From Blautia sp. (GTDB taxonomy: Bacteria > Bacillota > Clostridia > Lachnospirales > Lachnospiraceae), in contig JALFGN010000092.1 in NCBI GenBank assembly GCA_022777285.1, positions 1-52,613 of the forward strand: 52,613 nt of DNA. The letters run 5' to 3'. Shown here piece after piece: positions 1 to 52,613 of the stretch; position 1 is the stretch's first letter; every line of letters begins with the position of its first letter. The translations under genes were made by a program, and so were the position numbers. The notes under the pieces are model-generated. The model worked only from the letters and a program-made list of their open reading frames with translations, ran no database searches and was not told the origin of the DNA.

Positions 1-408
1 CAGATAGTTCTTCTTCAAATCATCCAGTGTAATGTCCATTAATATCTGTTCAAGTCCCCGATTCACCCGATCAATGATCTGTTCCTGAATGCTCACCGCA
101 ATTCCTCTCCTGTGGCTGTCATCCGGCATTTCCTCTTCCTCAATCTCATAACTTCCATCCAGAGCCTCAAGAATTTCTGAAACAGTCAGTTCTGCAGGAT
201 TCACATTCAACCGGTATCCTCCCTGAGAACCTTTTATACCTTTTACAATGCCGGCTCTCCTAAGAGCTGCAAATACTTGTTCCAGATATTGTGGAGAGAT
301 TTCATTTCGTTCTGCTATGCTTCCAAGAACAACGCATTCTTTTTCCGCATAAACAGACAGGTCAATGAGTGCTCGCAAACCATATCTGCATTTTTTGGAA
401 AGCTTCAT
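1..408 (-). CDS. Rrf2-family transcriptional regulator, CymR-like (3' end cut by window edge)
   Basis: Read from an ATG at 408 with a strong ribosome site (CCGGAGG) just upstream; 136 codons are visible without a stop, close to the family's usual 135-145, so only the tail is missing. The N-terminus (MKLSKKCRYGLRALIDLS) and the winged-helix signature GSQGGYRLNVNPAELTVSEIL are typical of Rrf2 proteins. The segment that carries three cluster-binding cysteines in IscR (after residue 90) is acidic and has none, so it is probably not an Fe-S sensor. It lies 33 bases behind cysK on the same strand. In Bacillus and Staphylococcus, CymR is a cysteine-free Rrf2 repressor of sulfur genes that works in complex with CysK; the same job is inferred here from family and neighbourhood. 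Confidence 0.85.
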   Translation of the reverse strand, partial: MKLSKKCRYGLRALIDLSVYAEKECVVLGSIAERNEISPQYLEQVFAALRRAGIVKGIKGSQGGYRLNVNPAELTVSEILEALDGSYEIEEEEMPDDSHRRGIAVSIQEQIIDRVNRGLEQILMDITLDDLKKNYL

Positions 409-441
409 AATTTCCTCCGGTTCTCAGACTTATCACAGTTT

Positions 442-1374
442 TTATTCGGTAAACAGAGGAGTGGAATAATATCTGTCTCCTGTATCCGGCAGCAGTGCAA
501 CAATGGTTTTTCCTTTGTTTTCCGGACGCTTTGCCAGCTCAATTGCTGCATACAGAGCTGCTCCGGAAGAGATTCCAACCAACACCCCTTCTTTTTTCGC
601 AAGCAGTTTTCCTGTTGCAAAGGCATCTTCATTTTCTATTTTCATAACTTCATCATAGACTTTTGTATTCAATACTTCCGGTACAAATCCTGCACCAATA
701 CCCTGGATCTTATGCGGACCGCCTTTTCCTTCCGAAAGCACCGGTGAACCTGCAGGTTCCACAGCAACCACTTTTATGTCCGGATTCTGTGATTTCAGAT
801 ATTCACCGGTTCCGGTAAGAGTTCCGCCGGTTCCAACACCTGCAACGAAAATATCTACTTTTCCATCTGTATCTTTCCAGATTTCAGGTCCCGTAGTACT
901 TCTGTGTATAGCCGGATTGGCTGGATTCACAAACTGTCCTGGAATAAAGCTTCCAGGGATTTCTTTTGCCAGTTCTTCTGCTTTTGCAATCGCGCCCTTC
1001 ATTCCTTTTGCGCCTTCCGTCAGTACAAGTTCCGCTCCATAAGCTTTTAAAATATTTCTCCGTTCAACACTCATAGTTTCCGGCATGGTAAGAATAATAC
1101 GATATCCTTTGACAGCTGCAATTGAAGCCAAACCAATTCCTGTATTTCCGGATGTAGGTTCAATAATTACAGAGCCTTCTTTCAGAATTCCCTTTTCTTC
1201 GGCATCTTCGATCATTGCTTTAGCAATTCTGTCCTTTACACTCCCTGCCGGGTTAAAATATTCCAGCTTTGCAAGTACCGTTGCCTCTAACCCCAATTCT
1301 TTCTCTATATTTGTGACTTCAACCAAAGGTGTATTTCCGATCAATCCCAGTGTACCTTTATAAATATGTGACAT
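442..1374 (-). CDS. cysK: Cysteine synthase A (O-acetylserine sulfhydrylase)
   Basis: Cytosolic PLP enzyme making L-cysteine from O-acetylserine and sulfide, 310 residues, full length. Visible motifs: PLP lysine in [10 protein letters not shown] (K47), the substrate loop TSGNTG (74-79), and the phosphate-binding loop [10 protein letters not shown]. It has its own consensus sigma-A promoter and is followed by the CymR-like Rrf2 gene, so the enzyme and its likely regulatory partner are co-transcribed. The C-terminus ([14 protein letters not shown]) is typical of CysK rather than of cystathionine beta-synthase-like paralogues. Confidence 0.96.
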
Positions 1375-1425
1375 GTTTTTTCTCCTTTCCTACTAAAACG
1401 ATATGTTTTATATGAATATATTTGC

Positions 1426-1454
1426 ATTATATTCCTCTGTTTCCTATATGTCAA
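1426..1454 (-). promoter_or_regulatory. cysK promoter (TTGACA-17-TATAAT)
   Basis: On the minus strand, TTGACA (1449-1454) and TATAAT (1426-1431) are separated by exactly 17 bases, a perfect sigma-A promoter. The spacer contains ATATAGGAAA, similar to the GGAA-type core reported for CymR sites; an operator here is only inferred. I see no T-box or SAM riboswitch in the roughly 50-base leader. Confidence 0.8.
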
Positions 1455-1548
1455 CTAGTTTTTATTTTTTTTCAAAAAAATTCCAAATCATAAGCGAATA
1501 CCTTTTCTTCTGCAGGTACACCAGTCCTTGATTCGGAAACTTTGAACA

Positions 1549-1962
1549 CTATTCAACTTCATTTCTGATCAGATCTGCCAGTGTAATACTGTCCACATAT
1601 TCACTGATTACTTTCCACATCCCTTCCCAGAAAGAAAGTGTGGTACATTTATCTTTTCTCAGGCATTGGTTCGGAACATCTTCTATGCATGGAATCGGAG
1701 CCAAATTTCCTTCTGTTGTACGAAGGATTTCTCCGGCCGTATATTCTTCCGGTCTTCGCGCAAGTTTATATCCACCATTATTCCCCCTGCAGCTTTTCAC
1801 ATAACCAGCCCTGGTCAAAAGCGGCATAATCTGCTCCATATATTTTAAAGTAACGGCCTGTCTTTCAGATATATCTTTCAAACGAATGTATTCACCATTA
1901 TCATGTATTGCCAGGTCTGCCATGATTCGCAAAGCATACCTGCCTTTTGTAGAAACCTTCAT
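1549..1962 (-). CDS. Rrf2-family transcriptional regulator, IscR-like with three cluster cysteines
   Basis: 137 residues from the ATG at 1962, chosen because AAAGGAG lies 9 bases upstream; longer in-frame starts would add a tail foreign to the family. N-terminus MKVSTKGRYALRIMADLA and wing GNNGGYKLARRPEEYTAGEIL are Rrf2 signatures. C92, C100 and C106 match the positions of IscR's three [2Fe-2S] ligands, so an iron-sulfur or redox sensor is likely. No isc/suf genes are adjacent; the downstream neighbour is cysK. Unlike the CymR-like paralogue at the left edge, this one keeps the cluster ligands. Confidence 0.88.
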   Translation of the reverse strand: MKVSTKGRYALRIMADLAIHDNGEYIRLKDISERQAVTLKYMEQIMPLLTRAGYVKSCRGNNGGYKLARRPEEYTAGEILRTTEGNLAPIPCIEDVPNQCLRKDKCTTLSFWEGMWKVISEYVDSITLADLIRNEVE

Positions 1963-2004
1963 GCACATTTTCTCCTTTCTTCGGTTTATAACCACCCTGA
2001 AAAC

Positions 2005-2033
2005 AGTATAACACACCCCTATAGAATTTTCAC
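2005..2033 (-). promoter_or_regulatory. Probable promoter of the IscR-like gene
   Basis: Minus-strand GTGAAA (2028-2033) and TATACT (2005-2010) with a 17-base spacer, about 50 bases upstream of the start codon. The -35 is weak. Its spacer contains ATTCTATAGG, which could hold an autoregulatory site; this is speculative. Confidence 0.5.
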
Positions 2034-2057
2034 CTTTTATCTTTTCCCAAAAACTGC

Positions 2058-2093
2058 AAAAAGACCGCTGCATCCTAAAGGGATACAACGGTC
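2058..2093 (-). terminator. Rho-independent terminator of the rplKA operon
   Basis: A 13-bp stem (2063-2075 with 2081-2093, two G-U pairs) with a 5-base loop, followed on the minus strand by a run of five T. It starts 16 bases after the rplA stop codon and insulates the ribosomal operon from the Rrf2 gene. Confidence 0.9.
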
Positions 2094-2108
2094 TCTGTTT
2101 ACAATCTA

Positions 2109-2804
2109 TTACTGAGCTAATTTCATCGGGTTAAGCTTAACGCTTGGTCCCATAGTGGAAGCAAGTGTTACACTCTTCAGGTACTGACCTTTCAGTGTGC
2201 TTGGCTTAGCCTTTACGATAGCTCCCATAAGCGTCTGGAAGTTGTCCGCTAACTGCTCCTCTGTGAAAGAAGCTTTTCCGATTGGCACGTGAATGATGTT
2301 TGTTTTATCAAGACGATATTCAATCTTACCAGCTTTAATATCCTGAACAGCTTTTGTTACGTCCATTGTAACGGTACCAGCTTTTGGGTTTGGCATTAAG
2401 CCTTTTGGTCCGAGCACACGACCCAGACGACCAACAACGCCCATCATGTCTGGAGTAGCTACTACTACGTCAAAATCCAGCCATCCTTCGTTCTGGATCT
2501 TCGGAATCAGTTCCTCTGCTCCTACGAAATCTGCACCTGCTGCTACTGCTTCGTCAGCTTTTGCATTTTTAGCAAATACTAATACACGAACAGTTTTACC
2601 AGTTCCATGAGGCAGTACAACTGCACCACGAATCTGCTGATCTGCATGACGTCCGTCACATCCTGTTCTGATATGAACTTCGATTGTTTCGTCAAATTTA
2701 GCTACTGCTGTTTTCTTAACTAAAGCGATAGCTTCTTCTGTTTCATATAAATTTGCGCGATCCACTGCTTTTGCAGCTTCTACATATTTCTTTCCGCGTT
2801 TCAT
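2109..2804 (-). CDS. rplA: 50S ribosomal protein L1
   Basis: 231 residues from the ATG at 2804, preceded by AGGAGG; the family-typical N-terminus [15 protein letters not shown] confirms this start over an in-frame upstream one. L1 signature segments are visible ([36 protein letters not shown]). L1 binds the 23S rRNA stalk at the E site and in many bacteria represses its own operon by binding an mRNA mimic of that site; such a mimic is visible just upstream at 2822-2849. Last gene of rpmG-secE-nusG-rplK-rplA. Confidence 0.97.
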
Positions 2805-2821
2805 AATTAAATAACCTCCTA

Positions 2822-2849
2822 GTGGTAATTGCGGGAATGTCCCTCCCAC
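2822..2849 (-). promoter_or_regulatory. L1-binding-site mimic in the rplK-rplA intergenic region
   Basis: On the mRNA, GUGG GA GGGA ... UCCC ... CCAC forms two short helices (GUGG/CCAC and GGGA/UCCC) around an asymmetric internal loop, the architecture of the L1 site on 23S rRNA and in known rplKA leaders. It ends just 5' of the rplA ribosome-binding site, so L1 binding could block rplA translation. A near-identical copy precedes rplK. Confidence 0.65.
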
Positions 2850-2867
2850 GTTCGTTTCAATAGTTAA

Positions 2868-3293
2868 TTACTCTTCAACAGTGATTCCCATACTTCTTGC
2901 AGTACCAGCGATCATGCTCATAGCTGCTTCCAGAGAACCTGCATTTAAGTCTGGCATTTTCATTTCTGCAATTTCCTGGATTTTAGCTTTGGAAATTGTA
3001 GCAACTTTTGTTTTGTTCGGAACGCCTGAACCAGATTTGATGTTGCAAGCTTTCTTTAACAGAACTGCTGCCGGCGGAGTTTTTGTAATGAAGCTGAAGC
3101 TTCTGTCCGCATATACTGTAATAACAACAGGGATGATCAGATCTCCCTTATCTGCTGTTCTTGCATTGAATTCTTTTGTAAACTGTACAATGTTTACACC
3201 ATGCTGACCCAGAGCAGGACCAACCGGTGGTGCTGGTGTTGCCTTTCCAGCTGGAATCTGTAATTTAATATATCCTGTTTCTTTCTTTGCCAT
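2868..3293 (-). CDS. rplK: 50S ribosomal protein L11
   Basis: 141 residues from the ATG at 3293 (N-terminus [19 protein letters not shown]); GGAGG lies 8 bases upstream, and the in-frame extension reads through the L1-mimic leader, so it is rejected. Proline-rich N-terminal domain ([16 protein letters not shown]) and a C-terminal RNA-binding domain ending [10 protein letters not shown] are typical. L11 binds the GTPase-associated centre of 23S rRNA. It lies between nusG and rplA in the usual Firmicutes order. Confidence 0.97.
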
Positions 3294-3312
3294 TTTGGCA
3301 CCTCCTAATAAT

Positions 3313-3340
3313 GTGGTAATGTCGGGGATTTCCCTCCCAC
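3313..3340 (-). promoter_or_regulatory. L1-binding-site mimic in the rplK leader
   Basis: Same architecture as the copy before rplA: GUGG GA GGGA, a short loop, UCCC, then CCAC, located between nusG and the rplK ribosome site. Both copies share GTGGGAGGGA and ATTACCAC, so they look like a duplicated control element that lets L1 regulate both cistrons. Confidence 0.65.
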
Positions 3341-3372
3341 GAGCCATGTGACATTATGGCCCTTCACTTCCG

Positions 3373-3888
3373 TTACATTTTTTTCACTTCTGCGAAACTG
3401 ATTTCTACTGGCGTTTCGCGGCCAAACATCTCAACATTTATTGTTACGATTCTTTTTGCTTCATTGATACTTTGAACAACGCCCACCGTATCCTTCCACA
3501 CACCACCTGTAACAACAACACTGTCTCCTTCTTCGAAATCGATCTGAACCACAACATTCTGGATACCCAGACGATCCATCTCTGTTTCTGTAAGGGGAAC
3601 CGGTTTGGACCCCGGACCTACGAATCCTGTAACACCACGTGTATTTCTTACAACATACCAGGTATCATCATTCATTATCATATGGATCAGAACATAGCCA
3701 GGAAACATTTTCTTCTGTACCAGTTTTCTTTTTCCGTCTTTTGTTTCCTCTACATCTTCCATAGGAACACGAACTTCCAGGATCTGATCCTCCAGGTGTC
3801 GATTTTCAATTGTCTTATCAATGTTGGCTTTTACCTTGTTTTCATACCCTGAATAGGTGTGTACAACATACCAATTTGCTTCTGACAT
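3373..3888 (-). CDS. nusG: Transcription termination/antitermination factor NusG
   Basis: 171 residues. NGN domain at the N-terminus (NWYVVHTYSGYENKVK; MFPGYVLIHM) followed by a C-terminal KOW domain (EGDSVVVTGGVWKDTVGVV). NusG binds the RNA polymerase clamp and couples it to Rho or the ribosome. It is flanked by secE and rplK in the conserved order. AAGGTGA provides the ribosome site upstream of the ATG. Confidence 0.97.
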   Translation of the reverse strand: MSEANWYVVHTYSGYENKVKANIDKTIENRHLEDQILEVRVPMEDVEETKDGKRKLVQKKMFPGYVLIHMIMNDDTWYVVRNTRGVTGFVGPGSKPVPLTETEMDRLGIQNVVVQIDFEEGDSVVVTGGVWKDTVGVVQSINEAKRIVTINVEMFGRETPVEISFAEVKKM

Positions 3889-3903
3889 AAGATCACCTTA
3901 TCC

Positions 3904-4107
3904 TTATTTAATCAATAAATTCAGCACCTGCAGGACAACACCGTCAACTGCGGAAATCAGCACACCTGTAATAGCGGTAATCACTACAACCGCAATTGTC
4001 TGTTTCACCAGTGTCTGTCTGTCCGGCCAGATTATTTTCTTAAATTCAGCCTGAAGGCCTTTGGTCCAGTTTTTTTTAGGAGCCTTTCCCTTCTTTTCCG
4101 CTTCCAT
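3904..4107 (-). CDS. secE: Preprotein translocase subunit SecE
   Basis: 67 residues from the ATG at 4107, which has AGAGGTG 6 bases upstream; an in-frame TTG at 4128 would abut the rpmG stop and lacks a ribosome site. Short basic N-terminus, the amphipathic FKKIIWPDRQTLVKQT motif characteristic of SecE, and one transmembrane helix (TIAVVVITAITGVLISAVD). It clamps SecY in the SecYEG channel. It sits between rpmG and nusG, as in most Firmicutes. Confidence 0.95.
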   Translation of the reverse strand: MEAEKKGKAPKKNWTKGLQAEFKKIIWPDRQTLVKQTIAVVVITAITGVLISAVDGVVLQVLNLLIK

Positions 4108-4128
4108 AAACTTCACCTCTCGACCCAA

Positions 4129-4278
4129 TTATTTGGTTTCTTTGTGCAGTGTATGAGCCTTGCAGAACTTACAGTACTTTTTGGTCTCCATACGTTCCGG
4201 ATGGTTCTTTTTTTCCTTTGTCATGTTGTAATTACGCTGTTTACATTCTGTACATGCCAATGTGATTTTTACGCGCAC
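4129..4278 (-). CDS. rpmG: 50S ribosomal protein L33 (zinc-binding form)
   Basis: 49 residues starting at a GTG (4276-4278) with GGAGGTGGAG upstream. The protein begins [18 protein letters not shown] and ends [16 protein letters not shown]; the two CxxC pairs form the zinc knuckle of the cysteine-containing L33 form, as opposed to the cysteine-free version many bacteria induce under zinc starvation. First gene of the rpmG-secE-nusG-rplKA operon; the secE ATG follows the stop by 21 bases. Confidence 0.95.
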
Positions 4279-4387
4279 GACTTCTCCACCTCCATGTGTC
4301 TTTTATCGCCGGCAGATTCACGTTTCTGCCGTATGCAACGTTTCCGTTTCCTGCGACAGACCTTTTTCTTTGCTCTGAATTTAGGCA

Positions 4388-4446
4388 CAAAAAAAAGACC
4401 TACTTCCACTGTCGCTTTTCCGATTCTATCACAGAAGCAGGTCTTT
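4388..4446 (-). terminator. Terminator of the HPt operon, containing the next operon's promoter
   Basis: Minus-strand hairpin with a 13-bp stem (4434-4446 with 4394-4406, one G-U pair), a 27-base loop and a run of about eight T. It begins 7 bases after the HPt stop codon. The rpmG promoter -10 lies in the loop and its -35 overlaps the first arm. Confidence 0.85.
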
Positions 4447-4451
4447 GTCAA
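4423..4451 (-). promoter_or_regulatory. rpmG-secE-nusG-rplKA promoter (TTGACA-17-TAGAAT)
   Basis: TTGACA (4446-4451) and TAGAAT (4423-4428) with a 17-base spacer on the minus strand. Start is predicted near 4416, inside the loop of the upstream terminator, so the new transcript carries only the 3' arm and cannot form the hairpin. Confidence 0.75.
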
Positions 4452-4452
4452 T

Positions 4453-4803
4453 TTATTTTTTATATTGCTCGATACATTTTATCACTTGTTCGTAGTCTTC
4501 TGCCACTTTTTCTACCAATTCCTGTCCGGGTTTTTCTTTTTTCGCACGCAATGCTTCTGTAAGTGAAGAGCTGGATTGACCCAGATTTTTAAAAGACAGA
4601 TTCTGCGCGACTCCTTTTAATGTATGTGCCGCACGAAAGGCTTCCTCATAATCTCCTTCTTTTAACGCATTCTGAAGATTCTCATAACTTTTATCATCCT
4701 GAAATTTCAAAAAAAACTTTTCAATCAGTTTTTCGCTTGGAAGACGTCTGCTTACATCTTCATAATCTCCCCCAAACATATCATAGCACTCTTTTAAAGT
4801 CAT
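4453..4803 (-). CDS. HPt (histidine phosphotransfer) domain protein
   Basis: 116 residues, a single HPt four-helix bundle. The phospho-accepting histidine is H60 in the canonical AHTLKGVAQNL motif. The start overlaps the end of the upstream REC/HD-GYP/GGDEF gene by 23 bases, indicating translational coupling and a shared pathway. HPt proteins shuttle phosphate between receiver domains; the obvious local partner is that gene's receiver. No histidine kinase is in the window, so the phosphate donor is unknown. Confidence 0.88.
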   Translation of the reverse strand: MTLKECYDMFGGDYEDVSRRLPSEKLIEKFFLKFQDDKSYENLQNALKEGDYEEAFRAAHTLKGVAQNLSFKNLGQSSSSLTEALRAKKEKPGQELVEKVAEDYEQVIKCIEQYKK

Positions 4804-6907
4804 ATCGATCCTCCTTGTTCGTTCTTTTTTCTTCCTCTACCGAGTCAATCGCAGAAACCATTGACAGAATCCCCTTCATGGCATCATTATAAAACTGATA
4901 CTGTCCCCGTCCCTTTCTCTTTGCTGCATAAAGAGCCTGATCTGTACGATGAAAAAGCTTATCATAGTCCAATCCTGCTATAGCTGTAGTTGCAATCCCC
5001 ATACTAACGGAAACGCTCCGATCATCTGAAACATCTGTCAAAGAAGTAAAAATACGCTGCACGATCGTTTCCAGATGATCCTGGTAACTGAAAAATATCA
5101 GAAATTCGTCTCCTCCTGCCCTTGCTATAATATCATTCTCCCGTACACTTTTCCTTAATCGGTCTGCTGTATATTGAAGTACCGCATCCCCATATTTGTG
5201 TCCATGTTCATCATTGATACGTTTGAAATCATCCAGATCAAAAATAATCAGAGCATACTTTTCATTTGGTCTGTCCTGAAATCTTTTTATAATCTGCAAT
5301 TTCGCATTTACATGATTCAGAAGTCCGGTCAGAGCATCCAGAGATGCTTTTTCCTGCAATTTTAACATATTGCTGTATTCCTCATGAATGTTCGTCATTT
5401 TTCCAATCATTCCCTGATACCGTGGAATTTCCTCTGAAGACCAGATAGCTCTGCATATAAATCGATACCAATGGGGACTTCCATTCAACATAATTTCGCA
5501 TTCACACTGTGCAATGGGATTTTCCACCGTTGTATTACGTACCATTGCATCAATGTTTCGGATATTTTCCACTCCGATCACACTGCAGATTTCTTCGTCC
5601 TTATAAGGGTTCATAGCAACATTGGAAACCCCCAGTTTCGCAGCACCCCAGTCGGAAATTTTCAGCAGAGGAGGATTTTCACTGTATTCAAACTGTATCT
5701 CTTTCGACATAGATGCAAAAAAATGATACTTTGCTCTTTCATGCTCCAAAAGCTGCAGTGTCCTTTCAGAAGCAGATAATTCTTCGTGCTTCATAAGCTC
5801 CGACGATATATTTTGAAGTGCCTGATGGTTGTAACGCTCCACAGAACTGATTTTCAGTTCTTTCTGTATCACATCACCAATCTCTACTAAACATTCCAGA
5901 AGAAGCGGATTAAAAACTCCGCATTCTCCATTCAGAATCATATCCATTGCCTTACCATGACTGAACGCACGCTTATATACCCGTTCACTGGTGAGCGCAT
6001 CGTATACATCTGCAATAGCCACAATCTGAGCCGCTATGGGAATCTCTTCCCCTTTTAACCCATCCGGATACCCGGTTCCATCAAAACGTTCATGATGCCA
6101 TCTGCAGATCTGATAAGCAACCGTAACCAGTTTTTCATCCTGATAAATAGGCAATTTCTCAAGCATGGCTGCTCCTATCATAGAGTGGGTTTTCATAATG
6201 GTAAATTCTTCTTCTGTAAGTCTTCCCGGTTTGTTTAGAACCTCAGATGGAATCGCTATTTTTCCAATATCATGGAGTGCTGATGCAGTACTGATGATTG
6301 ATATATCCTGTTGTTCCAGATTGTATTTATCTGTTTTTTGTATAAGCCGTCTCAAGAAAAGCTCTGTCATAGTATGAATATGCAATACATGCATACCACT
6401 TTCTCCGTTTCGAAATTCTACGATATGACTCAATATATTAATCAGCATCCGGCTGTTTTTTTCTTTTTCATAAATCTGATCCGCTACCATACGAACCAGC
6501 TTTTTCTGTTTTCCATAAAGTACCAGTGTGTTCAGCACTCGTCTGCGTACGATCATAGCATCAAAAGGACGACTGATATAATCCGTTACTCCCAGCTCAT
6601 AAGCACGTTCCATATAAGAAGATGCACTTTCTGCCGAAATCATAATAACGGGAACTTCCTCAATCATATGATATCTATTCATAAGAATCAGAACTTCAAA
6701 TCCATCCATCTGAGGCATCACTACATCAAGAAGCAGCAAATCAATATGGTTGTCATATTCACGAAGTATAGAAATCACTTCCACGCCTGTCTCTGCCTCT
6801 ATGATTTCATACCCATCACCTAACATATCCGCCAGAATCGATCGATTTATTTCTGAATCATCCGCGATCAAAATTCTCTGTTTATTACTCACAGATACTT
6901 TACCCAT
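4781..6907 (-). CDS. Response regulator with HD-GYP and GGDEF domains (cyclic-di-GMP turnover)
   Basis: 708 residues from the ATG at 6907 (AAGGGAG 10 bases upstream). Order: receiver domain (acidic pair D16/D17, phospho-Asp D61, but R113 where the usual conserved Lys of the KPF motif stands); HD-GYP phosphodiesterase (HD at 212-213, HHERFDGTGYPDG 271-283); a PAS-like segment (about 400-510); GGDEF diguanylate cyclase with an intact AGGDEF (597-602) and an RxxD feedback I-site (R589/D592). Both c-di-GMP synthesis and breakdown motifs look intact, so net activity cannot be predicted. The gene overlaps the HPt gene; phosphorylation of the receiver probably sets the balance. Confidence 0.92.
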   Translation of the reverse strand: MGKVSVSNKQRILIADDSEINRSILADMLGDGYEIIEAETGVEVISILREYDNHIDLLLLDVVMPQMDGFEVLILMNRYHMIEEVPVIMISAESASSYMERAYELGVTDYISRPFDAMIVRRRVLNTLVLYGKQKKLVRMVADQIYEKEKNSRMLINILSHIVEFRNGESGMHVLHIHTMTELFLRRLIQKTDKYNLEQQDISIISTASALHDIGKIAIPSEVLNKPGRLTEEEFTIMKTHSMIGAAMLEKLPIYQDEKLVTVAYQICRWHHERFDGTGYPDGLKGEEIPIAAQIVAIADVYDALTSERVYKRAFSHGKAMDMILNGECGVFNPLLLECLVEIGDVIQKELKISSVERYNHQALQNISSELMKHEELSASERTLQLLEHERAKYHFFASMSKEIQFEYSENPPLLKISDWGAAKLGVSNVAMNPYKDEEICSVIGVENIRNIDAMVRNTTVENPIAQCECEIMLNGSPHWYRFICRAIWSSEEIPRYQGMIGKMTNIHEEYSNMLKLQEKASLDALTGLLNHVNAKLQIIKRFQDRPNEKYALIIFDLDDFKRINDEHGHKYGDAVLQYTADRLRKSVRENDIIARAGGDEFLIFFSYQDHLETIVQRIFTSLTDVSDDRSVSVSMGIATTAIAGLDYDKLFHRTDQALYAAKRKGRGQYQFYNDAMKGILSMVSAIDSVEEEKRTNKEDRYDFKRVL

Positions 6908-6938
6908 TCGTATCTTTCTCCCTTTTCTTTCTTCTATA

Positions 6939-6967
6939 ATAATAACGAAATTCGAGGAAATAAACAA
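6939..6967 (-). promoter_or_regulatory. Promoter of the c-di-GMP/HPt operon
   Basis: Minus-strand TTGTTT (6962-6967) and TATTAT (6939-6944) with a 17-base spacer, about 30 bases before the start codon. Confidence 0.55.
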
Positions 6968-6984
6968 GTTCTAATCTAAAAATA

Positions 6985-7032
6985 CGAAAAAATCCCTTTT
7001 TCTGTCTGATTTCGTAACAGAAAAAGGGATTT
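6985..7032 (-). terminator. Terminator of the mod operon
   Basis: A 16-bp perfect stem (6990-7005 with 7017-7032) with an 11-base loop followed by T-rich sequence on the minus strand, 12 bases after the molbindin stop. Confidence 0.9.
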
Positions 7033-7044
7033 CGGCTGTCTTGA

Positions 7045-7254
7045 TTAATCTACACCTACCATGACAGAAGTTGCTTTAATAACTGCATAAGCATCTTTCC
7101 CTGTCTCCAGCCCCAGTTCTTTCACTGCTGCCATAGAAATTGTTGCAGATATTACATTTCCTCCGCCTATGTCAATTCCTACAATGGCATTTACTGCACC
7201 TTCCTGTATACTTACTACTTTCCCTTTCAATTGATTTCTTGCACTAAGTTTCAT
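7045..7254 (-). CDS. Molbindin-type molybdenum-binding protein (single TOBE/Mop domain)
   Basis: 69 residues forming one Mop/TOBE domain (MKLSARNQLKGKVVSIQEG... and NVISATISMAAVKELGL). Such proteins oligomerise and bind several molybdate or tungstate ions, giving cytoplasmic storage and homeostasis. It is 35 bases behind modC with a GGAG ribosome site, as the last gene of modABC-mop. It is separate from any TOBE domain of ModC. Confidence 0.9.
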   Translation of the reverse strand: MKLSARNQLKGKVVSIQEGAVNAIVGIDIGGGNVISATISMAAVKELGLETGKDAYAVIKATSVMVGVD

Positions 7255-7289
7255 GTTGATTTTCTCCTACTTTCCTGTTTATTTTTTTA

Positions 7290-8342
7290 TCAACGAAGAA
7301 GCATCAACGCTTCTTTTGGAAACACCATATAGGGAGGCAACTTTTCCTGTCCTCCATCCTCAAAATTGTCCTTCTTCTGCATCCACCAGATTCTGCTGCT
7401 GCCAGGCGCACATGCATTCCGAAATAAATATTGCTTTTCAAAAGGTGTTTCCATGTAACCTGCGATTGCAATTTCCATGGTATTTTCTTCTGTCTTTTCC
7501 CATACCGGATAAATAAAATGGCCCCGAATCCCCACATAACGGATTTCATCCCCTACCGGCTCTTTCGTCTTCAAAACAAAATCCCAGTCCTTTGCGTAGA
7601 TTTCATATGTGCCCATTTTCTGAACTGCAGATATATTTTTACATCCGGTAAGCTTTGCAGCTTCCATTTTCTCAGGATTCGAAAATACCTCAGCAGTACT
7701 GCCTTTTAATATACTTTTTCCATCCTCCAGAAGAATCAGACGATCACAGAAACGAAAAATCTCATCTCTGGAATGCGAAACCATAAGCACATCTTTCCCA
7801 TAATCCTTCAGAAGTTCCAACATTTCCAACTGCAATTCATCTTTCAGAAAACCATCCAAAGCAGAAAAAGGTTCATCCAGCATGATAATCTCCGGTTGAT
7901 GAAGAAGCATACGGGCCAGCGCAACTCTCTGCTGCTGTCCTCCTGAAATCTGGGAAGGATATCTCCGTTCCAGTCCTTCCAGTCGGAAACGCCGGATCTG
8001 TTCTTTTATTTTCTGTTCTTTTTCTCTTTTCTTTCCTTTCATGGCAACTGCAAGATTTTGTTCTACAGTCATAGTCGGAAAAAGGGCATAATTCTGGAAC
8101 AAATAGCCTACGTTTCGCTCCTGTACAGAGAGACTGATCTTTTTTTCCGAATCATACAGGATTCGTCCATTCAGTACAATCTTTCCTTTATCCGATTTTT
8201 CAATCCCTGCGATACATTTTAATGTCATACTTTTTCCACATCCGGATGCCCCGAGAATCCCCATACATCCACCTTCTGTATGAAAATCCACATTCAGTTG
8301 GAAGCCAGGAAATTTTTTTTCCATTTGCACCTCTAATCCCAT
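7290..8342 (-). CDS. modC: Molybdate ABC transporter ATP-binding protein
   Basis: 350 residues. Walker A GASGCGKS, Q-loop (YLFQNYALF), signature ISGGQQQRVALARMLL, Walker B MLDEPFSALD and the switch histidine (VSHSRDEIFRF) are all present, with a C-terminal extension where ModC carries its TOBE regulatory domain. Powers molybdate import through ModB. The start codon lies one base after the modB stop, so translation is coupled. Confidence 0.93.
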   Translation of the reverse strand: MGLEVQMEKKFPGFQLNVDFHTEGGCMGILGASGCGKSMTLKCIAGIEKSDKGKIVLNGRILYDSEKKISLSVQERNVGYLFQNYALFPTMTVEQNLAVAMKGKKREKEQKIKEQIRRFRLEGLERRYPSQISGGQQQRVALARMLLHQPEIIMLDEPFSALDGFLKDELQLEMLELLKDYGKDVLMVSHSRDEIFRFCDRLILLEDGKSILKGSTAEVFSNPEKMEAAKLTGCKNISAVQKMGTYEIYAKDWDFVLKTKEPVGDEIRYVGIRGHFIYPVWEKTEENTMEIAIAGYMETPFEKQYLFRNACAPGSSRIWWMQKKDNFEDGGQEKLPPYMVFPKEALMLLR

Positions 8343-8343
8343 C

Positions 8344-9042
8344 TTACATCCACCTGTGTATATTCTTCATGTTTTTTCCTGAAATCAAATTAATCAATGC
8401 CACAATCAAAAATGACAAAATCACAATAACACAAACCCAGAAAGCCGCCGTATCCCAGTTTCCTGCTGCCACTTCTGAAGCAATCGCCACCGACACAGTT
8501 CTGGTCTTTCCCAGAATATTACCTGCCAGCATAGAAGTAGCCCCATACTCTCCTATCGCTCTTGCAAATGCAAGTACTGTACCGGATGCCAGTCCGGGAG
8601 CAGCTACCGGAACCACGACTTTCCAGAAAATTTTTCTCTCGGACATTCCCAGGGTTCTTCCTGCATAAATCACATTCACATCTACCTGTTCAAAAGCAGC
8701 TCTTGCATTTCTGTACATAAGAGGGAACGCAATCACGAAAGCAGCAATGACACACCCCGGCCACGTCTGTACCATTTTAATATCAAACTGTGTATACAGA
8801 TATTTTCCGAAGGGTCTCCTCAAGCTGAAGATAAGCAACAGAAAAAATCCTGCAACAGTAGGGGGAAGAACAAGCGGCAACGTCAGCAGACCATCCATAA
8901 AGGCTTTTGTTGTATTATTCAGTTTCATGATAAATCTGGCTGCTGCAACTCCAAAAAAAAATGCCATAATTGTTGCAACGATTCCTGTCTTCAAAGAAAT
9001 AAAAAGAGGACTCCAGTCTATCTTGCTGATCATTTCCGCCAT
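8344..9042 (-). CDS. modB: Molybdate ABC transporter permease
   Basis: 232 residues, hydrophobic with five to six predicted membrane segments and the binding-protein-dependent permease EAA-like loop (ARTLGMSERKIFWKVVVPVAAPGL). N-terminal KIDWSPLFISLKTGI is typical of ModB. It forms the membrane channel of ModABC. It lies 14 bases behind modA and abuts modC. Confidence 0.94.
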   Translation of the reverse strand: MAEMISKIDWSPLFISLKTGIVATIMAFFFGVAAARFIMKLNNTTKAFMDGLLTLPLVLPPTVAGFFLLLIFSLRRPFGKYLYTQFDIKMVQTWPGCVIAAFVIAFPLMYRNARAAFEQVDVNVIYAGRTLGMSERKIFWKVVVPVAAPGLASGTVLAFARAIGEYGATSMLAGNILGKTRTVSVAIASEVAAGNWDTAAFWVCVIVILSFLIVALINLISGKNMKNIHRWM

Positions 9043-9056
9043 AACTTCGTCTCCTT

Positions 9057-9953
9057 TTACTCCGTATATGCCTTAAATCCTGCTGCTGTAAATAAATCCA
9101 TAGGCAGAGAATCTGTCACAATATATTCTTTCAATTCAGCTGCTGCATCTGCCTGTTCTTCAGAAGCTTCTGCATCTTTTATAAGACCAATCGGATAAAT
9201 AGCAGGATCCACCTGATCTGCTGATGCTTCTACTATAATTTCAACCTGATCCGACATGGAAGCTGCATCCGTAGCATATACAACACCAACTTCGTTACTT
9301 CCTTCTGCAACTGCAGTAAGTACTGCTGTAACATTTGCACCTTCATTAATTTCCATACCCATAACCTGATCTTTAATTCCTATATTTTCAAACAGTTTTC
9401 TTGCATACTGTCCTACTGGTACATCTTCTCCTGCAAGTGCAAGGCTGGATGCTTCTGTAATATTTTCAAATCCTGTTACTGCGGTTTCTTCTCCTGCCGG
9501 TTTGATCAGCACAATTTTATTTTCCAGAAGATTGCTTACAGAGCCCTCAACTACAAATCCGCCCTCTGTCAGTGCATCCATCTGTTTTGTAGCTGCGGAA
9601 AAGAAAATATCACACTGTGCTCCCTCTTCAATCTGTGTCTGAAGTGTCCCGGAACTGTCTGCATTATAAATAATGTTTACATCCGGGTGTGCTTTTTCAT
9701 ATTCCGTTTTAATTTCCTCCATTGTATTTTTCAGGCTGGCTGCAATGAATACATAAATATCTTTTTTTTCTGTTTCTTCTGTTGCTGTTTCTTCTGCTTC
9801 TTCCTGAACCTGATCTTCAGAAGCTTCTTCCTGCGCAGAAGTCTCTGTCTGATCCGTGTTTTCCTTCGTCTCACTGTCCTTGCTGCCGCATCCTGCAATA
9901 AGAACTCCGCTCAGCATCAATGCAAACAAAGCTGCCATTCCTTTTCTTTTCAT
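9057..9953 (-). CDS. modA: Molybdate-binding lipoprotein ModA
   Basis: 298 residues. Signal peptide with lipobox LIAGC (acylated cysteine C22), then an unusually long acidic linker (about residues 24-64, rich in E, T and Q) that would hold the domain off the membrane, then the oxyanion-binding fold (FIAASLKNTMEEI, NADSSGTLQTQIEEGAQCDI). It captures molybdate, possibly tungstate, outside the membrane for ModBC. First gene of the operon with its own sigma-A promoter and tandem repeats in the leader. Confidence 0.93.
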   Translation of the reverse strand: MKRKGMAALFALMLSGVLIAGCGSKDSETKENTDQTETSAQEEASEDQVQEEAEETATEETEKKDIYVFIAASLKNTMEEIKTEYEKAHPDVNIIYNADSSGTLQTQIEEGAQCDIFFSAATKQMDALTEGGFVVEGSVSNLLENKIVLIKPAGEETAVTGFENITEASSLALAGEDVPVGQYARKLFENIGIKDQVMGMEINEGANVTAVLTAVAEGSNEVGVVYATDAASMSDQVEIIVEASADQVDPAIYPIGLIKDAEASEEQADAAAELKEYIVTDSLPMDLFTAAGFKAYTE

Positions 9954-9966
9954 ATTTTCCCTCCAT

Positions 9967-10000
9967 TTTTGTTTAGTTTTACCATGTTTTGTTTAGTTTT
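9967..10000. repeat. Two 14-bp direct repeats in the modA leader (putative operator)
   Basis: TTTTGTTTAGTTTT occurs at 9967-9980 and again at 9987-10000, exactly 20 bp (about two helical turns) apart. On the modA strand they sit downstream of the -10, in the 5' untranslated region, where a bound protein would block elongation or initiation. The divergent excisionase-type HTH regulator is the natural candidate; this is inference. Confidence 0.6.
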
Positions 10001-10016
10001 GTTCGGTATATTTTAC

Positions 10017-10045
10017 ATTTTAATCAATTTCACTTTATTTGTCAA
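10017..10045 (-). promoter_or_regulatory. modA promoter (TTGACA-17-TAAAAT)
   Basis: TTGACA (10040-10045) and TAAAAT (10017-10022) with a 17-base spacer on the minus strand, reading toward modA through the 14-bp repeats. Confidence 0.75.
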
Positions 10046-10058
10046 CTCTTGACTCCTC

Positions 10059-10087
10059 TTGACGAAACGAAAAAGTAAGGGTATGCT
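10059..10087 (+). promoter_or_regulatory. Promoter of the divergent HTH regulator
   Basis: TTGACG (10059-10064) and TATGCT (10082-10087) with a 17-base spacer, about 30 bases before the ATG. It is back-to-back with the modA promoter, so one bound regulator could affect both. Confidence 0.6.
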
Positions 10088-10123
10088 TTTTACAAATAAG
10101 TCATAACAAAGGCAGGTAACATT

Positions 10124-11095
10124 ATGAATAAAATCTATACTGCTCAAGAAGTTGCCAACCGGCTGAAAATCAAAAAAACAACAGTTTATGATCTGATCAA
10201 ACGAGGGGAACTAAAAGCCAGCAAGGTAGGAAAGCAGCTTCGTATCAGTCAGCAGCAACTGGACGATTATCTCGGGCTTCATCCGAAAGACAGCCATTCC
10301 TCTCTTTCAGAACTTTCTTTCTCCGCTGTATCCGATATCCCTGCTTACACCGATGAACAGGCTCTTCGAAAAATAGACTATCTGAACAATAGCAGTGGAT
10401 TGATTATCAGCAGTCAGGAATCTGCCATCGTGGAACATTTACGCAGTTTTACACAAATTACAGAAGGGAGCCTTCCAATGCTCCATTCTTACATGAATGA
10501 TTACAACAGTCTTTATTCTCTTTATTATGAAAAAAGCCATCTTGCACTGGTCAGTCTCCATCGTGCTGATCCTTCTTTTCCGATGGAATTTATAAATGCT
10601 CTGCTTCCCGGTATGAATACTCTGGCATTGCATTTGTGCGATTTTCAAATGGGATTTTATGTTAAAAAAGGAAATCCAAAAAACATTAAAATGCCGGCAG
10701 ATCTCTGCCGTTCTGATATTACCTTCCTGAATCGGGAAAGAGGAAGCAATTGCCGTATGCTTCTTGACTTTCTTCTAAAAAAAGAGGGACTATCCGTTTC
10801 TTCTATTTCCGGTTATAAAAACGAACTGCTCTCCCATATGTCTCTTGCAAATGCAATTGCCACAGAACGGGCAGATACCGGTATCGGAGATCTGGGACAG
10901 CTGGGTGCCTATCCTCAGTTGCAAGGAGTTCCTCTGGCTCCCGCTTCGATGTATCTTTTATTTCCGGCTTCCCATAAAAGCCATCCGGCTTTTCAAGCCA
11001 TTTTAAATACCGTATCTTCTGAATCCTTCCGCCTTGGTCTGGAGCATTTCAGAGGATACTCCACAAAAAAAACAGGCACTTTGCAGCACCTGTAA
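10124..11095 (+). CDS. HTH (excisionase-type) regulator with periplasmic-binding-protein-like domain
   Basis: 323 residues. Residues 1-50 are a MerR/excisionase-type winged helix (YTAQEVANRLKIKKTTVYDLIKRG, then LRISQQQLDDYL). The rest is a PBP-like ligand domain of the kind fused to this HTH in one-component molybdate/tungstate regulators. No ModE-type LysR-like HTH or TOBE domain is seen. It is transcribed away from modABC across a shared 170-bp region, so control of mod by molybdate or a related anion is likely but inferred. Confidence 0.85.
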   Translation: MNKIYTAQEVANRLKIKKTTVYDLIKRGELKASKVGKQLRISQQQLDDYLGLHPKDSHSSLSELSFSAVSDIPAYTDEQALRKIDYLNNSSGLIISSQESAIVEHLRSFTQITEGSLPMLHSYMNDYNSLYSLYYEKSHLALVSLHRADPSFPMEFINALLPGMNTLALHLCDFQMGFYVKKGNPKNIKMPADLCRSDITFLNRERGSNCRMLLDFLLKKEGLSVSSISGYKNELLSHMSLANAIATERADTGIGDLGQLGAYPQLQGVPLAPASMYLLFPASHKSHPAFQAILNTVSSESFRLGLEHFRGYSTKKTGTLQHL

Positions 11096-11099
11096 TTTT

Positions 11100-11153
11100 G
11101 TAACGGTTCAAAACCAGACGTTTTGACAACTGGTTCTGAACCGTTACTTTTTT
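11100..11153. terminator. Bidirectional terminator between the mod regulator and glgP
   Basis: An 18-bp stem with one mismatch (11100-11117 with 11130-11147), followed on the plus strand by TTTTTTATTTTA and flanked by A/T runs on the other side. It serves the convergent regulator and glgP genes. Confidence 0.88.
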
Positions 11154-11167
11154 ATTTTATTATCTGA

Positions 11168-13630
11168 TTATTCTGTAATTGTTACTTTATCCAGATGCCA
11201 GATTTCATCTACATACTGCTGGATTGTTCTGTCGGATGAGAATTTTCCGGAGCATGCTGTATTCAGCAGCGCTTTCTTAGCCCAGCCTTTCTCGTCTCTG
11301 TATGCAGCTTCCACTTTTCTGTGTGCTTCTGCATAAGATTTGAAATCAGCAAGAATAAAGTATGTGTCTGCACGGTCGCTACAGTTTGTATTCAGCAGAG
11401 AATCATAAATTTCACGGAACATGTTGAAATCACCATTTGAATAAGTTCCGTTAATCAACTGCATTAATACGTTACGAATATCGGAATCTGTATTGAAATA
11501 ATACATCGGATCATAACCGCCATGGTTTTCGTAGTTGATAACTTCATCAGAAGACAGACCAAAGATAAATGCATTTTCTTCGCCTACTTCTTCTACGATT
11601 TCCACATTTGCACCGTCCATTGTACCAATTGTAACTGCACCGTTCAGCATGAACTTCATGTTACCTGTACCGGATGCTTCTTTACTTGCTGTAGAAATCT
11701 GTTCCGATACGTCTGCTGCTGCAAAGATCATCTCTGCGTTGGACACACGGTAGTTTTCAATAAATACAACTTTCAGTTTGCCGTTGATGGATGCATCATT
11801 ATTGATTACATCTGCAACTGCATTGATCAGTTTGATTGTCTGTTTTGCACGTCTATAACCAGCTGCTGCTTTTGCACCGAAAATAAAGGTTCTTGGATAG
11901 AAATCCATTTCCGGATGTTCTTTGATCTGGTTGTACAGATACATAACATGCAGAATGTTCATCAGCTGACGTTTGTATTCATGGAGACGTTTTACCTGTA
12001 CATCAAAGATAGAATTCGGATTTACTTCAATACCATTGTGCTCCAGAATGTATTTTGCAAGACGTACTTTATTCTGGTATTTGATATTCATGAATTCCTG
12101 CTGTGCTTTCTGATCATCTGCATAAACTTTCAGTTTGGAAAGCTGTTTAAGGTCTGTAATCCATTTATCTCCGATATGATCGGTGATCCAGTCTGCCAGA
12201 AGCGGGTTTGCATGAAGCAGGAAACGTCTCTGTGTAATACCGTTTGTCTTATTGTTGAATTTCTCCGGATACATTTCGTAGAAATCTCTCAGTTCCTGTT
12301 TCTTCAGGATATCTGTATGGAGTCTTGCAACACCGTTCACAGAGTAACCGCCTGCGATTGCCAGATGGGCCATCTTAACCTGTCCATCATAGATGATCGC
12401 CATCTTGCGGATTTTTTCCTGATTTCCAGGATATTTTGCAGAGATTTCAGCAATAAATCTGCGGTTGATTTCTTCAATAATCTGATATACACGCGGAAGC
12501 AGTTTGGAAAACAGTTCAATCGGCCATTTTTCCAGAGCTTCTGCCATAATTGTATGGTTTGTATATGCACAGGTATGGGTAGTGATTTCCCATGCTTCTT
12601 CCCATGTCATGTCTTCCTCATCCAGAAGAATACGCATTAACTCTGCAACTGTCATAGTTGGATGTGTATCGTTCAGCTGGAAAGTTACTTTCTTTGGCAG
12701 ATCACGTAAATCATTGTGTTTTTTCTTAAATTTGGCAATTGCAGACTGAATACTTGCAGAAATAAAGAAGTACTGCTGTTTCAGACGAAGCTCTTTACCT
12801 GCATAATGATTATCATTCGGATAAAGAACATCACAAATATTCTTTGCCAGTGTTTCCTGTTCTACCGCTTTTCTGTATTCACCTTTGTCAAATTCATCCA
12901 GCTGGAATTCGCTGACTGGCTGTGCATCCCAGATACGCAGAGTATTTACGATTTTATTGTTATATCCTACGATTGGCATATCATATGGAATAGCCAGAAC
13001 AGACTGGTAACCTTCCTGAACGAAATGGTTTCTTCCTGTTGCAGGATCATATTTTACGCTTACATAACCGCCGAATTTTATTTCTTTTGCATATTCCGGA
13101 CGACGCAGTTCAAACGGATATCCGTTTTTCAGCCAGTTATCCGGTACTTCTATCTGATATCCATTTTCAATTTTCTGTTTGAACAGACCATAATGATAAC
13201 GAATACCGCATCCATATGCGCAATATCCTAATGTTGCCAGAGAATCCAGGAAACATGCTGCCAGTCTTCCCAGACCTCCGTTTCCAAGAGCCGGGTCTGG
13301 CTCCTGATCTTCGATCACGTTCAGATCAAATCCCAGTTCATCCAGCGCTTCTTTTACTTCGTTATAAGCACACAGGTTGATCAGATTGTTTCCTAATGCA
13401 CGTCCCATAAGGAATTCCATGGAAAGGTAATATACAATCTTAGGATCATCCTTTTCATACTGTTTCTGTGTTAATAACCAGTTGTCAATCACTACATCTT
13501 TCACTGCAAGAGAAACTGCCTGGAACACCTGTTCCTGAGTTGCCTCGTCAATGGTTTTTCTGTAAAGCATTTTTACGTTTTCTTTGACGCTTTTCTTGAA
13601 TTCTTCCTTCTTGAAATGACAATCTAACAT
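11168..13630 (-). CDS. glgP: Glycogen/maltodextrin phosphorylase
   Basis: 820 residues, full length for family GT35. PLP-binding motif KEASGTGNMKFMLNGAVTIG and the N-terminal QEPDPALGNGGLGRLAACFL segment are intact. It releases glucose-1-phosphate from alpha-1,4-glucans using inorganic phosphate in the cytosol. GAGGAGGAAG precedes the ATG. It lies 34 bases behind ileS with no terminator in between, so it may be partly co-transcribed from the ileS T-box promoter. No other glycogen genes are nearby. Confidence 0.95.
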   Translation of the reverse strand: MLDCHFKKEEFKKSVKENVKMLYRKTIDEATQEQVFQAVSLAVKDVVIDNWLLTQKQYEKDDPKIVYYLSMEFLMGRALGNNLINLCAYNEVKEALDELGFDLNVIEDQEPDPALGNGGLGRLAACFLDSLATLGYCAYGCGIRYHYGLFKQKIENGYQIEVPDNWLKNGYPFELRRPEYAKEIKFGGYVSVKYDPATGRNHFVQEGYQSVLAIPYDMPIVGYNNKIVNTLRIWDAQPVSEFQLDEFDKGEYRKAVEQETLAKNICDVLYPNDNHYAGKELRLKQQYFFISASIQSAIAKFKKKHNDLRDLPKKVTFQLNDTHPTMTVAELMRILLDEEDMTWEEAWEITTHTCAYTNHTIMAEALEKWPIELFSKLLPRVYQIIEEINRRFIAEISAKYPGNQEKIRKMAIIYDGQVKMAHLAIAGGYSVNGVARLHTDILKKQELRDFYEMYPEKFNNKTNGITQRRFLLHANPLLADWITDHIGDKWITDLKQLSKLKVYADDQKAQQEFMNIKYQNKVRLAKYILEHNGIEVNPNSIFDVQVKRLHEYKRQLMNILHVMYLYNQIKEHPEMDFYPRTFIFGAKAAAGYRRAKQTIKLINAVADVINNDASINGKLKVVFIENYRVSNAEMIFAAADVSEQISTASKEASGTGNMKFMLNGAVTIGTMDGANVEIVEEVGEENAFIFGLSSDEVINYENHGGYDPMYYFNTDSDIRNVLMQLINGTYSNGDFNMFREIYDSLLNTNCSDRADTYFILADFKSYAEAHRKVEAAYRDEKGWAKKALLNTACSGKFSSDRTIQQYVDEIWHLDKVTITE

Positions 13631-13664
13631 ATCTTCCTCCTCTAATTAACTGCGTAAAACAGAT

Positions 13665-16600
13665 TTATCTGGATACCTTTTCCACTCCTAAGGTTACATT
13701 TTCAGAGTTGATTTTCCATTCTTTTACATATCCTTCTGTTTTATCATACACAACTGCTTCTGCTAAAACTTCAGATTTAATCTGTTCTTCGTGAGCACGG
13801 AAAATGCCTTCAATCACCTGATTGTTGCTCAGGTAAATTCTAATCTTGTCCATTACTTCGAATCCGGCTTCTTTACGCATTGTCTGTACTTTGCTGATGA
13901 TTTCTCTTACATACCCCTCTTCGATTAATTCCGGAGTCAGGTTTGTGTCAAGTACAACCGTGATGTCATTGTCTGATTCAGAAACATAACCTTCCATCTG
14001 GGCGGTGTCAATAAGTAAATCACTCTCTAATAATACAATCTCTTCCCCGTTTATGTCAAGTTTCAGCTGACCGGATATTTTTATTTCATCCATTGCTCTA
14101 TTTCCATCAAGTTCTGTAAGAGCATTTTTAATTGCATTTAAGTGCTTTCCGTATTTTGGTCCTACGGTACGAAGCTGCGGTTTAAAGCTGTAAGATGTAA
14201 AGTCTCTTACATCATCCGTAAATGCCATTTCCTTTACATTTAACTCATCAATAATGATATCTTTATAGAAATCAGAGAGCGTAAATGCGGATTTTACAAA
14301 CATCTTTCCAATCGGCTGACGGTTCTTGATATTTGCTGCATTTCTGCAGGCGCGTCCCATTACTACGATCTCCAGAAGATCCTTCATATCTTCTTCCAGT
14401 TTATTGTCGATCCATGCTTCATTTGCAACAGGGAAGTCACACAGATGAATACTTTCCAGAGCTTCTTTATCAATGCTTCTTACAAGATTCTGATAAATAT
14501 CTTCTGTCATAAACGGAATCATCGGAGCAGCCAGTTTTGCAACAGTTACCAGTGCGGTATACAGGGTCATATAAGCATTGATCTTATCCTGTTCCATTCC
14601 TTTTGCCCAGAAACGTTCGCGGCTTCTGCGCACATACCAGTTACTCATATCGTCCACAAATTCCTGAAGAGCACGGGCAGTTTCCGGAATCTTATAATTT
14701 TCCAGATCCTGATCCACAGTCTTAATCAGGGTATTTAATTTTGACAGGAGCCATTTATCCATAACCGGAAGTTTATCGTATTCCAGTTCATATTTTGTAG
14801 CATCAAATTCGTCAATATTTGCATATAATACAAAGAACGCATAGGTATTCCACAGAGTACCCATAAATTTACGTTGACCTTCCTGAACCGCTTTTCCATG
14901 GAAACGATTTGGCAGCCATGGTGCACTGTTTACATAGAAATACCAGCGGATCGCATCTGCTCCATAGGTTTCCAGAGCCTGGAACGGATCTACTGCATTT
15001 CCTTTTGATTTACTCATCTTCTGTCCATTTTCATCCTGCACATGTCCAAGAACAATAACATTTTCATATGGAGCCTTATTAAAGAGCAGGGTAGACTCTG
15101 CCAGAAGAGAATAGAACCATCCTCTCGTCTGATCAACAGCCTCTGAAATGAACTGTGCAGGGAACTGTTTTTCGAACAATTCTTTATTTTCAAATGGATA
15201 ATGATGCTGTGCAAATGGCATTGCACCAGAATCAAACCAGCAGTCAATTACTTCCGGAACACGATGCATAGGCTTACCGCAAACCGGACAAGTCAGGGTA
15301 ATTTCATCAATATATGGGCGATGCAATTCCACAGTTTTTGCCTTTTCATCACCGCTCATTTCAAAGAGTTCTTCTCTGCTTCCGATCGAATGCATATGTC
15401 CGCATTCACATTCCCAGATGTTCAGAGGTGTTCCCCAGTAACGGTTTCTGGAAATACCCCAGTCCTGCACATTCTCCAGCCAATCTCCAAAACGGCCTTT
15501 TCCAATGCTTTCCGGGATCCAGTTAATCGTGTTATTGTTACGAATCAGATCATCTTTGACTGCTGTCATTTTAATAAACCAGGACTCACGTGCATAGTAG
15601 ATAAGCGGTGTGTCACAACGCCAGCAATGCGGATAATCATGCTCAAATTTCGGAGCATCAAAGAGCAGGCCTTTTGCTTCCAGATCCTTTAATACTTCCG
15701 GATCTGCGCTCTTTACATTTGCATCCTTTTCCATTTCTGCTTTGGATGGTTTTGCACGCATTCCCGCAAAAGGTGTTTCTGCTGTCATACATCCTTTTTC
15801 ATCTACGAATTTAACCAGAGGAAGGTCATATTCACGTCCTACACGGGCATCATCTTCACCAAATGCCGGTGCAATATGAACGATACCAGTACCATCTGAC
15901 ATTGTAACGTAATCATCACAGATTACATAATGTGCTTTTTTATGCTGTTTTTCTGCTTCTTTCGCAGCACATTCATAAAGAGCCACATATTCTTTTCTTT
16001 CCAGATCTGTTCCCTTGAAAGTTTCCAGAACTTCGTATGCAGGCTTATCATCTTCTGCCAGTTTTCCAAGTACTTTATCCAGAAGTGCTTCTGCCATATA
16101 ATACACATAACCGTCCGCTGCTTTTACTTTGCAGTAAATATCAGAAGGGTTTACACATAATGCCACATTCGATGGTAAAGTCCAAGGTGTCGTTGTCCAT
16201 GCCAGGAAATATGCATCCTCTCCCACCACTTTAAAACGTACAACTGCTGAACGTTCTTTTACTGTTTTATAACCCTGTGCCACTTCCTGAGAAGAAAGTG
16301 GGGTACCACAGCGAGGACAATAAGGAACAATTTTGAATCCTTTATACAGAAGTTTTTTCTCCCAGATCTGTTTCAGGGCCCACCATTCTGACTCAATATA
16401 GTCATCATGATATGTGACATATGGATTCTCCATATCTGCCCAGAAACCTACGGTTGAGGAGAAATCTTCCCACATTCCTTTATATTTCCATACACTTTCT
16501 TTACACTGCTGAATAAAAGGTTCCATACCATATTCTTCAATCTGTTCCTTTCCATCCAGTCCCAGTTTCTTTTCTACTTCCAGTTCTACCGGAAGTCCAT

Positions 16601-16862
16601 GGGTATCCCATCCGGCTTTTCTCGGCACCATATAGCCTTTCATTGTACGGTATCTTGGAATCATATCCTTGATTACACGAGTAAGCACATGGCCAATATG
16701 TGGTTTTCCATTTGCAGTCGGAGGTCCGTCATAGAAGGTATAAGTTTCTCCTTCTTTTCTGTGCTCCATACTTTTCTTAAAGATCTGATTGTCTTCCCAG
16801 AACTTCTCAATATTCTTTTCTCTTTCCACAAAATTCATATTTGTGGGGACTTTCTGATACAT
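13665..16862 (-). CDS. ileS: Isoleucine--tRNA ligase, eukaryote-like type 2
   Basis: 1065 residues from the ATG at 16862 (AAAGGAG 7 bases upstream); the in-frame extension covers leader sequence and is rejected. HIGH motif PHIGH (residues 54-58) and KMSKS (GQKMSKSKGN) are present, with the editing domain between them and the anticodon-binding domain after. The length and the DMIPRYRTMKGYMVPRKAGWD region are of the IleRS2/eukaryote-like kind, which tends to be insensitive to mupirocin; that property is inferred. Expression is controlled by an Ile T-box. Confidence 0.95.
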   Translation of the reverse strand: MYQKVPTNMNFVEREKNIEKFWEDNQIFKKSMEHRKEGETYTFYDGPPTANGKPHIGHVLTRVIKDMIPRYRTMKGYMVPRKAGWDTHGLPVELEVEKKLGLDGKEQIEEYGMEPFIQQCKESVWKYKGMWEDFSSTVGFWADMENPYVTYHDDYIESEWWALKQIWEKKLLYKGFKIVPYCPRCGTPLSSQEVAQGYKTVKERSAVVRFKVVGEDAYFLAWTTTPWTLPSNVALCVNPSDIYCKVKAADGYVYYMAEALLDKVLGKLAEDDKPAYEVLETFKGTDLERKEYVALYECAAKEAEKQHKKAHYVICDDYVTMSDGTGIVHIAPAFGEDDARVGREYDLPLVKFVDEKGCMTAETPFAGMRAKPSKAEMEKDANVKSADPEVLKDLEAKGLLFDAPKFEHDYPHCWRCDTPLIYYARESWFIKMTAVKDDLIRNNNTINWIPESIGKGRFGDWLENVQDWGISRNRYWGTPLNIWECECGHMHSIGSREELFEMSGDEKAKTVELHRPYIDEITLTCPVCGKPMHRVPEVIDCWFDSGAMPFAQHHYPFENKELFEKQFPAQFISEAVDQTRGWFYSLLAESTLLFNKAPYENVIVLGHVQDENGQKMSKSKGNAVDPFQALETYGADAIRWYFYVNSAPWLPNRFHGKAVQEGQRKFMGTLWNTYAFFVLYANIDEFDATKYELEYDKLPVMDKWLLSKLNTLIKTVDQDLENYKIPETARALQEFVDDMSNWYVRRSRERFWAKGMEQDKINAYMTLYTALVTVAKLAAPMIPFMTEDIYQNLVRSIDKEALESIHLCDFPVANEAWIDNKLEEDMKDLLEIVVMGRACRNAANIKNRQPIGKMFVKSAFTLSDFYKDIIIDELNVKEMAFTDDVRDFTSYSFKPQLRTVGPKYGKHLNAIKNALTELDGNRAMDEIKISGQLKLDINGEEIVLLESDLLIDTAQMEGYVSESDNDITVVLDTNLTPELIEEGYVREIISKVQTMRKEAGFEVMDKIRIYLSNNQVIEGIFRAHEEQIKSEVLAEAVVYDKTEGYVKEWKINSENVTLGVEKVSR

Positions 16863-16905
16863 AAAACTTCTCCTTTCTCTCATGCAATGAACATTCGGAA
16901 TTTTT

Positions 16906-16937
16906 ATGATATAGGAAATCACAATTTCCTATATCAT
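16906..16937. repeat. 14-bp perfect inverted repeat between the T-box terminator and ileS
   Basis: ATGATATAGGAAAT (16906-16919), a 4-base loop CACA, then ATTTCCTATATCAT (16924-16937). It begins within the T-tract of the T-box terminator, so it is transcribed only in read-through mRNA. No T-run follows it on the ileS strand. Confidence 0.8.
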
Positions 16938-17184
16938 AAAAAAGCCCTCATCCTGCAACAGGACGAGAGCCTTGACTATCGTTTTAACCACCTCTTACAC
17001 ATACCAACATACGTGTTCCCTATAACGGAGGAAAGCCGGCATCCCTTACTCATTTTCAGGCAGCAACTCAAGAGTGATTTTCTTTTGTTCCTACTTGCAC
17101 CGGGCTTCCACCTTCCCCGGCTCGCTGTACCTTTTGGCAACAAAATACTGTCTCTGTCATAGTTTTTTCATATTTTTTATATCA
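16936..17184 (-). promoter_or_regulatory. T-box riboswitch (isoleucine) controlling ileS
   Basis: On the mRNA strand a stem I distal element AGCGAGCCGGGG...GGTGGAAGCCCGG is followed by a specifier loop with the Ile codon ATC (17078-17076). Next come the T-box sequence AAGAGGTGGTTAAAACG (16996-16980) and an intrinsic terminator (stem 16960-16970 with 16944-16954, then six T). The bulge UGGU would pair with an uncharged ACCA end. ACGA in the T-box pairs with TCGT in the terminator arm to form the competing antiterminator. Uncharged tRNA-Ile would therefore allow read-through. Confidence 0.9.
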
Positions 17185-17190
17185 GAGTTC

Positions 17191-17220
17191 ATTATAAATA
17201 GGCACATAAGGAAATGTCAA
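17191..17220 (-). promoter_or_regulatory. ileS promoter (TTGACA-18-TATAAT)
   Basis: TTGACA at 17215-17220 and TATAAT at 17191-17196 on the minus strand. The -35 hexamer overlaps the ureD stop codon, so urease transcripts run straight into the T-box; no separate urease terminator is visible. Confidence 0.75.
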
Positions 17221-18017
17221 GGGGTAGGGGAGAATTTCTGTATTTTGTCCAATATTTTCAGGAGAGATTCGGCACCTTTTCCCAAAATACGCACAGCCAC
17301 GTCACCGCTGGTGATTCTGGTTACTCCACCTTCTATATCAGAGATTCTGTCAATCAGTTCCCGCACTTCTGTTATCCATTTTTCCGATTTTTCTATATTG
17401 AAAAACACCAGATTTGCAAGATGTGTATATCCTTCATACATTCCAAGCCCCTCCATATAAAAATCAAGAGGTTCATATCTGGTATTATCCCGATAAATCA
17501 ACTGTCCCTTTTTACGAACAGACACTTGGTTATGATACATGCGATAGGCAAATCGTTCTTTGCATGCCGCACGTCCACAGGATAATATTTCCTGAAAAAG
17601 GAAGTGAGAAGTATCATCTTCCAGATCGACTTCCAGATCGTTCTCAAAGGCAGAATCTTTAAAAGGGATTGTCGGGAGTGGTGCATACTTCAAAAAAGCA
17701 TTTTTCTCAACCTGAATCTTTGTATGTCTTCTTGCTTTTCCCTCTTTCATTTTATGAATTTTTTCATATGCCTGAGAAAGATATTCCATCTGCGTTCCTT
17801 CTTTAATATGAAGAGAAAATTCCTGAACATCTCCTTCCATAATACCTGCTGATGCAGAAAGCACCATTACCTGCATATAATCCGGTCTGGGATAAAAAGG
17901 CTGCATGATTTTAAATGGTGCCGTAAAATACAAATCACTTAAAATTACCTTTCCGTCCCGATATTCTGTTTCCAGTTTTACTTCCGAAATTCTTCCAAAT
18001 TTATTCTCTGCGTCCAC
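17217..18017 (-). CDS. ureD: Urease accessory protein UreD (UreH)
   Basis: 266 residues. The UreD pattern is recognisable (DLYFTAPFKIMQPFYP near the start and LSASAGIMEGDVQEFSLHIKEG). UreD binds apo-urease and, with UreF and UreG, forms the chaperone that delivers nickel. Last gene of the urease operon, 3 bases behind ureG, so translation is coupled. The ileS promoter overlaps its stop codon. Confidence 0.9.
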   Translation of the reverse strand: MDAENKFGRISEVKLETEYRDGKVILSDLYFTAPFKIMQPFYPRPDYMQVMVLSASAGIMEGDVQEFSLHIKEGTQMEYLSQAYEKIHKMKEGKARRHTKIQVEKNAFLKYAPLPTIPFKDSAFENDLEVDLEDDTSHFLFQEILSCGRAACKERFAYRMYHNQVSVRKKGQLIYRDNTRYEPLDFYMEGLGMYEGYTHLANLVFFNIEKSEKWITEVRELIDRISDIEGGVTRITSGDVAVRILGKGAESLLKILDKIQKFSPTP

Positions 18018-18020
18018 TTT

Positions 18021-18629
18021 TTAACATCCTTCCAGAAGCACATTTGTTTTTATCCACTGGATCACTTGATCAGTTCCGTCAAAATCACGAATATTCGTAA
18101 ATAAATATGGCCTGTCTCCACGCATTTTTTTCGAATCCCGATCCATTACCGAAAGATCTGCTCCTACATAAGGAGCCAGATCAGTCTTATTAATCACAAG
18201 AAGATCTGATTTTGTGATTCCCGGTCCTCCTTTTCGTGGAATCTTATCTCCTTCTGCCACATCAATAACAAAAATTGTTGCATCTACCAGTTCGGGGCTA
18301 AATGTAGCAGAAAGATTATCTCCACCACTTTCAATAAACAAAATTTGAATATCAGGAAATTTCTCCATCATTTCTTCCACCGCTTCCAGATTCATAGATG
18401 CATCCTCACGAATAGCCGTATGAGGGCATCCACCAGTCTCCACACCGATAATCCGTTCTCGTGGCAATACAGAATTTTTACAGAGGAATTCTGCATCTTC
18501 TTTTGTATAAATATCGTTCGTGATAACACCAATACTATATTGCGATGCCATTTGTCTGGTCAGACATTCAATCAACGCAGTCTTTCCGGATCCTACCGGA
18601 CCTGCCACTCCAATTTTAACATACGACAT
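18021..18629 (-). CDS. ureG: Urease accessory GTPase UreG
   Basis: 202 residues from the ATG at 18629 (AGAGGA upstream). P-loop [12 protein letters not shown], the metal-binding [15 protein letters not shown] (Cys-Pro-His), and the [13 protein letters not shown] guanine-specificity motif are intact. Hydrolyses GTP to drive nickel insertion and carbamylation of the urease active-site lysine. It lies between ureF and ureD in the standard order. Confidence 0.96.
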
Positions 18630-18658
18630 ATTCTTATCCTCTTTTCTAAAAATGATTC

Positions 18659-19351
18659 TCACGACATATAAATGCGTGAATAAAGCCCTTCATGCTGGAT
18701 ACATCTGAGATCAAAACCAGGGCTTGATAAGCCCAGCATATCTTCCGAAAGTTTCATCACCTGCTCCAATAATTCTTTCATAAGATCATAAGTTCCTATC
18801 AAAAGCTGCTGTCCCACCGACTGACTTAATGGAATGGTTTTTACACAGTTTGTAACCATTGCCGAAGTCTGTGCATATATATAATGTTCCAGACAATCAC
18901 TGACAGAAATTCCCACAGCAGCACAGAAAATCCCGTAAACAGTAGCATGATGCATACTTTTTCCTTTTTGGGACTGCACATACTTTTCAAAAACAGGACT
19001 TTCATACTGAATTTTCAATCCTGATACAGTCTTTACAAAACGGGAACCCAGTTTTTTACTGGCTTCTCTGATCTCTCTGGGTGTTTTTCCTGCCTCAACA
19101 AGATTTTCCAGTTCCTGAAGTTGATTCAGATTTCCTGATTTGGCATATTCCCATGCAAGGCGTACATTCAGAAGTTCATTGTAACAAAAATTATAACGCA
19201 GTTTCTTATGAATAAACTCTGACGCACTATTCAAATCCTTTACAATTCCTTTCTGAATATATGTTTCAAGACCATAAGAATGAGAATAGCCGCCGATCGG
19301 AAACAGGGCATCATTCACCTGCAGTAATAAAAATTTTTCATTTCTGACCAT
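18659..19351 (-). CDS. ureF: Urease accessory protein UreF
   Basis: 230 residues from the ATG at 19351 (GGAGG upstream), all-helical. UreF hallmarks are [21 protein letters not shown] near the N-terminus and the C-terminal region with many helices. UreF bridges UreD and UreG in the nickel-delivery complex. It follows ureE by 28 bases. Confidence 0.93.
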
Positions 19352-19379
19352 GTTTCTGTTTCCTCCATACTGTTTTGCT

Positions 19380-19859
19380 TTAATGGGTATGAGAATGCAC
19401 AGAAGCAGAAATCCGTCTGTCAAAATCTAATGGGATATCTCTCACCTCAGTCGTCACACCATGAAGTTTATTTAACATTACACACATTGGTTCATTATAT
19501 GGAGTGATAAAAGTGCCTGCTTCTTCTCCCCAAAATAGCGGAGCATGACGATTTCCGATTTCATAACATACCTTCGCCGTCATATGCGGGTGATTTTTAT
19601 CAATTCGGACAACAATTGCCCTGCAGGGAGTGATATTTACGGCAAAAACCGTATCCCCTTCCACTGCAAGTACATCATCCTGTTTTAATCCACGCGTCAG
19701 AATCGAATCGTCCATACGAATTCCTATCTCAATACCGCTGCTGCTTGTTTTTCTATGAAGTTTTTTAAAAGCTTCATCCCATTGAATATCTACATAATCT
19801 ACTTTTTTTCCAAAAAACTTCTCATCCTTTGCGTTTCCCAGGATTTTCTCACAAATCAT
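19380..19859 (-). CDS. ureE: Urease accessory protein UreE (nickel chaperone)
   Basis: 159 residues from the ATG at 19859 (AAAGGAG 5 bases upstream). N-terminal peptide-binding domain, then the metal-binding domain with YEIGNRHAPLFWGEE, whose histidine is the conserved nickel ligand. The C-terminal tail is short (SVHSHTH) compared with the His-rich tails of some UreE proteins, so extra nickel storage is limited. It lies 11 bases behind the urea channel gene. Confidence 0.93.
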   Translation of the reverse strand: MICEKILGNAKDEKFFGKKVDYVDIQWDEAFKKLHRKTSSSGIEIGIRMDDSILTRGLKQDDVLAVEGDTVFAVNITPCRAIVVRIDKNHPHMTAKVCYEIGNRHAPLFWGEEAGTFITPYNEPMCVMLNKLHGVTTEVRDIPLDFDRRISASVHSHTH

Positions 19860-19870
19860 AGTTTCTCCTT

Positions 19871-20377
19871 TTACCACTTGCCAATCATCATCAACACGCC
19901 AGGAATCCAGGCCGTTGCCACGCCTTCAAAAACCTGGAGTGCAGGTACCAGTTTGCCAAGTTTTTTCCCTAAAATATCTTCTACAAATGCAGTTCCCCAA
20001 AGGATTGCCCAGAGATACCAGATTACTGCCCAGCGAATATCCGGCACAATTCCAAGAGATGGAATTCCCACAAATCCTTCCAAAGTTCCAAAAATAACTG
20101 CATTAATTGCAACAAATGTAGAAAACCAGGCAAATGGAATTCCACTCAAACCAAAAATATTATTGACTGCAACAAAAAGATAGGTAAAGCAGAATAAAAG
20201 TCCGGTTCCTGCAGCATAGTAGTTTCCCTGTACCAGATTTACGAAATTAATAAATAAAGACAGTCCGCCTGTAAAAATGTTCATAATTGCTGCCGACTTT
20301 CCGTCTACTTTATAGAAATTGCAGATTCCATTATTAATCAGTACAATTCCCACAAATAACAAACAAACTCCTAACAT
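19871..20377 (-). CDS. ureI: AmiS/UreI-family urea/amide channel
   Basis: 168 residues, very hydrophobic, with about six membrane helices. Recognisable motifs are MLGVCLLFVGIVLINNGIC at the start and AAGTGLLFCFTYLFVAVNN. The family includes the Helicobacter pylori proton-gated urea channel and short-chain amide porters. Its place inside the operon, between ureC and ureE, shows that urea import is coordinated with hydrolysis. Whether it is acid-gated cannot be read from the sequence. Confidence 0.88.
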   Translation of the reverse strand: MLGVCLLFVGIVLINNGICNFYKVDGKSAAIMNIFTGGLSLFINFVNLVQGNYYAAGTGLLFCFTYLFVAVNNIFGLSGIPFAWFSTFVAINAVIFGTLEGFVGIPSLGIVPDIRWAVIWYLWAILWGTAFVEDILGKKLGKLVPALQVFEGVATAWIPGVLMMIGKW

Positions 20378-20388
20378 GGCACCCTCCT

Positions 20389-22110
20389 TTAGAATAAGCT
20401 GTATAACTGTGTCAACGGAAGCTTCTTAGCCGGTTTTGAAGTAATACTTTCACCATCTGCTTTTACTTCATATGTCTCCGGATCCACTGTAATCTCCGGC
20501 GTTTTATCATTGAATACCATATCTTTTTTACCGATATTGCGGCAATTTTCCACTGGAACCACAGTCTTTTCAAGACCATATTTTTCTTTCACATGTCCTT
20601 CCATAGCAGCTTTTGATACAAAAGTAAGACAAGATGCATATTTTGCTTTTCCATGGGCTGCAAACATTGGCTGATAAAGTACCGGCTGTGTAGTCGGAAT
20701 CGAAGCATTGGCATCTCCCATTTTCGAAGCAATGATCATGCCGCCTTTAATAACCATATCCGGTTTCACTCCAAAAAAGGCCGGATTCCACAGTACCAGA
20801 TCCGCAAATTTTCCAGCTTCCACAGAACCTACATATTTGGAAATTCCATGTGTAATTGCCGGATTAATTGTATACTTGGAAATATATCTTTTCGCACGGA
20901 AATTATCATTTCCATGTCCTTCATCTTCCGGAAGCGGTCCTCTCTCTTCTTTCATCTTACTTGCTGTCTGCCAGGTACGGGTAATAACTTCTCCAATACG
21001 TCCCATAGCCTGAGAATCGGAGCTCATCATACTGAATACACCCATGTCGTGAAGCACATCTTCTGCTGCAATGGTTTCCGGACGGATACGGGAATCAGCA
21101 AAGGCTACATCCTCCGGAATCTTTTTGTCCAGATGATGACAAACCATTAACATGTCCAAATGCTCATCCAATGTATTCACTGTAAATGGCATAGTCGGGT
21201 TGGTAGAAGAAGGAAGAATATTCGGAGTGGCTGCTGCCTTGATAATATCGGGTGCATGACCACCACCTGCGCCTTCTGTATGATAAGTATGAATGGTTCT
21301 TCCAGCAATGGCATGGATGGTGTCTTCCACACAACCACCTTCATTCAATGTATCTGTATGAATAGCAACCTGCACATCATATTCATCTGCCACATTCAGA
21401 CAATGGTCAATAACAGCCGGAGTAGAACCCCAATCCTCATGAATTTTCAGCCCCATAGCTCCTGCCTTTACCTGCTCGATTAATGGTCTCTCATCTGAAC
21501 AGTTTCCTTTCCCAAGAAATCCCAGATTCATGGGATATTCTTCTGCTGCTTTCAACATCATTTCCATATTCCATGGTCCCGGTGTACAGGTCGTTGCATT
21601 GGTTCCATCTGCAGGACCGGTACCTCCGCCAATCATTGTAGTAACACCAGAATACAGAGCACAATCAATCTGCTGCGGACAGATAAAATGAATATGCGTA
21701 TCAATTCCACCGGCTGTAACAATCAACCCTTCACCGGCAAGGGCTTCTGTAGATGCTCCTACTGTCATTCCCGGTGTGACACCGTCCATCACGCTTGGAT
21801 TTCCTGCTTTTCCAATTCCTTTGATTTTTCCATCTTTAATACCAATATCTGCTTTTACAATACCTGTATAATCCAAAATCAAAGCATTTGTAATGACCAG
21901 GTCCAGATCCCCATCTGCACTTGTAGTTTTTACAGACTGACCCATACCATCACGAATTGTCTTTCCTCCGCCAAACTTAATCTCATCTCCATAAGTCGTA
22001 TAGTCTTTTTCCACTTCAATTATAATATCTGTATCTGCAAGACGAACTTTATCCCCTGTCGTAGGGCCGTACATCATAGCATATTTTTCTCCTGAAATTT
22101 TTACGCTCAT
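20389..22110 (-). CDS. ureC: Urease subunit alpha (catalytic)
   Basis: 573 residues from the ATG at 22110 (AAGGAGGAG upstream). All active-site residues are present, each offset +5 from Klebsiella numbering: nickel ligands H139 and H141, carbamylated lysine K222 (GLKIHEDWG), H251, H277 and D365, with the flap residues C324 and H325 (MVCHHL). Hydrolyses urea to ammonia and carbamate in the cytosol. Full length and apparently functional. Confidence 0.98.
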
Positions 22111-22135
22111 TAGTCTCCTCCTTGATCGGTAAGAA

Positions 22136-22501
22136 TTATTTCTCCATAAATCCTCTGATTCTGGCATTTTCCAGTGCAGCCTCTTTATTAACCTCAGAAA
22201 TCTGTGCACAGGTAAGATCATTTAATCCGAACACTCTCTTTGTACCGCCGATTGCTGTAAGCTGTACTTCTTTTTCTTCTCCTGGTTCAAATCTTACGGA
22301 AGTTCCGGATGGGATATCGAGATGATATCCATACGCCTTTTCCCTGTCGAATTTCAGATAACGGTTTACCTCAAAAAAATGAAAATGAGAACCTACCTGA
22401 ATTGGACGATCACCTGTATTTGCGACTGATACATGAACAGATGATTTTCCTTCATTTAATATAATTTCTCTTTCCAATGGAATGATTTCACCGATTTTCA
22501 T
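22136..22501 (-). CDS. ureB: Urease subunit beta
   Basis: 121 residues. Typical UreB sequence: [15 protein letters not shown] at the N-terminus, then [18 protein letters not shown] and a C-terminal region ending near RIRGFMEK. It is a separate gene rather than fused to ureA as in Helicobacter. It sits 14 bases behind ureA and 25 bases ahead of ureC, each with a good ribosome site. Confidence 0.97.
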
Positions 22502-22515
22502 GTTTTCTGCCTCCT

Positions 22516-22818
22516 TTACTGAATAGGGTTATGTACTGTCACAAGCTTTGTTCCATCCGGAAAAGTGGCCTCTACCTGTACTTCGTGTACCATATCTGCA
22601 ACACCTTCCATAACATCCGCTTTTGTCAGCATTTTTGTTCCAAGCTGCATCAGTTCCACAACATTTTTTCCATCTCTTGCCAGCTCCAGAAGTTCTGAAC
22701 TGATGTATGCAACTGCCTCCACATAATTTAATTTCACGCCTCTTTCTTTTCTTTCTTTTGCCAGATTTCCAGCCATATGAAGCATGAGTTTTTCCTGTTC
22801 TTTCGGATTTAAACGCAT
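22516..22818 (-). CDS. ureA: Urease subunit gamma
   Basis: 100 residues, the usual length: [17 protein letters not shown] at the start and [20 protein letters not shown] at the end. First gene of ureABC-ureI-ureEFGD. Upstream are a consensus sigma-A promoter and, between it and the ribosome site (AAAGGAGG), an intrinsic terminator, so the operon is probably controlled by read-through. Confidence 0.97.
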
Positions 22819-22838
22819 TTTTTTCCTCCTTTACATAC

Positions 22839-22878
22839 AAAAAAACAGGCAAAGACGCATTTCGACATCTTTGCCTGT
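22839..22878 (-). terminator. Leader terminator (attenuator) in front of ureA
   Basis: A perfect 11-bp stem (22868-22878 with 22845-22855), extendable by GATG/CGTC, followed on the ureA strand by seven T. It lies between the promoter and the ribosome site, so it ends most transcripts unless something interferes. I cannot see the competing structure or the signal. Confidence 0.8.
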
Positions 22879-22899
22879 TATCTCTTAAGAATATGGGAT

Positions 22900-22929
22900 A
22901 TTATAACATCTATCTATTCTCTTTGTCAA
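22900..22929 (-). promoter_or_regulatory. Urease operon promoter (TTGACA-18-TATAAT)
   Basis: Perfect hexamers TTGACA (22924-22929) and TATAAT (22900-22905) on the minus strand with an 18-base spacer, giving a leader of about 75 bases before ureA. Confidence 0.8.
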
Positions 22930-22978
22930 ACACTTTATCTCATTATAAGAACTTAAAGAAAACCTTATTTTCTAAGCC

Positions 22979-23007
22979 TTGTATGAACCTTTCAAATCCC
23001 TTATAAT
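22979..23007 (+). promoter_or_regulatory. Promoter of the D,D-carboxypeptidase gene (TTGTAT-17-TATAAT)
   Basis: TTGTAT (22979-22984) and TATAAT (23002-23007), 17-base spacer. The predicted start near 23014 leaves only about 5 bases before an ATG at 23019, which argues for the in-frame GTG at 23061. Confidence 0.65.
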
Positions 23008-23060
23008 AATAAAATACAATGAAATTTCATTCTATTAACAAGAAAGAACTGAGGAAGATC

Positions 23061-24521
23061 GTGAAAAAATTAAACTTATGGATAAAAGCAGTTGCCGTAT
23101 CCTTCTGCCTGCTTACAGGTCTTTGTCCAATTCCTGTATCTGCTGCGGAAGAAAAAACAGATCCAAACGCGCCTCCGGAAAGCTACACCTGGGAAATCCA
23201 GTCGGATTCCTGGCCTTCCTGGCCCGAAGGACCAAAGGTAGTTGCAGAAACAGCGATAGTAATGGATATGGATTCCGGACAGATTCTCTATGCAAAAGGA
23301 ATCGATGAAAAACGGTATCCTGCAAGTACCACAAAAATCATGACTGCATGGATTGCTCTTGAAAACAGCTCTCTGTCTGAAGAAGTGACGTTTACAGCCG
23401 AAGCAGTAAACAGTATTGAACCACAGAGCACACACATCGGAATCAAACCGGGAGAAATTCTGACTATGGAGCAGAGCCTCTATGCCGTACTTCTTGCATC
23501 TGCTAATGAAGTATCCAATGGAGTGGCTGAACATGTAGGTGGTTCCATCTCCGAATTTGTAGACATGATGAACGCCAAAGCTGCTTCTCTTGGATGTGTA
23601 AACACACAGTTTGCCAATCCCAGTGGTCTCCATGACGACAATCATTACACTACGGCAAGAGATCTGGCTATTATAACTTCTGCTGCTTACAAAAACAAAA
23701 TCTTTCGGGATATCATCAAAACAGAATATTATATCGAACCAACTACTAATATCACAAATGAAGAACGCTGGCTGAATAACCATCATAAAATGCTGGTTCC
23801 CGGTAATCGTCATTATGAAGGATGTACAGGAGGAAAAACCGGATATACTACCGATGCAGGAAATACCCTTGTAACCTGTGCCAACAGAAATGGAATAAAC
23901 CTTGTTGCCGTCGTATTAGCTGATACACTTGCAGATCAATACACCGATACGGCCGCACTTCTGGATTACGGTTTTAACAATTTCCATAAAGAAAAGCTGT
24001 CTGACGGTTCATCGAATACCGTTGTACACGCACTTCCTTATGAGCAATATCTTCTTCATATTCAAAATCCTGAATTTCTTACTTGTGTGGAAAAAGGTGG
24101 TTGTATTTTGCTCCCAAATACGATTGATACAGATGCGCTTACATGCAACCGCAAAACAGAAGGAAATTCTATCTGTACCGATTATTATCTGAAGGATCAG
24201 TATCTGATAACAAAGACCATAAAAATACTTCCTTCCAAATCTTTACAGTTAGCCCGATATCCCCATGTTGCCACTTCTGAATCTGTGGAAGACACAACTA
24301 CAAAAGAACCGGAACCGATTTCTGTTCCTGATTCTCCTGTCAGGGAAGAAAATTCGGACAATATTTTCAAGAATCTTATTCTTAATTTCTTTTCTCTTCC
24401 ATCCTGGAAACAGATTGCTTTTGTTTTTATGACAGGGGCAACACTTTTCTATATCATACTGATTATTTTTAAAATCAAAAAATATCAAAAAAAGAGGCGT
24501 AAAAAAAGACATCATGATTGA
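23061..24521 (+). CDS. D-alanyl-D-alanine carboxypeptidase (DacF/PBP5-type)
   Basis: 486 residues from the GTG at 23061, chosen because GAGGA precedes it and the protein then opens with a signal peptide (KKLNLWIKAVAVSFCLLTG, cleavage after VSA). An ATG at 23019 would add 14 residues but be almost leaderless. Active-site motifs are complete: ASTTKIM (SxxK), SAN, and GGKTGYT (KTG). It trims the terminal D-Ala of peptidoglycan stems outside the membrane. The C-terminus carries a single membrane helix (FVFMTGATLFYIILIIF) followed by a very basic tail, instead of the usual amphipathic anchor. Confidence 0.92.
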   Translation: MKKLNLWIKAVAVSFCLLTGLCPIPVSAAEEKTDPNAPPESYTWEIQSDSWPSWPEGPKVVAETAIVMDMDSGQILYAKGIDEKRYPASTTKIMTAWIALENSSLSEEVTFTAEAVNSIEPQSTHIGIKPGEILTMEQSLYAVLLASANEVSNGVAEHVGGSISEFVDMMNAKAASLGCVNTQFANPSGLHDDNHYTTARDLAIITSAAYKNKIFRDIIKTEYYIEPTTNITNEERWLNNHHKMLVPGNRHYEGCTGGKTGYTTDAGNTLVTCANRNGINLVAVVLADTLADQYTDTAALLDYGFNNFHKEKLSDGSSNTVVHALPYEQYLLHIQNPEFLTCVEKGGCILLPNTIDTDALTCNRKTEGNSICTDYYLKDQYLITKTIKILPSKSLQLARYPHVATSESVEDTTTKEPEPISVPDSPVREENSDNIFKNLILNFFSLPSWKQIAFVFMTGATLFYIILIIFKIKKYQKKRRKKRHHD

Positions 24522-24531
24522 TGTCTTTTTT
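24502..24531. terminator. Bidirectional terminator inside the overlapping 3' ends of two convergent genes
   Basis: A perfect 13-bp stem (24502-24514 with 24519-24531) with a 4-base loop, A/T-runs forming the outer stem, so it terminates in both directions. It includes both stop codons and encodes the last residues of both proteins. Confidence 0.85.
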
Positions 24532-25468
24532 CACGTCTTTTCTTTCTCAACAAATCTCGTCTTTCCTTCACCAGTTCTGCTTCCTGATCATTAATTTTCT
24601 TAATGGTCTTAATTACATAATAATTTCCTTCATCCGTTTTCTTTAAACGGATTTTCCCTCTGAGATACCCATGTTCCGGACAAACTGCAAGACAAATATG
24701 GATTTTTGAATTCAAAGAAAACCAACGTATTTTCTTCCTTGCTGTCTTACCACACAGAAAGCATCGGGTACTCACGACTTCTCTGTCCTTCGTGGCTTCT
24801 TCTTTTGAAGAAAATTCTCTGGAAATATATTTGGAATATCGTTCAAATACTACTTTGATTTCCTCTTTTTTCGATTTCGGATTCTGATAGCAATCAATGG
24901 AATAATTTTTTGTAATTACCTCCATCGGCAGACTGGCAAAAATCTGAGCTGTATACCAGGCATCATGAAGAGCCCTGTGAAAACATTCCTCTTTCTTCAT
25001 CTGCAGATAATCGATGGCATATTCCAGAGAACGGCTACTCTTGTTTCCCTCATATTCAATTCCGAAAATTTTCTGTACATCATAATAAAAAACAGGTCCC
25101 TTAAGCAAATGAGAAAGTTTATAATATTTCATATTTCTCTGAAGCTCCACAAGATCTGCCTGTCCCCATGTACAGAACATTACATCCTCTCCACACCAAC
25201 ACAGAAATTTACGCACTGCTTTTGAAAAAGGAATCCCCTCTTCCAGAGTTTCTTGATCTATATTTAAGATCTCTTTTGTCCGAAAATGCAGCCTGTGATA
25301 AACCGTCGGTCGGATAACCTGCTGAAATCTTTCAATTTCCTTGCGTTCTTCATTGAGCTTTACGGCACCGATTTCAATAATCTCAAATGGAATCTTCTTA
25401 TTTTCTCTTTCCTTTCCATATGGACACTGATTCCATTCCAGATCAAATACAATATAGTTCATACGCAT
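24512..25468 (-). CDS. DEDDh-type 3'-5' exonuclease with C-terminal Cys-rich extension
   Basis: 318 residues. Exonuclease residues are visible: D9 and E11 in VFDLEWN, D105 in WGQADL, and H164 with D169 in FHRALHDA. The fold resembles KapD/ERI-1-type RNA exonucleases. The C-terminal third adds a possible zinc ribbon (C236-x2-C239 and C259-x3-C263, H266). Substrate is unknown. It overlaps the convergent carboxypeptidase gene by 10 bases. An ATG two codons in is an equally possible start. Confidence 0.82.
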   Translation of the reverse strand: MRMNYIVFDLEWNQCPYGKERENKKIPFEIIEIGAVKLNEERKEIERFQQVIRPTVYHRLHFRTKEILNIDQETLEEGIPFSKAVRKFLCWCGEDVMFCTWGQADLVELQRNMKYYKLSHLLKGPVFYYDVQKIFGIEYEGNKSSRSLEYAIDYLQMKKEECFHRALHDAWYTAQIFASLPMEVITKNYSIDCYQNPKSKKEEIKVVFERYSKYISREFSSKEEATKDREVVSTRCFLCGKTARKKIRWFSLNSKIHICLAVCPEHGYLRGKIRLKKTDEGNYYVIKTIKKINDQEAELVKERRDLLRKKRREKRHQS

Positions 25469-25523
25469 TCTATCCTAAAACTTTAATATTTCAAATGACT
25501 TCTCCAAAGTATCACTGTATTAG

Positions 25524-25552
25524 ATTTTACCATGAAGCACTCTCTCATGCAA
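25524..25552 (-). promoter_or_regulatory. Promoter of the exonuclease gene (TTGCAT-17-TAAAAT)
   Basis: TTGCAT (25547-25552) and TAAAAT (25524-25529) on the minus strand with a 17-base spacer, located after the ftsH terminator. Confidence 0.55.
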
Positions 25553-25560
25553 CTGCAATA

Positions 25561-25595
25561 TAAAAGGAGATTCGCATGTACGTACGAATCTCCTT
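25561..25595 (-). terminator. ftsH terminator
   Basis: A perfect 11-bp stem (25585-25595 with 25564-25574) with a 10-base loop, followed on the minus strand by a short T-rich tract (TTTTATA), 12 bases after the ftsH stop. Confidence 0.8.
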
Positions 25596-25607
25596 CTATC
25601 TTTGCTC

Positions 25608-27458
25608 TTACTTTTGCTCCATTTCTGCAATCTGAGCTACCGGTTCTGACAGAATCTTCATAAATTCCTCTCCTGTAATGGTTTCATTTTCATAAAGGAA
25701 TTTTGCCAGCTCATGCAGTTTGCCTATATTATCTTCCAGTATTTTATACGCCTTTTCATGTTGTTGTTTTACCAGTTCCACTACTTTCTTATCAATCAGT
25801 GTCTGGGTTTCAAAAGAACAGGATAAAGAAGTATCACCGCCAAGGTACTGGTTCTGCACATTTTCCATAGCTACCATGTCAAATTCATCACTCATACCGA
25901 AACGTGTGATCATACCTCTGGCCAGCTTGGTAGCCTGCTCAATATCGTTAGAAGCTCCGGTAGTTATGGAATGGAAGATCAGCTCTTCCGCAGCACGCCC
26001 TCCGGTAAAGGTGGCAATTTTATTCTCCAGTTCTTCCTTTGACATAAGGAAATGTTCCCCATCTTCCACCTGCATGGTATAGCCAAGAGCACCGGATGTT
26101 CTTGGGATGATTGTGATTTTATGAACCGGAGCAGAATTTGTCTGCATAGCAGCCACCAGCGCATGTCCGATTTCATGATAGGATACAATCAGCTTTTCCT
26201 TTTCGGAGAGCACTCGGCTCTTCTTCTGATATCCTGCAATAACGACTTCTATACTTTCTTCCATATCTGCCTGTGTGGCAAATTTTCTTCTGTCTCTGAC
26301 TGCACGAAGTGCAGCTTCATTTACAATATTGGCAAGTTCCGCGCCGGACGCACCGGATGCTGCCTTTGCAATTTCATGGAAATTCACGTTATCTGCAATC
26401 TTGATCTTCTTTGCATGGACTTTCAAAATCTCTTCACGTCCCTGAAGATCCGGCAATTCTACCGGGATTCTACGGTCAAAACGACCGGGACGAAGCAATG
26501 CCGGATCAAGAGAATCCGGACGGTTGGTAGCAGCCAGAATCACTACACCTTTGGATCCATCAAAACCATCCATTTCTGTCAGAAGCTGATTCAGCGTCTG
26601 CTCACGCTCATCATTTCCGCTGATATTTCCATCACGCTTTTTACCTATAGTATCGATTTCATCAATGAATACAATACAAGGAGCTTTTTCATTGGCCTGT
26701 TTAAAAAGATCACGTACTTTAGCAGCACCCATACCTACAAACATTTCGACAAATTCCGAACCGGAAATCGAAAAGAAGGGTACATCAGCTTCACCTGCAA
26801 CTGCTTTTGCCAGCAAGGTCTTACCAGTTCCCGGAGGGCCTACCAGAAGAGCTCCCTTCGGCATAGAAGCACCAATTTCTTTATATTTTTCCGGGTTATG
26901 CAGATAATCCACAATTTCCGTCAGAAGTTCTTTGGCTTCATCTTCTCCTGCTACATCTGAGAATTTGATTCCTGTAGAGGATTTTACATAAATTTTGGCA
27001 TTGCTCTTTCCGAAAGACATGGCTCCCGGACCTCCGCCCATTCCTTTCATCATCTTTTTGCTGAGCCAGTTTCCTACAAATACAAAAATAAGAATCGGCA
27101 CAACATACATCAAAAGCAGACTGATGATAGGAGAAGTCTTCTCCGGAATCTCCTCCGAAAATATTACATTTGCTTTCTGAAGACGTTCTACTTCCTGCAG
27201 GTCATTAATACGTCCTGTCTTATAGACCTGTGTCCTGTCTCCTTCTTTGACACTGTAATAAATGACATCATCTTCCAGATTGACTTCATCAATCTGTCCT
27301 CCTTCCAGACGATCCAGAAATTCATTGTACGTGGATTGTTTAATACTCCGTTCCATAATACCTGGAACCAGAAGTGTATTTAACAACAGCAGTACCACGA
27401 TTACAGCAGCATAGTAAAACATAATTGGTTTTTTGGGTTTGTTGTCTTTAATTTCCAT
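25608..27458 (-). CDS. ftsH: ATP-dependent zinc metalloprotease FtsH
   Basis: 616 residues. Two membrane helices (about 12-32 and 110-130) flank an extracytoplasmic domain. Then comes the AAA+ module (Walker A GPPGTGKT at 207-214, Walker [10 protein letters not shown], second region of homology with RPGRFDRR) and the peptidase site HEIGH (428-432), where most homologues have HEAGH. It degrades misfolded membrane proteins and short-lived regulators. GGAGGAG precedes the ATG. It lies 112 bases behind the sigma-like gene. Confidence 0.95.
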
Positions 27459-27570
27459 ATTTTTCTCCTCCGGAAATTTTTTCTTCCGTTCCTGCTATTT
27501 AGTATGCTCCTTTTGGATAAAATTTACAATTAACAATTCCTGTTAATTCTCTTAAAAAAATATGAAACTT

Positions 27571-28332
27571 TTACTGATCATCTCCGGTAAGTCTGAGAAT
27601 TGCCCGGATTTCTTCCACATCCATATCAAGAAAGGCAGAAAGTTCCTCTGCACTGTATTTATCCTCATCTCCATCCAGAAGTTCTTTTATTTTCTGTTCC
27701 AGATTTCTTACTTTTTCTACCAGGATATCATCGCTTTGTTTCTGACCGGTCTGTTCCTCCAGCATAAACAAAATAGCATTCCGGATTTCTCCTGAAAGGA
27801 AAGCTTCTATATCCTGAGCCTCTTCAAGATTTTCAAGAGCCATCATAAGCCCCATATTTCCTTCTGCTATCATATCTCCGATAAATACTTCCCCTGTATG
27901 CAGCTCCTTCGCAATTTCCATTACTTCTTTCATATACAACTCGGCAAGACGTTTTTTACTTTTTGTTTCTCCCTTGCAGGCCTGTTCCAGAAGAAGGCTC
28001 CGTTCCCCTTCTGCCTCTTTTGTAATCTGTTCCAGTGTATCCAGATACTCTTCCAGATATTCCTGCTCTTCCTGTGAATATACCTGTGTCTGCTTAGAAG
28101 AAGTTTTGTTTCTATCCTCCTCCTCTATCTCCGGTACAGGAGATGCTACCCTATGTCCTTCTATATGAATCCCTTGAACGGCCAGATAATCATATACCTT
28201 CTGAATCTGTGTATCGTTCAGTCCGTCTTCTTCAAAAAAATCTTCTACTACTTTTTTATTTATATGCTTTCCGTTGTTCAGAGCCAGCTTCTGAATATCC
28301 TGAAGTTTCTGCTGAAATACTTTTATTTCCAT
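27571..28332 (-). CDS. Truncated sigma-70-like protein (regions 1.1, partial 2 and 3)
   Basis: 253 residues. Residues 1-60 resemble sigma-70 region 1.1. Residues 145-172 (GEVFIGDMIAEGNMGLMMALENLEE) match the core-binding start of region 2. The C-terminus (YSAEELSAFLDMDVEEIRAILRL) looks like the end of region 3. The aromatic, basic -10 recognition part (2.3-2.4) and all of region 4 are absent, so it should not recognise promoters alone. It may bind core polymerase as a regulator, or be a decayed sigma factor. GAGGAGAAAAGAG precedes the ATG. Confidence 0.7.
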   Translation of the reverse strand: MEIKVFQQKLQDIQKLALNNGKHINKKVVEDFFEEDGLNDTQIQKVYDYLAVQGIHIEGHRVASPVPEIEEEDRNKTSSKQTQVYSQEEQEYLEEYLDTLEQITKEAEGERSLLLEQACKGETKSKKRLAELYMKEVMEIAKELHTGEVFIGDMIAEGNMGLMMALENLEEAQDIEAFLSGEIRNAILFMLEEQTGQKQSDDILVEKVRNLEQKIKELLDGDEDKYSAEELSAFLDMDVEEIRAILRLTGDDQ

Positions 28333-28387
28333 CTCTTTTCTCCTCGTTTTTTTCTTTCATAATACATCCAAAATTGTCAAAAGTAAA

Positions 28388-28451
28388 GAAGACTGGGAGA
28401 CGGGTACCTGGCCACCGCATGCGATGGCCAGGTACCCGTCCCCCAGTCTTC
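28388..28451. repeat. 64-bp REP-like palindrome behind gatB
   Basis: Arms of 27 bases (28388-28414 and 28425-28451) complementary at 26 positions, with a 10-base GC-rich centre. It is far more GC-rich than the surroundings. T-runs lie on both sides, so it also works as the gatB terminator. Length, symmetry and composition suggest an imported repetitive extragenic palindrome; only one copy is in the window. Confidence 0.85.
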
Positions 28452-28457
28452 CCGTTT

Positions 28458-29888
28458 TTAAAGTTTTTCCAAAAGCATTTTATTCACAGATGCAGGATTT
28501 GCTTTTCCTTTCATCTGTTTCATAACCTGTCCTACAAGGAATCCCAGAACTTTCGTCTTTCCGCTGTGATATTCCTCCACTGTCTTTGGATTCTCTGCAA
28601 GAACTTTATCTACAACTGTTTCCAGCATACCGGTATCTTCTACCGTTTTCAGTCCATTTGCTTCAATATATGCACAAGGTTCCACATCTTCATCAAAGAT
28701 TTTCTCAAATACTTTCTTTGCATTCTGGTTATTTACTTCCCCTTTTTCTACTGCTGCAATCAGATCTGCCAGATGTTTCGGTGTAAACTGGAGTTCTTCC
28801 GCATCCATTCCTCTTTCTTTCAGAAGTCGGAATGTCTCACCGATAAACCAGTTTGCGGCTTTTTTGGGATTTTTACTCTCTTTTGCTGTCTCTTCAAACA
28901 AATCTGCCATATGTTTCGACTGTGTAATGAGAGACGCATCATAAGCAGACAGCCCGTATTCTTTTTCGTAACGTGCCGCTTTTTCTTCCTGCATTTCCGG
29001 TTGCTGCTCCTCTATGCGGTCAATCCACTCCTGGCTGATAAATACAGGCGGAAGATCCGGATCCGGAAAATAACGATAATCCTTTGCATCTTCTTTGGAT
29101 CGCATAGCATAAGAATATTCTTTATTATCGTCCCATCTTCTTGTCTCCTGAAGAACTTCTTTTCCTTCTTCCAACAGTTCAATCTGTCGCTCTCTTTCTC
29201 CTTCAATGGCACGGGCAATTGCTTTGAAAGAGTTCAGATTCTTCATTTCTGTTCTGGTACCGAATTTTTCGCTTCCTACTTCCCGCACAGACAGGTTTAC
29301 ATCGGCACGCATGGAGCCTTCCTGAAGCTTACAGTCCGATACGCCAAGATATTGGCAAATCATCCGCAATTTTTCCAAATATGCAATGACTTCTTCCGCA
29401 TTTCTCATATCCGGTTCAGAAACGATTTCCACAAGAGGAACACCACTTCGGTTATAATCTACCAGAGAACAGTCTTCCCATTCATCATGAATCAGCTTAC
29501 CTGCATCTTCTTCCATATGCATTTCATGAATTCGAATCTTCTTGCTCCCTGCTGCTGTCTCAATTTCCAGAAAACCATCATAACAAATTGGCAGATATAA
29601 CTGAGAAATCTGATAGTTCTGCGGATTATCCGGATAAAAATAGTTCTTTCTATCGAATTTACAGGTTCTGTTTACCTGACAGTTGGCTGCAAGCCCCAGA
29701 GCCAATGCATATTCCACCACCTGTTTATTCAGAACAGGCAGAGATCCCGGCATACCGGTACACACCGGACATGTATGTGTATTTGGTGCACCTCCGAATT
29801 TGGTGGAACATCCGCAGAAAATCTTTGTTGCTGTGGCAAGCTCCACATGAACTTCAAGACCGATCACGGTTTCGTACTGCTTTGCCAT
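28458..29888 (-). CDS. gatB: Asp-tRNA(Asn)/Glu-tRNA(Gln) amidotransferase subunit B
   Basis: 476 residues. GatB signatures: YETVIGLEVHVELAT near the start, the zinc site (CGCSTKFG... CPVCTGMPGSLPVLN), and a C-terminal YqeY-like tail (VLGFLVGQVMKQMKGKANP). It binds the mischarged tRNA and activates its acid side chain with ATP. Its ATG overlaps the gatA stop by one base (TAATG). Confidence 0.97.
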   Translation of the reverse strand: MAKQYETVIGLEVHVELATATKIFCGCSTKFGGAPNTHTCPVCTGMPGSLPVLNKQVVEYALALGLAANCQVNRTCKFDRKNYFYPDNPQNYQISQLYLPICYDGFLEIETAAGSKKIRIHEMHMEEDAGKLIHDEWEDCSLVDYNRSGVPLVEIVSEPDMRNAEEVIAYLEKLRMICQYLGVSDCKLQEGSMRADVNLSVREVGSEKFGTRTEMKNLNSFKAIARAIEGERERQIELLEEGKEVLQETRRWDDNKEYSYAMRSKEDAKDYRYFPDPDLPPVFISQEWIDRIEEQQPEMQEEKAARYEKEYGLSAYDASLITQSKHMADLFEETAKESKNPKKAANWFIGETFRLLKERGMDAEELQFTPKHLADLIAAVEKGEVNNQNAKKVFEKIFDEDVEPCAYIEANGLKTVEDTGMLETVVDKVLAENPKTVEEYHSGKTKVLGFLVGQVMKQMKGKANPASVNKMLLEKL

Positions 29889-31357
29889 TATTTTCCCTCC
29901 TTCTTGTATGCCATTGGAAATTCTCCCCGAATCTGTTCATAAGCATAGGATGCCTGCAGAATTTTCTTTTCCTGGAAACAGTCTCCGATAAACTGAAGAC
30001 CGATCGGCATTCCATTTCTGTCTTTTCCACAGGGAACACTGATTGCAGGAAGACCTGCCAGATTCACTCCTGCTGTATATACATCACTGAGATACATTTT
30101 CAGAGGATCCTGAAGGCTGCTTCCAACTTCCGGCGCAGTAGAGGGAGCTGCAGGCGCCAGAATCATATCGTATTTTACAAATGCATCATCAAAAGCTTTT
30201 TTAATCATGGCTTTTACTTTTAAAGCCTTCAGATAATACGCATCGTAATAACCGGAACTTAATACAAACGATCCAAGAAGAATTCTTCGTTTTACTTCTT
30301 CTCCAAATCCTTCTGCACGTGTCTTCTTATACATATCATGAAGACCTTCAAATTCTTTGGAACGGAATCCATATTTGACACCATCAAAACGTGCCAGGTT
30401 GGAACTTGCTTCTGCTGAAGCAATGATATAGTAAGCCGGAATCACATAATCCACCAGTCCAAGAGAGAAGAACTCCACAATGGCTCCGTTCTGACTCATA
30501 AGCTGCACGGCATCCACCAATGCTTTTTTCACATCTTCATCCAGGCCTTCTGAAAGATATTCTTTCGGAATACCGATTTTCACTCCCCGAAGATCCTTTT
30601 TCAGCGCGTCTGTAAAATTCAGATCTTTTCTCTGTACAGAAGTACTGTCTTTTGGATCGTATCCGGCAATCACTTCCAGAAGTGCCGCACAATCTTCCAC
30701 ATTTTTACCTACAGGACCGATCTGGTCAAGAGACGATGCATAGGCAATCAATCCGTATCGGGATACTGTGCCATAGGTTGGTTTCATACCGGTCACACCG
30801 CAATAAGAAGAAGGCTGACGGATCGAACCGCCTGTATCCGAACCAAGGGCTGCAAATGCTTCACCTGCTGCAACTGCCGCACAGGAGCCACCGGAAGAAC
30901 CTCCCGGAACCTTATTGGTGTTCCATGGATTTCTTGTAATGCCGAATGCAGAAGTCTCTGTCGTACTTCCCATAGCAAATTCATCCATATTGGTTTTTCC
31001 TATAATCACCATTCCGGCCTGTTCCAGTTTTTTCACAGCTTCTGCATCATAAGTCGGCACAAAATTCTCCAATATTCTTGATGCACAGGTGGTCTTTCTT
31101 CCTGCTGTACAGATATTATCCTTTACTGCAACAGGAACACCCGCTAACGGACCTGTATATTTGCCGGACCGGATTCCGGCTTCCACTTCTTTTACTCTGT
31201 CATATATTTTCTTCTCATCTGTTTCCAGAAAAGCATGCACGGTACCGTCCGCTTTTTTTATCTGTTCCAGTGATATTTTTACTGCATCCTTTACGCCTGC
31301 CTCTCCCCGCTTAATCGCCCGGGCAAGATTAAGGGCACTTAAATCTTTCAAATCCAT
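29888..31357 (-). CDS. gatA: Asp-tRNA(Asn)/Glu-tRNA(Gln) amidotransferase subunit A
   Basis: 489 residues from the ATG at 31357 (TAGGAGGAAAG upstream). Amidase-signature enzyme with the Ser-cisSer-Lys triad: K in VPVAVKDNICT, then VPGGSSGGSCAAVAAGEA. It releases ammonia from glutamine and channels it to GatB. Located between gatC (11 bases) and gatB (1-base overlap). Confidence 0.97.
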   Translation of the reverse strand: MDLKDLSALNLARAIKRGEAGVKDAVKISLEQIKKADGTVHAFLETDEKKIYDRVKEVEAGIRSGKYTGPLAGVPVAVKDNICTAGRKTTCASRILENFVPTYDAEAVKKLEQAGMVIIGKTNMDEFAMGSTTETSAFGITRNPWNTNKVPGGSSGGSCAAVAAGEAFAALGSDTGGSIRQPSSYCGVTGMKPTYGTVSRYGLIAYASSLDQIGPVGKNVEDCAALLEVIAGYDPKDSTSVQRKDLNFTDALKKDLRGVKIGIPKEYLSEGLDEDVKKALVDAVQLMSQNGAIVEFFSLGLVDYVIPAYYIIASAEASSNLARFDGVKYGFRSKEFEGLHDMYKKTRAEGFGEEVKRRILLGSFVLSSGYYDAYYLKALKVKAMIKKAFDDAFVKYDMILAPAAPSTAPEVGSSLQDPLKMYLSDVYTAGVNLAGLPAISVPCGKDRNGMPIGLQFIGDCFQEKKILQASYAYEQIRGEFPMAYKKEGK

Positions 31358-31368
31358 ATGCTTTCCTC

Positions 31369-31665
31369 CTACTGTACAGTCTTTGGAACCTGATACTGTC
31401 CTTCTTTGCATCCGGGTGCATTTGCAAGCATTGCATCCCTGTCATCGTTGTTTGTCACCACATCTTCACGAAATACATTTCCTACGGAAAAAGTATGAGC
31501 AAGCGGTTCAATCCCCTCCGTATCCAGTTCATTTAATTTATCTACATAATCCAGCATTTCCTGCATTTTTTCCTTTGCTTTTTCCCGCTCCTCTTCTGTA
31601 AGAGCAAGTTTTGCCAGGATTTCTACATTTTCCATCACTGCGTCATCGATGATCTGCTTTGCCAT
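31369..31665 (-). CDS. gatC: Asp-tRNA(Asn)/Glu-tRNA(Gln) amidotransferase subunit C
   Basis: 98 residues, normal GatC size. It begins with ILAKLALTEEEREKAKEKMQ and has the FREDVVTNN stretch typical of the belt that wraps GatA and GatB. It stabilises the heterotrimer. It lies 42 bases behind aspS in the same operon. Confidence 0.95.
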   Translation of the reverse strand: MAKQIIDDAVMENVEILAKLALTEEEREKAKEKMQEMLDYVDKLNELDTEGIEPLAHTFSVGNVFREDVVTNNDDRDAMLANAPGCKEGQYQVPKTVQ

Positions 31666-31707
31666 CCGGTATTCTCCTTTCCAATTTCCATCATACCTGT
31701 GCGTCTT

Positions 31708-33036
31708 TTACGGCTCCAGACGTGTCATATCTCTTGGGAACAGACATGCCTCTCTTACATTTTCCTCTCCCAGAAGCTGCATGGTCAGACGTTCCAGTCC
31801 AATACCCAGTCCTCCGTGAGGCGGCATTCCGTATTTAAAAGTATCCAGATACTGGTCCATTCCTTCTGTACTCATTCCTCTTTTTTCAATTTTTTCAATC
31901 AGCTTATTGTAATCATGGATTCTCTGTCCGCCTGTGGTTATTTCCAGTCCTCTGAACAGAAGGTCAAAACTTAAAGTATAACGTTCATCGGCCGGATCAT
32001 CCATTGCATACATCGGCCTTTTCTTTGAAGGATAATGAGTAACAAATACAAAATCTGAATCATATTCTTCTTTAAAATATCTTCCGATCAGTTCCTCTTC
32101 TTCCGGTTCCAGATCAAAGGGGTTTCTGATTTTTCTGTTATATTTCTCAGCTACCAGTTCCTTTGCCTCATCGAAGCGTACATAAGGAATTTTGTCCACT
32201 TTCGGAAGGGTAATTCCAAGAATCTTCAGTTCTTTTTCATATTTTGTTTCAAGCAGTTTCATTGTGTACTGTAAAAATCCTGTTTCCATTTCACAGATAT
32301 CCAGAAAACTGTCTATATATCCCATTTCAAAATCAAGGCTTGTATATTCATTCAGATGTCTTCTTGTGTTATGTTTCTCTGCACGAAATACAGGACCTGT
32401 CTCAAATACCCGGTCAAACACACCTACCATCATCTGTTTGTAAAACTGTGGACTCTGTGCCAATACAGCCGGTGTATGGAAATAATTCAGTTTGAATACA
32501 TTGGAACCACCTTCTGCTCCTTTTGCGCCGATTTTCGGTGTATGAATTTCCGTAAAGCCCTGTTCATAAAGATATTCACGGAATCCTCTGCAGATTGCTT
32601 CCTGGATTTTAAATCTTGCTCTTTCTTTTATATTTCTCAGGGAAACAGAACGCATATTCAGTTTTGTTTCCAGCGAAGTATTCAGTTTCCATTTATCGAT
32701 TGCCAGAGGGAGCGGCTGTGCCGGTTGTGACAGAATCTCAATCTTTTCCAGACGGATTTCTTTTCCATGAGGTGCTCTTTCCTCATTTTTCACAGTACCT
32801 TCCACACAAATACATGCAGCCTCTTTCAGCTGTGAAATATCAAGATTGGTTTTTCCCTCTTCCCATACTGTCTGAAGGAGCCCATCTCTTTTTCTGAGAA
32901 TCACAAATGCAATTTCTCCCATATTTCGGATACTGTGAATTGCTCCTTCTACAGTTACTGTTGTTCCTTCTTCCTGTTCCATAAATACGGGAAGTTCCAT
33001 TGCTGTTTTTTCTTTTACGCCTGTCACAAATTCCAT
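31708..33036 (-). CDS. aspS: Archaeal-type aspartate--tRNA(Asp/Asn) ligase, probably non-discriminating
   Basis: 442 residues, too short for bacterial AspRS (about 590) and lacking its GAD insertion; it is of the archaeal/AsnRS-like type. N-terminal OB fold (VTVEGAIHSIRNMGEIAFV), class II motif 2 region (FRAEKHNTRRHLNEYTSLDFEM) and motif 3 (GLGIGLERLTMQLLG). H34 and P89 in the anticodon-binding fold are the residue types reported for tRNA(Asn)-tolerant enzymes (discriminating ones have W and K). Together with gatCAB just downstream this implies Asp-tRNA(Asn) formation followed by amidation. AAGGAG precedes the ATG. Confidence 0.9.
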   Translation of the reverse strand: MEFVTGVKEKTAMELPVFMEQEEGTTVTVEGAIHSIRNMGEIAFVILRKRDGLLQTVWEEGKTNLDISQLKEAACICVEGTVKNEERAPHGKEIRLEKIEILSQPAQPLPLAIDKWKLNTSLETKLNMRSVSLRNIKERARFKIQEAICRGFREYLYEQGFTEIHTPKIGAKGAEGGSNVFKLNYFHTPAVLAQSPQFYKQMMVGVFDRVFETGPVFRAEKHNTRRHLNEYTSLDFEMGYIDSFLDICEMETGFLQYTMKLLETKYEKELKILGITLPKVDKIPYVRFDEAKELVAEKYNRKIRNPFDLEPEEEELIGRYFKEEYDSDFVFVTHYPSKKRPMYAMDDPADERYTLSFDLLFRGLEITTGGQRIHDYNKLIEKIEKRGMSTEGMDQYLDTFKYGMPPHGGLGIGLERLTMQLLGEENVREACLFPRDMTRLEP

Positions 33037-33080
33037 ATCACATTCTCCTTAAAATTTATATAATATTCAAAATCAGAAAT

Positions 33081-33115
33081 CCCGGGTTATCCAGAACCAA
33101 ACCAGACACCCCGGG
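33081..33115 (-). terminator. Possible terminator behind dapL
   Basis: CCCGGG arms at 33081-33086 and 33110-33115 with a partly paired 23-base interior, followed by ATTTCTGATTTT on the minus strand. Modest stability and no clean T-run, so read-through into aspS-gatCAB is possible. Confidence 0.4.
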
Positions 33116-33130
33116 ACAGATTTATTTCTT

Positions 33131-34345
33131 CTACATTTTTGCAATCCGTTCAACTGCTTTTACTGTATTTTCGTAAGTTCCAAAGGCTGACAACCGGAAA
33201 TATCCTTCTCCATGAGCACCAAAACCGCTTCCCGGAGTACCTACTACATTTGCTTCATGGAGCAGTTTATCAAAGAAATCCCATGAACTCATGTGATCCG
33301 GAGTTTTCAACCATACATACGGGGCATTGATGCCGCCGGATACAGAATATCCTGCATTTTTCAGACCTTCATAAATCACGCTGGCATTTCTCATATAATA
33401 ATCCACCTGTGCTTTCAGCTGTGCTTTTCCGGTCTCTGAATAAACAGCTTCTCCGGCTCTCTGCACAATATAAGGTGCACCATTATATTTTGTACCATGT
33501 CTTCTTGCCCATAAATCGTGAAGCTTCACATCACCGCATTTCAAATCTTTCGGAACTACGGTGTAGCCAAGACGTACACCTGTAAATCCTGCATTTTTTG
33601 AAAAGCTGTGAAGTTCGATTGCACAATTTCTCGCGTCCTTACATTCATATATGCTGTGAGGTATGTCTTCTTCAGTTATATACGCTTCATATGCTGCATC
33701 ATAAATAATCACCGCGCCAACGCGGTTGGCGTAATCTACCCATTCCTGCAGCTGTTCTCTTGTAATTGTTGCTCCTGTAGGATTGTTCGGGAAACAAAGA
33801 TAAATGATATCCGGTGTTTCTTTCGGGAATTCAGGAACAAAATTATTTTCTTCCATACAAGGCATATAAATCATGCCGTCAAAACTTCCCGTTTCCGGGT
33901 TATAATTGCCTGTTCTTCCTGCCATTACATTGGTGTCTACATATACAGGATAAACAGGATCACAGACTGCGATCTTATTATTCAGTCCGAAAATTTCCTG
34001 GATATTGCCGGAATCACATTTTGCACCGTCTGATACAAAAATTTCATCTGCCGCAATATCACAGCCACGGTTTCGGTAATCATGATTGGCAATTGCTGTT
34101 CTTAAAAATTCATATCCGAGATCCGGTGCATAACCACGAAATGTCTCCTGATCTGCCATCTCATCTACTGCCTTATGCAGTGCTTCAATAATTGCCGGTG
34201 CAAGCGGCTGTGTCACATCACCGATTCCAAGGCGAAGAATTTCTGCTTCCGGATTCCCACTCTGATAAGCATTTACTTTCTTTGCAATTGTGGAAAACAA
34301 ATAACTTCCCGGCAGTTTCAAATAATTCTCATTAATTGTAAACAT
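33131..34345 (-). CDS. dapL: LL-diaminopimelate aminotransferase
   Basis: 404 residues, class I/II PLP aminotransferase. The start ([24 protein letters not shown]), [10 protein letters not shown] and the PLP lysine in [15 protein letters not shown] are characteristic of DapL. It converts tetrahydrodipicolinate directly to LL-diaminopimelate using glutamate, bypassing the acylated Dap pathways; it serves lysine and cell-wall synthesis. It lies 15 bases behind the ANTAR gene, so glnA-ANTAR-dapL looks like one operon. Confidence 0.93.
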
Positions 34346-34360
34346 ATCACATTTTCTCCT

Positions 34361-34912
34361 CTATATTTCATCATAAATTAAAGTGAGTATCATCTGGGCG
34401 GTTTCCACCATACTGGTCGAACTGTCCATACTGCACTTTTGAATATATCTGTAGGCCTCTTCCTCCGTCAGATGATTTCTCTCCATCAGGAGCAGTTTGG
34501 CATTTTTAATATAATTCTGCTCTTTTTCACTTCTTGCTTTTGGTTTTTTCTTCTGTTTTCTTAATCTCCGCTCAATTTGCATCATCTGCATTTCTACAGT
34601 ATTCACAAATTCATGAATGCGCAGAGGCATGGTCACTGCCATGATTCCTGACTGCACCGAGCTGACTACATTGACTGAACCGATTAAGAGCATATCAAAA
34701 AATTCCGGAAGCATATCCGCAAGTTCTTTATAATACATATCAGATAATTTATAACCACTGATCACCAGACCTGCCGATTGTTTGTTCATTTCCATAAGGG
34801 CAGCTGCACCGTTGGGGCAGGCCATGGTATTGTCAAATCCATGCTGCATGAGTATTTTGCGGATTTTTTTTGCATCTTCTATTTTAGGTAAAACGATAAT
34901 GATGCTGCTCAT
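34361..34912 (-). CDS. ANTAR-domain RNA-binding antiterminator with pseudo-receiver domain
   Basis: 183 residues. The N-terminal 120 have a receiver-like fold, but the phospho-acceptor position (GLVISGYKLSDM) has no aspartate, so control is probably not by phosphorylation. After a basic coiled linker (RRLRKQKKKPKARSEKEQ) comes the ANTAR domain (NAKLLLMERNHLTEEEAYRYIQ...). ANTAR proteins bind hexaloop hairpins in nascent leaders and block terminator formation. The gene lies 23 bases behind glnA; four nitrogen leaders in this window carry matching hairpin/terminator pairs, so it is the inferred regulator of all of them. Confidence 0.88.
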   Translation of the reverse strand: MSSIIIVLPKIEDAKKIRKILMQHGFDNTMACPNGAAALMEMNKQSAGLVISGYKLSDMYYKELADMLPEFFDMLLIGSVNVVSSVQSGIMAVTMPLRIHEFVNTVEMQMMQIERRLRKQKKKPKARSEKEQNYIKNAKLLLMERNHLTEEEAYRYIQKCSMDSSTSMVETAQMILTLIYDEI

Positions 34913-34935
34913 GCGCTGTCTGCCTCCTGTTATAT

Positions 34936-36267
34936 TTATACGCGGTATAAATACTGTTCAATTTCCCATTCGGAAACCTGCTCCATGTAATTTAACCACT
35001 CTTCTTTTTTTGCTTTCAAATAACACTTCGAAAAGTTTTGTCCTAACACTTCCTGTACAAGAGAATCTTCTTTAAACTCTTTCAAAGCTTCGCTGAGATT
35101 TTCCGGAAGGGAATCGATTCCCAGTTCTTCTTTCTCCTGTTTCGTCAACTTCCGAATACTTCTTTTCAGTTCCAGTGGTGCTTGCATATTCTTCTCAATT
35201 CCATCGATACCTGCTGCCAGACAAAGAGCCAGTACCAGATATGGATTGGAAGATGCATCCGGACTTCTCAGTTCCAGATGTGTTCCCTCCTCCTTACGGT
35301 AAGGAACACGGATCAACGCAGTTCGCTGTCTGGAAGACCAGGTAATCTCAGAAGGTGCCTCGAATCCCGGTGCAAGACGTTTATAAGAATTCACCAGCGG
35401 ATTACAGATTGCTGTCATTCCTTTAATATGATTCAGAATCCCTGCCATAAAAGCATATGCTTCTTTACTAAGACCCAATTCATCCGACTTATCCGTAAAA
35501 ATATTTTTACCATCTTTCATCAGCATCATATTCACATGCATTCCGGATCCATTCACACCCGCTCTTGGCTTCGGCATAAATGTAGCATGAAGACCATGAC
35601 GCTTTGCAATTGTACGAACTGCAGTCTTAAATGTTACAATTTTATCTGCTGTTTCCATGGTTCCGGAATATTCAAAGTCGATTTCATGCTGTCCTGGAGC
35701 AATTTCGTGATGGGATGATTCGATATCATATCCCATCTCTTCCAGTGTCAGAACCATATCTCTTCTTGCATTTTCGCCAAGATCAATCGGACTCAGATCC
35801 ATATAACCTGCTTTTTCATGGGTCTTTGTCGTTGGCATTCCGTTGTCATCTGTATGAAAAAGAAAGAATTCACATTCCGGATCTACCATAAGAGTATATC
35901 CTTTTTCCTTTGCTTTCTGAATTACTTTTTTCAGAATATATCTTGGGCTTTCCTGATAGGGTGTACCATCTTCCTTGTAAATATCACAGATAAACCGGGC
36001 AACTTTTCCCTGCTGCGGACGCCACGGTAATATGGTAAATGTAGACAGATCCGGGTACAAATACATATCTGCCTCTTCGTTTCGAATAAATCCCTCAATG
36101 GAGGAAGCATCAATGACACATTGATTGTCCATTGCTTTTTCCAGTTTGCTGTATGGAATAGCAATGTTCTTTAACGTACCGAACATATCAGTGAACTGCA
36201 GACGGATAAATTCTACATCTTCTTCTTCCGCCATCTGCAAAATCGCTTCCTTGGTGTAATCTCCCAT
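34936..36267 (-). CDS. glnA: Glutamine synthetase, type I
   Basis: 443 residues from the ATG at 36267 (GAGAGGAG upstream); the in-frame extension lies in leader RNA. GS-I motifs: VDPECEFFLF, HHEIAPGQHEIDFEY, ATFMPKPRAGVNGSGMH and APSEITWSSRQRTALIRVPY. The length and lack of the adenylylation tyrosine loop fit the Firmicutes GSI-alpha group. Makes glutamine from glutamate, ammonia and ATP. First gene of a probable glnA-ANTAR-dapL operon with a promoter, hexaloop hairpin and leader terminator upstream. Confidence 0.96.
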   Translation of the reverse strand: MGDYTKEAILQMAEEEDVEFIRLQFTDMFGTLKNIAIPYSKLEKAMDNQCVIDASSIEGFIRNEEADMYLYPDLSTFTILPWRPQQGKVARFICDIYKEDGTPYQESPRYILKKVIQKAKEKGYTLMVDPECEFFLFHTDDNGMPTTKTHEKAGYMDLSPIDLGENARRDMVLTLEEMGYDIESSHHEIAPGQHEIDFEYSGTMETADKIVTFKTAVRTIAKRHGLHATFMPKPRAGVNGSGMHVNMMLMKDGKNIFTDKSDELGLSKEAYAFMAGILNHIKGMTAICNPLVNSYKRLAPGFEAPSEITWSSRQRTALIRVPYRKEEGTHLELRSPDASSNPYLVLALCLAAGIDGIEKNMQAPLELKRSIRKLTKQEKEELGIDSLPENLSEALKEFKEDSLVQEVLGQNFSKCYLKAKKEEWLNYMEQVSEWEIEQYLYRV

Positions 36268-36330
36268 ATCGAAATCTCCTCTCTTCGAGTTTTTATTTAT
36301 TTTTTTCATTAAAATTTTCTTCTATATGTT

Positions 36331-36378
36331 AAAAAAAGGCGATCTTATCCAGAGTACCCTCTGAATAAGAACGCCTTT
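36331..36378 (-). terminator. Leader terminator (attenuator) of glnA
   Basis: A 20-bp stem with one mismatch and one G-U pair (36359-36378 with 36335-36354), 4-base loop, then seven T on the minus strand, about 65 bases before the glnA start. Its 5' arm overlaps the alternative hexaloop hairpin. Confidence 0.88.
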
Positions 36379-36384
36379 GTTCTC
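36367..36384 (-). promoter_or_regulatory. ANTAR-type hexaloop hairpin in the glnA leader
   Basis: On the RNA, GAGAAC - AAAGGC - GUUCUU: a 6-bp stem closing a six-base loop with A at position 1 and G at position 4, the ANTAR consensus. It uses the first 12 bases of the terminator's 5' arm, so the two structures exclude each other. It begins about 9 bases after the predicted start site. Confidence 0.7.
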
Positions 36385-36399
36385 CCATTTATGTCTGGT

Positions 36400-36428
36400 A
36401 TTATAACAATACCAATTTTTGTTGTCAA
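36400..36428 (-). promoter_or_regulatory. glnA promoter (TTGACA-17-TATAAT)
   Basis: Perfect sigma-A hexamers at 36423-36428 and 36400-36405 on the minus strand with a 17-base spacer. An inverted repeat (TTGGTATT / AATACCAG) straddles the -10 and could be an operator. Confidence 0.8.
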
Positions 36429-36451
36429 TAGGAGAATTGCATAAAACTTCA

Positions 36452-36511
36452 AAAAATCGGCCATACAGCCCATGATACAACTCGCGCTCATGAACTGTAT
36501 GACCAATTTTT
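36452..36511 (-). terminator. Terminator of the ammonium channel gene
   Basis: A 24-bp imperfect stem rich in G-U pairs (36488-36511 with 36452-36475), ending in TTTTTT on the minus strand, 19 bases after the stop codon. It separates the amt-PII gene from the glnA promoter. Confidence 0.85.
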
Positions 36512-36530
36512 AATTACAAATCTATCTTTC

Positions 36531-38282
36531 TTATTCTGCAGTATCTTGTAATGCCTGGAATCCTTCTTCACCAGTACGGATCTTCACTACATTTTCAATA
36601 TCATATACGAAGACTTTACCGTCACCGATCTTACCGGTATGAAGAACTGCTTTTGCTGTCTCGATTACCTTTTCAACCGGTACAAGGCTTACAACGATCT
36701 CAATCTTAACTTTCGGCAGCAGATTCATATCCATCTCAACACCACGGTAGTAAGAAGTTGTACCTTTCTGTACCCCACATCCTAATACGTTGGTAATGGT
36801 AATACCTGTAACACCGATTTCATTCATTGCCTGCATAAACTCTTCCAGTTTATTTCTACGTGTGATAATAACAACTTTTGTAAGTTTGTGTACACTGGTT
36901 CCTTCTGCCGGCACTTCTTTTACCACTTCAGCAGGAGCCTGTGTAGCAGACGCACCTTCCATAACCGGTGTATAATTTTTCTTTGTACCCATTACATTTG
37001 GTACGCTTGCCATATTGTCTGTTGTAATAAAATCTGCATAGCTGCTTGCCAGACCATGTTCTCTTACATCCAGACCTGCGATTTCTTCATCTGCAGATAC
37101 ACGAAGACCCATTGTATGTTTGATTGCCTGGAAAATAATTGCCATGGTTACTACTACCCATGCTACTGTTGCGATAAATCCGATAAACTGAACACTAAGG
37201 AGTTTCACTCCGCCGCCTGTAAACAGACCTTTCCATTCTGTACCGGTACCATCTGAGAAAAGACCTACACAAAGAGTACCAAGTGCACCGCACATACCGT
37301 GCACACCAACAGCACCTACCGGATCATCGATTTTACATACTTTATCAATAAATTCAATACCAAATACAACTACAAATCCGGAAAGAATACCAATAATCGC
37401 TGCAGATGTAGGAGATACAGTATCACATCCTGCTGTAATAGCAACCAGACCTGCCAGAGAACCATTCAGTGACATGGAAACATCTGGTTTTTTGTACATG
37501 ACCCATGTAATGATCATAACTGTTACAGTAGCAACTGCTGCTGCCAGGTTTGTTGTTACGAAAATTTTACCTGCTGATACAATGGCATCTCCTTCCATAG
37601 ATACAGTAGAAGCACCATTAAATCCAAACCAGCAGAACCAGAGGATAAATACACCAAGTGCTCCGATTGTCAGGTTATGACCTGGAATCGCTTTTGATTT
37701 TCCGCTCTTTGTATATTTTCCAATACGTGGTCCAAGAATTTTTGCACCTACTAAAGCGGCAACACCGCCTACCATATGAACGGCACAGGAACCTGCAAAA
37801 TCATGAAATCCCATCTGCGCCAGCCAGCCGCCGCCCCAAATCCAGTGACCGGATACCGGATAAACGATCAGACTGATCAGTAAACTGTAAATACAGTAAG
37901 ATGAAAATTTTGTTCTCTCAGCCATAGCTCCTGATACGATGGTTGCGGATGTAGCACAGAATACTGTCTGGAAAATCAGAAATGCCCAGAAAGGAACACC
38001 ATCCGGCAGCATACCGTTTCCATAATTCGCTTCCGAAGCAATACCGGAAATAGAACCAAAGAAGCCGCTTCCGCTTCCAAACATAATACCAAATCCAATC
38101 AGCCAGAATGCCGGTGTACCGATACTGAAGTCCATCAGGTTCTTCATAATAATATTACCGGCGTTTTTTGCACGGGTAAATCCAGTCTCTACCATAGCAA
38201 AACCAGCCTGCATAAAAAATACCAATGCGGCGCCTAAAAGCACCCAAATCGTGTTAACAGCTGAATAATCCATGTTAATCAC
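36531..38282 (-). CDS. Ammonium channel fused to a C-terminal PII signalling domain
   Basis: 583 residues. The first 400 are a complete Amt channel (about 11 membrane helices; twin-histidine pore H169 and H328). After a 60-residue Ala/Glu/Pro-rich linker comes a full PII/GlnK domain (about 465-575): [18 protein letters not shown], a T-loop with tyrosines 511-512 ([10 protein letters not shown]), and the B-loop [12 protein letters not shown]. Free GlnK normally plugs AmtB when nitrogen is plentiful; here the sensor is tethered to its own channel. Expression has a leader terminator with a hexaloop hairpin. Confidence 0.95.
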
Positions 38283-38332
38283 TCCTCCTTCTCAAGCTCA
38301 CATTTTTCTTATCTGTTCACATTTTTCTAAAT

Positions 38333-38381
38333 AAAAAGGCACATACCGGGAATCCAAGCACCGGATTCCCAGATATGCACC
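38333..38381 (-). terminator. Leader terminator (attenuator) of amt-PII
   Basis: On the minus strand a stem of about 18 bp with one bulged base (38363-38381 with 38338-38355), 7-base loop, then TTTTTATTT, 50 bases before the start codon. It might also end purF transcripts, but its 5' arm overlaps a hexaloop hairpin as in the other nitrogen leaders. Confidence 0.8.
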
Positions 38382-38389
38382 ATCGCATA
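38374..38389 (-). promoter_or_regulatory. ANTAR-type hexaloop hairpin in the amt-PII leader
   Basis: RNA UAUGC - GAUGGU - GCAUA, a 5-bp stem with a six-base loop carrying G at position 4 but G instead of A at position 1. It overlaps the terminator's 5' arm. This is the weakest of the four; I found no clear promoter for it. Confidence 0.5.
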
Positions 38390-38436
38390 AAGAAAAATGT
38401 GATATATGTAATCGGAAAATGAAAACACTTCCGCAA

Positions 38437-39852
38437 TTACTGTTTTTTGTCCTCTGCATGCCCGGTAATATCCATCGGATATTGCTTATCAAAACAGGCT
38501 TTACAGATTGGAAGATCTCCTACCATTGACTGCAGATCCTCCAGCTTCATATAGCCGAGCGATTCCGCTCCAATCATGTCACAAATCTCATTTGCTGTGT
38601 GGGAAGAAGCAATAAGCTGTTTGTTGGATGGAATATCCGTTCCGAAATAGCAAGGATACAGGAACGGTGGAGAACTAACACGTACATGAACGCTGACTGC
38701 CCCCGCCTTTTTCAACATTCGGATGAGGTTTGCCATTGTAGTGCCGCGGACGATGGAGTCGTCTACCAAAATGATGCGTTTTCCGCGAACAACAGGCTCT
38801 AATACATTAAGCTTCAGGCGGACACTATCCTCACGTTCTTTCTGTGTCGGCTTTATAAATGTTCTTCCCACATAGCTGTTTTTATAAAAGGCCATTCCAA
38901 AAGGAATCCCGGATGCTTCCGAATAGCCTTTTGCTGCGGGAACACCTGAGTCCGGTACCCCCACAACAAGGTCTGCATCTACAGGATACGCAGCAGCAAG
39001 AGCTGCTCCTGCACGAATGCGGGCATCATAGATATTGATGCCGTCCAGGGTACTGTCCAACCTTGCAAAATAAATATACTCAAAAATACAATGAGCTCTT
39101 TTTTCCTGACAAAGCTGACAGTTTGAGGTGATTCCGTCCTCTGTTATAGTGACAATCTCACCAGGACGGATATCGCGAATAAACTCTGCGCCAATTGCAG
39201 AAAGGGCGCAGCTTTCAGAGGCAATGATATAGGAAGAGTCACGTTTTCCCAGACAAAGGGGTTTTAAACCAAGAGGGTCCCGGACACCGATGAGTTTACG
39301 CGGACTGGCAATGACCAGACCATAAGCGCCCCGGATTTTTTTTGCTGTGCGAAGAATTGCTTCTTCTACATTACGCGTATTTACCCTTTCTCTGGCAATA
39401 TAATAGGCAATTACCTCTGAATCAGTTGTTGTATGGAAAATTGCACCTGTTTTCTCCAGATCATCCCTGAGGTCTTGAGTATTCACCAGATTGCCGTTAT
39501 GGGCTAGGGCAAGTGTTCCCTTAATATAATTTAGTACCAGCGGCTGCGCATTATTAATTGTAGCAGCACCTGTTGTAGAATATCTCACATGACCGATTCC
39601 CAGATTTCCATGAAGTCCTGAAAGAATATCTTCCTTAAACACTTCACTTACAAGTCCCATGCCTTTGTGAGCATTCATATTTCCTTTTGGACCCTGGGTA
39701 TCGCATACAGCGATACCACAGGATTCCTGACCGCGATGCTGAAGAGAACTAAGTCCATAATAAATGGAATTTGCCACATCTTCACCATTCGGATTAAACA
39801 TTCCGAATACACCGCACTCTTCTTTTATCTCAATATCTGGTAACAATTCCAT
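38437..39852 (-). CDS. purF: Amidophosphoribosyltransferase
   Basis: 471 residues from the ATG at 39852. A short propeptide ends before C13 (IKEECGVFGMF), which becomes the N-terminal nucleophile of the glutaminase domain. The PRPP loop is intact (ILVDDSIVRGTTMANLIR). Cysteines in CIFEYIYFAR, LYPCYFG and CKACFD fit the [4Fe-4S] Bacillus-type enzyme. Commits PRPP and glutamine to purine synthesis. It follows glnN by 12 bases, an unusual place away from the pur operon. Confidence 0.95.
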   Translation of the reverse strand: MELLPDIEIKEECGVFGMFNPNGEDVANSIYYGLSSLQHRGQESCGIAVCDTQGPKGNMNAHKGMGLVSEVFKEDILSGLHGNLGIGHVRYSTTGAATINNAQPLVLNYIKGTLALAHNGNLVNTQDLRDDLEKTGAIFHTTTDSEVIAYYIARERVNTRNVEEAILRTAKKIRGAYGLVIASPRKLIGVRDPLGLKPLCLGKRDSSYIIASESCALSAIGAEFIRDIRPGEIVTITEDGITSNCQLCQEKRAHCIFEYIYFARLDSTLDGINIYDARIRAGAALAAAYPVDADLVVGVPDSGVPAAKGYSEASGIPFGMAFYKNSYVGRTFIKPTQKEREDSVRLKLNVLEPVVRGKRIILVDDSIVRGTTMANLIRMLKKAGAVSVHVRVSSPPFLYPCYFGTDIPSNKQLIASSHTANEICDMIGAESLGYMKLEDLQSMVGDLPICKACFDKQYPMDITGHAEDKKQ

Positions 39853-39864
39853 GAAAAACACCTC

Positions 39865-41970
39865 TTAAACATAGAATAATAACTGATCATAAGTTGGGTA
39901 TGGTAATTCTTCATCTGGAATTTTAGCTTCTGTTGCACTTGCGATGTCTTTCATTTCATCCATCAGAGCCAGAACGTTTTCATGGAATAGTTCTGCAGAT
40001 TTCTGCATATCTTCTGCCTCTGCACTTTCTGCTTCTTGTGTAACCACTTTCAGTTCTGCTACTTTTTCAAATAATGTATTCGATGCTTTTGTCAGTTCTG
40101 CTACCAGAGCCTCTTCAGAAGCAGTAGACAGATCTGGAATCAATGCTTTCTTTTCATTTGCATTGACAGCAACTTCTGCTGCGTAAGAATTTACTGCCGG
40201 AATAAAGTCTTTTGTAAGCATCTCCTGTAAAGTCTTAGATTCAATATTAATGGTTTTTGCGTAGTTCTCAAGAAGGATTTCATAACGGGAGAAAATTTCT
40301 TCTTTTGTGAATACACCATGTTTTGTAAACAGTTCCACATTCTTGTCAGCAATGAATCGAGGAAGTGCGTCCGGAGTAGATACCAGATTGTAAAGTCCTC
40401 TTTCTTCTGCTTCTTTTACCCATTCATCCGTATAACCATTGCCATTGAAGATAACTTTTTTATGTTTTTTAATGGCACGTTTGATTAATTCATGTACTGC
40501 TGTTTCCATATCTTCCGGAGCAGTTCCTTCCAGTTCTGTATAGAACTGAGCCAATGCTTCTGCAACAGCTGTGTTCAGTACCACATTTGGATTTGCAACA
40601 GATGCGGAAGAACCAAGCATACGGAATTCAAATTTATTACCTGTAAATGCAAATGGTGATGTACGGTTTCTGTCTGTGGTATCTTTTGTAAAATGAGGCA
40701 GTACATGTGCACCGATATCCATCTGAATTGCTTTCTGACCCACAAAGAACCGGTCTTCTTCAATGGATTTCAGTACTTCTGTCAGTTCATCACCAATAAA
40801 GATAGAAACAATTGCCGGTGGAGCTTCGTTTGCACCAAGACGATGATCGTTTCCTGCTCCTGAAGCAGATACTCTCATCAAATCTGCATAATCATCAACC
40901 GCTTTGATAACTGCCATCAAAAATACCAGGAACTGAATATTTTCTGCCGGTGTTTTTCCCGGATCCAGAAGGTTTACACCTGTGTTTGTTGATACAGACC
41001 AGTTATTGTGTTTACCACTTCCGTTAATACCGTCAAATGGTTTTTCATGAAGCAGGCATACCAGATCATGTTTTTCAGCAACTTTCTTCATAATTTCCAT
41101 TGTCAGCTGATTGTGGTCAACTGCTACATTGGTTGTATCGAATACCGGAGCCAGCTCATGCTGTGCAGGTGCAACTTCGTTATGTTTTGTTTTTGCAGGA
41201 ATACCAAGTTTCCAGAGTTCTTCATCCAAATCATGCATATAAGCTGCAACTCTCGGTTTTAAAGCTCCGAAATAATGATCTTCCATTTCCTGTCCCTTCG
41301 GTGCAGATGCTCCGAACAGTGTTCTTCCTGTAAAAATCAGATCACGACGTTTCGCATATAATTCTTTTGGAACCAGGAAATATTCCTGTTCCGGACCTAC
41401 CGTTGTTGTTACGCTTGTAACATCGGTATTGCCCAGAAGATGCAGCATTTTAACTGCTTCTTTATTTAAAGCTTCCATAGAACGCAGCAACGGCGTCTTC
41501 TTATCCAGTGCTTCTCCGCTCCAGGAACAGAATGCTGTCGGAATATATAATGTATTATCTTTGATGAAAGCCGGTGAAGTAGGATCCCAGTTTGTATATC
41601 CTCTTGCTTCAAATGTGGCTCTTAATCCTCCGGAAGGAAAGCTGGAAGCGTCTGGTTCACCCTTTACCAGTTCTTTTCCTGAGAACTCCATGATCACTTC
41701 TCCTTCTCCTGTAGGAGAGATAAAACTGTCATGTTTTTCTGCAGTATATCCTGTCATAGGCTGGAACCAATGTGTAAAATGTGTTGCTCCATTTTCTACT
41801 GCCCATTCTTTCATGGCAACTGCTACGGAGTTTGCAACATCCAGTTCCAGATGTGTTCCATTTTCAATTGTTTTTCGAAGAGCTTTATAAACATCTTTCG
41901 GTAATTTGTTGCGCATTACCTTGTCACTGAAAACAAGGCTTCCATATAGTGTAGGAATATCTTTAGACAT
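39865..41970 (-). CDS. glnN: Glutamine synthetase, type III
   Basis: 701 residues from the ATG at 41970 (AAAGGAG 10 bases upstream); earlier in-frame starts lie in leader RNA. Length and motifs are those of [47 protein letters not shown]-like segment and [12 protein letters not shown]. Makes glutamine as a dodecamer unrelated in size to GSI. Its co-operon partner is purF, so glutamine made here has an adjacent consumer. Its leader has a terminator and hexaloop hairpin. Confidence 0.96.
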
Positions 41971-42022
41971 ATTCTCAGCACTCCTTTCCATATTTTTCTT
42001 TATGTTCTGTAATTTTAAAAAT

Positions 42023-42062
42023 AAAAAAGGCACTTCGAACTTTTTCAGTTCAAAGCGCCTTT
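42023..42062 (-). terminator. Leader terminator (attenuator) of glnN-purF
   Basis: A 15-bp stem with two G-U pairs (42048-42062 with 42026-42040), 7-base loop, then six T on the minus strand, about 50 bases before the glnN start. Confidence 0.87.
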
Positions 42063-42068
42063 GCTTTA
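42051..42068 (-). promoter_or_regulatory. ANTAR-type hexaloop hairpin in the glnN leader
   Basis: RNA UAAAGC - AAAGGC - GCUUUG: 6-bp stem (one G-U), loop with A1 and G4, identical to the glnA loop. It uses the first 12 bases of the terminator's 5' arm, so antitermination is possible. Confidence 0.7.
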
Positions 42069-42076
42069 TGCCATGT

Positions 42077-42105
42077 AGTATTGCACGGAAAAAATGAATT
42101 GTCAA
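42077..42105 (-). promoter_or_regulatory. glnN promoter (TTGACA-17-AATACT)
   Basis: TTGACA at 42100-42105 and AATACT at 42077-42082 on the minus strand. The rest of the 379-bp glnN-pyrG region holds the two leaders, the pyrG promoter and about 95 bp (42106-42201) in which I see nothing more. Confidence 0.65.
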
Positions 42106-42201
42106 TAGTTTTTTTGGAAAATTTCAAAAAAATAAAAAAGGGGATTTACAAATCAACAGAAATGAGCTATAGTAATGCCATAATTTTTTTGCACCGATTT
42201 T

Positions 42202-42229
42202 TTGCAGAAAAATGTGATACTACTATATA
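42202..42229 (+). promoter_or_regulatory. pyrG-gltBD promoter (TTGCAG-16-TATATA)
   Basis: TTGCAG at 42202-42207 and TATATA at 42224-42229. The spacer contains most of the 12-mer AGAAAAATGTGA (42206-42217) that recurs in the amt leader, so this may be an operator rather than part of the promoter consensus. Confidence 0.55.
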
Positions 42230-42236
42230 GAAGAAA

Positions 42237-42250
42237 CGACAACGGCGTCG
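42237..42250 (+). promoter_or_regulatory. ANTAR-type hexaloop hairpin in the pyrG leader
   Basis: RNA CGAC - AACGGC - GUCG: 4-bp stem, six-base loop with A1 and G4. It overlaps the start of the terminator's 5' arm at 42245, so the structures exclude each other. Confidence 0.62.
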
Positions 42251-42290
42251 ATGTTCCATAACTGATTATGGGATATTCGACGCTTTTTTT
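42245..42290 (+). terminator. Leader terminator (attenuator) of pyrG-gltB-gltD
   Basis: A stem of about 16 bp with one bulge (42245-42261 with 42266-42283), 4-base loop, then seven T, 60 bases before the pyrG start. Unlike Bacillus pyrG there is no GGG run at the transcript start, so CTP-dependent reiterative transcription is not indicated. Confidence 0.88.
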
Positions 42291-42349
42291 CGTGTTTCAG
42301 GATCCGCATAACCTTTACACGAAGCCAAAAGCAGCAGGAGGAAAATGTG

Positions 42350-43966
42350 ATGGCAGTTAAATATGTATTTGTTACAGGTGGCGTTGTTTCAGGCCTTGGA
42401 AAAGGTATTACAGCAGCATCACTTGGCCGTCTGCTGAAAGCAAGGGGATACAAAGTAACCATGCAGAAATTTGATCCTTACATTAATGTAGACCCTGGTA
42501 CTATGAACCCCATTCAGCACGGCGAAGTATTTGTCACAGATGACGGAACAGAAACGGATCTGGATCTTGGCCATTATGAACGCTTTATTGATGAAAGCCT
42601 GGATAAGAATTCAAATGTAACGACAGGTAAAATTTACTGGTCCGTACTTCAGAAAGAACGTCATGGTGATTACGGCGGAGGTACCGTACAGGTCATTCCC
42701 CATATTACAAATGAAATTAAAAGCCGCTTTTATCGGGCAAAATATCCGGATGAAGAGAGAATTGCCATTATTGAAGTAGGCGGTACTGCAGGAGATATTG
42801 AAAGCCAGCCATTTTTGGAGGCCATTCGTCAGTTCCAACATGATGTAGGACATGAAAATGCCATTTTGATTCATGTTACCTTAATCCCTTATCTGAAAGC
42901 ATCCGGTGAACTGAAAACAAAGCCCACACAGGCCAGCGTAAAAGAACTGCAGGGAATGGGATTACAGCCGGATGTACTGGTGTGCCGTTCCGAACATCCA
43001 ATTGAACAGGATATCAAAGACAAAATCGCTCTGTTCTGCAATGTGCCTCAAAGCCATGTATTGCAGAATCTGGACGTAGAATATTTATATGAGGCACCTC
43101 TTGCCATGGAAAAAGAATATCTGGCACAGGTTGTCTGCGAATCTCTGAAACTTCCTTGTCCTGAACCGGATCTTGAGGATTGGAAATGTATGGTCAATGA
43201 TCTGAGAAATCCGGAAACAGAAGTAGAGATTGCTATCGTAGGAAAATACATTCAGCTTCATGATGCTTATCTGAGTGTTGTGGAGGCATTAAAACACGGC
43301 GGTATCGCCAGTCGTGCAAATGTTCAGATCCGTTGGATCGACTCTGAAACACTGGATGAATCCAACTACGAAGAATCTCTTGCCGGTCTGGACGGAATCC
43401 TTGTTCCCGGTGGTTTTGGAACAAGAGGTACCGAAGGAAAAATTCTTGCTGTAAAATATGCCCGCGAAAATAAAGTCCCGTTTCTCGGTATTTGCCTGGG
43501 TATGCAGACGGCAATCATTGAATTTGCACGAAATGTGCTGGGATATCATGATGCCAACAGCATTGAATTGAACCCGGATACCCTTCATCCGGTGATTGCA
43601 CTGATGCCGGAACAGGATGGTGTCGAAGATCTGGGTGGTACCTTAAGACTGGGTTCTTACCCGTGCAAATTGAAAGAAGGAACCAAATCTTATTCCCTTT
43701 ACGGAAAACAGGATATTGCTGAACGTCACAGACACCGCTACGAAGTAAACAACGATTATCGTCAGCAGCTTGAATCTCATGGTATGACCCTTGCCGGTCT
43801 TTCACCGGACGGAAGAATCGTAGAGATGATTGAAATTACCGATCATCCATTCTTTATCGGCACACAGGGACATCCGGAACTGAAATCCAGACCGAATCAT
43901 GCACATCCTCTCTTCAGAGGACTGGTACATGCGGCTGCCACATACAAAAAGGAAAGAGGTCAATAA
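42350..43966 (+). CDS. pyrG: CTP synthase
   Basis: 538 residues from the ATG at 42350 (AGGAGG 8 bases upstream). N-terminal synthetase domain ([37 protein letters not shown]) and C-terminal glutamine amidotransferase domain (catalytic Cys in [10 protein letters not shown], His/Glu in [12 protein letters not shown]). Aminates UTP to CTP with glutamine nitrogen. Here it heads an operon with gltB (1 base apart) and gltD, an unusual linkage of CTP synthesis with GOGAT. Confidence 0.97.
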
Positions 43967-43967
43967 T

Positions 43968-46900
43968 ATGATGAAAGAACAAGGTTTATATCGACAGCAA
44001 TTCGAACATGATAACTGCGGTATCGGTGCCGTAGTAAACAGCAAAGGTATCAAAAGCCATAAAACTGTTGAAAATGCTTTGAAAATCGTAGAACATCTGG
44101 AGCACAGAGCCGGTAAAGATGCAGAGGGTAAAACCGGCGACGGTGTTGGTATCCTGCTTCAGATTTCTCATAAATTCTTTTCCAAAACCTGTAAAAAAGA
44201 AGGCATCCATATCGGCGGAGAAAGAGAATACGGTATTGCCATGCTTTTCCTTCCTCAGGATGAACTGAAATGCAACCAGGCGAAAAAAATGTTTGAAGTC
44301 ATCGTTGAAAAAGAAGGAATGGAATTCCTCGGATATCGTACCGTACCTGTATGTCCTGAAGTTCTTGGTCACAAAGCTCTGGAAAAAATGCCTCACATTG
44401 TTCAGGCCTTTATCAAGAAACCGGAAGATGTGGAAGCAGGACTGCCTTTTGACCGGAAACTTTATATTGCCCGCCGTGTATTTGAACAGAGTAATGACAA
44501 TACTTATGTAGTTTCCATGTCCAGCCGTACCATTGTATATAAAGGTATGTTCCTGGTAGGTCAGCTTCGTACATTCTTTGCAGATCTTCAGGATGCTGAC
44601 TATGAATCTGCCATTGCTATGGTACATTCCCGTTTCAGTACAAACACCAACCCAAGCTGGGAACGTGCACATCCAAACCGCTTCATTGTACATAACGGTG
44701 AAATCAATACCATCAAAGGAAATGCAGATAAAATGCTCGCCAGAGAAGAAACCATGGCTTCTGATTATCTGAAAGGACAACTCCATAAAGTTCTTCCTGT
44801 TGTAGATACCAGAGGTTCCGATTCTGCAATGCTTGATAATACCCTTGAATTTCTCGTAATGAACGGTATGGATCTGCCTCTGGCAGTTATGGTATGTATT
44901 CCGGAACCATGGTCAAACAATCAGACCCTTTCACAGGAAAGGAGAGATTTCTATCAGTATTATGCAACTATGATGGAACCATGGGATGGACCTGCTTCCA
45001 TTCTGTTTTCTGATGGTGATGTAATGGGTGCTGTACTGGACCGCAACGGTCTTCGTCCTTCCCGTTACTATATTACAAAAAATGGTGATGTAATCCTTTC
45101 CTCTGAAGTAGGTGTCATGCCTGTACCGGAAGAAGATATTGTATTAAAGGAACGCCTGCATCCCGGAAAAATCCTTTTGGTGGATACTGTAAAAGGTGAA
45201 ATTCTCAATGATGATGCAATCAAAGAAAGATATGCCTTAAGACAGCCTTACGGAGAATGGCTGGACAGCAATCTGGTTGAACTTTCCGATCTGAAAATTC
45301 CTAACATGAAAGTGGAAAGCTATGAAAACGAAGAACTGACCAGAATGCAGAAAGCATTTGGATATACTTACGAAGAATACCGCCAGTCCATCTACAATAT
45401 GGCATTAAACAGCACAGAAGGTATTTCTGCTATGGGTATTGATACACCTCTGGCTGTACTTTCCGAGAAACATCAGCCTCTGTTTAATTATTTCAAACAG
45501 CTTTTTGCACAGGTTACCAATCCTCCAATCGATGCCATCCGTGAAGAGATCGTTACCAGTACAACTGTCTATGTCGGAAAAGATGGAAACCTGCTTCATG
45601 AACAGCCGGAAAACTGCCAGGTACTGAAAATCAATCATCCGATCCTGACCAATACAGACATGCTGAAAATCAAACACATGAACGTAAAAGGGTTTAAAGT
45701 AGCAGTTGTTCCGATTACTTATTATAAGAGTACCAGACTTGACCGTGCCATTGACCGTCTCTTTGTGGAAGTAGATAAAGCATACAAAGACGGTGCAAAC
45801 ATTCTGGTTCTCTCTGACCGTGGCGTAGACGAAAACCATATGCCGATTCCGTCACTTTTGGCAGTATCTGCTGTTCACCAGTATCTGGTTAAAACAAAGA
45901 AGAGAACTTCTCTTGCAATCATCCTGGAATCCGGTGAACCAAGAGAAGTCCATCACTTCGCTACGCTTCTCGGCTATGGTGCAAGTGCAATTAACCCTTA
46001 TCTTGCACAGGATACAATCAAAAATCTGGTAGACAGCAACATGCTGGATAAAGATTATTATGCTGCAGTAAACGATTACAACAGTGCAATTCTTCACGGT
46101 ATCGTAAAAATTGCTTCCAAAATGGGTATTTCCACTATCCAGTCTTATCAGGGTTCTAAGATTTTCGAAGCAATCGGTATCTCACAGGATGTAATCGGTA
46201 AATATTTTACAGGTACGGTAAGTCGTGTCGGCGGTATTACATTAAAAGACATTGAAAATGATGTAGATACCCGTCACTCAAAAGCTTTCGATCCCCTTGG
46301 TCTGCCTACCAATCTTCAGTTAGACAGCCTTGGCATGCACAAAGCAAAAAGTGAAGGAGAAAAACATCGTTACAATCCTCAGACCATCCATGCACTCCAG
46401 CAGGCAACCAAGAGAGGCGATTACAACCTCTTCAAAGAATATACCGCCATGGTGGATAAAGAACAGAGTGGTTATCTGAGAAGTCTTATGGATTTCAATT
46501 ATGCAGAAAATCCAATTCCTATTGATGAAGTAGAGAGCGTTGACGAGATCGTAAAACACTTTAAAACAGGTGCCATGTCTTATGGTTCCATTTCACAGGA
46601 AGCTCATGAAACACTGGCCATTGCCATGAACATGCTTCACGGAAAATCCAATACTGGTGAAGGTGGTGAAAGTGACGAACGTCTTGACAGTGCAGGATCT
46701 GAAGTAGACAGATGTTCTGCAATCAAACAGGTAGCTTCCGGACGATTTGGTGTTACCAGCCGTTATCTTGTAAGCGCAAAAGAAATCCAGATTAAAATGG
46801 CACAGGGTGCAAAACCAGGTGAGGGTGGTCATTTGCCGGCTAAAAAAGTTTACCCATGGATTGCAAAAACCAGACATTCTACCCCGGGTGTAAGTCTGAT

Positions 46901-48506
46901 TTCCCCTCCGCCACACCACGATATTTATTCCATCGAAGATCTGGCAGAGCTGATCTACGACCTGAAAAACGCAAACAAATATGCAAGAATCTCTGTAAAA
47001 CTTGTTTCTGAAGCAGGTGTTGGTACCGTAGCAGCCGGTGTTGCAAAAGCCGGTGCACAGGTAATCCTGATTTCCGGTTATGACGGTGGTACCGGTGCTG
47101 CTCCTCAGAGTTCCATTCACAATGCAGGTCTTCCATGGGAACTCGGTCTTGCAGAAACACACCAGACACTGCTTATGAACGGACTTCGTAACCGCGTTGT
47201 AATCGAAACGGACGGTAAGCTTATGAGCGGCCGTGATGTTGCCATCGCTGCCCTTCTCGGTGCAGAAGAATTCGGTTTTGCTACTGCTCCTCTTGTAACC
47301 ATGGGATGTGTTATGATGAGAGTCTGCAACCTGGATACCTGTCCGGTAGGTGTTGCAACACAGAATCCGGAACTTAGAAAACGTTTCCGTGGAAAACCGG
47401 AATATGTTGTAAACTTCATGCGTTTTATTGCTCAGGAACTGCGTGAATATATGGCAAAACTTGGTGTTCGTACACTGGATGAAATGGTCGGAAGAAGCGA
47501 TCTTCTGAAAGTAAAAGATAATCCGGAACATGCCATTGCTTCCCAGATTGACTTAAGTGCAATCCTGAACAATCCATTTGCAGAAAAAGGAGCAAAAGTT
47601 ACCTTTGATCCTTCTCAGGTATATGATTTCAAACTGGAAGAAACAAAAGATGAAAAAATCCTTCTGAAAAAACTTCAGAAATCTGTGGAAAAAGCAGAAA
47701 AAGCTTCTGTTTCCATTGATGTAACGAACACAGACCGTGCATTCGGTACTATCCTGGGTGCAGAAATCACCAGACAGCACAAAGAAGGACTTCCGGATGA
47801 TACCATTACCATCAACTGTAACGGTGCAGGCGGTCAGAGCTTCGGCGCATTCATTCCAAAAGGTCTGACTCTGACTCTGTGCGGTGACTGTAATGACTAC
47901 ATGGGCAAAGGTCTGTCCGGTGGTAAAATTGTCGTTTATCCGCCAAAATGCAGAAACTACAAAGCAGATGAAAACATTATCACAGGTAACGTTGCTCTCT
48001 ATGGCGCTACAAGTGGTACCGCATTTATCAACGGTATGGCAGGTGAACGTTTCGCAGTTCGTAACTCCGGTGCTTACGCCGTTGTAGAAGGTGTGGGTGA
48101 ACATGGATGTGAATACATGACCGGCGGCCGCGTAGTCGTACTTGGTAAAACAGACAAAAACTTTGCAGCCGGTATGAGCGGCGGTGTTGCTTATGTACTG
48201 GATGAAAAAAATGAATTATACAAGAACCTGAATAAAGCAATGATCTCAATTGAAAAAGTAGAACTGAAACCGGATATTCAGGAACTTCATGATATGATCG
48301 CAGCCCATGTAGCTGCTACCGGTTCTGAAAAAGGCCAGAAGATTTTGGATCATTTCCAGGAATATCTTCCGAAATTTAAGAAAATCATTCCGGATGACTA
48401 TAAGAAAATGATCGCAACAGCTACCCGACTGGAAGAAATGGGTATGACACCGGAACAGGCTCAGTTAGAAGCCTTTAATGAAAACTTTCAGAAAGGAGCA
48501 GAATAA
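43968..48506 (+). CDS. gltB: Glutamate synthase (GOGAT) large subunit
   Basis: 1512 residues from the ATG at 43968 (AAAGAGG upstream; an ATG follows directly at 43971). A propeptide of 16 residues precedes the nucleophile C17 (EHDNCGIGAVV). Domains in order: type II glutaminase, central domain, FMN-binding synthase domain with the [3Fe-4S] cysteines (CVMMRVCNLDTCPVGVATQ), and the GXGXG structural domain. Transfers the glutamine amide to 2-oxoglutarate, making two glutamates. Confidence 0.97.
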   Translation: MMKEQGLYRQQFEHDNCGIGAVVNSKGIKSHKTVENALKIVEHLEHRAGKDAEGKTGDGVGILLQISHKFFSKTCKKEGIHIGGEREYGIAMLFLPQDELKCNQAKKMFEVIVEKEGMEFLGYRTVPVCPEVLGHKALEKMPHIVQAFIKKPEDVEAGLPFDRKLYIARRVFEQSNDNTYVVSMSSRTIVYKGMFLVGQLRTFFADLQDADYESAIAMVHSRFSTNTNPSWERAHPNRFIVHNGEINTIKGNADKMLAREETMASDYLKGQLHKVLPVVDTRGSDSAMLDNTLEFLVMNGMDLPLAVMVCIPEPWSNNQTLSQERRDFYQYYATMMEPWDGPASILFSDGDVMGAVLDRNGLRPSRYYITKNGDVILSSEVGVMPVPEEDIVLKERLHPGKILLVDTVKGEILNDDAIKERYALRQPYGEWLDSNLVELSDLKIPNMKVESYENEELTRMQKAFGYTYEEYRQSIYNMALNSTEGISAMGIDTPLAVLSEKHQPLFNYFKQLFAQVTNPPIDAIREEIVTSTTVYVGKDGNLLHEQPENCQVLKINHPILTNTDMLKIKHMNVKGFKVAVVPITYYKSTRLDRAIDRLFVEVDKAYKDGANILVLSDRGVDENHMPIPSLLAVSAVHQYLVKTKKRTSLAIILESGEPREVHHFATLLGYGASAINPYLAQDTIKNLVDSNMLDKDYYAAVNDYNSAILHGIVKIASKMGISTIQSYQGSKIFEAIGISQDVIGKYFTGTVSRVGGITLKDIENDVDTRHSKAFDPLGLPTNLQLDSLGMHKAKSEGEKHRYNPQTIHALQQATKRGDYNLFKEYTAMVDKEQSGYLRSLMDFNYAENPIPIDEVESVDEIVKHFKTGAMSYGSISQEAHETLAIAMNMLHGKSNTGEGGESDERLDSAGSEVDRCSAIKQVASGRFGVTSRYLVSAKEIQIKMAQGAKPGEGGHLPAKKVYPWIAKTRHSTPGVSLISPPPHHDIYSIEDLAELIYDLKNANKYARISVKLVSEAGVGTVAAGVAKAGAQVILISGYDGGTGAAPQSSIHNAGLPWELGLAETHQTLLMNGLRNRVVIETDGKLMSGRDVAIAALLGAEEFGFATAPLVTMGCVMMRVCNLDTCPVGVATQNPELRKRFRGKPEYVVNFMRFIAQELREYMAKLGVRTLDEMVGRSDLLKVKDNPEHAIASQIDLSAILNNPFAEKGAKVTFDPSQVYDFKLEETKDEKILLKKLQKSVEKAEKASVSIDVTNTDRAFGTILGAEITRQHKEGLPDDTITINCNGAGGQSFGAFIPKGLTLTLCGDCNDYMGKGLSGGKIVVYPPKCRNYKADENIITGNVALYGATSGTAFINGMAGERFAVRNSGAYAVVEGVGEHGCEYMTGGRVVVLGKTDKNFAAGMSGGVAYVLDEKNELYKNLNKAMISIEKVELKPDIQELHDMIAAHVAATGSEKGQKILDHFQEYLPKFKKIIPDDYKKMIATATRLEEMGMTPEQAQLEAFNENFQKGAE

Positions 48507-48508
48507 AA

Positions 48509-49993
48509 ATGGGAAAGCCAACAGGATTTTTAGAGTATCCAAGAGAAACTGCAAAAGTAGAATCTCCAAAAGAAAGAATCAAACATTTTAATGAATTTCG
48601 TACCCCTCTGTCAAAGGAGGCTCAGCAGAAACAGGGTGCACGCTGCATGGAATGCGGCGTCCCCTTCTGCCAGGCAGGTATTATGATCTCCGGAATGGCA
48701 TCCGGATGTCCCCTGCACAATCTGGTACCGGAAGTAAATGATCTGGTCTATCATGGAAACTGGAAGCAGGCTTACGACCGTCTCAGCAAGACTCACAGCT
48801 TTCCGGAATTTACCTGCAGGGTATGCCCGGCCCTTTGCGAGGCTGCTTGTACCTGCAATCTGGATTCTCAGCCTGTATCCACAAAGGAAAATGAACGTGC
48901 TGTAATCGAAACTGCTTATGCCAATGGATGGGTAAAACCACAGCCTCCAAAAGTACGGACCGGCAAAAAAGTAGCTGTAATCGGAAGCGGTCCTTCCGGA
49001 CTTGCAGCTGCACAGCAACTGAACAAACGTGGACATCAAGTAACCGTATTTGAAAGAAAAGACCGAATCGGTGGTCTGCTCCGCTATGGAATCCCAAATA
49101 TGAAACTGGACAAATCCATCATTGACAGAAGACTGAAAGTCATGGAAGAAGAAGGTATTGTATTTAAAACAGGCATTGATGTTGGCAAAGATATTACTGC
49201 AAAAGAACTGCAGAAAGAATTTGACCGTATTGTTCTGTGCTGCGGCGCTTCCAACCCAAGAGATATCAATGTCCCGGGGCGTGATGCAAACAATATCTTC
49301 TTTGCAGTAGATTATCTCTCTTCCATCACCAAGAGCCTTCTTGATTCCGGATTCAAAGATAAAAATTTTGTATCCGCAAAAGGCAAACATGTCATCGTTA
49401 TCGGTGGCGGTGATACCGGAAATGACTGTGTAGGAACCGCCATCCGTCTGGGTGCAAAATCTGTAACACAGCTAGAAATGATGCCGAAAGCACCAGATAC
49501 CAGAACAGAAAACAATCCTTGGCCGGAATGGCCCCGTGTCTGCAAAACAGACTACGGCCAGGAAGAAGCCATTGCCGTATTTGGTCATGATCCTCGTATC
49601 TATCAGACCACTGTTACCGAATTCATCAAAGATGAAAAAGGAAATGTACAGAAAGCCAAACTGGTCAAACTGGAACCGAAAAAAGACGAAAAGACAGGCC
49701 GCATGAACATGGTTCCTGTAGAAGGAACAGAACAGATCGTGGAAGCACAGCTTGTACTGATTGCAGCCGGTTTTCTGGGAAGCCAGAAATATGTGACCGA
49801 TGCTTTCAAAGTTGCTCTGAATCCAAGAACGAACGTCGCTACCGAACCGGATCAGTATGAAACCTCTGTACCTGGCATATTTACTGCCGGTGATATGCAC
49901 AGAGGGCAGTCTCTGGTCGTATGGGCGATCCGCGAAGGACGAAAAGCTGCCGAAGCAGTGGATGCTTCTTTGATGGGATATTCAAACTTATAA
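48509..49993 (+). CDS. gltD: Glutamate synthase small subunit
   Basis: 494 residues, 2 bases after gltB. N-terminal [4Fe-4S] cysteines (CMECGVPFCQ; CRVCPALCEAAC), an FAD-binding motif (VAVIGSGPSGLAAAQQL) and an NAD(P)H-binding motif (HVIVIGGGDTGNDCVGTA). It passes electrons from NADPH to the FMN of GltB. Terminated by the tRNA-like hairpin downstream. Confidence 0.96.
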   Translation: MGKPTGFLEYPRETAKVESPKERIKHFNEFRTPLSKEAQQKQGARCMECGVPFCQAGIMISGMASGCPLHNLVPEVNDLVYHGNWKQAYDRLSKTHSFPEFTCRVCPALCEAACTCNLDSQPVSTKENERAVIETAYANGWVKPQPPKVRTGKKVAVIGSGPSGLAAAQQLNKRGHQVTVFERKDRIGGLLRYGIPNMKLDKSIIDRRLKVMEEEGIVFKTGIDVGKDITAKELQKEFDRIVLCCGASNPRDINVPGRDANNIFFAVDYLSSITKSLLDSGFKDKNFVSAKGKHVIVIGGGDTGNDCVGTAIRLGAKSVTQLEMMPKAPDTRTENNPWPEWPRVCKTDYGQEEAIAVFGHDPRIYQTTVTEFIKDEKGNVQKAKLVKLEPKKDEKTGRMNMVPVEGTEQIVEAQLVLIAAGFLGSQKYVTDAFKVALNPRTNVATEPDQYETSVPGIFTAGDMHRGQSLVVWAIREGRKAAEAVDASLMGYSNL

Positions 49994-50033
49994 ATTTCAT
50001 TTTATTCTTTTTATTGCTACCTCTTATAGAAAA

Positions 50034-50073
50034 GGCGGGTATGAGGGTTCGAATCCCTCATACCCGCCTTTTT
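50034..50073. terminator. gltD terminator shaped like a tRNA acceptor/T-arm minihelix
   Basis: A perfect 14-bp stem (50034-50047 with 50055-50068) closing the seven-base loop TTCGAAT, then TTTTT. GAGGG-TTCGAAT-CCCTC is a canonical tRNA T-arm and GGCGGGT/ACCCGCC would be a 7-bp acceptor stem. No D-arm or anticodon arm is nearby, so this is not a tRNA gene. It can also serve the convergent glycerate kinase gene. Confidence 0.88.
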
Positions 50074-50082
50074 ATTCTATTC

Positions 50083-51225
50083 TTAATGTGTTACCGCTTT
50101 TACAAAACGCATAATATTATCCATGGTCAGTTCCATATTTTCTTCACTTTTATATCTGCTCACAGAGAAATCCTCCGGCATCCGGTTAATCGTGAATATT
50201 GCTGAAATTCCCATATCATAAGCATCTTCTATTCCAGAACCGGCGCCTCCTGCCACAACTGTTACAGGAATTTTCTGCTCTTTGGCCCGTTTTCCTACAC
50301 CAATTACAACTTTTCCCCGCAGGCTCTGCGTATCCATTTTGCCTTCCCCTGTAAAAATCATATCTGCGTCTTTGATCATTTCATCAAAGTTTATCGTATC
50401 CAGCACTGTTTCAATCCCCATCTGAAGCTGAGAACCAAAAAATGCCACCATTCCGGCTCCCATAGCACCAGCTGCCCCACCTCCCGGGATTTGAGACACA
50501 TCTTTTCCTGTCTCTTTCTCGATCACTGCTGCAAACTTCTTCAGATTATCATCCAGGTTCCGGACCATATCCTCATCTGCACCTTTTTGCGGTGCGAAAA
50601 TATAAGCTGCCCCTGATTTTCCATACATTGGATTATCAATATCACACATCGTTACAACGGGAATCTTTTTCAGACGTTCATCCATACTCTCAAGAGAAAT
50701 CCTTACTACCTTTTTTAAGGTTCCTCCTGTGGGAATGAAGGCCGTTCCTGATGCATCGTAAAACCGGATACCTGCTGCTGCCGCTGCTCCTGCACCTGCA
50801 TCATTCGTACAGGAACCACCAAGACCAACTACAATCTTCTTACAGCCACTCTCGGCTGCATCCAGCATCAACTGTCCTACCCCATACGTAGTCGTTTTCT
50901 CCGGATTCTGTCTGCCCTCTACCAAAGGAAGACTCGCACAGGCGGCCATTTCAATGACAGCCGTTCCATCCGGCAGAATTCCATAGAAAGCTTCCATCTC
51001 TTCCATATAGGGACCTTTGACCATAACCCGCTTCTTTTCTCCGCCAACTGCTGCAAGAAAACAATCCACACTGCCCTCTCCTCCATCTGCTACCGGAACT
51101 TTTACTGCCTCACACTTTGGAAAATACTCTTTTACCTTCTTCTCCATAATCCTGCAAATCTGTCCGGAAGAAAGTGTCCCTTTAAAAGAATCCGGGATCA
51201 AAATCACCTTTTTCAACTCATTCAC
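50083..51225 (-). CDS. Glycerate kinase (GarK/GlxK type)
   Basis: 380 residues. Glycerate kinase type 1 motifs: VILIPDSFKGTLSSGQIC at the start, AVGGEKKRV and the glycine-rich VGLGGSCTNDAGAGAAAAAG. Phosphorylates D-glycerate, typically to 2-phosphoglycerate, feeding glycolysis. It follows the 2-hydroxyacid dehydrogenase by 37 bases; the pair would convert hydroxypyruvate (or tartronate semialdehyde-derived glycerate) to phosphoglycerate. TAGGAGGTG precedes the ATG. Confidence 0.93.
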   Translation of the reverse strand: MNELKKVILIPDSFKGTLSSGQICRIMEKKVKEYFPKCEAVKVPVADGGEGSVDCFLAAVGGEKKRVMVKGPYMEEMEAFYGILPDGTAVIEMAACASLPLVEGRQNPEKTTTYGVGQLMLDAAESGCKKIVVGLGGSCTNDAGAGAAAAAGIRFYDASGTAFIPTGGTLKKVVRISLESMDERLKKIPVVTMCDIDNPMYGKSGAAYIFAPQKGADEDMVRNLDDNLKKFAAVIEKETGKDVSQIPGGGAAGAMGAGMVAFFGSQLQMGIETVLDTINFDEMIKDADMIFTGEGKMDTQSLRGKVVIGVGKRAKEQKIPVTVVAGGAGSGIEDAYDMGISAIFTINRMPEDFSVSRYKSEENMELTMDNIMRFVKAVTH

Positions 51226-51262
51226 CTCCTAGCCTTTTTTCACCTATTGTTATGCAAAACCT

Positions 51263-52219
51263 TTACAGTTTACATACATTCTGCGGTTTCTTTTTCAGAT
51301 AAGCAAATACATTCTGGAAAACAATTTCTGCTCTTCTTTTCATAGATTCTTCTGAGACAAATGCCTGATGAGGAGTCAGAATCGTATTCTTTGCATGAAG
51401 AAGCGGATAATCCTCCGGAATCGGCGGTTCACAATCAAATACATCAATACATGCAAAACCAAGTCTGTCCTCATTTAAAGCCTCTGTCAATGCTTCATTG
51501 TCTACAATAGGCCCTCTTGCACAGTTGATAAAAACCGTATCTGGTTTCATCTTTGCGATTCTCTCCTTATTTAAAAATCCTCTTGTCTCCTCATTTAAAG
51601 GCAGATTCAAAGACACAATATCACTTTGCTCCAGTACTTCATCCAGGGAACAATATGTGATTCCCCTGTCGATTGCCTCCTGAGACTGACTTCTGTTATA
51701 AGCAATCACCTTTGCTCCAAAAGCCTGAAATAATTTAGCTGCCATGGTTCCAATCTGTCCGAGTCCGATAATTCCTACGGTTCGTCCACAAATTTCTCTT
51801 CCTCCGATACCGGCACTGGTGCCGCCATTTCTGACTACATGGTCTGCCTTCACTACATTTCTCAACGCATCTACTGCAAAACCAATAATAAGCTCTGCCA
51901 CGGTCTGATTGGAATATCCTGCTGCATTGCACACCATAATATTTTTTGCTTTGCATACTGCCGTTCCCACATGATCAATGCCTGTAAATGCTACAGAAAT
52001 CATCTTCAGATTTTGCGCAGCCTCAATAACCTCCCCTGAACAAGGATGATTTGCAATCATAATAATATCGCAGTCCCTGGAACGTTCCTTTAATTCCTCC
52101 TCATTCTTCCACAAACTATCGTAATAACAGAATTCATGCCCCATAGACTCCAGTCTTTTTCCATAATCTTCTATCATCTCTGCCGGTACTCCGATGGGCT
52201 CTAATAATGCAATCTTCAC
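51263..52219 (-). CDS. D-isomer specific 2-hydroxyacid dehydrogenase (hydroxypyruvate reductase-like)
   Basis: 318 residues from the GTG at 52219, chosen for GGGAGG 8 bases upstream and a clean family start (VKIALLEPIGVP); an upstream in-frame ATG at 52279 lacks this. NAD-binding GLGQIG (152-157), catalytic R235 (NCARGPIVD), E264 and H284 (LTPHQAF) are intact. Substrate is inferred to be hydroxypyruvate or glyoxylate from the adjacent glycerate kinase; other 2-keto acids remain possible. Confidence 0.88.
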   Translation of the reverse strand: MKIALLEPIGVPAEMIEDYGKRLESMGHEFCYYDSLWKNEEELKERSRDCDIIMIANHPCSGEVIEAAQNLKMISVAFTGIDHVGTAVCKAKNIMVCNAAGYSNQTVAELIIGFAVDALRNVVKADHVVRNGGTSAGIGGREICGRTVGIIGLGQIGTMAAKLFQAFGAKVIAYNRSQSQEAIDRGITYCSLDEVLEQSDIVSLNLPLNEETRGFLNKERIAKMKPDTVFINCARGPIVDNEALTEALNEDRLGFACIDVFDCEPPIPEDYPLLHAKNTILTPHQAFVSEESMKRRAEIVFQNVFAYLKKKPQNVCKL

Positions 52220-52300
52220 TTCGTATTTCCTCCCTGCACTCTTTTCTTTTATTATAGATAGCAATGCTGCCAGAATCAATACTTTTGCCTTGGTTGATAC

Positions 52301-52329
52301 TTGACTTTTTATATCTGTTAGTATAAGAT
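52301..52329 (+). promoter_or_regulatory. Promoter in front of the tRNA-Arg half gene (TTGACT-17-TAAGAT)
   Basis: TTGACT (52301-52306) and TAAGAT (52324-52329), 17-base spacer, placing the start about 13 bases before the tRNA 5' end. The rest of the interval between the dehydrogenase (52219) and this promoter shows no feature to me. Confidence 0.6.
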
Positions 52330-52348
52330 TATAAAGTCAAAACACATT

Positions 52349-52387
52349 GTTCCCTTAGTTAAATGGATATAACAAGTGCCTCCTAAG
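52349..52387 (+). tRNA. tRNA-Arg(CCU), 5' half only, interrupted after the anticodon loop
   Basis: The 5' acceptor strand GTTCCCT, the D-arm GTTA-AATGGATA-TAAC and the anticodon strand AGTGC plus loop CTCCTAA (anticodon CCT at 52382-52384, T33 and A37 in place) are all canonical for tRNA-Arg(CCU). The expected return strand GCACT does not follow; from about 52388 the sequence diverges, and no T-arm or 3' acceptor strand is found before the window ends. Either an intron or element interrupts the gene, with the 3' half beyond the edge, or this is a disrupted copy. Confidence 0.72.
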
Positions 52388-52613
52388 AAGGAGCCGTGGC
52401 TTTCCCCAGAGGGAAAACAGAAAAAAGAACTTGGAGTTCGAATCGATTCTGGAAGAGACAGAATTAACAATAAAGCTTTCCCCATTCTGGCGGATGCTCT
52501 ACTGTTAATAAAATGAATAATCTGATGATATCCAGCTAATCAAAATTAGCTGAAAATCATAAAACGGTTACCGAACCAAAGTGGCAAAAACCCAGTGTTT
52601 AAGCCAAAAATCG
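52388..52613 (+). other. Hairpin-rich non-coding sequence downstream of the tRNA half
   Basis: No convincing ORF. Several complementary pairs are visible: TTTCCC/GGGAAA (52401-52416), GAAC/GTTC (52427-52439), ATTAACA/TGTTAAT (52463-52469 with 52503-52509), and a two-step helix ATGAT...CAGCTAAT-CAAA-ATTAGCTG...ATCAT (52525-52560). GGTT/AACC lies at 52566-52577. GCTTTCCCCA occurs twice (52399-52408, 52475-52484), giving alternative partners for GGGAAA. It looks like a structured RNA or an element end; identity unknown. Confidence 0.5.

Follow-up and report, generated by a model that had tools for sequence, protein, structure and literature searches.

A candidate ANTAR antitermination regulon with single-hexaloop leaders at nitrogen assimilation operons of Blautia and related Clostridia

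In the 52,613-nt stretch of Blautia sp. DNA analyzed here (the window), the glnA-nitR, amt-PII, glnN-purF and pyrG-gltB operons are each preceded by a small hairpin with a six-base loop that overlaps an intrinsic terminator. We consider it very probable (about 0.83) that each leader is a minimal attenuator, in which the ANTAR protein NitR grips a single hexaloop at the 5' end of the transcript and blocks the terminator. An ANTAR antitermination regulon had originally been predicted from the window alone, and it is now supported by covariation in both helices, by a test without pre-selection of stems, by co-occurrence with ANTAR genes, and by a loop that has A1, G4 and a C:G closing pair. Computation directly shows two conserved, mutually exclusive structures, a shortage of space for a second hairpin after the predicted promoters, and a joint occurrence of leaders and ANTAR genes. 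Blautia-related gut bacteria appear to turn on their ammonia and glutamine genes through a one-hairpin switch operated by an RNA-binding protein, whereas the ANTAR antiterminators described so far require a pair of hairpins.

To define the leaders, both strands of the window were scanned for hexaloops of the form [AG]A.GG[CTA], a pattern picked post hoc from the four loops already known, with a stem of at least four pairs and an overlapping terminator. The scan returned the four sites in Table 1 and no others, and they coincide with the predicted hairpins and terminators, with loops AAAGGC, GATGGT, AAAGGC and AACGGC. At all four sites the loop and the 3' arm of the hairpin form the 5' arm of the terminator, and the two hairpins are mutually exclusive. 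In 100 dinucleotide shuffles of the window, the mean number of sites was 0.25 (maximum 3), falling to 0.06 (maximum 2) for C-G-closed sites and to 0.02 (maximum 1) for sites with a terminator of -20 or below. The hexaloop hairpins have energies of -3.1 to -4.5 kcal/mol and the terminators -22.5 to -27.3 kcal/mol; since the terminators are far more stable, the hairpins need outside help. The closing pair is C-G and G4 is present in all four loops (G4 also being a filter in the scan of relatives), and A1 occurs in three, the amt loop having G.

Table 1. Leaders and genes of the four operons in the window (R1, score of the leader model)
Feature	Position	Strand	Details
nitR, ANTAR protein with degenerate (pseudo-)receiver	34361..34912	-	183 aa; PF03861 E 8e-16
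glnA, glutamine synthetase type I	34936..36309	-	PF00120/PF03951
glnA terminator and T tract	36330..36377	-	-27.0 kcal/mol; R1 39.5 bits
glnA hexaloop hairpin	36367..36384	-	GAGAAC-AAAGGC-GTTCTT; -4.5 kcal/mol
glnA promoter	36400..36428	-	TTGACA-17-TATAAT; consensus 12/12
amt-PII fusion, ammonium transporter with C-terminal PII domain	36531..38282	-	PF00909, PF00543
amt terminator and T tract	38329..38381	-	-27.3 kcal/mol; R1 20.1 bits
amt hexaloop hairpin	38374..38389	-	TATGC-GATGGT-GCATA
purF, glutamine-dependent amidophosphoribosyltransferase	38437..39861	-	GATase and Pribosyltran domains
glnN, glutamine synthetase type III	39865..42105	-	PF12437, PF18318, PF00120
glnN terminator and T tract	42020..42062	-	-23.1 kcal/mol; R1 45.8 bits
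glnN hexaloop hairpin	42051..42068	-	TAAAGC-AAAGGC-GCTTTG; 8 nt past -10 box
glnN promoter	42077..42105	-	TTGACA-17-AATACT; consensus 10/12
pyrG promoter	42145..42173	+	TTTACA-17-TATAGT; identical hexamers in 11 relatives
pyrG hexaloop hairpin	42237..42250	+	CGAC-AACGGC-GTCG
pyrG terminator and T tract	42244..42291	+	-22.5 kcal/mol; R1 33.1 bits
pyrG, CTP synthase (glutamine amidotransferase)	42347..43966	+	PF06418, PF00117
gltB, glutamate synthase large subunit (glutamine amidotransferase)	43899..48506	+	PF00310, PF01645, others
gltD-like small subunit	48509..49993	+	ORF directly 3' of gltB; named by reading

A promoter or promoter region had been claimed at each leader. This is clear for glnA and glnN, and the pyrG promoter lies about 63 nt upstream of its hairpin, but no sigma-70 promoter is recognizable upstream of the amt leader. 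The amt leader is also the weakest in the window according to R1, a model trained on the set of 61 related genomes described below: it scores under the 21.4 bits of an unrelated terminator at 50026, which was rejected as a leader because its loop flanks are unpaired in the alignment. The corresponding amt hairpin in G005, G009 and G010 is TATGC-AAAGGT-GCGTA. Note that the listed ORFs of glnN and gltB begin upstream of the leader and within pyrG, respectively; their true starts are presumably downstream of the leader and after pyrG.

The ANTAR gene, nitR, lies 23 nt downstream of glnA, with which it is presumably co-transcribed, and its product scores 58 bits against PF03861 (cut-off 27.3). As predicted, it is the sole ANTAR gene, here in its entire assembly (93% complete), and among 80 loci from public genome records, 79 have glnA upstream of nitR. 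The claimed loss of the phospho-acceptor aspartate from the receiver also holds, Gly53 occupying the position; the acidic pair and the lysine are missing too, and each of the three features is found in none of 46 aligned NitR proteins.

Leaders of this type recur in related genomes. From 102 initial sites we dropped 11 that had neither an assigned gene nor a promoter of at least 10, which left 91 leaders in 61 genomes; three unassigned sites were retained on the strength of their promoter and so bias the promoter count given below slightly upwards. In 88 cases the leader precedes glnA, glnN, amt, pyrG, gltB or purF. The Blautia genome itself has a fifth leader outside the window, on contig C63. 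A further R1 match in this genome (C137, E 0.04) was rejected, being a gene-end terminator by reading with no promoter seen.

In the test without stem pre-selection, sites were collected by loop and terminator only. Of 81 distinct sites close to target genes, 46 have at least four flanking pairs, compared with a mean of 6.9 and a maximum of 17 in 2000 trials with shuffled 5' flanks; away from target genes in the same loci, the count is 10 of 207 (shuffled mean 4.3). Covariation was assessed in an alignment of 56 of the 70 distinct leaders, from which 14 leaders, being near-duplicates, second serial units or unusual in their loops, had been removed by hand. The original prediction called for covariation of the hexaloop stems in relatives, and by the number of changed cells this is what we find: 95.7% of cells are paired in the hairpin and 86 are changed on both sides (shuffled 21), and the corresponding values for the terminator are 95.0% and 101 (shuffled 20). 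Counted by pair, however, it is not, since four of the five hairpin pairs are changed on both sides, no more than the 3.3 obtained by shuffling. The closing pair, which was not selected beyond being Watson-Crick, is C-G in all 56 aligned leaders and in all 50 glnA leaders that meet the criteria; 29 of 79 glnA loci have no such leader.

One might suppose that a 5'-terminal hairpin merely stabilizes the mRNA beside constitutive partial terminators, and the hairpin does lie at the extreme 5' end in many leaders. A stabilizer, however, needs neither a constant loop and C-G closing pair nor any sharing of sequence with a terminator arm. Here there is covariation in both helices, and the loop and its closing pair are conserved; we regard this explanation as barely credible. 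Another protein or a small molecule might instead bind the hairpin, the link to ANTAR genes reflecting shared nitrogen physiology. The distribution of the leaders argues against this. Among the 61 relatives, leaders at E <= 1e-3 occur in 41 of 46 genomes with an ANTAR gene (five lack them) and in none of the 15 without; this cut-off was fixed after the results were known, and at E <= 0.05 the counts are 43 of 46 and 4 of 15. In a class-wide sample at E <= 1e-3, they are 77 of 145 and 7 of 146, kinship being ignored in all these comparisons, and leaders of this kind occur across the class Clostridia. In addition, nitR stands directly behind a regulated gene, the loop and closing pair agree with the ANTAR consensus, and no Rfam family reached the gathering score in any of the four leaders when the whole window was searched, nor did a plausible one appear at E <= 5 for the glnA and glnN/pyrG leaders. 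In favour of another binder are the seven class-level genomes with leaders in which an ANTAR gene was not detected, and it is possible that these employ one; all seven, however, are assemblies of 70-420 contigs, so that an ANTAR gene may have been missed. The contact residues R142, K143, K147 and R168 of EutV, the ANTAR antiterminator of the Enterococcus faecalis eut genes, are also not conserved in NitR, although the EutV-like protein of locus L152 likewise lacks K143 and K147, as well as M172; in NitR, R155, Y156, Q158, K159 and M162 are invariant. On balance, we give a different binder only a slim chance. Several leaders of the ANTAR-less genomes look real and precede what are, by reading, glnN or amidotransferase-like genes.

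A further question is whether the leaders are classical dual-hexaloop targets, in which the real transcript would begin upstream of where the predicted promoters place its start and would include a first hairpin (P1). Two hairpins are reported to be required in eutP of E. faecalis (PMC3369931), where deletion of P1 ablates induction; eut linkers there are 5-12 nt long, and linkers of 3 or 14 nt impair induction (PMC3369931, PMC8934654). The original prediction that only one hairpin fits holds strictly for glnA and glnN in the window, but not for pyrG with its distant promoter or for amt, whose promoter is unmapped; no C-G-closed hexaloop is found in the 64-66 nt upstream of either hairpin. The relatives extend the anomaly. 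Of 81 distinct upstream regions, 58 contain a promoter matching at least 10 of 12 positions; in shuffles the average is 1.2 and the highest count 4. Of 68 leaders with such predicted promoters, 55 have at most 13 nt transcribed before the hairpin, where no partner fits whatever the sensitivity of the detector, and the remaining 13 have no upstream hexaloop, so that none of the 68 carries a tandem pair. Similarly, the glnA hairpin begins 3-15 nt past the -10 box in all 50 leaders meeting the criteria, with no room for a partner. The single-hairpin anomaly is confirmed for leaders with clear promoters, in the window, in relatives and in part of the class-wide sample.

Some observations point the other way. 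An upstream C-G-closed hexaloop is present in a few relatives (glnN of G049, gltB of G026) and in the class-wide leaders L301, L308, L318 and L321, that of L321 being the first of two serial units. The positive control of the pair detector is also thin: of six loci around second ANTAR genes (L152-L157), L156 alone yielded a terminator-linked pair, and L152, the only one of the six that is an eut locus by reading, yielded none. A looser scan (three pairs, C-G closed, linker up to 40 nt) adds a few weak pairs whose terminator is absent or weak. The detector is thus able to pick up a pair but may overlook others. Taking both sides together, we judge the dual-hexaloop explanation unlikely.

As for the NitR binding, the antitermination and its signal, we infer the following for the single-hairpin attenuator. 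RNA polymerase would start at a sigma-70 promoter and transcribe, almost immediately in glnA and glnN, a hairpin of 14-18 nt whose loop follows C-[A A/G N G G C/U]-G, the first loop base at times being G. By default, a downstream complement would capture the loop and the 3' arm to form the more stable terminator, and the operon would be off. Under nitrogen or glutamine shortage, NitR would bind the lone hexaloop as it emerges from the polymerase, keep the hairpin closed and prevent the terminator. Because glnA-nitR is among its own targets, a positive feedback loop may result. Since the receiver has no phosphorylation residues, the activity of NitR must be set in another way, most plausibly through sequestration by a nitrogen-sensing partner such as glutamine-bound glutamine synthetase or PII.

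ANTAR control of nitrogen genes is already known, and so is that of GS/GOGAT genes by NitR: in Clostridium saccharobutylicum, this ANTAR protein is reported to induce them by antitermination on nitrogen limitation (PMC6316151). The regulon idea is thus not new; what is added here is further operons (glnN-purF, pyrG-gltB, amt and the fifth on C63) and a defined single-hexaloop element, which appears to be a new variant. With the EutV system, as described in PMC3369931 and PMC8934654, the leaders share G4, mostly A1, a conserved closing pair, the overlap of loop and 3' arm with the terminator, an ANTAR partner and a nitrogen theme. They differ in having one hairpin, at the predicted 5' end of the transcript, instead of two, in a loop where A2, G5 and C/U6 are largely constant as well, and in a regulator with a pseudo-receiver rather than a phosphorylatable one.

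A pseudo-receiver ANTAR protein is also found in AmiR of Pseudomonas aeruginosa. AmiR has a dedicated partner, whereas none is known for NitR. This class is reported to be regulated through protein-protein contact (PMC7496416), and AmiR to control one operon (PMC3369931), compared with several here. The nasF leader of Klebsiella, the target of NasR, shares hexaloop antitermination with A1, G4 and the C:G closing pair, which are also the SELEX consensus of NasR (PMC7496416), but has two hairpins; a single hairpin is reported to be bound weakly by NasR, at about 12 uM (PMC7496416).

Work on EutV found that one dimer binds one hexaloop, yet antitermination needs two, and a recruitment-hairpin model was proposed (PMC8934654). 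A natural one-hairpin system without space for a second would, if true, be a direct test of this model, and the many short leaders are supplied for in vitro work. For Blautia and other gut Clostridia, the leaders offer a candidate RNA-level nitrogen regulon. We find it reasonably probable that Clostridia hold a large family of minimal ANTAR antiterminators for which one 5'-terminal hexaloop (C-RANGGY-G) suffices, and which was overlooked because published searches demanded a pair of hairpins; this suggests that pair-requiring surveys undercount ANTAR targets. In such a family, the pseudo-receiver NitR would do without a recruitment hairpin, perhaps as a constitutive dimer in which R155, Y156, Q158, K159 and M162 touch the additional conserved bases of the loop, and glutamine synthesis would be coupled to the amide consumers PurF, CTP synthase, GOGAT and, in relatives, AsnB.

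Hexaloops downstream of the leaders were considered as well. Of 85 distinct leaders, 13 are followed within 70 nt by an A..G.. hexaloop, against a mean of 3.8 and at most 10 in shuffles. Twelve of these lack a C-G closing pair and the remaining one is a second serial unit, so none was taken as P1. Terminator stems are the one source identified for the surplus relative to shuffles, several of the 12 being the tips of glnN terminators.

Four nitrogen operons of the window (glnA-nitR, amt-PII, glnN-purF, and pyrG-gltB with a gltD-like ORF) carry leaders of a common type, in which a hairpin with a six-base loop overlaps an intrinsic terminator. These leaders were part of the original prediction and are borne out by a scan of the window for the hexaloop [AG]A.GG[CTA] with an overlapping terminator, which finds exactly the four and none besides, versus a mean of 0.25 and a maximum of 3 in dinucleotide shuffles (n = 100). 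The hairpins are 14-18 nt long (-3.1 to -4.5 kcal/mol), and the hexaloop and hairpin 3' arm make up the terminator's own 5' arm (-22.5 to -27.3 kcal/mol); the two folds are mutually exclusive in each leader. The targets are two glutamine synthetases, an ammonium transporter, and three glutamine amidotransferases (PurF, PyrG, and GltB), that is, the making and using of the glutamine amide.

Judging from the sequences, the leaders probably work by antitermination through binding of NitR, the ANTAR protein encoded behind glnA, to the hexaloop. When NitR is absent, the terminator would be favoured by some 20 kcal/mol; NitR on the single hexaloop as the RNA exits the polymerase would keep the 5' arm out of the terminator. 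Since nitR lies 23 nt 3' of glnA, read-through of the glnA terminator would yield more NitR as well. Because the phosphorylation residues are missing in NitR, our guess is that its activity is set via sequestration by glutamine-bound glutamine synthetase or by PII.

The amt leader and the distant pyrG start are among the weakest links of this reading. R1, a covariance model built from the leaders, gives the amt leader 20.1 bits, less than it gives an unrelated terminator (21.4 bits), and no sigma-70 promoter was found for this leader in the window; its support comes from a C-G-closed loop and from a like leader, with the loop AAAGGT, in three relatives (G005, G009, and G010). For pyrG, transcription would start about 60 nt 5' of the hairpin if the promoter there, common with relatives, is correct. 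The spacer between purF and amt contains another hairpin, which by reading is also present in G009 and G005, and in G010 with a different sequence.

Features discussed in the text, with positions in the window unless a genome (G) and contig (C) are named
Feature	Position	Strand	Remark
NitR			183 aa; ANTAR domain behind a receiver-like domain (family search)
amt-PII	36531-38282	-	ammonium transporter and PII in one fused ORF
purF-amt spacer with a second hairpin	38390-38455	-	GTAATTGCGGA...TCCGATTAC; -13 kcal/mol; 5' of the amt leader; no hexaloop
5_ureB_sRNA match (Rfam)	21662-21959	+	114.6 bits; antisense within the urease alpha-like ORF
Urease alpha-like ORF (by reading)	20389-22221
Fifth leader of the same genome	G000:C63:15775-15818		R1 33.1 bits; locus L188, near 2276-2320
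Locus with a leader of the same type (L198)	G056:C13:412500-418500		before a NifH-like ORF (by reading)

A comparison set of 61 genomes, made up of the genome of the window (G000, 2.72 Mb in 146 contigs) and 60 relatives, was searched for glnN, amt, glnA, and gltB homologues; each search contributed at most 30 loci to the scan, to which the nitR loci were added. The loop filter passes 102 sites; 11 without an assigned gene or strong promoter were left out, giving 91 leaders (glnN 30, glnA 21, amt 18, pyrG 13, gltB 5, purF 1, unassigned 3). Covariation of the hexaloop stems, proposed earlier as a check, is found in A1, an alignment of 56 distinct leaders: 95.7% of the hairpin cells are paired, with both-side changes in 86 cells versus 21 shuffled, and for the terminator the values are 95.0% and 101 versus 20. 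Note that the hairpin rows of A1 were pre-selected for stems and that the pairs with any both-side change (4 of 5) are not above the shuffled value (3.3), so the fair test is a scan free of the stem. Since the first scan had demanded a stem, the loci were rescanned on loop sequence and terminator alone. Near target genes, at least four flanking base pairs form at 82 of 118 sites (46 of 81 distinct, versus a mean of 6.9 and a maximum of 17 in 2000 trials with shuffled 5' flanks); elsewhere in the same loci they form at 11 of 233 (10 of 207 distinct; shuffled 4.3), that is, near chance. Because the hairpin 5' arm has no role in the terminator, yet pairs, this points to selection on the hairpin itself. 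The loop-closing pair, which was not a selection criterion, is C-G in 56/56 leaders of A1.

The single hairpin, remarked on in the original prediction, likewise stands behind predicted promoters. A promoter matching at least 10 of 12 consensus positions lies within 60 nt in 68 of the 91 leaders (58 of 81 distinct upstream regions, versus a shuffled mean of 1.2), and the hairpin starts at a median of 4 nt past the expected start site. At most 13 nt precede the hairpin in 55 of these 68, leaving no space for a partner; in the other 13, with 14-24 nt, a hexaloop was looked for and none is there. The remaining 23 leaders lack such a promoter; a hexaloop of some kind lies within 45 nt upstream of six of them, and two of these hexaloops appear to be real partners (G049 glnN, linker about 27 nt, and G026 gltB, linker about 33 nt). 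In public genome records, glnA is 5' of nitR in 79 of 80 loci (the best 80 of 551 NitR relatives). Fifty of the 79 have a promoter of at least 9/12 with the hairpin 3-15 nt past the -10 box, all 50 with a C-G-closed loop and no space for a partner. The other 29 fail these criteria, though inspection by eye reveals a leader in no fewer than three of them (L253, L271, and L279); at many others (uncounted), the stretch directly before glnA looks on reading like the end of a gltD- or pyrG-like gene, so that glnA is probably internal to that operon. At the class level, 46 sites in 29 loci (of 84 genomes with matches; counted whatever the gene behind them) include 31 with a promoter of at least 10, 26 of which have the hairpin within 19 nt; some upstream hexaloop occurs at nine, four being C-G closed by reading (L301, L308, L318, and L321). 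As a positive control, the pair detector finds one terminator-linked pair in six second-ANTAR loci (L156, linker 6 nt) and no such pair in L152, which reads as an eut locus. Because this control is thin, the claim rests on the missing room behind predicted promoters and not on the detector.

Two arrangements of another kind were seen. The second-ANTAR loci L152 (minus strand) and L157 (plus strand), of G011 and G007, contain a C-G-closed hexaloop pair without a terminator, AGAC(ACTGCG)GTTT then TCC(AAAGTR)GGA, 17 nt apart, perhaps a different sort of EutV target. Several genomes have two or three complete units per gene, each with its own terminator (L296, L299, L311, L314, L318, L321, L056, L057, L058, L076, and L081), apparently serial attenuators.

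In E. faecalis, deletion of P1, the upstream hairpin, is described as abolishing eutP induction, and linkers are 5-12 nt, with drastic loss of induction at 3 or 14 nt (PMC3369931); two hairpins are needed at eutP, whereas the leaders here show one behind predicted promoters. The EutV-RNA structure is reported to give one hexaloop as the binding unit, with antitermination still using both and P1 as a recruitment hairpin (PMC8934654). NasR is reported to bind one hairpin weakly (PMC7496416), and an actinobacterial survey also demanded dual stem-loops (PMC8164766). Since the pair defines the described ANTAR target RNA and is lacking behind predicted promoters here, we keep these leaders out of that family as defined, although we hold that they probably function like its members. 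What is known is ANTAR/NitR antitermination of nitrogen genes: predicted targets already include P-II, ammonium transporters, and glutamine and glutamate synthases (PMC3369931), a review describes GS/GOGAT antitermination by NitR in C. saccharobutylicum (PMC6316151), and a similar role was suggested for an ANTAR gene in the C. thermocellum GS-GOGAT cluster (PMC4676874). The original C. saccharobutylicum study (Stutz 2007) may describe part of the present system. The single-hexaloop design appears to be new; among the 10-20 top-ranked titles and abstracts per search, with few subscription papers, neither single-hairpin ANTAR leaders nor ANTAR leaders in Lachnospiraceae or Blautia were recognisable.

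As predicted, the NitR receiver lacks the phospho-acceptor Asp (Gly53 in the window protein); this residue, the acidic pair, and the Lys are absent in 46/46 aligned proteins (the window protein and 45 of the best 80 of 551 relatives). When the RNA-touching residues of EutV (PMC8934654) are carried over by alignment, K149, E160, and M172 are kept; R142, K143, K147, and R168 are not; and Tyr164 is His in 27, Tyr in 13, and Phe in 6. The EutV-like protein of L152 also lacks K143, K147, and M172, which makes these residues unreliable as family markers. All 46 NitRs share R155, Y156, Q158, K159, and M162. We infer that NitR reads the hexaloop via a partly different contact set, which would fit the additional conserved loop bases A2, G5, and C/U6.

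The covariance-model search of related genomes, also proposed earlier, links the leaders to ANTAR genes. A profile search finds PF03861 in 46 of 61 genomes, and R1 matches occur in 41/46 of these versus 0/15 others at E <= 1e-3 (43/46 versus 4/15 at E <= 0.05). Because R1 was trained on the same genomes, both searches were redone on a class-level sample of 291 genomes, a few of them common to both sets: leaders occur in 77/145 ANTAR genomes versus 7/146 others (Fisher p = 1.4e-21, hand-counted, ignoring kinship). The seven exceptions (G099, G103, G175, G278, G296, G327, and G344) count against the ANTAR reading; they include intact-stem leaders before glnN or amidotransferase-like genes (by reading), and the NitR profile gives them no match or partial matches at E 1e-3 or weaker. 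It is possible that an ANTAR gene was overlooked in these assemblies.

The fifth leader of the genome, on C63, has the loop GACGGC with three pairs only beside it and, by reading, the promoter TTGACA-17-TACAAT. It precedes an operon for CP-ATP-grasp, Alpha-E, transglutaminase-like, and AstE/AspA proteins, which suggests that this operon is under nitrogen control. Reading of translations extends the targets in relatives to asnB, PII, and nifH, the last in a single genome; the leader in G056 hints at similar control of nitrogenase. Within the window, the 5_ureB_sRNA match is probably conserved coding sequence rather than an sRNA.
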